From Geosiphon pyriformis (lineage: Eukaryota > Glomeromycota > Glomeromycetes > Archaeosporales > Geosiphonaceae): DNA of 44,761 nt. The notes below the pieces were generated by a model. That model searched no databases. It saw only the letters and a list, made by a program, of their open reading frames with translations, and was not told the origin of the DNA. The translations under genes were made by a program, and so were the position numbers. The DNA lies in assembly GCA_016748015.1 (NCBI GenBank), contig JAAOMT010000283.1, positions 1-44,761 of the forward strand, written 5' to 3'. Positions 1 through 44,761 of the stretch are shown here, one piece after another; positions within the stretch are counted from its first letter, which is position 1, and every line of letters starts with the position of its first letter.

Positions 1-1
1 C

Positions 2-3000
2 TTATCAATACCAGCCTTTGGAATACATTTTTGATGATGCTTTTTTAAATGTAATGAATCTGATTGGCTTTAATAAATTGTTTGGTGTGGTTTTTAATTT
101 GTCTGATGATAAGACTGTGGATCTGTTTGGGATTTTTAATAAGCTCTGGAAACATTATAACAGAGTGGTTTTGAATATGTTTTTAACACTTTTGAATTCT
201 TGTTTGTTTTGTGAGTTGGTGTCTCATGCTTAGAAAGAAGCTTGAATCTTAATAATCCCTAAGCTTTATAAGTAAGAGAGCATTCTTACTAATATTTGGC
301 CAATTGCTTTGATTGAAACGGCCCATAAAATCTTTTCCAAGATTCTTTCAGACAGAATCTTATTGAAATATAGCATTTTTGATGTTTTGCATAAAGACAA
401 TTTTTTGGTTTTAAAGGGTACAACAATGCTATTTCCTATTTTTGCTGTTGGTTTGGTTATTGAAGATGCTTTGAAAAAGAATTGGGAACTTTGGTTGGTT
501 TTGCAAGACATGAAAAAGGCTTATGACTCTGTTGAGTGAAAACATCTTAGAAGGAGCTTGGTTAGGATAAAGATGTATGACAAATTTATTAAGTTTTTTG
601 GTAATATTCACAATAATTATGTCAATAGAGTTATAACAGATTTTAAGTTAACAGATAAATATCAGGTGCATAATGGTTTAGACCAAGGAGAAGTGTTTTT
701 GTTGCTTTTTTGGCACATATTTTATAATTCTCTTCTGTATAAGGTTAGGAGACAAAAAAGTGCATATGAATACTGGCTAAACTTTTATTATGTTGTCAGA
801 ATGGATTAATTGAAATCTCAAGCTGAATTAACATCTTTTCTTGCTGCTGGTGCTTTTGTTGATGACACAATCTGAATTGGAAACAGCCAAACAGTGACCC
901 AACATATTCTCAATATTGCTAGTAAGTTTTTTCAGATTAATAACATTTCTATTAATAATGACAAGACAGTAGTCATTCTTATTAATTGCAGAATTGATTG
1001 TCCTAATTTGTCAATCAGTGATTTACCTATTTTTATCACCAAGAGGAGCAAGTTTTATTACTACCTGGACATTTTTTTGTCAATTGAAGGTTTGTTGAAA
1101 CCTAGTTTGGCCAAGGCACATTCTGATGTCTGTTTTTTTGCCAACCTTGTTCTGAAAAAGACTGTTTTTAATAAGCAATTTTTGTATTTGGTTTCAGCAG
1201 TTCTCTATATCATTATCAGTTACAAGACACAGTTTAACTTTATTCCTGTTAATGTGTGCAATAAATAAGATGCTTTAATCTGTAGGGGCTTAAAGTTGAA
1301 ATCCAATCTGTCTCTCAATTTTTCCAATAATGCACTCTATTATCCTTCTTTGTATGATTTGAAAACTTTTGAGCAGGTCCAAACTAAGAATAAGGTAGCT
1401 TCTGTAGTATGTTTTGCCAACTTTATAGGAATTTTAGGTTGTTTGTTTTTGCATTAGTCTCATAACTTGCAAGTTCTGTCTTGGAGTCCACTTTACCCTT
1501 AATCTTTCTTGCTCATATTAGGATCAGTGCCTCTAATAATTTCTTGGCAGGTGTAGTTCATATTTTTCTCAGGTGTAAGTTGTCTTTGAGCATTTATATG
1601 AACAATTTTTTCTGTTTTTATAGTAGAACTTCTATGTTATCAGTTCTTAACAAATCTGAATTTTTTAAATTTCTTCTATTTTTTTGGTGTTATGGTATTG
1701 TTTTTATGGAGCAGTTTCTTTATAAGAATGGTTTTATTTTTAGTTGAAAAACTTTCAAGCATTGGAAAAAGTTGGATCTATGTGGCTCTATTCCTAAATG
1801 GTTTGGTTATTCTATTAGCTTCCTTAATAATATAGCTTTTTTTTTACTCATTTGGCTTTTTTAGATGTTTCTGGACCTTTGAATGTTTTGAAGACTAATG
1901 AATTTTGGCTTGTATGAAATTATTTGTTGGATGTTACAGCTGACAGTCTTTCTGTATATACTGATAGATTTCTGAAAAACTTGGGAAGTGTGAATGTTAA
2001 AGCTGGCACAACAGTTTATTTTAAGAATGTTAATCTGGATTTGGAGGTCAGCATTTCAGGTCTGATGTTTTCCACTCTTGTAGAATTGCAGACTGTTGTA
2101 TTGGCTCTTGAATATATTCCCTTTCTTAGTTCAGTTTGCATTTTTATAAACAGTTAGGCTGCTTTAGATGTATGTAAAATAGAATTGGGTCTTGTGCATT
2201 CAGACTTTTGGAATCAGTGTTGAGTTGAGCATTAGCATATAGTAAATATTGTTTGAGAAAAAAATTTAAACATTAATTGACATAAAATGAAAAAACATTT
2301 GAATGTATTGGGTAATATGTGTGCTGATGTGCTTGCTAATATGACTTTTCTTTTTTTATTGTATTTTCTTTTCCGAATAGATAAATGTTATATTATAACT
2401 AAAGGTGGTATTGTTTCTAACAATTCTAAACATTTTGCTTGTAGAATTTTTCAGTTTATTCATTGTGTGCATTGGAAAGTCAGTTCTGAATAATAGTTTG
2501 CTGTTAAATATTAATTGGTTTAACTTATCTTTGGTGTGGCATCCAGATTTGCACATGACTGCTGGTTTTATTAGTAGGCCAACTGCTAGTGTTCATACTT
2601 ATTTTATGAAGACTTTACACTATTAACTGCCAGTTGCTGTTTAGAAATGCCTATATGGCAAGTGTTACTCCAGTATGTTATGTCTGTATTGTGATAATAT
2701 TAAGATTTCAAATCACATTTTTTCTTATATGGTCGATGATTTTGTTTGACATCAATTGTTAGATGCTTATGTAGTTGCTTAAAGAGTGCTTTCTGGTCTT
2801 TTTTGCTCTTTTTTATGTGTGTTTTAATTGCTATCTTTTTGTGTCTCAAATATGACAGTGTGTATGGTTCTTTGCAAAGATTTTGTCTTTAATGATTGGC
2901 TACAAAAGACTTTGTCTATCTTCAAAGATGCAAAAATTACAGGTTAAAAGATTGTAAAATTTGTGTGTAAATTCTGCTTTGCTTTTAAGAATAAAGTCTG

Positions 3001-3223
3001 AGTTGTTTATGCCAAGTATCATGCATTTATGGAAAAGAATAGACTGATACCACATAATTATTCGGTTTCAGTCTTGGTCTCTGGACTGCTCTCAGTGCTT
3101 TCTGCTGGTGTGGTTAGGTTGTTTGGTATTGTTGATGCTTTTGGTTCTAACTTTGGATTTTGTAAGTTTCACTTGTTTTTTTCAGATATTGGAAATCCTA
3201 TTTCTGTTTATATAGGTGCTTAG
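2..3223 (+). pseudogene. LINE ORF2 remnant: reverse transcriptase, RNase H and C-terminal zinc motif
   Basis: ORF2 of a LINE makes the reverse transcriptase that copies the element RNA at a nicked genomic target. The finger region reads IALIETAHKIFSKILSDR near 310, followed by ELWLVLQDMKKAYDSV near 490-535 (motif A, with its Asp kept) and GLDQGEV near 680. The catalytic FVDDT box at 855-869 still has both Asp codons. RNase H follows at about 1930-2180: YTD is kept, but the Gly after it is Arg, and the SDSQ box reads INSQ, so one acidic residue is lost. A zf-RVT-like motif at 2670-2730 has CLYC and SNH, but its last Cys is Tyr. The frame ends with TAG at 3221-3223. Many in-frame stops (for example 231, 537, 808 and 2155) and at least one frame change near 1450-1500 make it a pseudogene. 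Stops fall mainly at expected Trp or Gln codons. Confidence 0.85.
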
Positions 3224-3361
3224 TGTTGTTCTGATTGACTTGAGTAACTGGTTACATGTAGAAAATGCATAATTCATGCCTACTTTAGATCAATTATTTA
3301 ATGTACTATACTAGATAGTGTTTGAACCTCACTCATTAAATATTAATAAAAAAAAAAAAAA
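3224..3361 (+). other. LINE 3' untranslated region and poly-A tail
   Basis: About 120 bases follow the ORF2 stop, then a run of A begins at about 3347. LINE transcripts end like this and are inserted by target-primed reverse transcription. The 3' end of this UTR (3238-3350) has a second, much more AT-rich relative at 3492-3610. Confidence 0.7.
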
Positions 3362-5745
3362 TACAAATGAAACTACTGTATAAATAACTAAATTTGGTTT
3401 TTGGTAATAATAATTTAATTATAAATTTACATAAAATAATTATTTTAAATAAATTTATTTTTATATATTTAATTTGAAAAGTTTAAATTAAATTAAGTAA
3501 TTAGTTATATGTAAAAAATACATAAATTATATTTAATTTAAAACATTTAAATATTGTATTATATTAGATAATAATTGAATAATAATTTATTAAAATAATA
3601 AAAAAATTTTATAGTTAATAAAATACAAAAAAAAACAAAATACAAAAAAATTAAAATTTTGTAAAATTATTTTTAATGTTATTAATTATAAAAAAAATAA
3701 TTAATAATTAATATAATATAAATTAATTAATTATATATTAAAGAATACTTAAAAAAATTTTAAAAATACTAAAAGTATTAAAAATTTTAAAAAAATTAAC
3801 AAAAATATTAAAGATTCAAAAATGTCAAAAATATTAAAAAATATACAATATTTCATATTATAAGAATAATATATATATAAAAATAGCATTAAAAAAATAT
3901 TTAAACATTTAATAATAAAGCAATTTTTTTTAATAATTATATTTTAACTAAATCAATTATTCATAATAAATTTAATTAAAATTATTAAAACATATAAAAT
4001 TACTGTTTATGTTATTAAATTATTTTTACTTAATATTTTATTTAACAAAAATAACTAATATTTAAAATATAATTACTTATTAAATAATAATAAAAAATAA
4101 ATAATATTTAAATATAACAAAAATTAACCAATTATATATAATAAATTAGCAAATAATATAATATTTAAAATTTTAAAAATGCCAAAAATTCTAGTAATAA
4201 TTCAAAAAAATGTAAAAATATTAAGAATTTCAAAATTTTTATATTATAAAGATTTATATATATATATAATAATATTATTAAAAAATAAAAAAATAATTTT
4301 CTTAATTTAATTATATTTATTAAAAATTAATAATTTAGTACTTAAAGTAAAATTTTTTTAATAAAAATTACATAATTATTTATTTAAATTTATAAATTAA
4401 TATTTATCTTATTAAAATTACTTATTTTAATATTTAATATGTTAAATAAATAAATTTATTCAAAAAATTTAACAACATTAAAACAATAATTTTTGTTTAT
4501 AATTATTGATAAAATATTAATTTTTTATTTATTATTTTTTTTATTTTTATTTTTTTGGTTTTATTTATTGTTTATATTAAAAAAAGTGCTAAAATTACAA
4601 TATTATAAATTATTTAATAAAAAATACAAAAATAAATATAAAATTAACTTATTAAAAAATTAAATTGCTTATCAAAAAAGTAAAAAACACCAAAATAAAT
4701 CAATTATTATGAAATACCAAGTATTATTTATTATTAAAATTTAAATTTCTGTTAATTATATAAAAAATTTAATTATTAAAACTTTCAATTAACTAATTAT
4801 AATACTAGCTTATAAATTAATAAATTATATAATTATTTATAATATTTGATGTTTTTTATAAAATATAATTCACAAAAAACAGAAATACTATTAATTAATT
4901 AACAAAAAAAATTAAAATTTACAAAAACAATTTATTTTGTATTTACTAAGTATATTTGGAATTAAACAATAATAACTTTTTAATTAAATCAGATTTTAAT
5001 TTTTATATTAATAAAAAATATAAAAACTACCAAAAAATTTTTATAGTAATTTATTACAACATATTGGTTTTTTATAAAACTATAATTTTGCATTAATAAT
5101 TATAACAATAAACTATAAATTGAATTATATATCCAAAAATTTTTTTTAATAATATTTAGAAACAAAAAAAAGCTATAAATTCTAATAGTTATTTCAAAAA
5201 AAATTTAATTCCTTATTTAAAAAAACTGCAGAATATTTTATTAACTTATTATATTATTATATACTTAAAAATACAATTTAAATCTTATTAAAAACTGTAT
5301 TATTATTTATTATAAAATCAAAAAAAATTTGGTTTTTGTTTTAAAACAATTTAAAAAAAAATACAAAAATCAAAAAATTTTAAAAAAACTCTAATCTTAA
5401 AATCTATTATTATTTAAACTTTAAAAATTATTTTAAATTAAATTATTTAAAATTCAATATTTTTAAACTTCACTTTATTAATACTTAATAATTCAGTTAT
5501 TTTAATAAATTTATTATCAATACTATTAATTTTTAAAGCTTATTTACTGTTAATTTTATTTTTTATATATATTTTTCTTATTAATTATATTAATAATATA
5601 TATATTAATTGTTAAATTTAAAAAATTTACTATCAAAAAAAATAATGTTTAGATTTAACTTAATAACATAAAAAAAACTATTATTATTAATAATTAAAAT
5701 AATATTAAAACATTTAAATAAAAAAAAACTTTTTTTTTTCTTATG
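3362..5745. other. Extreme AT-rich island without genes
   Basis: About 2.4 kb with almost no G or C, no open frame of note and many A/T runs. It sits between LINE copy 1 and LINE copy 2. Two internal signals suggest that it is built from eroded repeats rather than random sequence: a collinear match to the LINE 3' end (3492-3610), and a loose internal repetition between about 3770-3900 and 4160-4300. I see no tRNA, no ORF and no clear promoter. Composition makes chance similarity easy here, so internal assignments are tentative. Confidence 0.7.
3492..3610 (+). repeat. Eroded copy of the LINE 3' end
   Basis: Base by base, this stretch follows 3238-3350 of LINE copy 1 with few gaps. Most mismatches are C to T or G to A: for example TTGAGTAACTGGTTACATG in the LINE reads TTAAGTAATTAGTTATATG here. 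It ends in an A-rich tail like the LINE. I take it as a remnant of an older LINE insertion driven to near-pure AT by transitions. The match was made by eye. Confidence 0.55.
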
Positions 5746-5779
5746 TCCTAAAATTCTTAAAAAAGTGCAAATTTTGAAA

Positions 5780-7655
5780 GAAGTTTTTGCTGTTTATTTT
5801 ATATCATTATTCAGCTAGATATCTCCAAACTTTTTCTATTTAAATACAAGACTGCCAACAGTAGTAGCAATTTTATTATAAAAGAGTTAAAAAAAAGTCA
5901 CTTTCTAGTTTTGCTGTTATTGACTTTTCTGTTAAGAAAAAACACAAAAGTGGTTTATTAATGAAATCTATTGCTATAGTTAATGTTTCTGTTAATGATG
6001 TTTTTGGTGATTCAGCTGGACATGTGAGTAATAATACTACTAAATCAAAGAGCATTTAATAGAAGAAACAAGTTTTCAGCAGAAGAATAGAAAAGAATTT
6101 GGTGGAAATAATACTGAAATAATGCCCAAAAAACCTAAAAAAATGATTACAAAGTGTGTTCTTGAAAAGCTTTTAGGTATGATTGATTTTAATATAGGCA
6201 GTAATAGTAATAGTAATGTATTGGATGAGTTGCTCCCATTTTCACTTTTTCTTTTTCTTAAACTCATTGTTTAAGTTTCAGTTAGAAAATTTTTTGTTCT
6301 TAATATTAATCTTGCAGTAGTAGCTGATAAATTTTCTCAAAATAAGTTGAATGTTATTAGGAAAATTTTCTCTGGTGTAAATGGTTTTAAAGAGGCCTCT
6401 ACTTTTTCAAAATTTGGTGGAATTATCTGGCTTATTTTACTTCTGAAAAGACAATAATGGCTGCAGCAAATTGGCAAATAATTGAGATGTTATAGTAAAC
6501 ACCAATCTTAAATGTTCTGTTAACAATCATATAAATTAAGCAATTGTGTTAAAAAAAATTTCTGTAAAAACATTTATTGAGACTATGTATGCTACTATAG
6601 TTGAGTTTGATAACATTAAGTCAATCAAGATACAACTAGTAAGTTTCAAACAAAAAACAGTTATCAAATTGGAAAATCAAAATTAGACTAATCTCTTGGC
6701 TTCTAAGTAGTCTACCTTCATTGAAAAAAATGCAGTTTGTGTAGCCAAGACTGATCTCAATAAACAAATGTGAAAATTTAGAGATAAGTATACTTTGTTT
6801 TATATACTTTCCATAGAAATGACTGTTTACAATATATAGGAATTTATTGGTTCTATTAATAAGAAAACTTGCATTATTAATTGTAATTTTTTCAATTATA
6901 CCCATGCTTACTGTTCTATTGTATGTTTTGGTTTTGAGTTAAAGTTGGTCAATGCAATAGCTATGACTCTAATTATAAAAAAAGTTGGTCTTTATTGGTT
7001 ATGTCTGTCTTTTGCTTTGTGTTTTGTCTGTAAAATTTCAGGTCATATATTTTTTACTTATAAGTCATCAAAAATATCATCAGCTCTAAAAAGCAAAAAA
7101 GTTCTCTTTTTAGCTTAAGATCAGTTTATATTGGCAAGAATTTATGAGAAAAAATCTTGTCTTTTAGTTTTTGGTGATAAAACTTGGGCATTAGTAATTA
7201 ATACTCTTTTTACACATGTATTTTATGGTGTTAAATCATGTTTTAGTTATATTAATAATGATAAATCTCTTCTATTTGTTATGAATAAATTGGAAATATG
7301 ATTGGTTAGAATTAAAAACAGTCTTATTAGCCCCACAAAACAAATTGATAAGTTGGCTAAGAGATTAGATTCACTTATATTGGTAGTTTTTCAGCTTAGT
7401 CCTGGATGTTAACTGTTAATAACTCCCTTATTATAGAATTAAGTAGATAATATAGTAATAAAAAAAAGCTTGAGTAAGATCATTGGTAGTAAGACTGCTG
7501 TGATTTTGGTTCTGTCTGCCTTCTTTAATATGGTTAAGTTAAAAAACATATTGAAAGATCTCTTAGTTTTAGTATTAAGTTTGTTAGTTTATTTTGATAG
7601 TTTGGTTTTAACTGGTGGCATGCTTTCCCAAACTCCTTTTTAATAAGTAGTTTTG
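5780..7655 (+). pseudogene. LINE ORF1 remnant, Gag-like nucleic-acid-binding protein
   Basis: ORF1 proteins of LINEs bind element RNA and form the ribonucleoprotein. In one frame, pieces such as KSIAIVNVSVNDVFGDSAG (near 5970-6020) and KKPKKMITKCVLEKLLGMID (near 6126-6185) are readable. A later Cys knuckle reads CFVCKISGH near 7015-7050; its last Cys is replaced by Tyr. Further pieces continue to about 7640. Stops and frame changes break the gene throughout. The start is not defined: I put it at the first stretch that looks coding. Assignment to ORF1 rests on position upstream of the endonuclease and on recall of this family. Confidence 0.6.
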
Positions 7656-8888
7656 TGTGGAAAATTGCCACATGCAATGTCAAAAAAATAAACAATCTTG
7701 CCAAGCAAAAAAATATTATTTATTAACACAAAGATATAAACAATCTGATTTCTATTATTATAGAAACCAAGTTAAAAGAAAAGATTTATCCATGAATTAA
7801 AATAAATTTGATGATGTTTAAATGTTTACTTCTGATTTGAATTTTGGTTATTTGGGTTTTGGTGTCACAATTATTATGAATGCAGTCTTGACAAGACATA
7901 TGTATAAGATCTCAGAAATTTCTGGCTGGCTGTTATCTATCAAGTTACTATTCAAAAATAAACTTTCTGTTTCAATTTTGGGGCTGTATCCTAATGCTTT
8001 ATTGGCAGTCTAATTTTTTTAGGCTGACATTATTAACTCTTTAATTGCAAAGACTGTCAATGAATTTTCTTTTGTAATTTTGGATAAGAATTTCAATAAA
8101 AATAGATTTTGCAGATGTGCTAGTTTTAAGAAATGCCTCAGTTTAGGATTAGTCAATTCATTGGTTAAAAGTTTAGCTACAAACACATCAACATAAAAAA
8201 ATTTGAAAAATATTGTAAAAACAATTAATTATGTGTTTATTTCTTCAAACTTGGTTAATACAATAGTAGATTATGGTGTAATAGGCATTAAAAAATATTT
8301 TGACACTGATTACCAAGCTGTTTCTGTTTTTGTGGGCTTGAAAGGCTTATTAGATATGCAATTAAACTCTGTGTGCAAACAAACAAACAAAAATTATTGG
8401 AAGTTTAATATTAAAAATCCTAATAAAGTAAAATAAAATGTTTTTAAGAATGCTATAACAGCTAATACTATAATGTTTTCTGATGAGTTTGTCACTTCTA
8501 AAAAGTTCTCAGATTTGGATACAATATGAGATATTATTCACAAGATTGTAATTTTTTTGGCTGATAGAACATTTAAAAAATTATGATTTAAGAATTTTAA
8601 TAGTGTTTTTATCAAAAGATCTTCTAGGTTTTATAATTTGGAAATTTTGGTTTCAAGGATTGTTAAGGCTTTTTGTGAGGAGAGTGTTAATAGATTTGGT
8701 TTTCTTTGAACAGTGACAAGACATTGATTATTTAAGATCTTGTAGATTCTGGTACAGATATTATTTATGTGCATTCTGCTCTGTTTGGCATAAGGAAGTC
8801 ATATTGTGCATATAAACTTGCTGAGTTATTAAGAGCTAAGAAGTTGAGCATTAGATTTGTTATTGATAAATATATGGAAAATTTTACA
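7656..8888 (+). pseudogene. LINE ORF2 N-terminal remnant: AP-like endonuclease
   Basis: The apurinic-type endonuclease of LINEs nicks target DNA to prime reverse transcription. The region opens with WKIATCNVKKINNLAKQK near 7660, has ETKLKEKIYP near 7765 (the Glu of motif II is kept), then an open piece at 7822-8013. The box expected to read GDFN is KNFN near 8085. The catalytic motif expected as FDTDH reads FDTDY at 8299-8313, so the His is lost by a C to T change. The region continues to about 8888, where LTR sequence takes over before the reverse transcriptase. Stops are scattered through it. Confidence 0.7.
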
Positions 8889-9023
8889 GTTGTTTATTGT
8901 ACAAAAAACTCAATCAAAACTTTTAGATTACAAACCTTTAGAAATTACTATTATTAATAATTATTGAGCACCAAATTATAGGTTTGTTATTTATTTTAAT
9001 ACTCCAAATAATAATCTGTAATA
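8889..9023 (+). repeat. LTR 3'-end fragment, A/C family
   Basis: This stretch matches the last 130 bases of the A-family LTR (compare 24055-24192), including ATTGAGCACCAA and the ending CTGTAATA. The sequence after it (CTGTCATTAATTTG) is not a primer binding site, so this is an isolated LTR end and not the edge of an intact element in plus orientation. It interrupts LINE copy 2. Confidence 0.6.
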
Positions 9024-9496
9024 CTGTCATTAATTTGTTTTTCATAGCTGAAAAATTAATATTTAAGACAAAAAATTTCTTAACAGATACTTCTATTGGA
9101 GTTTTTACTATTTTAAAATTAATTCATTTTCTGTTTAATAAAATATTAAGGGAAAGTAGAAAAAATCCAACTTTTTTTTCCATATTGAAATTAAAAAAAC
9201 CAAGAAAAAAGTCACAAATTATATTAAAAACCATTTTTTTGGTCTTAGAAATAGTAGCAACTAAATCAAAAAAAAATCTAGTATTAATACCAATTATAGA
9301 TCTATTGCTTTTACTATTATTAGATTTATTATTTATATCTAAATACATATCATTACCAAAATCAAGCTTGACCAAAAAAATATTTTTTACATTGTCAAAA
9401 TATTTAATATTACTAAGAATAACTCTTTTTTTTTTGGAAAAAAAAGCTATTAGCAAGATCATAAAAAACTCTTTTGAGTGTTTTTCTTTTAGATAT
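9024..9496. other. Unassigned stretch between LTR fragment and element C
   Basis: About 470 bases. The plus strand is open from 8984 to 9508 (174 codons), but this frame begins inside LTR sequence and ends inside another LTR. Its product is a low-complexity mix of Lys, Ile, Leu and Phe. The minus strand is also open (9124-9462, 112 codons). I recognise neither. Long open frames on both strands are not surprising in AT-rich DNA poor in TA-starting stops, so I do not call a gene. Confidence 0.35.
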
Positions 9497-10265
9497 TGTT
9501 ACAGGTAATTATTTGGAATCTCAAATCAAATAACAAATCCATAACTTGGTGCTTAATAGCTGCTATGATTGGTAGTATCTAAAGGTTTGATTGAGTCTTT
9601 TGTATAATAGACAGAGATTCAAGAGTTGTATTCTGTAGTTTCTCAGAATTGCAATTCTGTCAAATTTCTTTTTCAGCATAATGGCCAGTAATCCTTTTGG
9701 TAAGCTATTTTCAATTGAGTGTTCTACTCTTATTTTTGGGTCTTTTACCAGTCACTTTGATGTTGATAACTCCACACATTGATCTTTAATCAATTAGTAA
9801 ACAACAAAACAAATCAAAAAAAAGAAAGAAAATAAAAGAAAATAAAGAAATTAAGCCAAGGCAAGTAATGTTAGTATTCTGTCAATAGTCATAATCAAAA
9901 GCTATTGTTCTAGTATAATCAAGTATTTAATATTATTAACATGAAGTGTTAATAGTAGAAAGAATAATTTAGATAGTAATAATTATTTATTAATATTGAT
10001 AATTCTAATAAAGATATAGTAATAGAAAGGTTTTTGTTTTTTTCTTCTGCTTCTAACACTCTTGCTATATATACATAATTTAGGTTTTATGAAATCACTC
10101 ACATTCCTAATTTTCTAACATTGCTTTATATTGCTAAGCAATGTGCCATAATTTTTGACATTGTTCTACATTGCTGAACAATATGCTTATGTGCTAATTA
10201 CTACTCTCCTATTGGTTTATCTGTTTTCCTATTATTTTTTTTATATTTTTTTTTTATGAGTAATA
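9497..10265 (-). repeat. 3' LTR of element C (minus strand)
   Basis: Read on the minus strand, this is a 769-bp LTR of the same family as the two LTRs of element A (compare 10381-11164). On the plus strand it starts TGTTACAGG and ends GAGTAATA, the latter being a decayed TAACA. Directly after it comes the complement of a polypurine tract (10266-10283), which fixes it as the 3' LTR of a minus-strand element. Internal sequence of C follows, cut by element A at 10381. Confidence 0.75.
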
Positions 10266-10380
10266 TTATCTTCTCTTTTTAATATTGAGCTTTGTCAAAA
10301 TTTTCATTTTGAATTAAGTCTAATACTTCTTTTTCTAATATTGTTTGTTCAACTTTGTTTCTTATATCTTTAATTTGTGC
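10266..10380 (-). pseudogene. Element C: polypurine tract and end of the 3' ORF
   Basis: On the minus strand the last codons read VEQTILEKEVLDLIQNEN, then FDKAQY and a stop, followed by the polypurine tract next to the LTR. The same ending (the DRAQ or NGAQ type just before a purine tract) is seen in elements A and B. The rest of this ORF lies on the far side of element A, at 24197-24700. Confidence 0.65.
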
Positions 10381-11164
10381 TGTTACTTATAAAATATAGA
10401 AAGTATATTAGTATATAAATTAGCCAATCAGAGGTAGATATAGTAAATGTGAAATTCTAGGATTTCTCTCAAAGAAATTGCAGGATTCCAGGAATTGCAG
10501 AATTCCTGGTATAAAAAATTGAAGAATTAAGGAATCTTGATTATGTATATATAGCAGTAGTATTAGAAATAGAAAAAACAAATCTTTTAGTTTTAGATTT
10601 GATCTAAGCAATTTTTTTATTCAAAAATATCAATAAATAATTATTTGCTATCTCAATTTATTCTCCACTATTAACACTTTATGTTGATAGTAACTGATAC
10701 TTAACCACACTAAAACAATAACTCTTGATTACAGCTATTAATGAGATATTAACATTCATTGCTTTGGCTTATTTCTTTATTTTCTTTATTTTATTTCTCT
10801 TCTTTTATCATTTTTTGTTGTTACTAACTGATTAAGAATTAAGTGCTGAGTTATTAACATCATGAATAGCCTGGTAAAAAACCCAGAAATAAGAGTAATA
10901 TTATATATATATTAATGGATAGCTTACCAAAAGAGCACAAATGCCAGAATAAAACTGGTCACCAAGCTAAAAAAGAAATTAGATAGAATTGCGATTTTGG
11001 GAGACTACTGAAAACAACTATTGAATCTTTGTTCATTATATAAAAGACTCAACCAAAACCTTCAGACAACCAAAACCTTTAAATATCACCAACCATATCA
11101 ATTATTAAGCACTAAGTTACAGATTTGTTATTTATTCTACCCACCCAAATAATTACCTGTAACA
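10381..11164 (+). repeat. 5' LTR of element A
   Basis: 784 bp, starting TGTTACTTAT and ending CCTGTAACA. It pairs with 23369-24192. It has a TATA-like run (TATATATAG near 10550) and AATAAA-type signals (near 10632). It is 40 bp shorter than the 3' LTR because the palindromic GAATTCC-rich stretch near 10450-10515 is shorter. Confidence 0.85.
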
Positions 11165-11190
11165 TTTGGTGCTTCCTGTAAGGTATAATC
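11165..11190 (+). other. Primer binding site region of element A
   Basis: Directly after the LTR end comes TTTGGTGCTTCCTGTAAGG. The TGG, one or two bases into the internal region, is the usual start of a site that pairs with a tRNA 3' CCA end. I could not match it to a specific tRNA. Confidence 0.5.
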
Positions 11191-11218
11191 TTATAAAGAA
11201 CTAGCACCAACAACAACC

Positions 11219-12653
11219 ATTCAAAAGTGGCAGAACCAGAAAGAATAGGAACAAACCATTTAGAATTCACCAAATCTTTATTTTAATATTACTGTTAATA
11301 CTTAAAATTAACCAGCAATCACCTATTAGCAGAATTAGCTTTCAATTTCTACATCAATGAGAAAATTTCATATTTGCTAGGAGTACCAATAGAAACTAAC
11401 TCAGCAAAAAAAAATTTCTACAATAAATTAATTTAAAACACCAGCCTACTAGTAAATTATAACTTTACCACAATCCTCATAGAAATCAATAGAGAAATTG
11501 AAAGTCACACTCAATAAAAATACCCAATTACCTACCCAAACAAAAACAAAAAAAAACTACAAATATCAGCAGTAACACTTTAAAAAATACAACCACTTAC
11601 TTGGAAAAAAACAAGACTTAAATTACCAACCAATTCATCATACTATTATACATCTGGAAGTCTCATCAACATCTCATCAGCAGACATATCGACATCAAAT
11701 ATAAAAACACCATTGGTCTGTATTCTATTTCAAAGTAAACAATTAAAAGCCAACCTATTAGAAACATATGGCAAGTATTTTGAAAGATTTAAATTCCAAT
11801 CACCAATGCCATTAAAATTTCAATTACCATTACTTCAACCAGATTTTGGAACCACGAATTCTTAGAAAGTGACAAAATCAAAAGAAAAAAAAAATGAGGA
11901 TCAAGAATTTAATTACCAAAACCCAATTTTGGAAAATCCAGAAATTGAAACTCTGAATATTCAAACTTCACAAAATTAAAATAATTCAAATCCCAACATT
12001 AATAATCAACAAAACTTATCTCTGATAATTATCATCAATCAGCCACCAATTGAACTAATTGCTAAACCAATTTAACAGCCATGAGTACTACCTTAACAAC
12101 AACCACAACTGCTACTTTAACAACCACCACAATTGCAACAACCATTACTTATAGCTCCAATGGCATATGCTCCAATCACAAAAATCAAAAAATTCACTGG
12201 CAAAGAGGATGACACCCAGGTATGACTAAATAATATCAAAAAAACCATCACAGCCAATGAATAGAATAATGCCAGAGCCATGCAAGCCATTCCATATTTT
12301 CTTTAAGATATCACTAACTTATAATATCAAAGCTTGGTCAACAAATCCCAAGACTTTAACACATTTAAGCTTGAGTTTTTGTAATACTTTAGTAACAATA
12401 ATAGCATTAACTGACTGGCCAATACCTTTACCACTATTAAACAGAGAGATGCAGAAGCAGTTACCACATACCTAGGATGCTTTTATAGAAATCTGTGCCA
12501 AATTTAGACGATATAAGCTGATTATTTCATCACACCACAAATTTTAAATCAATTCATCAGAGGCTTGTGCAGTAGCATCTTCCAATGCATATGTCCAGTA
12601 CACCCAGCAGATCTCCAAGCAGCAGTCACTTATACCAGAGATTTTAAAGCCAC
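11219..12653 (+). pseudogene. gag: Element A gag, first part
   Basis: Gag forms the virus-like particle and packages the RNA. The frame opens near 11227 with MAEPERIGTNHLEFTKS. It passes Asn/Gln-rich and Pro/Gln-rich stretches (11980-12160) and reaches the retrotransposon Gag core: PITKIKKFTGKEDD near 12175, YQSLVNKSQDFNTFKLEF near 12320, and ILNQFIRGL near 12541. More than ten stops replace expected Gln, Arg or Trp codons. At 12653 it is cut by element F, and the frame resumes at 16606 (ARDF-type residues before, LKANHD after). Confidence 0.75.
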
Positions 12654-13422
12654 TGTTATGGGAGTGTTTTTTTGGTATATTTTAATTGTTAATCTCCTGT
12701 TTTAATTGCAATCAGTCTCTTGTGAGTTTTTCTATTTTATGTGTTGAATATTAATGATAATGTACTAAAGGTTTTCTCTTGATGTTGTGATGTAAGTCTT
12801 TTTTTTAATTTTAGTTGTCTTTGTATGTTGTGTACTCCTTTTCAGAGGCTAATTTGAAATCTACTTGCTGTCTGGAGTCTTTTCTGAGGCTATTCTTACA
12901 ATTTCCTAATGTGTTTTTCTAATCTAGAAACATGGAATGTTAATGGTCTTTTCGTGATTTCCCTAAGTATATAATAAAGCTTTTTCAATTTAATTAGTAA
13001 TTATGTGAATAATCTTGATCAGGAATTATTCTTCCAAAGAGTTCAAAGATGAAATAATAGTTTCATTTGCTAAAGAGGGTATGTGAATTTTATTGTTAAT
13101 CTCATAATTGTAATGTTCATTTAATTTATTATTTTTATTAAATTTTTTTGAATAAGATTTTATTTAGATATTTGTTGCTTTTAGTTAAAACTGTTTTTTT
13201 TTCATTATTAAAAACTATTATATATATATATAATTATTGTTTTACAAAATAATATCTTGTAATACTCTATTTCTGTTATTTCTAAATAGTGCTTGCTGCT
13301 TTTGCATGATAGTGCTTGCTGTTATTTGTAAATCATTTCTTTTTATAAATTGTTGCTGTGCTATTTCATGATTGGCTAATTTATATTATTTATAATTTCT
13401 ATTAAATTTTTGAACTGTAACA
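12654..13422 (-). repeat. 3' LTR of element F
   Basis: 769 bp, B family, minus strand. On the plus strand it runs from TGTTATGGGAG to GAACTGTAACA and is followed by the complement of a polypurine tract (13423-13439). It has only two copies of the 23-bp LTR repeat (starting at 13285 and 13308), against five in the partner LTR. The 69-bp length difference equals exactly three units. Confidence 0.85.
13285..13330 (-). repeat. 23-bp LTR repeat, two copies
   Basis: Two units start at 13285 and 13308 (AATAGTGCTTGCTGC type on the plus strand). This is the same array as at 16399-16513 and, on the other strand, at 31313-31404. Confidence 0.8.
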
Positions 13423-13715
13423 TTATTCTCTCCTTTTAAGATTGAGCTCTGTTGAAATCAAAGTTAATTTCTTTATTGAATTCTAAGTTGCTATAATAGT
13501 TCAATACTATATTATTAACTTGTTGTAATTTTTGAAATTGTAAGTTGGTAAATTGTCTAATACTATTGATTGTTATTATGTTCATGGTTGGATCCAGTAA
13601 TACTTTGTAACAATTTCAAATGCTTTGAAAATTCTGTAAACTGCTTTTTGAATAGAATATAATGGTTTTTCCAATAAAACTTTCTAATTGTTGGATTGTT
13701 GCTTTGTCAAATACT
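13423..13715 (-). pseudogene. Element F: tail of the 3' ORF, out of frame after the deletion
   Basis: On the minus strand this matches the last 70-80 codons of the 3' ORF of element B (compare 40770-41038). Readable pieces are KAVYRIFKAF and the LPTYNFK region. It ends at the same GAGCTC-adjacent stop and polypurine tract. The deletion junction lies near 13712-13725, where gag sequence (NLGN) runs straight into this tail. The fusion frame stops a few codons later at 13684. Confidence 0.7.
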
Positions 13716-15740
13716 TATTAATATTTCCGAGATTTAAGTTTTCCAATATATTAAGATAAGTTGGCTGGAAATTTGGATAGTTTGGATAGTTTGCATTTGT
13801 TTGCTGATTAGATCCTATGCAGTTTGGGTTTCTTTGAACCAACATATTTTGATTCCACATGGGCTGATTTTGGGGCTTGAGATACCAATTTTGGTTGGCT
13901 ACCATAGACTGTTGTTGGTAAGTTCCTTGATTTTGGTACATAGTAGGGTATTGATGTGGTATTGGTGTGTATTGATTTCTGAGCATTTGGAGTGGCGCGT
14001 AATAATTATTTTTATGTGCCTCATGCATTATTTGTGTTCAATATTAACTAATTAAATGTCTTATGCATTTGCAAAAATGGCAGGCACACATTTCTGTTCT
14101 GAAGTCCTGGCATAACAAGCAATTATTTTGGCTGCCACTAAATTCCTGGTTGTGTCTTTGTGGTGTTTGGTATGTGTTATTTCTTCCTGGATCCGAGATG
14201 AGGTAACTTTTTATTTTCTTAGAAAGTTCTTTCCCTAATTGTGTTACTCTCTTTTCTAACATTTCTGTCTTGTTTTCTTCTATTATCATATTAACTATTT
14301 GACTATGATTAGCTTTTTTTTCAGCCGATTCAAGAGCTCTGGCAAGTGTAACAGCTTCTGGTAAGGAATTAGGGTGGACAGGACATACTTTTCCTAAAAT
14401 ACTGCTTTTTAATTCTCTAATAAATTGATTTAAAACCTGAAGATTAATATAGTATCTTTGCTCAATCGCTTCAATCTGATGGTGAATTTGATTGAATCAA
14501 GCAAGATATTGGGTGACAGTTTCACCTATACTTTGCTTGATAGTATTGAATTTATTCTGCAGTTGGATTATGATATTTGGATCACTAAAATACTCTAAGT
14601 GTATATCTTTAAATTTGGCAAAGCTTGTGGGTTTTGTTTCCAAGCTTTGATATCATAAGTCAGCAATGTCTTTTAGGAAGAAAAGTAATGTTTGAATTGC
14701 TCTTTGATCATTCCAGTTATTTGCCTGAATGGCTTTTTGTGCTTTTCTGAGCCATATGTACATGTTTGTTTCTTCTTCCTCTTCTAAGAAATCTATTAAT
14801 TGTACAATGTACAGTGTGACCATTTTGTCATTGTTTCCTGCTGATGGGTTTATTGGTCTAAGAGGAGGTGAGATGATATTTTCTTGAGCATCTCTAAAGG
14901 TGGCTTCTCTTATATAGTTTTTTCTTTTGATTACAAGTTTTTTGGTTTCTGGACTGGCTGCTTGTTTCAGTAACTGGTTTTGTGCTTGTTTTTTCACTGG
15001 TTTCTTTGGATTCTGATTCAGACTCCTCTTCATGGTTTTTAAATCCCACTCCAAATTTTGGTTGAAAAAGAGGTTTTTGGAATAGTGATGAATATTCTTC
15101 TGTAATTGATATATCTCCCCAATTGTGTTGTTTAAGCTTCTCAGTGTAATTAAGAGTTTTTGGCATTTGAGGGGTTGATGTAGATGATAATGCAGCTCCT
15201 AATAGGAGTTGGATTTTATTATCTGGAAAAAAATGGTAAGATCTTTCTTCTGGTAAATGAAGGCATTGTTTTTTTACTGATTACATAATGTTTTTCTTGG
15301 GCATTTGGGTGGATGTTCCTAATTTTTGCTGATTTTCTTTATGATTAATTTCTGGATTGTGGACATATTTTCTGGTGTTCTTTGTAGATATTGGGTAATT
15401 TTTGTTGGCATATTGCTCAATTTCGTGATGAATTTGAACAATAGTCACAGCTAATGCTGTTGTTTCTTTTGTAGTAAATTGAGATAATTTTCTATATAAT
15501 TGATGTTTTGTGTCATTTGGTTTTTTTTCCCTTCTTATGTGATAATTTATTCTGGCATTAATGTAATAAGTAAGAGCAGATTCTGCTGGATAACCTCCTT
15601 CTGGTAATTCAAGATCACTTTAATTTTGTGTGTAAATAGCATGGCAGAATTCAAGAACAGTAAGGGTAGGAGTTTTTGTTGCCACTTTTGTTTTTTCTGT
15701 TTTAGCAATTAATTATTGCTAATTATTATTTTCTTTTTGA
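13684..15740 (-). pseudogene. gag: Element F gag
   Basis: A nearly complete Gag on the minus strand. It begins near 15705 (LEFCHAIYTQN). It continues through the NWGDI region (open piece 15166-14894) and then the Gag core KAQKAIQANNWNDQRAIQT (open piece 15054-14653). The two open pieces overlap in different frames near 14900-14930, so one frameshift is present. Gag then passes ILNQFIRELKSSILGK near 14400 and a degenerate zinc knuckle at about 14050-14095 (CHFCKCIRHLIS; last Cys missing). It ends with a Gln/Asn/Pro-rich tail (14028-13684). It is the best-preserved copy of the Gag C-terminus in the window. Confidence 0.8.
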
Positions 15741-15767
15741 TTTTCTTTCTTCGTAGGGTTCACCAAA

Positions 15768-16605
15768 TGTTATGGAAGTGTTTTTTTGGTATATTTTAAT
15801 TGTTGATTTCCTGTTTTAATTGCAATCAGTTTTTCATGAGTTCCTTTATTTTATGTGTTGGATATTAATGATAATGTACTAAAGGTTTTCTCTTGATGTT
15901 GTGATGTAAGTCTTCTCTTTAATTCTAGTTGTCTTTGTATGTTGTGTACTCTTTCTCAAAGACTAATCTGAAATCTACCCACTGTTTGGGGTCTTTTCTG
16001 AGGCTATCCTTGCAATTGTCTAATGTGTTTCTTTAATCTAGAAACACAGAATGTTAATAGTTTTTTTGCAATTTTTTTAAGTATATAATAAAGCTTTTTC
16101 AATTTAATTAGTAACCATGTAAATAATCTTGATCAGGGATTATTCTTTTAAAGGGTTCAAAGATAGAATGATAGTTTTATTCACTAGAGAGGGTATGTGA
16201 ATTCTATTGTTAATTTCGTAATTGTGATGTTCATTCAATTTATTATTTTTATTAATTCTTTTTAAATAAGATTTCATTTAGATATTTGTTGCTTCTAGTT
16301 GAAGCTGTTTTTTTTTTATCATTAAAAACTATTGTATATATATATAATTATTGTTTTACAAAATAACGTTTTGTAATACTCTATTTCTGTTATTTCTAAA
16401 TAGTGCTTGCTGCTTTTGCACAATAGTACTTGCTGCTATTGTGAAATAGTGCTTGCTGCTATTGCAAAATAGTACTTGCTGCTATTGTAAAATAGTGCTT
16501 GCTGTTATTTGTAAATTATTTCTTTTTATAAATTGTTGCTGTGCTATTTTATGATTGGCTAATTTATATTATTTATAATTTCTATTAAATTCTTGAACTG
16601 TTACA
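15768..16605 (-). repeat. 5' LTR of element F
   Basis: 838 bp, B family, minus strand. On the plus strand it runs TGTTATGGAAG to GAACTGTTACA. To its left on the plus strand is the complement of TTTGGTGAACCCTACGAAG, the primer binding site, which shows it is the 5' LTR. It has five copies of the 23-bp repeat. Confidence 0.85.
16399..16513 (-). repeat. 23-bp LTR repeat, five copies
   Basis: AATAG starts fall at 16399, 16422, 16445, 16468 and 16491, exactly 23 bp apart, each followed by TGCTTGCTG or TACTTGCTG. There is no spacer between units. Position in the LTR suggests a U3 enhancer-like array, which is inference. Confidence 0.85.
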
Positions 16606-17290
16606 CCACCAAACTAAAAGCCAACCATGATTAAGCCATAAATCTAATGATGAACAGATTATCTGAATTGAATTCGAAATTGAAACAATTCAGCAACTTG
16701 ATTAATTAGAAATTAGAAAGATACTTAACTAACAATCAAGCAATTTATCAACCTCCACAATGATGCAATAATCAAAGAAACTCAAATTATTTCCAAAATC
16801 AATCACACCTATTATTATCAACCAATCAGCAGTAACAACAGGAAATGCATGTTTGCTACTATTGTGGTAAATAAGACCACTTACAAATTGACTGCTGCCA
16901 TTAATTAAATAGCCAATGATTAGGAAACCAATATTGAAATCCTGATTGCCAGTTTTAAAATTTGAGATATCAACCCAACTCAGAACTATATCAACCAAAT
17001 TATCTACTAGTGATATAGCTGCCAATTTATTAACTACTTATTTATCAAAATCTAGCACCAGTTATTTATCAATCACAGCTGCAAGTAATATATTAATCCC
17101 AACAAATTCAAACACCATCACAAGTTCTAACTTCAATGTCATCTGGAAACCAAAGACCAAGAACCATTCAACAAAACTGGAGATTGGTGATAGTTGTTTA
17201 TTAACTGATCTTCAGTTCATTTACCTAACAATCAGAATCTTACCAGTGGAGTTCAAAAACTGAGTATACTCAAAACCTGAACTCCTAAAA
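16606..17290 (+). pseudogene. gag: Element A gag, second part with zinc knuckle
   Basis: The element A Gag resumes after the F insertion: LKANHD, then LNSKLKQFSNLIN near 16675. A CCHC zinc knuckle follows at 16849-16891 (CYYC, then His and Cys at x4 spacing); the third residue after CYYC-G is a stop where Gln or Arg is expected. The knuckle binds genomic RNA in retroelement Gags. An Asn/Thr/Ser-rich linker (16946-17263 open) leads to the protease. Confidence 0.75.
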
Positions 17291-17336
17291 CTATTTAAGT
17301 CTTCTGGTTACTCTAGAAAATGCCTTAACTCATAAC

Positions 17337-17830
17337 TTGGAAACAACTCCAAAGAAATTAATCAACAACAACATACCTCCAGCCACCATTACCAATAATA
17401 AATTGTTAGCAGTAATTTTTCTCTTTGACTTTGAGACACCAACAACAACACTTTTATTTAGTGAAGCCACTTTTAACACTAAACTTATTACTACAATATA
17501 CACTAATGCCAAGATTGATGACCATTCCATCAAACTGATTTTAAACAGTAGATCAGCTGGTAGTATCATCACAAAACAACTCATAGACCAATTAGGTTGC
17601 CAAGTTGATCACACTACCAGTACCAAAATTATTATAGCTGATAAAGCAATCAAAACTCTCATTAGTGAAATCGATAATTTATCTATCAAAGTCAATGGCA
17701 TCATTGTATCAATCAAAGTTTTGGTAATAGAAGCCACATAATACCAGGCTCTTATTGGTAATAACTGGCTATCCAAAACTAATGCTATACTCAATTGGAC
17801 CATGTAAAAGCTCTAGTTCAGTCAAAATAG
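17337..17830 (+). pseudogene. pol: Element A aspartic protease
   Basis: A retropepsin-like protease processes the polyprotein. The active-site box, expected as DSGSAGS, reads NSRSAGS: the catalytic Asp codon is Asn at 17544-17546 and the Gly is Arg. The flap and hydrophobic strands are recognisable: IITKQLIDQLGCQVDH, then IKVLVIEAT followed by a stop at 17739-17741, then YQALIGNNWLSKTNA. Both active-site changes are G to A. Followed by a PAMCKHF box that is PATCGHF in B and E. Confidence 0.75.
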
Positions 17831-18204
17831 ACAACATGTTTGAACACCAGCCATGTGTAAACATTTCAGAACTTCTTCAAAAAAAGAACAACCATTGATT
17901 AAACTAGATAAAGAAAAAAAAACCTACTTGGAAAGCCTATCAAGTTTCTTGGACTGATAAAAACCACAATAAGCTACCACCAATTTTGTCTTGTGAAGAT
18001 AAAGAGAAAGAAAAAAAAAAGATCTATCTAAAGAAAAGCCACAGAAAAAAATAGCTATCAAAGAAACTAGTGGCTGGAGAAGATTATATTTTACTAACAT
18101 CAGACCAAAACCACTATATATACTTCTTAAGTATAAAAACTACAAAAAGAAACTATTTTCCATGGGAGCATGGATCACACTTAACAAAAACCACTAAATG
18201 AGAA

Positions 18205-18780
18205 CTCATTATTACTGCAAGTCTTACCACCATGAATGCTATAGTTATCCTAAATGTCAAGGAAAGTGGAACAATAAATTATGTTTTATGTGTAGAGAAC
18301 AGTTGGTTGACAAAGGAATATAGAACAACATTTCTGGTCAAGGAAGAATGTGTAACACTTTGTGCCAATACATAATCCTCATCAATAACTAAGTAAGTTG
18401 TGAGACACCTATTACTGCAGTCTAACACTAAGCAATCTTTTGCTTAAATGATTACCCACATAATGAAGACAAGATCTGGCAAATGGCAAATGCCAAAGTC
18501 AAAAGAGCTATGTTCAGTAAAATCTTGAAAATTAAAAATAATTCTCTAGAACCAGTCAATATTATTCTTATTCTTAACTCAGATGTTTTTCTCGACATAG
18601 AAACAGGCCCAAAGGAGTTTTATGAACATTATCAAAATTTAACACTCACAAAAAAAGAACAAGAGCAGCATTTAACACAACTAAATACTTAACTATGTAA
18701 CCACTGTTTAATTCCATGTGATTTCCAATATTGTAATAAGTGTAACCTTATTTACAATCTACTGATCCACATAATCTACA
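18205..18780 (+). pseudogene. Element A Cys-rich domain, unknown
   Basis: I do not recognise this domain. In one frame it reads YYCKSY, then QGKWNNKLCFMC, a stop where Trp is expected, NNISGQG and CQY. A second block at 18690-18760 reads CNHCLIPC, then CNKC (C-x2-C-x3-C-x4-C-x2-C). The same Cys, GKW and CQY spacing is seen in B (35959-36490) and E (43500-44085). It lies between protease and dUTPase. The Cys pairs suggest zinc binding; the role is unknown. Confidence 0.6.
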
Positions 18781-19004
18781 CGATCTCTGAAGAAAAGAAA
18801 CCAATCAGCAGCTGTGTATTAGAATCAAAATCAAATTTCAATTCTGATTCTAACTTTAACAATGACAATAACAATAACAACAGTTCCAGTTCTATTCAAT
18901 ATAACAACCAAAATAACAATGATTCAAACTCTAATTCAAACCCTGAACAATATATTGTACTTTCTAATCTTATTAAGGAGCAGAAACTGAAATAGTTCAG
19001 TGAT

Positions 19005-19412
19005 AATGATGAAGATATTATGCCAGAATGTGCACATGATACTAATGCTGAGTTTGATCTAAGATATTTAGAAAAAAATGCCATCAAATTGGAATTACAC
19101 TCACATACAAGCATTGATTTTAAAATAGCACTAGAAATCTCAGCAACAACAATGGTTCAACTAGCATCAAGAAATAGTCTAACAAAAAAAGAGATTAATA
19201 TAAAAAGAGAAATAATTGATACAGGATATGTAAGAAATATTATTGCAATGCTACAAAATGATTTAAAAAAAGCCTACATCATAGAGCCAAACAAAAAAAT
19301 AGCACAGACAATATTTTTGTCTTTGGTTAAAATAGCTCAGTTAGTATTAGTAAGAAACCAGAAAAAATTAGGGATTATAGCTAAAAGAATTAGTGGATTT
19401 GAATTAACAGGG
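19005..19412 (+). pseudogene. Element A dUTPase domain
   Basis: dUTPase hydrolyses dUTP to dUMP and keeps uracil out of DNA made by the element's reverse transcriptase. All five trimeric-dUTPase motifs can be followed. Motif 1 is AEFDL (usually AGFDL). Motif 2 is ASRNSLTKK (usually RSSLA). Motif 3 is REIIDTGYVRN (usually GVIDxGYxG). Motif 4 is KKIAQTIFL. Motif 5 is SGFELTG (usually GFGSTG). The frame is open from 19020 to 19826, but the Gly to Glu and Arg changes would inactivate it. The segment after 19412 is a linker also seen in B, with an IPEGTNIGYL box typical of the region before gypsy reverse transcriptases. Confidence 0.8.
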
Positions 19413-19849
19413 AGAATAAAGATACCAGTTAACATGGCAGAGGAAGAAATTTTTGACAAGAGAAAAATTATTTTCACCTGTCAAGCAATTTTTATTCCAT
19501 TATATAACAGACATATGTTAGCAATAGAAAGAAAAATGAAAGATCAAGCACAAATTTTTGAAGCAGAACCAACTATTTGTAAAGCAGAAAAGATTGAATT
19601 AATTAATCTATACATACCAACTAAAAACCACAGTTACATCAAAATTTCTATTTACAACAACACAGAAGATGTCATTGAGATACCAGAAGGAACCAACATT
19701 GGATATTTAACCACCAAAATCAAAAACCAACTACCAAACCCCATTTCAGATTTTTCACAACTGTGTAAATATGTGAATATCACATTACAAACAATATACA
19801 AACAAGAAAAATATTATTTGCTTTAACCAGAACAATTAGAACAAATAAA

Positions 19850-21244
19850 CATGGGAAACTTAAACTTACTTTAATGTATATAACTTAAAATGTTACTTAA
19901 CAACTTCACTAACATTTTTACAAGTGAAAATAAGTTTGGCAGAATTGACATAATCTAGCATCAAATTAAGACTGAAAATGCAATGCCAATCAAACAAAGA
20001 GCATACCAAATACCACCAGTCAATTATGAGATCATTTGTCAAAAAATCAATTAGATGTTTAACAATAAGCTAATTCAGTCATTAATAAGCCCATGGTCAT
20101 TACCAGTGGTATTAGTCTATAGAAAAAATGGAAAAATCCACTTTTGTGTGGATTACAGAAAACTTAATAGTATAACTTATAGAAACAGTTATCCAACTCC
20201 ACAAATTCAAGAATTATTCAATGCTTTCAGAAAAAAGAAATAGTTTTTGATATTAAATCTAGATAGTGGTTACTGACAAGTAGCCATGAATTCAGAAAAT
20301 AAGGAAAAGACAGCATTCATCACAAGAAAAGGGAATTTTGAATTTGAAGTAATGCTATTTGACTTAATCAACGCACCAGCCACATTTCAATGGCTAATAG
20401 AAATTGTTTATACTAAACTACTATGGAAATCAATAGTTGTGTATTTAAATAATACCAATGTGTTTTCAAAAACATTTGATGATCATTTTTATCATTTCCA
20501 GCAAGTGTTTGAAAGACTAAAAAGAGCAAGATTGAAATTAAACACAACCAAGTGTTTCTTTGGCAAGACAAAACTCAAGGTTTTAGGACATATTGTAAGC
20601 AAAGAGAATATTAAAACAAATCCAAATAAAATTGAAGTAATAAAGTCTTTTCCAGTATTCACCAACCTAACCAAATTATGAGCATTCTTGGAATTTACAG
20701 AGTACTATTGTTGCTTTATCAAAAACTTTTCCAAACTGGTTCAATCACTGCATTATCTACAAACCAAGAATTTTAAATATGAATGGACCAAAACACAACA
20801 AAAAGCTTTTGACATACTGAAAAGAAAGCTCATTCAAGCTCCAGTACTAATCTATTCAGATCATAGTAAACCATTCATTATTACCACCAATGTATCAAGT
20901 TAAGTATTAGGAGCAGTATTATCACAAAAAAAACCAGATGGAAGAAAACATCTAGTAGTATATGCCAGCCAAAACTTAATGCCAGCCAAAAAAAACTATG
21001 AAACACCAGCACTAAAATACTTAGCAATTTATTGGACAGTCATAAAATAGAAAGAATACTTAAACCAAAAATTTGAGATATATACTGATTACAAAAGATT
21101 GACTTCAATTCAAAAGCAAAAATTTGGAGACAATTAACATGCAAAATAAAAAATAGCACTTTCACTATATACTTTTACATTACACTATAAAAAAGAAAAA
21201 AAAAAAAGAAATACTGATAGTTTGTCACAAATGAAACAAATCTG
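19850..21244 (+). pseudogene. pol: Element A reverse transcriptase and RNase H
   Basis: The Ty3/gypsy order is clear: PVVLVYRKNGKIHFCVDYRK (20104-20163), motif A LNLDSGY near 20255 with its Asp kept, and INAPATFQW near 20365. The catalytic box at 20442-20453 reads YLNN where YLDD is expected; both Asp are lost by G to A. FLEFTEYYCCFIKNFSKL (20690-20740) marks the connection to RNase H. RNase H has TTNVSS where TDAS is expected. The frame stops at 21242-21244. Other stops lie near 20055, 20241, 20274, 20679 and 20901. Confidence 0.85.
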
Positions 21245-21469
21245 AACATTCTAATCCAAAAATATAACAAAATCCGAACATTGCAACACAAAAATATAAC
21301 AAAAAAATGAATACACAAAAATACCAACAACTCTAGCATTATATAAATACTTAATAGTTCAAAAAAAAATTATCTTAAAAGAAACAAAACAACATAAAAC
21401 AACAATCAAAATATTTTATTAACCATCAAAATATACTTTACCAGAAGAACAAAAGAAATTCAAATCAAC

Positions 21470-22760
21470 TAATTAGAGTAATTACAGAGCCAGAAAAAGA
21501 GACAATATTGTTTAACATACACTTAGATCCAACAGCAGGACATTTTCATAAAGAAGCAACCATGAAAAAAACCATAAAAAAATACTATTAGTCATTAATG
21601 TATTCAGACATTATCTAATATGTTCAAAATTGTGATGCTTGTCAGAAAAGAGGAGGAACAAGACCCAATAAGCCACTAAGACCAATTAAAGTGTGACAAC
21701 TATTTAATTACATTGGGATTGACTTAGTCAGACCATTAACAATAATCAGCAAAAGAAACAAATATATTGCAGTAGTCATGAATTATCTTACTAAGTGGCC
21801 AGAAGCAAGAGCAAATGCAGAATCTATTGCCAAATTCGTTTATTAAAATCTAATTTATCAACACAGATGTCCAAAAGAACTACTATTAGATCAAAGAACT
21901 CACTTTGTAAACAGAACATTAGCAGAATTAAGTCAAAAATTTGGAATCAAAAGACCATTATTATTACCATACTATCCATAAACAAATGGATTAGTTAAAA
22001 AATTTAATAGAACATTGTGTGAAGCAATTGCCAAAATCAGTCAAGAAATTCAAGATAAATGGAATTTGTTTATACTATCAGTATTATTTGCTTATTGAAC
22101 AATAAAACAAGATACTACATAATACTATTTGAATTAGTATATGGTAGAACAGCAATATTACCAATTGAAATAGAAGTCAATATATATTTAACTAAACCAA
22201 TAATAGAAGACAATTTCCAAGAAACATTGTTAAAAAGAACATATGACTTAATGGAAACTTTGGAAAACAAATAATGAAAAGCAGTTGATAATATTTAAAA
22301 AAAACAAAAAAAACAAAAAAAAAGACATGATAACCAACTACTGGCTAAACCAGTCGAATTCAAGATTAGAGACAAAGTACTTTTACATTGTATTAAAGCA
22401 GAAAAACAATAAAGTAGAAAATTTAACCCCAAATGGAATGGACCATTTCACATAAAAGAAAGTCTAGGAAATGAAGCTTATAAATTAAGGTTGAACAACA
22501 AAATCATAACCAAAGCAGCACATAGAAATTGACTGAAATTATATTACAATATAGCATCATTATCCACTAGTAATATTCCACAATTAGGAGTACAGAGAAT
22601 ACTAGTCTGATCAAATGAGATTCCATGAGATTTAGAACCAATTATTATCATTAACACAAGCACATTAAATTGATCAACCAAAAGAATATATAAAAACATG
22701 GTATATATAATGGAAAATATTAGAAAAATAGAAATTACTGACAAGATTCACTTGCTAGCA
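21470..22760 (+). pseudogene. pol: Element A integrase
   Basis: Integrase inserts the cDNA. The zinc-binding part has HFHKEAT and NCDACQKRGG (21615-21655). The core has GIDLVRPL (first Asp kept), LLLDQRTHF (second Asp kept) and NGLVKKF, where the catalytic Glu is Lys. The C-terminal module is visible near 22440 (NGPFHIKES) and 22510. About a dozen stops and frame changes are present. It ends near 22760, before the 3' ORF. Confidence 0.8.
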
Positions 22761-22789
22761 TAACAACTTTTTCAATTAATTTAACAATA

Positions 22790-23355
22790 GAATATGGAAA
22801 TTACTATTAACTAACAAATCATTCAATACAAAAATACCAGAAAAATACCAATACAAAATACAAAAGAAACCAGAAAACAACATTAACAAAATAATTCTAA
22901 AAATAAAATTGGCAATAAAAGAGCCAACAAGTATCACTTCATATTAAAAATTGACCAAAAAAACTTGGAAGTGATAGATACAAGAATTTCCAAGAAACTT
23001 TTGTTATTTCCACTTGAGACAATATTTGAATATTTAAAACTTATATATGGATAAGACAAAGTAATTATTCAATCCAAAAATATTACAACAACTTAAACAA
23101 TTTGTAAAAAAAAATAATCTAACTACATAAGCATGAGCCATTTATCAATTTCAAGTTGAATTTTAAGACTGACCAGAAATCTTACTCAATCCAGCAATGG
23201 ACATCATTATCATTAACCAAATGGGAAAAATAATCAATGCCCAATTTAAAGAATTACAGAACAAGATAACACAAGTAATTCTCAAAAAAAAAGTTCAAGA
23301 AATACTCAAAGACAGAAAGTTAGAATTAGAAAATCTCGACAGAGCTCAATATTAA
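22790..23355 (+). pseudogene. Element A 3' ORF, unknown protein
   Basis: Unrecognised. It follows the integrase, where some retroelements carry env, but no signal peptide or membrane segment is seen. Conserved pieces shared with B and D are CYFHLRQYLNI-stop-NLY (about 23010-23060), then NPAMDIIIINQMGKIINAQF and KELQNKI (23190-23265), ending LDRAQY with a stop at 23353-23355, beside the polypurine tract. Frame breaks occur in the middle. Confidence 0.6.
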
Positions 23356-23368
23356 AAAGTGTGAATAA
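23353..23368 (+). other. Polypurine tract of element A, decayed
   Basis: TAAAAAGTGTGAATAA precedes the 3' LTR. It aligns with GAAAGGAGGGGATAA of element B, so it is the second-strand primer site, interrupted by two T. Confidence 0.6.
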
Positions 23369-24192
23369 TATTATTTATAGAATATAAGAAGTATATTAGT
23401 ATATAAATTAGTCAATCAGAGGTAGATATAGTAAATGTAGAATTCCAGGATTTCTTTTAGAGAAATTACAGAATTCCAAAAATTTCAGAATTCTTGTATG
23501 AGAAATTGCAAAATTCTAGAAATTCCAGAATTTTTGGTGTAAAAAATTGAAGAATTAAGGAATCTCAATTATGTATATATAGCAATAGTATTAGAAGTAG
23601 AAAAAACAGATCTCTTAGTTTTAGATTTAATCTAAGCAATCTTTTTATTCAAAAATATTAATAAATAATTATTTGCTATCTTAATCCATTTTCTACTATT
23701 AACACTTTATGTTAATAGTAACTGATACTTAACTACACTGAAACAATAGCTCTTGATCATGGTTATTGACAGGATACTAACATTTATTGCCTTGGCTTAT
23801 TTTTTTATTTTATTTTTTTTATTTCTCTTCTTTTGTCATTTCTTGTTGTTACTAATTAATTAAAGATTAAGTACCAAGTTATTGATGTCATAGATAGCTT
23901 GGTAAAAGACCCAGAAATAAAGGTAACATTATATATATATTAATAGATAACTTACTTGAAGGGCATAAATATTAGAATAAAACTGGCCACCAAGCTAAGA
24001 AAGAAATTGGATGAAATTATAATTCTGGAAGGCTACTGAAAACAACTATTGAATCTCTGTTCATTATACAAAAGACTCAATCAAAACCTTCAGACAACCA
24101 AAACCTTCAGATATTACCAACCATATTAGCTATTGAGCACCAAGTTACAGATTTGTTATTTATTCCACCCACCCAAATAATCATCTGTAATA
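23369..24192 (+). repeat. 3' LTR of element A
   Basis: 824 bp, pairing with 10381-11164. Its ends have decayed by transitions: it starts TATTATTTAT where the 5' LTR has TGTTACTTAT, and ends CTGTAATA where the 5' LTR has CTGTAACA. Extra GAATTCC-type sequence near 23440-23545 accounts for the 40-bp size difference. Confidence 0.85.
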
Positions 24193-24196
24193 GTGT

Positions 24197-24700
24197 GTTG
24201 TTTATTTTTTCCTATTGGTTAATAGTGATTGTTTCCATGTTAGAATATAACAATATTTCTGGCTAATTTTGAAATATTATGTGTAGTCGATAGATTGTTC
24301 TAATGTGCAGTGTTAGATTTGTCTCCTTTTCAATAATATTTTCAATATTCTGTATTATTTCTTGATTGAATATTTTTTTAGTTTTATCAAGATATAATTT
24401 CTAAATGTTCAACTTTTGTTCCAACTGATAATAGCAGTATGGTATTAGAAGTTGTTTTGTTTATTGTTTCTAATTTTTTTTTGAAAGTTCTTCTGTTGAA
24501 ACCATAATGGGTATTTTTCTAAAAGTGTTTTTTATTTTCTCTACTATTTTATCTAACCAGTTTCTTGATTGTTTTTATGATCACTGATATAATGTACTTT
24601 TTTCTTTTTGTTTAGTGTTTTAATAACAGATTGTTTGATAATTGATAACAATTTCCATGTTTAATTGCTGTTAACTTAAGACTTAAAACAATTGTTGAGC
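24197..24700 (-). pseudogene. Element C 3' ORF, main part, unknown
   Basis: The minus-strand continuation of the 3' ORF of element C, cut from its last codons (10266-10380) by element A. Near the cut it reads METITINQ, a stop, then EKINN. This matches MDIIIINQMGKIIN in A and MNIITTNSIGRLTN in B. The upstream part is badly broken. Function unknown. Confidence 0.55.
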
Positions 24701-24704
24701 TAAG

Positions 24705-25990
24705 GTGTGAATATGATCTGGTATTTCTATTTTTTTGTTGCTTTTGTTGTATATATCATGTCTTTATATACTTTTTTGATTATTCAATTTAATGTGTTTG
24801 GTTTAATGATTATGATTGGTTTCAAATCTCATGGAATCTCATCTGGTTGGATTAATATTTGTTGTATTCCTAGTTGTAAAATATTATTGGTAGATGATAA
24901 TACTATATAATGATATAATTTCAGTCAATTACTATGTGCTGCTTTGGCTAAAATTTTGTTGTTCAATTTTAATTTATAAGCTCTATTTCTTAGACTTTCT
25001 TCTATGTGAAATGATCCATTTTATTTGGAGTCAAATTTTCCACTTCATTGTTTTTTCACTTTGGTACAATGTAAAAATACTTTGTCTTCTATCTTAAATT
25101 TAACTGGTTTATCTGGTAGTTAGTTATTGTGTCTTTCTTTTTGTTTTTCTTGTGACTTCTAAATGTTATTAGCTGCTCTTTGCTGTTTGTTTTCTAGTGT
25201 TTTTATTAAGTTTTATGTTTTTTTCAACAATGTTTCTTAAAAATTGTCTTCTGTTATTGGTTTAGTTAGATATGTGCTGACTTTTATCTCCACTAGTAAT
25301 GTTGTTGTTCTATCATATACTAATTCAAATAGTGTTGCTTGTGTAGTGTCTTGTTTTATTGTCTAATAAGCAAATAATACTAATAGTATAAACAAATTCT
25401 ATTTGTCTTGATTTTTTTGGCTGATTGTGGCAATTGTTTTACATAATATTCTATTGAATCTTTTAACTAAGCTATTGGTTTGTGAATGATATAGTAATAA
25501 TAATAGTCTTTTTATTCCAAATCTTTGACTTAATTTTGCTAATGTTCTATTCATAAAATGAGTTCTTTGGTCAAATAGTAATTTTTTTGTGCATCCATGT
25601 TAACAAATCAAATCTTGATAAACAAATTCAGTGATGAATTCTGTATCTGCTCTTTAAATGGCTTTTGCTTCTGGCCACTTAGTAAGATAATTTATGACTA
25701 TTGCAATATATTTGTTTCTTCTGCTGGTTATTGTTAATGGTTTAACTAAGTCAATTTCAATGTGATCAAATGGTTGTCTCACTTTGATTGGTCTTAGTGG
25801 CTTACTGGGTCTTGTTCCTTTTTTTTTCTGACAAGCATCACAATTTTGCACATATTTGATGATATTTGGATACATAGATGGCCAGTAGTATTTTTTTTTG
25901 ATTCTTTCTATTATTGCTTCTTTGTAAAAGTATTCTGCCATTGAATCTGAGTACATGTTAAACAGTATTGTCTTTTTTTCTGGCTTTGTG
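24705..25990 (-). pseudogene. pol: Element C integrase
   Basis: Minus strand. The open piece 25956-25654 covers the zinc part (EAIIERIKKKYYWPSMYPN and NCDACQKKKG) and the start of the core (EIDLVKPL, first Asp kept; YLTKWPEAKAI). LLFDQRTHF keeps the second Asp, and NSLVKRF shows Lys in place of the catalytic Glu, the same change as in A. A GPY-like C-terminal module lies near 25000-25100. Stops are frequent. Confidence 0.75.
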
Positions 25991-26229
25991 ATTATTCTGG
26001 TTGGTTAATTTGGATCTTTTTAATTTTTCCAGTAAAATATACTTTGATGATTGATAAAATATTTTGATTGTTGTTTTATGCTGTTTTGTTTTTTTTGAGA
26101 TAATTTTTTTTTAAACTGTTGAATATTTATATAATGCTGGAGTTGTTAGTATTTTTGTGTATTTATTTTTTTGTTATATTTTTGTGTTGCAATGTTTAGA
26201 TTTTGTTATATTTTTGGGTTAGAATGTTC

Positions 26230-27185
26230 AGATTTGTTTCATTTGTGACAAACTATCAGTATTTCCATTTTCTTTTTTTTTATAGTGTACAGTAAAAGTA
26301 TATGATAATAGTGTTATTTTTCATATTGCATGTTAATTGTCTCCAAATTTTTGTTTTTGTATTGAAGTCAATCCTTTATAATCAATGTGTACTTCAAATT
26401 TCTGACTTAAGTATTCCTTCCATTTTATAACAGCCCAATAAATTGCTAAGTGTTCTAGTGCTAGTGTCTTATAGTTTTTTCAGCTAATATTAAGTTTTAG
26501 CTGGCATATGCTACTGAATGTTTTCTTCTATCTGGATTTTTTTGTGATAGTATTGCTTCCAATACTTGACCTGATACATTAGTGGTAATAATGAATAGTT
26601 TACTATGATCTGAATAGATCAGTACTAAAGCTTGAATGAGCTTTCTTCTTAGTGTGTTAAAAGCTTCTTGTTGTGTTTTGGTCTATTTATATTTAATATT
26701 CTTGGTTTGTAGATAATATAGTAATTGAGCCAGTTTGGAAAAGTTCTTGATAAAGTGACAATAGTATTCTGTGAATTCTAAGAATACTTGTAACTTGGTC
26801 AAGTTGGTGAGTACTGAAAACAATTTTACTACTTCAATTTTATCTGAATCTGTTTTAATATTCTTTTTGTTTACAACATGTCCCAAAAACTTGAATTTTG
26901 TCTTGCCAAAGAAACACTTGGTTGCATTTAATTTTAATTCTGTTCTTCTCAGTCTTTTAAACACTTGCTAAAGATGATAAAAATAATCATCAAATGTTTT
27001 TGAAAACATATTGGTATTGTCTAAATATATGACTACTAATTTTTATAGCAATTTGATGTAAATAATTTCCATTAGCCATTGGAATGTTGCTGGTACATTA
27101 GTTAAGCCAAATGGCATTAATTCAAATTCAAAATTCTCTTTTTTTGTAATAAATGTTGTTTTCTCTTTATCTTCTGAATTCATGA
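26230..27185 (-). pseudogene. pol: Element C reverse transcriptase (C-terminal part) and RNase H
   Basis: Minus strand. It begins at the junction 27185 in the middle of the reverse transcriptase (MNSEDKEKTTFITKKENF) and continues to LMPFGLTNVPATFQW. The catalytic box at 27016-27027 is YLDN, one Asp lost. An open piece (26964-26683) has KFLGHVVNKKNIK and FLEFTEYYCHFIKNFSKL. RNase H follows with TTNVSG where TDASG is expected. The N-terminal half of the gene is missing because element D/E was inserted at 27186. Confidence 0.8.
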
Positions 27186-28208
27186 TATTATGGATAAACT
27201 TGGTGGGATATGATAGTAACATTTGGTGCTCTAATTTGGAGTTCTGGATTGGTTGGCTTTTGTTGTATCAGTGTTATCAGTCTCTGAAGGTCTATTCTTG
27301 CATGTAAATTTACTTGTTGAGTTCTTTGGTTATAAGGCACAGAGTTGGTATTTTGTTGATTACAACGTTTTTCCTTAAAGATGAGTTTTCTTCTCCAAGC
27401 TAACGAGCGTGGTTATTAGAGTCTGGCATTGTCTTTTTGCCCTTCTGGTAAGCTAACAAGATAAAGTTAATATCCAAAAACCTAAGGGGAGCTTCTCTCT
27501 TTTACCAGACTATTACGAAGTCTATTCCCAAACAGTCAATTTTACTATGTTGCTGCTCCACAAAAGAAAAGAAAAATAAAGAAAAAAAAGAAAATAAAAG
27601 AAAATAAAAGAAAATAAAAAGGGAAAGAGTAAAAGAAATTAGTATTGTCAATCACCGTGATCAAGAACAATTGGTCCAAGTCATTAATGGTTCAAGATGA
27701 TTTATGTTAAGAGCATCTGTTCTGGAATGGAGTTAGGAAGTAATAAATTAATTGAAACATAGAAGTTGGAAGACCCTAGGTTTGTAATTTGGAATATTTG
27801 ATTTATTTCAGAATCTGTGTACAGGCTAAGATATGAAAGAGTAAAAAAAATTTATTCTTGTCTAGTTGTTTGTTCTTTTAACTTCTACAATTACTTGTTT
27901 TTATACATTCTTTTGGTTTTACAGGATTGCTTATAATTGTTACGTTATCACTAGCTATTGCTTCGTTATTTCTGTTATTGCTTTGTTATTCTACATTATT
28001 GCTAGTTATCTTATGTTATAACATGTTATCTGGCATTATTACATGCTATTCTGTGTTATCCTATGTTATAATGTGTTATCCTGCATTATTCTAAGTTATA
28101 ACGCGTTATTCCACATTATTGTGTGTTATCCTGTGTTATGTCATATTTTGTTCACATTTTGGTCATGTTTCTCTCCTAACTTAGATTGGTTTTTCTACTC
28201 AGGTAACA
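27186..28208 (-). repeat. 3' LTR of element D/E
   Basis: About 1023 bp, minus strand. The left edge TATTATGG is read as a decayed TGTTATGG. Just inside it, the minus strand has GAGCACCAAATGTTAC, which resembles the end of the A-family LTR. The right edge AGGTAACA is followed by a polypurine complement at 28209-28226. It contains an array of short GTTAT-type repeats (27935-28142). The left boundary was set by loss of homology between C and A and is less certain than the right one. Confidence 0.65.
27935..28142 (-). repeat. Degenerate GTTAT/ATTAT short repeats in the LTR
   Basis: About 200 bases dominated by GTTATCCTGCATTATT-like units of roughly 11-16 bp, unequal in length and imperfect. An open frame on the plus strand (28043-28315) is a by-product of this repeat and is not called as a gene. 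Confidence 0.65.
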
Positions 28209-28226
28209 TTATTCCTTTCTTTTTAA
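28209..28226 (-). other. Polypurine tract of element D/E
   Basis: On the plus strand TTATTCCTTTCTTTTTAA, so a purine run on the element strand directly before the LTR. It lies just downstream of the 3' ORF stop (28229-28231). Confidence 0.65.
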
Positions 28227-28228
28227 AA

Positions 28229-28957
28229 TTAAGCTCTTGTGAAACTGTATGTATCTGTTGTCATGGCTTTGTTCGTGTAATGTTCGATGGTTGCCTTGAG
28301 TATTGTCTCTTGTAGGTCTTTGAATTGTTGATTGGTTATTCGTTCTATGTTGTTAACCATTATGGTTTTCATAGATTTGTTCAGTAATACGTTTGGGCAA
28401 TATTGGAAGGTGGTGTATAATCAGTATGCTACTTTGTAATATAGGGTTAAGTTGTTTTTTCCTATGAATTTTTCTACTTATTGCATTGTTTCTTTGTTGA
28501 ACGTTCTTTGGCTGAGGTCTTTGTATGGTGTTTTTAAGTCAAACTGCTCTCTAATTTTGTAGAACCAATAGGCTGGCAGAAGTCTTTTTTTTCATTTCTG
28601 GGCATTGTCTAGTGTTCATTCTTCTGTTTCAGAGAGTTTGGTCCTCCGAGCCAAAGCTTGTTTTATTTCTTTGAGCTCAGGGACCAAGTATCTTTTTTTA
28701 TAAAATAATTTCCATTCCTCCACTCTTTTTTCTCTACCTTCCACCCAAAAGCAATTTTTTCTCCAATATTGCCTTTCAGGTAGTGTGTAGGGAAAGAAAC
28801 GTTTAGTTTTTTTTGAACTCTTATCCTCCCCTCTCCTGCTCTTATCTTTGTACCATATCTCTTTTTTATCAATTGTTATTTCTATTTGAACAGGAGATTA
28901 TTGAATTGCATCAAACAGTTGTTTCGAAAGTTGTAAAATTTGATCTGAAAGGTCCAT
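28229..28957 (-). pseudogene. Element D 3' ORF, unknown protein of about 243 codons
   Basis: Read on the minus strand from ATG at 28957 (MDLSDQILQLSKQLFDAIQ) to the stop at 28229-28231, one frame of 243 codons with a handful of internal stops. The N-terminal third is basic (RRGEDKSSKKTKRFF), then comes VEEWKLFYKKRYLVPELKE (in an alternative copy of the frame near 28690-28740). The conserved block AYWFYKIREQFDLKTPYKD (about 28510-28570) matches YCYYQLGKYLNIQTLY in B. The end has IERITNQQFKDLQETI. There is no membrane segment. Length and position agree with the B copy (236 codons). Function unknown. Confidence 0.65.
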
Positions 28958-29009
28958 GTTGAACTTCTGTTGACTTATTTTTGTTGTTTCAGTGGTTATA
29001 TATACTTGA

Positions 29010-30240
29010 ATTTTCCAATTAAATAGTCGCATATTATTTTTATGTTTTGATGATAATAATTGATTCCAGATCTCATGGTATATTTTCTGGTCTGATTAAT
29101 GGAATTTGTGTTCCTAACTAAGGTACTGATGACAATAACTGCTGTTTTGCATGATAAATTTTCAATCAGTTCTTATGAGCTACTTTCTTTAGAATCTTGT
29201 TTTCCAATCGTAATTTGTAAGCTTTATTTCCTAAAGCTTTGTGTATGTGGAATGAACTGTTCCACTTTGGGTCAAACTTTTCACTTTACTGTTTCTTAGC
29301 TTTTGTATGGTGTAATAGTACTTGGTCTCTAATCTTGAATTTCATTGGTTGTTCAGGCAGGCAATTGTCATGTCTTTCCTTTTGCCATTTTTGAGCATTA
29401 CTAATATTATCAGCTGCTGTTCTTCGGTTGTTTTCAAACATTTCCATTAGCTAGTACATTCTTTGGTGTAAGGTAGCTTCAAAATTCTCTTTGGTAATTG
29501 TTTCTATTGGGTAGGACAATATTTCTTGTTTTATAGGTAACGTAGCTTTTCTTCCATAGATTAATTCAAATGGTGTGAATTGTGTCATATTTTGCTTTAG
29601 TATTCAGTATGCAAAGAGTACTAAAGGTATGAATAAGTCTCATTCTTGTTCATTTTCTTGACTTATTTTTGCTAGTGCTTTACACAGTGTTTGGTTAAAT
29701 CTTTCTACCAGTCTGTTTGTTTGTGGATGGTATAGTGACAATAAAGAATGTTTTATACCAAACTGTTGGCTTAGTTTAGTTAGTGTATTATTAACAAAAT
29801 GTGTTCTTTGATTAGATAATAATTTTTTTGGGTATCCATGTCGGCAAATTAGGTCTTGATGCACAAATTTGGCTACTGTTTTGGCATTGGCCACTTGGAT
29901 TGCTCTGGCTTTTGGCCATTTTGTAAGATAGTCTACTGCTACTGTGATGTAACAATTTTCTTTGGATGTTATGGAGAGAGGACCAACCAAATCAATCCCA
30001 ATTCTATCAAATAGATTTTCAACTGGAATGGGTTGAAATGGTTCCATTATTCTGGCTCCTCTTTTTTATTGGCATGAGTCACAATTGAGAACATATTCGA
30101 AGATATTCTTATATATCATAGGCCAATAGTATAGATTTGTTGTTCTTTCCAGAGTTGTATCTTTGTTGAAGTGTCCTAAAGTTGGGTCGGAGTGCATACT
30201 ATATAATATAGCTTTTTTTTCACTGTTCTTAATCAATCAT
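29010..30240 (-). pseudogene. pol: Element D integrase
   Basis: Minus strand. The zinc part lies near 30060-30200 (GHFNKDTTLERT, then NCDSCQ). The open piece 30047-29640 is the catalytic core: GIDLVGPLSITS (first Asp kept), LLSNQRTHFVNN (second Asp changed to Asn) and NRLVERFNQTLC (Glu kept). Downstream, FELIYGRKATLP and a GPY-type module (NKAYKLRLENKIL near 29210) complete the domain. Few stops interrupt the core. Confidence 0.85.
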
Positions 30241-30399
30241 TGTGAGGTGTGGTGGTTTTGTTGTTTTTGACAATAGAGTTGGTCATTTTGAATAAAGTAA
30301 TTTTGTGCTTGTTTTCATATGGTATTTTGTTCCTGTTGAGATAAAATCTCCTTAAAACGTAGTGTCAATAGGTACTAATGTAATTGCTGATAAGTAAGT

Positions 30400-31214
30400 G
30401 TGTTCATGGGTCCGAGATTAGGTTTGTGGCATTCTCGACAAATTGTTAGCATTGGTGTTTTTGGATTCTTCCTTGTAATAAACTTTGAGTGAGAATTGTT
30501 GTAAATAAGTACTCCATCTTGCATATTTCTCTTCTAGCTGTGGATTGTTGAGTAACCAAATAAGTCCTTTGTAGTTAGTATATAGGTTAAATAGTTGACC
30601 AAGGTAATGTTTTCACATCTGTACTGCTCAATAGATGGCGAGACATTCCAAATTGGTTGTGCTGTAATTTTTTTCCACTAAACTAGTGCTGTGACTGGCA
30701 TAGGCAATTGGATGTTCTCTATTGTCTGGTTCTATCTGTGATAAGATTGCTCCTAGAGCATTTTTCAAGGTGTTTGTAGTGACAATGAATCGTTTAATGA
30801 AGTCTGGATAGATCAATATGGGGGAGGTGATTAATTGTTGCTTAAGATAGTTGAATATTTTCTGTTGATCTTCTTTCCACAGATACAGTATGTATTTGGA
30901 CAACAAGTGATGAAGTGGTTTTGTAATAGTTGAGAAACCTTTGACAAATTGACAATAGTATTCTGCCAATCCTAGAAATTCTTGTAATTCTCTGAGGTTA
31001 ATTGGGGCTGGAAAATCTTTAACTTTCTGGACCTTGTCCAAGTTAGGTTTGACTTTGTCTTTGCTGATTATGTGTCCTAGGAATTTCAACTCGGTTTTTT
31101 CAAAGAAACATTTCTCAGGATTGAGTTTTAATTCAGCACTACAAAGACGTTTGAAAACTTGTTAAAGATGGAGTAAATAATTATCAAACGTTTCAGAGAA
31201 GACATTGGTGTTAT
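30400..31214 (-). pseudogene. pol: Element D reverse transcriptase (C-terminal part) and RNase H
   Basis: Minus strand. It starts right at the element B insertion with NTNVFS, then KCFFEKTELKFLGHIISKDK and FLGLAEYYCQFVKGFSTI (open piece 31089-30628). RNase H follows with TTNTLKNALGAILSQ, where the first Asp is Asn. It runs on to an SRMPQT-type end near 30420. The other half of this gene is at 41902-42560. Confidence 0.85.
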
Positions 31215-32063
31215 TGTTACAGTTTAAGAATTTAGCAAAAGAATCATAAAAATAATATAAACTATTCAATCATAATATAGCACAGTAATAATCTTAAAAA
31301 AGTAATGATTAACATAGTAGCAAATACCATCTTGCAATAGTGGCAAGCACCAGTTCACAATAGCAGTCAATACCAACTGGTAATAGCAGCAAACATCAGG
31401 TTGAAATATCAAAAAGAAAGTATTACAATGTGTTTTCTCATAGAACTACAAATATGTATATATATAGTAGCTTTAATATTGAGAAAAGTCAATCAAGTAA
31501 TAAAAATCATAACTTATCAAGCAATAGATCCAATTTATCCAACAAACTCCACTTTAAAATTGTACTTTTAAATCAAAAAAAAATAAAAAAGAATATTTAA
31601 AACTGAATTATCACAATCCCAAAATAGTAAGAAACTCACTTGTATTATTTATTAAATGAAATTATTATTCATCAGCTGAATTCCTTGAAAGAATAATCCC
31701 TAATTAAGATTATTCACGTTGTTACTAATTGATAAAAGCTTATTGTGAGAATTAGGAAAAGCGCCAAAGGCCATTAACATTCTGTGTTTCTAGATTAGAG
31801 AAACACATTAGGCAATTGCAAGAATAGCCTCAGAGAAGACCCCAAACAGCGAGTAGATTTCAGCTCAGCCTCTGAGAAGGAATACATAAACACACACAAC
31901 AATCAGAAATTGAGAAATAACTTATATTGTGACATTAAAGAGAAAGCCTTCAGTATAACAGTGACATTATCACACAAATAGAATTGAGGAACTCACAAGA
32001 AACTGATTGCAATTAAAATGGGATATTAGCAATTAAATATACCAAAAAAACCATCCTGTAACA
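31215..32063 (+). repeat. 5' LTR of element B
   Basis: Starts TGTTACAGTTT and ends CTGTAACA. It has four 23-bp repeat units (31313-31404), a TATA-like run (TATATATATAG near 31447) and AATAAAAA near 31499. In the first 480 bases I aligned by eye with 41052-41901, I counted a little over 20 differences, all transitions. Confidence 0.9.
31313..31404 (+). repeat. 23-bp LTR repeat, four copies
   Basis: Units start at 31313, 31336, 31359 and 31382 (CATAG or AATAG at each start), exactly 23 bp apart. This is the complement of the array seen in element F. Confidence 0.75.
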
Positions 32064-32085
32064 TTTGGTGAACCCTATAAGGAAA
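32064..32085 (+). other. Primer binding site region of element B
   Basis: TTTGGTGAACCCTATAAGG follows the LTR. TGG begins two bases in. The same site in F reads TTTGGTGAACCCTACGAAG. A shares only TTTGGTG and a later TAAGG. The tRNA was not identified. Confidence 0.5.
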
Positions 32086-32142
32086 GAAAATCAAAAAGAA
32101 AATAATAATTAGCAATAATTCATTGCTAAAAAGAAAAAGACA

Positions 32143-33543
32143 AAAGTGACGACAAAAATCTCTAACCTTATTGTTCTTGAATTCTGCCGTGCTATTTACA
32201 CACAAAATTAAAGTGATCTTGGATTACCAGAAGGATGTTGTCCAGCAGAATCTGCTCTTACTTATTATATCAATGCCAGAATAAATTATCATATAGGAAA
32301 AGAAGAAAAACCACATAATGCAAAACTTGGATTGTATAGAGAATTATCACAATACACTACAAAGAAAGTAGCAGTAATAGCTGCAACTATTGTCAAAATT
32401 CATTGAGAAATTGATCAATATGCCAACAAAAATTTTCCAATATCTACAGAAAATATTAGGGAATACACCAACAAAACAAAAGAAAATTTAGAAACTAATC
32501 AGAAAAGTAACCAGCAAAAACTAGGAACACCTGCTCAAACACCAAAGAAAACTGTCACTCAATCAATAAAGAAACAATGTATTTATTCACCAGAAAATAA
32601 ATCATACCATTTTTCACCAGAAAATAAGATACAAATTTCATTAGGAGCTGCATCATCATTAACATCAACTTCACAAATGCCAAGAACTCCTAGTTATACT
32701 GATAAAATTAAACAACATAACTGGGGAGACATACCAATTACAGGAGGATATTTATTGCTATTCCAAAACTCTTTTTTTCAGTCAAAATTCGGAACAGAGT
32801 TTGAAAACCATGAAGAGGAGTTTGAATTAGAATCCAAAAAAGAGACCAGTGAAAAAACAATCACAAGACCAGTTATTGGAACAAGCAGCCAGTCCAGAAA
32901 TCAAGAAACTCATGATCAAGAGAAAGAACCAAATATAAGAGAAGCCACCTTTAGGAATGCTCAAGGAAATATCATCCCACCTCCTCTTAGACCAATAAGC
33001 CCACCAGCAGAAAATGGCAACAAAATGACCACATCATACATCGCAAGACTAACAAATTTCTCAGGAGAGGAAGAAAAAACAGACGTGCACATGTGGCTCA
33101 GAAAAGCGCAAAAAGCCATCCAGGCAAATAACTGGAATGACCAAAAAGCAATTCAAATATTACCTTTCTTTCTGAAAGGCACAGCTGACTCGTGGTATTA
33201 AAGCCTGGAAACAAAACCCATGAGCTTCACTGAATTTAAAAATGCACTTCTGAAGTATTTTAGTGACCTAAACGCTGTAATCCAACTACAAAACGAATTC
33301 AATACTATCAAGCAAGGTACTAATGAAACTGTCATCCAATACCTTGCTCGATTCAATCAAATTTGCCATTAAATTGAAATGATTGAACAAGAATACTACA
33401 CTGATCCTCAGGTTTTAAATCAGTTTATTAGAGGATTAAAAAGCAGCATTTTAGGAAGAGTATGCCCTGCCCACTCTAATTTCTTACCAGAAGCCATTAC
33501 ATTCACCAGAGCCCTTGAATCGGCTGAAAAAAAAGCTAATTAT
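32143..33543 (+). pseudogene. gag: Element B gag, first part
   Basis: Gag N-terminus and core. It is readable from about 32143 (ISNLIVLEFCRAIYTQN, then a stop). The open piece 32677-33201 has NWGDIPITGGYLLLFQNSFF, an acidic Glu/Ser-rich segment, NIREATFRNAQGN and KAQKAIQANNWNDQKAIQ. The Gag core continues to YYTDPQVLNQFIRGLKSSIL and RALESAEKKANY at 33543, where a solo LTR interrupts it. Stops lie near 33199 (Gln position) and 33370. The true start codon is unclear. Confidence 0.8.
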
Positions 33544-34556
33544 TGTTACCAGTAGAATTTTAGCTATTAATTAGCATGAAATTACTCTTATAATTCTTAT
33601 AATTCATTAATATATTAATATTATTTCAAATTATCATTTATTATTTAATCAATTATCACATATCATGATTCAATTAAAATAATCTAATTAGTATAACAGA
33701 AAGTAGGATGATCAAATTACACAATACCCTGAACTTTGTAACATTCAAAAATTTGCCGAAATTTACAGAAATTCGCCGAAATTTATAAGAAATTCGCCGA
33801 AATTTACAGAAATTCGCCGAAATTATGAATAGTTCACCCAAATTAATCAATAGTTTAGCAAAATAACTTGTAGTTTATCAAAATGTATTTTTAGTTCACC
33901 AAAATTTAAGCAAAGAGAAAAGTACAAGTTCATAGACTAATACTACAACAAGTTGTATAAAAGAAGAGCTTTTCTCTTCTGGAAAATGTATCTTACTTTA
34001 GATTTATCTCTTAAAACCATTCCTATATACACAAAAAAAAATAAATATCCAATAATTCGAAAAAACCAAATTCTTTAATTATTGTACTTGGAAAATTCCC
34101 AAAACTCAACTAACATTTCGAAATTGATTAGCTATCTATTTCAGTAAACTGTTAGTAACTCCAGGCCTGGATAGAAAACGTTTCTCTTGACAAAATTCTA
34201 TTTTTTTTACATTTTTTTTATTTTTATTTTTTTTTCTTATTACAATTATTAGGGTAGCCTACAGACAAGATTCCTGTAGAAGAGTTGACTTTCACAGCAA
34301 AGTAACTACACATTTTTAGTGAGCTTCCAGATGAGCAATTCTTGGGAAAGAGTTGACATTTACTACAACATAACTACATAAAGTAACTGGCAAGGAATTG
34401 GTCATTCTACTTATAAGCCCAGCAAGTTCAAATTATAGAAGATAATTTGAAGATAAATTCAGTTATTGGAGGTTTAACTACTTCCTAAGAACGTGAATTC
34501 ACAGCAAATCAACATTACCAACATTTAAGAAAAGAGAAAAAAAACCTCTGATAACA
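33544..34556 (+). mobile_element. Solo LTR inserted in element B gag
   Basis: 1013 bp with TG...CA ends (TGTTACCAG to GATAACA) and a 4-bp flank pair TTAT (33540-33543) and CTAT (34557-34560). Removing it restores the Gag frame (KANY then SQMVN). There are no coding remnants. A TATA box (GTATAAAAG near 33955) and A-rich processing signals after 34020 suit an LTR. Its sequence is not related to the other LTRs here as far as I can see. Orientation is inferred from the TATA box. Confidence 0.75.
33755..33832 (+). repeat. CpG-containing tandem repeat in the solo LTR
   Basis: Four copies of a unit close to AAATTCGCCGAAATTTACAG, about 20-22 bp each. The core TTCGCCGAA is nearly palindromic. Each unit has two CG dinucleotides, in a window where CG is otherwise very rare. 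Just downstream come TTCACCCAAATT and TTCACCAAAATT, which look like decayed copies. Confidence 0.8.
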
Positions 34557-35240
34557 CTATAGTCAAATGGTTAACATAGTAATAGAAGAAAATAAGACAA
34601 AAACATTAAAGAAAAGAGTAATGCAATTAGAGGAGGAACTCTCTAAGAAAATAGAAAGTTATCTCATCCTGGATCCAAGAAGAAATACATACCAACCACC
34701 CCAAAGATGCAGCCAAAAAGTCAGTGACAGTCGAAATAATTGTTCATCGTGCCAGGAATTCAGAACAGAAATGTGTATCTACCATTTTTGCAAATGCGTA
34801 GGACATTTGATTAGTCAATATTGAATGCGAATGATACAGAAAGCATGCAAAAATAATTATTATGTGCCACTCCAAATGTCCAGAAACCAGTACATGTTAA
34901 TACCATACCAATATTCCACCATGTATCAAAATCAAAGAACTTACCAGCAACAGTCCATGATAGCCAACCTGAATTGGCATCCCAAGCCCTGAAATCAGCC
35001 CATGTGAAACCAGAATGCATTGGTTCAGAGGAATCCAAACTGCACTGGAACCAGTCAGCAAACCAATCCAAACTACCAAAATTATCAACAAACTTACCTT
35101 AATATACCAGAAAATTTGATTATTAGAAACAATGATAATAGAAACATAAACAGAACCAAAAATTTCTCCAACAAATTGAGCCAAACAATACCACCAGCAG
35201 TTGCTACTGAAGATAGCAGCCTCACAGCTATTTTTCCTTT
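34557..35240 (+). pseudogene. gag: Element B gag, second part with degenerate zinc knuckle
   Basis: Gag resumes with SQMVNIVIEENKTKTLKKRV (open piece 34567-34824, a likely coiled coil) and YQPPQRC. The knuckle reads YHFCKCVGHLISQY, so two of the CCHC Cys are Tyr. The Gln/Asn-rich tail includes YYVPLQMSRNQYM, then LVQRNPNC near 35020. It is collinear with the Gag of element F. Confidence 0.75.
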
Positions 35241-35685
35241 TGAATTAAAGAAAAACGAGACTATGTTCAGTAGAGCAGCATTGGATGAAAAATGCCCAAT
35301 TACTGCTATGTATATAGAAGCCACTGTAAACAATACTCCAATCAAACTTATTTTAAATAGTGGATCCGCTAGAAGCATCATAATGCTTCAACTAGTAAAC
35401 CAACTGGGTTTCAAAGTTGATCGTGCTGCAATGTCCTAAATCATAACAGCTGATAGAAGTACAAAACTGTCTCATGGCAAAATTGACTTATTCTCTTTCA
35501 AAATTAATGACATAGTAATACCTACAAAAGTATTAGTAATAGATACTACATAATATCAAGCATTAGTAAGGAATGACTGGCTAACAAAAGCCAATGCCAC
35601 CTTAGACTGGACCACCCAAGAGCTTCTGATCAATTATAATGGCCACCAGGTGAGAATTCCAGCCACCTGTGGCCACTTCTAAAAA
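35241..35685 (+). pseudogene. pol: Element B aspartic protease
   Basis: Retropepsin-like domain: ATVNNTPIKLILNSGSA, where the catalytic Asp is Asn (35356-35358), then LVNQLGFKVDRAAMS and a stop at 35437-35439. Next come IPTKVLVIDTT, a stop, and YQALVRNDWLTKANATLDW, followed by RIPATCGHF. Compared with A, the Gly of the active-site triad is kept. Confidence 0.75.
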
Positions 35686-35886
35686 CCCAGCACCAACCAA
35701 AGACCTACCTTCAAATTTGAGAAAAATCCAGTACTACCAGCTATTGAAACCTATCAGCTCTCTTGGGCTGATAACCAAAAAACAGGACTACCAGCTGTAC
35801 TAACGTGGATCAGCAAAGAAAGATCCGAATAAAATCAGGTAAGTCCACAAAAAAACTACTAGCAACACAGACCAAAGCTAGAATGC

Positions 35887-36570
35887 TTGGTTTGCAAGAA
35901 AAAACTCTCATCTATAATAGCATGCAGCACACTGGACGAAGACCCAAGAAATCCCACCCACTACTATTGTAACTGTTGTAACAAAGAAAAATACGGTTAC
36001 CCAGAAAGACATGGAAAATGGGACAAAAAACCATGCCTTGCTTGTGGAGAACCATTATCAAGAGGATATGACTGGAATGACATACCAGACAGAGGAAAAA
36101 CGTGTGATGCAACTTGCCAATACACAATTCTCATTTGTGACTGGGTAAAAGGAGAAATGCTGTTCAAAGCAGCATTCAATAGAGCATTAAAAAGACTACA
36201 GTACTATTCATATGACAAGGACGAGTTGTATAACACTGCACAGACCAAAGTAAGAGAAGGAACCGCCAAAGAAATACAACATTGGAAAGAGTCAGCTGAA
36301 GTAGCCGATGAAGTTGCCAGTTACAACATGTTTGATCCAGTGGACAAATTCCAGAACTACTACCAACAATTATGCCCCATTCGACAAGAGCAAGAACAAT
36401 ACCTCGCCCAAATCAACACTTACTTTTGCGAAAACTGTCTTATTTTGTGCCAAAATCAGTGCTGTGAAGAGTATCAAGACAAAAGGAACTTAGAAAAAAA
36501 AATAGGAATTGAGAATCAGCAGTCTCAAAATCAATATATAAATCAACAAGACTTATTTGATGGTCCTAAG
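35887..36570 (+). pseudogene. Element B Cys-rich domain, unknown
   Basis: The best copy, open from 35887 through to the dUTPase stop at 36799. Block 1 has YYCNCC, GKWDKKPCLACGEPL, YDWNDIPDRG, CDATCQYTILICDWV. Then come LYNTAQTKVREG, a helical stretch and NMFDPVDKFQNYYQQLCP. Block 2 (36424-36471) is CENCLILCQNQCCEEY. The Cys pairs suggest a zinc-binding fold. I know no family with this arrangement. The domain is about 230 residues, followed by a polar linker to the dUTPase. Confidence 0.65.
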
Positions 36571-36660
36571 TCAGAAAAATTTGTAGCCTATACCAACCTA
36601 GAACAAGTAATCAACATCCAATACTTTGACAACAGGCACTTAGGAATAATACTCGAAAGA

Positions 36661-37044
36661 GCCCATCCAACTGATGCTGAATTTGATCTACATTATTCAG
36701 AAGACAAATCCACAACATTATTACACAAAAGCATCACCAAAATCAATCTGAAAATAGTGGTTGAAATTCTGCCAGGAATAATGATTCAAATTGTGTCATG
36801 ATCAAGCCTCGCAAAAAAAGGAATAAGTATTCAAGGAGGAGTAATTGACTCCAAATACACTGGAAATTTGATGGTTTTGCTACAGAACAATTCAGAAAAG
36901 CCTTATACCATTGAATCTAAGAAAAAGATTGCACAAGCAATTTTCCTACCATTGGTAAAAATTGGGAAATTAGTGCTAGTGGAAAATTGTGAGGAATTGT
37001 TACAAACAACGAAAAAAACTTTTGGTTTCAGATCGACAGGAAAA
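36661..37044 (+). pseudogene. Element B dUTPase domain
   Basis: Five motifs in order. Motif 1 TDAEFDL (usual Gly is Glu). Motif 2 is a stop where the Arg should be (36799-36801, TGA), then SSLAKKGI. Motif 3 GVIDSKYTGNLMVLLQN is well kept. Motif 4 KKIAQAIFLPL. Motif 5 KKTFGFRSTGK (usual RGTFGFGSTG). The enzyme removes dUTP. A retroelement may carry it to limit uracil in its cDNA where host dNTP pools are unfavourable, which is inference. The stop and motif changes mean this copy is inactive. Confidence 0.85.
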
Positions 37045-37506
37045 AGAATTGAAACAAATTTTGCTAAAACAATAGAGGAAAAAGGCAAAGTAATTAAAAC
37101 TGAGCAGTCCATTATGCTCCTACCATATGAAAAATCAGAAATAAGAATAAAAAAGACAATTAAAAAAAAAGATCTAATATTTGAGCCCTACCCAAAAATT
37201 TGCCAACAGTTTTTCATAGAACTTACTAATCTTTTTATTCCAGCTGATAAAACTCAATGGATAAAAATTCCTATTGCAAACACCACAGAAGAATCCATCT
37301 ATATTCTAGAAGATACTATCATTGGATACCTCGGAACAGAACTAGAAAACGTGTCAATACCACAAGAAATTCTAAATTTCCCAGAAATTGCCCTCTATTG
37401 TGAACTTACTTCAATAAATTGGCAGCAACTGTTGGAATGTTATCAATTTATGCCAGAAAAATTGGCCAAATTAAACATTGGAACAATGGATCTTGACCAA
37501 CAGTGA
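37045..37506 (+). pseudogene. Element B linker between dUTPase and reverse transcriptase
   Basis: Open frame to the stop at 37504-37506. It contains DLIFEPYPKICQQFFIELTN, IKIPIANTTEESIYILED and TIIGYLGTELENVS. The N-x-T-x(3)-I-x-I and IGYL boxes are typical of the stretch before the reverse transcriptase in gypsy elements, whose own function is not clear. The same segment is in A (19413-19826) and E (42560-42920). Confidence 0.65.
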
Positions 37507-38874
37507 CAATTAAAAGCATTAATTTTAAAATACTCTGATATATTTTCACGAAATGGTGAATTTAAAAGAACCAACTTGGTTCAACACCAAATCCCCACTG
37601 GAGACGCCAGACCTAAAAAACAATGCGCTTACCATGTCCCACCAATGGAGCATAATTTTATCAGAGAAGAAGTCCAAAGCATGTTGGAAAAAGAAATAAT
37701 CCAACTATCAATGAGCCCATGATCCTTACTAGTTGTTTTAGTAAGAAAAAAGAATAAAAAAATTAGATTTTGCATCAACTATTGCAAACTAAACAGTAAA
37801 ACAACCAAAGACTCATATCTAATACTGTTAATTAACAAAATTTTCGACATTTTTAGAGGAGCAAAATGGTTTTCTACACTTGACTTGACCAGTGGGTACT
37901 GGCAAGTAGAAATGGACCCAAAAAACAGGCATAAAACAGCATTTACAACACAAAATGGCAATTATGAGTTCAATATAATGCCATTTGGATTGACAAACAC
38001 TTCTGCAACATTCCAAAGACTAATGGATGTAATTTACTCCAGAATCCTGTGGCAATCCATTGTTGTCTATTTGAATAATACAAATGTTTTCTCATTAAAA
38101 TTCATGGATCATCTCCAATATTTGCAACAAGTTTTTGAGAGATTAAGACATGTTAGACTTAAACTAAATCTAGAAAAATGTTTTTTTGGGAAAAATGAGC
38201 TAGCATTTTTAGGACATGTAGTTGGAAAAGATAGAATAAAACCAGATCTATCAAAAATAGACAAAGTGAAAAATTTTTCAGTACCTCGAAATGTTTTAGA
38301 AGTTAAAAGCTTTTTAAGACTCACATCTTACTACTGCTGCTTTGTAGAAAACTTTTCAAACATCGCCAAATCTTTTAATTACCTACTATCCAAAAATGTG
38401 AAATTTGAATGGACTAAAGCACAACAAAAAGCTTTTGAGTACCTTAGACAAAAGCTCATTGAATCACCAATAATGATCTATCCAAATTTCAACAAGAAAT
38501 TTATTTTGGCCACAAATGTCTCTGGAATTGGACTTGGAACCATTCTGTCACAAAAAGATGATAATAGAAGAGAACGTATAATCACTTATGTTAGCAGAAG
38601 TCTTAGTACAGTAGAGCAAAACTATGCAGTACACGAACTTGAATGCTTAGCAGTAGTCTGGAGTTGTGTTCACTTTAATACATATTTACAGTATCAACTC
38701 TTTGAGATTACCACAGATCATAGAGATTTGATCTGGTTAAATAACAAGAAAGTGCTAAAAAGAAAATACACCAGATGGTTACAAACGTTAGCACCATATG
38801 ATTATATTATCAAATACAAAGAAGATACCAAAAATGCTAATGCTGACTGTTTGTCAAGAATGAAACACACATAA
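37507..38874 (+). pseudogene. pol: Element B reverse transcriptase and RNase H
   Basis: YSDIFSRNGEFKRTN opens the domain near 37533. LVVLVRKKNKKIRFCINYCK follows a stop at 37720 (Trp expected). From 37885 to 38874 the frame is open for 329 codons: motif A TLDLTSGYWQVEMDP (Asp kept) and FNIMPFGLTNTSATFQRL. The catalytic box YLNN is at 38068-38079 in place of YLDD. FLGHVVGKDRIKPDLSK and RNase H follow: ATNVSGIGLG (first Asp lost), HELECLAVVW and TTDHRDLIW (kept), NADCLSRMKHT at the end. A long frame with both catalytic Asp changed is notable. Confidence 0.9.
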
Positions 38875-39039
38875 AAATCACCAACCCACCTGCCACAACA
38901 ACAATGAACAACCACCTTTACAAAAACTTCAGCCAATACTTAGAAACACTACAAATAGATGAAAAAATGCCAGTAAAAGAGCTAATTAAACTCCAAAAAT
39001 TAGCAAAACACTATTTTATCCAAAATTACATACTTTATT

Positions 39040-40282
39040 ACCAGAATTAACAAAATCCAGATAATCTATTAAGAGTTATAAACATGGATGAAAAAGAAAC
39101 CATCTTATTTAACATGCATTCAGATATTCATTCAGGCCACTTTAGAAAAACAGCAACTATCCAACATGCAACTAGCCATTACTATTGGCCAAAAATAAAT
39201 TCAGACATAATCCAATACATAAAAAATTGTAATCTATGCCAATAAAGAGGAGGAGCAAAAACAATGGAATTATTAAGACCAATAAAAGTTGGACAGCCAT
39301 TTGACAGAATTGGAATTAATTTAGTTGGACCCTTACCAATAACAACAAGAAACAACCATTATATTGCAGTAGCTGTGGACTATCTCACCAAATAGCCAGA
39401 AGCTAAAGCTATTAAAACAGCTGATGCTATTTCCATAGCTCAATTCGTACATGAAAACTTAATTTGCCAGTATGGATGTCCACAAGAATTGCTATCAGAT
39501 CAAGGCACACACTTTGTAAACAGCACCTTAAAAGAACTTAGCCAAAAATTTGGAATCAAGTGACCACTGTCATTACTATACCACTTACAAACAAATGGAT
39601 TAGTTGAAAGATTTAATTGCACATTATGCAAATCACTGGCAAAAATTAGTAATGAACATAAAAAAGAATGGGATTTGTTCATACCAGCAGTACTATTAGC
39701 ATATAGAACAGTAAAACAAGATACTACACAATTCACATCATTTGAACTAGTTTATAGAAAAAAAGCCACATTATCAGTTGAACTTACTATCCCAACTTAT
39801 CCAAGTGACACTATCACTAAAGCAACGTTTTAGGAAACACTACTTAGAAGAACATATGAATTAATGGGAACTTTAGAAAACAAAAGAAGAAAAGCAGCAC
39901 AAAATATTGAATAATCACAAAAACAACAAAAAATAAGACATGATAACCAGTTACCAGATAATATAATTAGCTACAAAATTGGAGATAAAGTATTGTTGCA
40001 TTATACAAAAATGGAAAAACAATGGAATAGAAAATTTGATTACAAATGAGATGGACCATTTTATATTCACGAAATACTTGGAAATAGAGCATACAAGCTA
40101 AGACTAGATGATAAAATATTAAGAAAAGCAGCACATAGTAACCGGCTAAAATTCTATTACAGTAAACCAGTAATAACAACAAAGACACCCAGAATTGGAA
40201 CACAATTACTTTTAATTCTACCAGAACAAATTCCACGAGATTTAGAATCAATAGTTTTAATTGAACATTATTCAAAAAGATA
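39040..40282 (+). pseudogene. pol: Element B integrase
   Basis: Zinc part: HSGHFRKTATIQHATSHYYW and NCNLCQ (stop next, then RGG). Core: GINLVGPLPITT (first Asp is Asn), LLSDQGTHFVNS (Asp kept), NGLVERFNCTLC (Glu kept). Then AYRTVKQDTTQFTSFELVY and the C-terminal module GPFYIHEILGNRAYKLRLDD. About seven stops, most at Trp or Gln positions. It ends with a stop near 40280. No chromodomain was recognised after the GPY/F-like part. Confidence 0.85.
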
Positions 40283-40327
40283 ATTAATCTTAGATCACAG
40301 CAAAAAAATGATTTAACAACTATAAAA

Positions 40328-41038
40328 ATGCATGCAAAAGATTCCAAAATAGCAGTCAAAATTAAAACAATGATACTTATCCTAAAAAACATTAACAATA
40401 TAACTCAACAATTAGTTGAAAGCTTATAACAATTAAAATCCAATCTGGAAATCACAGTTAATAGCTCCAAAATAACATACATAAAAAGAACAATAGAAAA
40501 TCCAAAAACAAGAAAAAAACATAACTTTGAACCATATAATATTACCAAATATAACAACAAATTTATCAGCAAAGTTATTGAAAAATTAGAGATAACATTG
40601 GACAATACATTAATAATGGAAGAAATAAAAATAAGTGAATTAACACCAGACATATTTAGCAACTTGAAAACGAAATTTCCAATTAACTACTGTTATTATC
40701 AACTAGGAAAGTACTTGAACATACAAACATTATACTCAAAAGACTCAACTAGAGTATTTGACAAAACAACAATCCAACTATTAGAACTTTTTATTGGAAA
40801 AACCAACACTACATTCCATTCAAAAACAGTTTACAGAATTTTCAAAGCATTTAAAAACTGTCACAAACTATTGTTGGACCCAACCATGAACATAATAACA
40901 ACCAACAGTATTGGACGACTTACCAACTTGCAATTTCAAGAATTACAACAACAAATTAATAACACAGTATTGAACCACTATAGTAACTTAGAATTTAATG
41001 AAGAAATTAACTTCGATTTCAATGGAGCTCAATCTTGA
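40328..41038 (+). pseudogene. Element B 3' ORF, unknown protein of about 236 codons
   Basis: A separate frame after the integrase: ATG at 40328 (MHAKDSKIAVKIKTMILIL), one stop at 40427-40429, then open to TGA at 41036-41038. The last 146 codons (from 40598) are uninterrupted. Landmarks: KISELTPDIFSNLKTKFP, YCYYQLGKYLNIQTLY, VFDKTTIQLLELFIGK, VYRIFKAFKNCHKLLLDP, then IGRLTNLQFQELQQQI. It is charged and helical-looking, with no signal peptide, membrane segment or Cys pairs, so it is not env-like. The stop overlaps the polypurine tract. Counterparts exist in A, C, D and F. Function unknown. Confidence 0.75.
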
Positions 41039-41051
41039 AAGGAGGGGATAA
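41037..41051 (+). other. Polypurine tract of element B
   Basis: GAAAGGAGGGGATAA directly before the 3' LTR; primer for plus-strand DNA synthesis. This is the best-preserved tract in the window. The 3' ORF stop TGA ends inside it. Confidence 0.8.
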
Positions 41052-41901
41052 TGTTATGGTTTAAAAATTTAGCAAAAGAATCATAAAAATAATATAAACT
41101 ATTCAATCATAATATAGCACAGTAATAATCTTAAAAAGATAATGATTAACATAGTAGCAAACACCATCTCGCAATAGTGGCAAGCACCAGTTCACAATAG
41201 CAGCCAACACCAACTGGTGATAGCAGCAAACATTAGGTTGAAATATCAAAAAGAAAGTATTACAATGTGTTTTCTTGTAAAACTACAAACATGTATATAT
41301 ACAGTAGTTTTAATATTAAGAAAAGTTAATCAAGTAATAAAAATCATAACTTATTAAGCAATAGATCCAATTTATCCAACAAACTCTACTTTAAAATTGT
41401 ACTTTTAAATTAAAAAAAAATGAAAAAGAATATTTAAAACTGAATTATCACAACCCCAAAGTAGTAAGAAACTCACTTGTATTATTTATTGAATGAAACT
41501 ATTATTCATCAGCTGAATTTCTTGGAAGAATAATCTCTGATCAAGATTATTCACTTTGTTATTAATTGATAAAAGCTTTATTGTAAGAATTAGGAAAAGC
41601 GCCAAAGGCTATTAACATTTCGTGTTTCTAGATTAGAGAAACACATCAGACAATTGCAAGGATAGTCTCAGAGAAGACCTCAGACAGTGGGTAGATTTCA
41701 GCTCAGCCTCTGAGAAGGAGTACATAAACACACACAACAATCAGGAATTGAGAAATAACTTATATCACAACATTAAAGAGAAAGCCTTCAGTATAACAGT
41801 GACATTATCACACAAATAGAATTGAGAAACTCACGAGAGACTGATTGCAATTAAAATGGGATATCAGCAATTAAATATACCAAGAAAACCATTCCATAAC
41901 A
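41052..41901 (+). repeat. 3' LTR of element B
   Basis: 850 bp, TGTTATGGTTT to CCATAACA, pairing with 31215-32063. Differences that I aligned are transitions, including two in the first seven bases. It also has four 23-bp repeat units. Confidence 0.9.
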
Positions 41902-42560
41902 TCATCTAGATATACTATGACCAATTTCCATAGGATTCTCTTGTATATGACATCCATGAGGTGTTAGAACATGGCAGAAACATTACAGAGTCCAAAAGGC
42001 ATTACGTTAAACTCAAAGTTTCCATCTCGAGTGGTAAATGCTGTCTTTTTTTTGTCTCTGGGATTCATTTCAACTTGCCAATATTCACTAGTAAGATCTA
42101 GTAACGAGAATCATTTCTTTTTTCCTAAGTTGTCTAGAATTTCTTGGATGAGGGAAGTGGGATAGCTATCTCCTCAGGTAATGCTATTTAATTTCCAATA
42201 ATCCACACAGAATTGTACCTTTCCATTCTTCTTTGTAACTAAGACTACTGGAGAAGACCAAGGACTTAAAGATTCCTTGATTAAGCCATTATCAAGCATA
42301 TGTTGTACTTCTTGCTTGATTAAGTTGTTGCCTGATGGGGAAACTTGGTAAGCTTATTGTTTAATAGGTTGAGCATCTCTTGTGTCAATTTTGTGCTTCA
42401 CAATGTCCATACATCCGAACTCATTTTTGCTGGCAAAAATATTGGCATACTGATTCAAAAGGATTTTAAGTTGCATTTGCTGTAGAGTATTCAGATTTCC
42501 CAGGTTTAATTTGTTGATTTCCTTGGGCATAAACAGATAACTTTCTTTTGGCAGGTTCTT
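41902..42560 (-). pseudogene. pol: Element E reverse transcriptase (N-terminal part)
   Basis: Minus strand, the missing half of the D gene. IFASKNEFGCMDIVKHKID near 42430, SPWSSPVVLVTKKNGKVQFC near 42210-42265, motif A LLDLTSEYWQVEMNP (Asp kept), and FNVMPFGLCNVSAMF. VIVYLD ends at the B insertion: first Asp codon at 41904-41906, second Asp codon cut after its second base. So the host gene had an intact YLDD when B arrived. Stops at Trp and Gln positions interrupt the frame. Confidence 0.85.
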
Positions 42561-43310
42561 TACTTGTGAGGTAATGTCACAAAACAGAAATAATTGTGCA
42601 AAATCTGGAATAGACTGGGGTTTTTCCAGATTCTGAATATTTGCAGATATTGAACTGACAAGAATTCCTTCAGGAATCTTTATGACATCCTTGGTCAGAT
42701 TGTGAATGGAGATTTTGAAGTGTTTATGAGCCTTTGCTGATAGATATAAGTTAGCAATATCAGTTAGGGAACAAATTTCATGGTCAGCTTCAAATAATTA
42801 GTCTTGGTTTTTTCAATTCACTTTGAGAATATATTGTCAATAAGGAGGGATGGAAATGATGGTGTTGGTGTAGATAAGTTCTATCTAGTTACTGTTTTCC
42901 TCTGTGAAATTGACTGGTACGTTTCCTTTTCCACTTAATCCGAACTCATTGATTCTTTGGGCAGTGAGACCTAATTTTTTGTGAGTAGTAATCAGAGCTA
43001 ATTGTGGTATTTTTACTAGAGGCAGGAAGATAGCTTGGGCTATTTTGTTATGTGATTCTATTTTGTAAGACTTATCTGAATTGTTCTGTAGTATTACAAT
43101 GATATTTCTGGTATATCTGGCATCAATGATTCCTTCTTTTACATCAATTTTTTTTTTGCGAAGCTAGATCTAAATGCTACTTGTATCATAGTACTAACTG
43201 GAATTTCTAATGCTATTTTGAGATCTATGCTTACTAAAAAATGTGGGGCTATGACTAGGGGTGATTGTCCAGAATATTATAAATTGAAGCCAGTATTAGT
43301 ATTATGTGCT
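42561..43310 (-). pseudogene. Element E dUTPase domain and linker
   Basis: Minus strand. dUTPase about 43310-42925: AHNTNTGFNL (motif 1; Gly kept, Asp of FDL is Asn), QVAFRSSFAKKK (motif 2), GIIDARYTRNIIVILQN (motif 3), NKIAQAIFLPL (motif 4), NEFGLSGKG (motif 5). The linker to the reverse transcriptase follows with KISIHNLTKDVIKIPEGIL. This third copy comes from a different element, so the dUTPase is an ancestral component. Confidence 0.75.
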
Positions 43311-43345
43311 TTTTCAGGGCAGATTCCCTCATTATTATTGCTATA

Positions 43346-44140
43346 TTATTTCAATTCTAATTCTTTAGAGAGGTCGAGATATGCAAGGTACTGCTCTGTT
43401 TCAGTAGTCTTATTTGGCTCTTGAAATGGCATGTTCTTGACTATTAGCTCAGCTTCTTCCTCAGGTTTGAGTAGTTTGTCAATGAGGTATAATGTTCTTG
43501 ACAGTAGGTTGAACATAAGATTACATTCATCGCAGTACTGAAAATGGCAAGAGATTAGGCAATGATCACATAATTTCATGTTTAGGTCAGCCAATCTCTG
43601 TTTTTATTCTTCTCAAATAGGGGCCAATTCTTGGTATCAATTCTGAAATGTGTCTGGGTTATCAGTAAAAAAATTTTTGATGATATAATTGGATCCATTA
43701 TATTCAGGTACAAATAAATTTTTTTTGATGTCTTATATTTTGCTGTGTGTGGCACCTTTGGCTTTAGCACTTGCCATTCTCCATATTTCATGTTCATTGT
43801 GTGGGTACCTGTCCAATTGATTGAGTGTTCTTCTCCAAGCATCCTCAATCAGGGTTCCCTTTCATACCCAATCATTGATCAAGATGGTATATTGACACAC
43901 TTCATCATATGTCTCTCCTCTGCCAGGTATGTTATTCTAGAATCCTTTATCTGGCAGGATCTCGCCACAGGCAAGGCATGGCATATTGTCCCATTTGCCT
44001 TGTTATTTTGGTTGCCCAAATCTTTCTACCATGCAAGATTTACAGTAGTATTTAGTGGTGGTGAGCCATTTTTTGTCATCTCTAATACATGTGCCTATCG
44101 AAAATAGCTTCTTTCCACAATTAACACAGATTAGCTTTGG
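43346..44140 (-). pseudogene. Element E Cys-rich domain, unknown
   Basis: Minus strand. Block 1 (about 44085-43890): YYCKSC, QGKWDNMPCLACGEIL, a stop at the expected Trp, NNIPGRG, CQYTILINDWV. Block 2 in the open piece 43594-43346: CDHCLISC and CDECN. It follows the same Cys, GKW and CQY pattern as A and B. It is unrecognised and zinc binding is inferred. Confidence 0.65.
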
Positions 44141-44374
44141 AGTTTAATAAAATAGGTTTCTTTGATCACTAGTTGGATAGCTCCACAATAGAGGTTCTTT
44201 TTTAGCTCTTTTTTTTCCTTTTTCTTCCCAGGTTGGTGGTGGTGGTAACTCCGTTCAGAAGTTATCTGCCCAAGAAACTTGGTATGTCTCTATTATTGGT
44301 GGGGGGTTTGTTTCTTCGAATTCTATTAATGGCTGCTCAGAGTTTTAGATTTTGAAATGTCCACATGTAGCCGG
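44141..44374 (-). pseudogene. Element E segment after the protease
   Basis: Minus strand, starting at the LTR insertion with PATCGHFKI, a stop, then IETYQVSWAD. The same boxes follow the protease in B (35670-35770). The protease itself would lie beyond the inserted LTR, outside the window. Confidence 0.6.
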
Positions 44375-44761
44375 TGTTACAGTTTAAGAATTTAGCAAAA
44401 AGAATCATAAAAATAATACAAACTATTCAATCATAATATAGCACAGTAATAATCTTAGAAAGGTAATGATTAACATAGTAGCAAACACCATCTCGCGATA
44501 GTGGCAAGTACCAGTTCACAATAGCAGCCAACACCAACTGGTAATAGCAGCAAACACCAGGTTGAAATATCAAAAAGAAAGTATTTTCTCATAGAACTAC
44601 AAACATGTATATATACAGTAGTTTTAATATTGGGAAATAATTAATCAAGTAATAAAAATCATAACTTATCAAGCAATAGATCCAATTTTATCCAACAAAC
44701 TCCACTTTAAATCATACTTTCAAATTAAATATCCCAAGAAACCTTTAAAATCAAAAAGAAA
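44375..44761 (+). repeat. B-family LTR, truncated by the window edge
   Basis: Starts TGTTACAGTTT and follows 31215-31580 closely for about 340 bases, including four 23-bp repeat units and the TATA-like run. It lacks about 10 bases at 44582 relative to the 5' LTR of B, and differs near the end (from about 44710). The left flank is CCGG (44371-44374). Whether it is a solo LTR or the start of a full element cannot be seen. Confidence 0.8.

Follow-up and report, generated by a model that had tools for sequence, protein, structure and literature searches.

The stretch of Geosiphon pyriformis DNA analysed here (hereafter the window, 44,761 nt at its full length) very probably holds three decayed members, called A, B and E, of one Ty3/gypsy lineage whose Pol carries a dUTPase that would exclude uracil. 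This reading rests on the dUTPase clade, on less decayed copies, and on A and B. In this lineage the order of the Pol domains would be protease, Cys-rich spacer, dUTPase, dUTPase-like linker, reverse transcriptase (RT), RNase H and integrase. The features of the three elements are collected in Table 1.

Table 1. Features assigned to elements A, B and E in the window, with the evidence for each.
Feature	Position	Strand	Evidence
Element B 5' LTR (TGTTAT...)	31209..32064	+	92.7% identity with 3' LTR
Element B gag region	32164..33543	+	tblastn with P0018, 78% identity
Element B protease region, with NSG in place of DSG	35206..35670	+	tblastn with protease part of P0002, 85%
Element B dUTPase, in-frame stop 36799-36801	36604..37044	+	PF00692 5.5e-15 on 36802-37503; element-dUTPase profile 194 bits
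Element B linker, predicted degenerate second dUTPase fold	37039..37431	+	linker profile 189.9 bits (row itself in profile); fold modelled on sister copy
Element B RT and RNase H	37723..38871	+	RVT_1 1.2e-24, RT_RNaseH_2 4.2e-32
Element B ORF without Pfam match, between integrase region and 3' LTR	40430..41035	+	
Element B 3' LTR (...ATAACA)	41046..41901	+	LTR pairing with 31209..32064
Element A 5' LTR	10383..11162	+	82% identity with 23371-24190
Element A protease region, DSG reads NSR	17421..17858	+	tblastn with protease part of P0002, 46%
Element A dUTPase, open 276-residue frame	18972..19415	+	PF00692 3e-12 on 18996-19823; element-dUTPase profile 198 bits
Element A linker, same family as B linker	19413..19811	+	linker profile 164.7 bits (row itself in profile)
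Element A RT with stops	20070..20744	+	tblastn, 55%
Element A 3' LTR	23371..24190	+	LTR pairing with 10383..11162
Element E region upstream of dUTPase, as far as the dUTPase	43145..44374	-	tblastn with P0021 residues 683-987, P0034 719-899
Element E dUTPase, two frames	42927..43310	-	PF00692 2.9e-8 on 42888-43163 (C-terminal part); two frame pieces
Element E linker	42549..42929	-	linker profile 70.5 bits
Element E RT, first part, cut at YLDD by B	41902..42506	-	
Element E rest of RT and RNase H, far side of B	30421..31208	-	
Integrase core, probably of element E	29643..30065	-	PF00665 3.6e-9

The three dUTPase regions were scored with the Pfam profile PF00692, with the Pfam cut-off of 22 bits, and all of them exceeded it (46.9 bits for A, 55.7 for B and 34 for E), so that the dUTPase proposed for each element by the first-pass annotation, from the letters alone, is confirmed. 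An element-dUTPase profile run on the six frames of the window matched the places of A, B and E and no others. For E, the domain was indeed present in the proposed interval (42925-43310), on the minus strand and split over two frames. The same annotation had read all five dUTPase motifs in each element; this is correct for the Asp and Tyr of motif 3, kept in all three, and too generous for the rest, where residues are lost. Precisely, motif 2 of A reads RNS instead of RSS, motif 5 of A is degraded, motif 1 of E reads FNL instead of FDL, and in B the in-frame stop codon falls within motif 2. The position of the dUTPase between protease and RT was found in A and B, which have the protease region upstream and the RT downstream (with DSG decayed in both), hence in two of the three elements: searches of the window and of the 8.2 kb that follow it, of which the first ~1 kb was masked, found no protease of E. 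In P0021, an E-type relative, the protease DSG motif is at 610 and the dUTPase comes later, at 932. The elements are separate and diverged, as had been claimed, given that the A and B dUTPases are 44% identical, and therefore belong to separate families, and that B is inserted in E.

The nesting of B can be read from the RT of E, which stops at YLD (41902) and resumes at 31208 with a step of two residues on the reference; of the two elements, E was therefore inserted first. No perfect target-site duplication was found at the insertion of B, the flanks being ATTGG and TCATC. At its other side E ends at 44374, directly beside a further B-type LTR, as if it had been interrupted a second time; this LTR (44375-44761) is the first one of another B-type element, which extends beyond the window. 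Three further remains were seen: a B-like element nested in A (12654-16605, minus strand), an A-like RT/integrase fragment (24747-27184, minus strand) and, leftmost in the window (828-2767), decayed sequences related to the gag-containing protein P0038, with 32-41% identity. The interval between protease and dUTPase of B holds a Cys-rich stretch with several CxxC pairs (35863-36200), which is present in other copies too and for which the best Pfam match in its frame had an E-value of only 0.13 and was located elsewhere in the frame. B-type elements also have an ORF of ~200-250 residues without Pfam match in the interval from the integrase to the 3' LTR, as in the window (Table 1) and at L034:829-1578 (minus strand).

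We then considered the whole assembly (124.7 Mb, 406 contigs). Of 3181 candidate places, the profile search scored 150, each of which passed the PF00692 cut-off; the genome therefore has at least 150 copies of the dUTPase domain. At locus L035, a single frame of 1307 residues comprises protease (122-226), dUTPase (566-697, 86.9 bits with PF00692), RT (931-1090) and RNase H (1154-1283), and at L034 gag, protease and dUTPase lie within one frame of 1433 residues. LTR blocks of 127-300 bases were 97-98% identical in L033-L035, 96-99% in L037 and 85-93% in L036; L031 and L032 yielded none. The LTR identity over 395-398 aligned columns was 98.5% for L034 and 94.2% for L035. Integrase-type matches came from L039, L041 and the window. 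Between LTRs we found Gag, protease, RT-RNase H and integrase in the order of Ty3/gypsy elements, this order being pieced together from L034, L035, L037, L038, L039, L041 and the window, with no single copy having every Pfam domain. In the one copy searched for a chromodomain, the regions L041:5859-6665 (E-value up to 0.01) and L041:6303-6665 (E-value up to 1) gave SH3_Tf2-1 and no chromodomain.

The dUTPase is not general to the gypsy elements of this genome, and we rejected the idea that it might be. We took the first 16 RNase H places from a search in which 150 of 4648 candidates were scored: two had a dUTPase upstream, according to the genome dUTPase lists, and 14 had none in the ~2.1 kb preceding the start of the RNase H, a long RT match being present in 12 of these 14.

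The host has a dUTPase gene of its own (C262:402450-402754 and flanking exons), which bears introns and is 61% identical to the human enzyme; its five exons, spliced by eye, scored 200 bits against the Arabidopsis dUTPase and 176 against the human one. A first search of the genome with the human dUTPase had scored 150 of 2353 candidates, at most 40% identical and element copies by their open frames, and a loss of the host gene with reliance on the elements was considered; this was dropped once two exon-sized queries found the ordinary host gene.

The element dUTPases descend within one retroelement clade and were not derived from the host's own gene. We built a dUTPase tree of 35 rows, including 16 Geosiphon element rows chosen by hand from 37 representatives of 92 full-length domains, eight other element rows and no retroviral row (FIV, EIAV and M-PMV are absent). 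The Geosiphon elements, of types A, B, E and a fourth type F, formed one clade with P0035, P0039 and P0042 (support 100/99.4), and the host gene grouped with the cellular dUTPases. After the three longest rows were removed, the element clade was still obtained (100/99.8) and the constraint placing elements with the host was rejected with p 2e-4. Support was 47/16 for the Geosiphon elements alone as a clade (p 0.57 without the long rows) and 85/73 for P0048 and P0105 with the element clade (p 0.54 without the long rows). Of the two outcomes named beforehand as counting against the domain, no profile match and copies grouping with different host genes, neither occurred, in a tree that holds no retroviruses.

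Two other sources of the domain have to be weighed against this descent. It is extremely unlikely that the dUTPase entered the elements by recent capture, single or repeated, of the Geosiphon host gene, because, even if a cellular dUTPase gene does exist in this host, the element domains share only 25-35% identity with it (37 representatives), the AU tests reject their grouping with it (all elements, p 8e-6; A, 8e-7; B, 4e-45), and a short insert in the interval between motifs 4 and 5, common to the Geosiphon elements and to P0035, P0039 and P0042, is absent from the host gene. Acquisition from a vertebrate-type retrovirus (a betaretrovirus or a non-primate lentivirus) is very improbable as well. 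The position of the domain does resemble some retroviral designs (PMC5408684), and the best fold matches include the dUTPases of FIV and EIAV, which is uninformative on descent; however, a profile built from seven element dUTPases and four other dUTPases scored the human (116 bits), Entamoeba (125 bits) and vaccinia (120 bits) enzymes higher than those of FIV (85 bits) and EIAV (80 bits), leaving these two retroviral dUTPases below the cellular ones.

Returning to descent within one retroelement clade, the RT tree set 21 dUTPase-bearing Geosiphon rows apart by one branch (97/92) and the 11 RTs of dUTPase-less loci by another (100/100). P0039 and P0042 paired at 80/38, and their placement relative to the dUTPase-less lineage is an open fork, on account of which the dUTPase may have been gained before the lineages split and later lost in the dUTPase-less one. 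The polyproteins P0106 and P0107 contain PF07727, the Ty1/copia-type reverse transcriptase, plus a dUTPase that groups with cellular dUTPases; these are apparently separate captures.

The copies of the window have decayed in a particular way. In the LTR pairs, the differences were 59 transitions versus 3 transversions in B, 100 versus 4 in A and 75 versus 3 in the minus-strand B-like element (12654-13422/15768-16605), for a sum of 234 versus 10, with C/T and A/G transitions about equal in B and A. The LTR pair of L034 showed 6 transitions versus 0 transversions and that of L035 only 15 versus 8. Among the dUTPase copies, we counted 7395 transitions versus 126 transversions for type B (253 non-independent pairs), most often at CpG, and 1699 versus 170 for type F (60 non-independent pairs). 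CpG was strongly depleted in old copies: its observed/expected ratio was 0.91 at the host-gene locus, 0.45-0.65 at four B-type loci and 0.20 at the F-type locus L039, and ranged over 0.06-0.27 in the stretches of the window that belong to A, B and E. This pattern fits methylation-linked or RIP-like change on both strands. One published source gives repeats as 64% of the Geosiphon genome (PMC9453076); another describes elements with CG methylation in Rhizophagus and states that RIP signatures went undetected in Gigaspora margarita (PMC8647823).

The element dUTPases are homologous to trimeric dUTPases by PF00692 and show the dUTPase fold. In an alignment-based tally of 81 full-length copies, the active-site residues were retained in most, and all five motifs are found in many of the less decayed copies, while A, B and E of the window each miss at least one residue. 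The Tyr, Gln and Phe of motifs 3, 4 and 5 were present in 81 of 81 copies, a figure tempered by the fact that their codons are less exposed to transition-type decay, or become stops. Between subfamilies, the purifying selection on the dUTPase is as strong as that on the RT, by dN/dS. Within families the ratio was higher, as expected since the copies are decaying: 0.38 (B) and 0.56 (F1) for the dUTPase, 0.37 (B) and 0.25 (F1) for the RT. The dS of F1 was 0.088 for the dUTPase versus 0.375 for the RT, a mismatch that hints at recombination. The copies used for dN/dS, and part of those in the tally, had been picked by top dUTPase score, which favours conservation; the RTs of the same copies were not so chosen.

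This selection, together with the single retroelement clade apart from the host gene, upholds the earlier claim that the dUTPase is part of the element design, for one lineage. There is little probability that it is instead a relic, no longer an enzyme and a mere hitch-hiker with pol. All three window copies are broken or miss motif residues, and part of the other copies have lost motif residues too, nearly all through changes of the C to T or G to A type, as a relic would have it; against this stand the between-subfamily constraint, equal to that of the RT, and, within the limits of codon exposure given above, the invariant Tyr, Gln and Phe. A working dUTPase, once cleaved from Pol, would act in the element particle or close to it, hydrolysing dUTP to dUMP and pyrophosphate, and would thereby keep uracil out of the cDNA during reverse transcription where the host dUTPase is low, as may be the case in spores and resting hyphae. 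The benefit should be large in a genome of 29% G+C, with its many T positions.

Downstream of the dUTPase, the conserved linker, on which the first-pass annotation was silent, is probably, as judged from its predicted fold, a second, catalytically dead dUTPase domain that arose by duplication and has a structural role alongside the active domain or the RT. In the AlphaFold model of a sister B copy the linker has the dUTPase fold, and its dN/dS was 0.10. All five dUTPase motifs are within the first domain, and the second has none of the catalytic Asp: in the hhalign register the Asp of motif 3 is paired with a nearly invariant Pro, and the Tyr with Asn in A. Such a pseudo-dUTPase might hold the dUTPase trimer on the particle, or tie the trimer to the RT. 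The fuller account, in which the tandem of active dUTPase and paralogous pseudo-dUTPase arose inside the lineage after a single capture, the dead domain being kept as a scaffold or regulator, is tentative and stands slightly short of an even chance. We consider it unlikely, to a lesser degree than the alternatives discussed above, that the linker is an unrelated beta domain, modelled as a dUTPase by chance or by a neighbour effect. In favour of an unrelated domain are the hhalign probability of 3.6% (P 0.012; 1% in a smaller comparison), the small size of the alignment (11 sequences), a first model, led by the decayed A copy, that left the linker unfolded (pLDDT ~50 or lower), and a Pfam dUTPase match in just one of the 11 linkers, with an E-value of 0.16; the predicted fold of the sister B copy points the other way. 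In P0035, P0039 and P0042, the linker profile gave only chance-level scores downstream of the dUTPase.

The dUTPases of herpesviruses, such as Epstein-Barr virus, have two dUTPase-type beta domains per chain and one active site built from both. They were the best Foldseek matches of the Geosiphon two-domain model and differ from it in that no such shared active site was found here, the first Geosiphon domain holding all five motifs by itself.

The first-pass annotation had named only retroviral precedents, and on this point it has to be amended. Gypsy elements with dUTPase have been published for the fungi Postia, Phanerochaete and Tuber: in PMC2864245, PosPlaTy3-5 of Postia placenta has the dUTPase between protease and RT, and this element, those of Phanerochaete and Tmt1 of Tuber are Ty3/gypsy elements with dUTPase as in Geosiphon. 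By the same description, they are treated as chromodomain elements, unlike the one Geosiphon copy tested, and their dUTPases have variable positions and apparently different sources; in Geosiphon, the dUTPase is followed by a conserved second domain. In bdelloid rotifers, the LTR retrotransposons Juno, Vesta and TelKA, several related families, have the protease, dUTPase, RT order, like that of Geosiphon (PMC5408684); Juno has an extra Zn knuckle after the dUTPase, and the host is an animal. In Entomophthora muscae, PF00692 is reported as enriched along with retroelement domains (PMC11105155). Within the dUTPase clade of the Geosiphon elements, P0042 has protease, dUTPase and RT in this order by Pfam, P0035 has protease and dUTPase and ends early in the RT, and P0039, which begins inside or after the protease, has dUTPase and RT.

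Among the literature matches listed, the Geosiphon genome paper (Malar C et al. 2021) being outside their scope, there was no report of a dUTPase in elements of Geosiphon or other Glomeromycota, and likewise, among the matches listed, none of a dUTPase/pseudo-dUTPase tandem in retroelements. What is already known is thus the dUTPase-bearing Ty3/gypsy element, in fungi and rotifers, and what is new is the tandem of dUTPase and linker. If the tandem is true, a pseudoenzyme partner would be new to retroelements, and if the linker is a pseudo-dUTPase, it would be an example, open to experiment, in which one copy of a duplicated enzyme domain has become a structural component of the polyprotein of a retroelement. 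Geosiphon, with a high-copy dUTPase lineage beside a dUTPase-less Ty3 lineage and with the host enzyme present, provides a natural comparison, which lets one ask when the exclusion of uracil pays for a retroelement.
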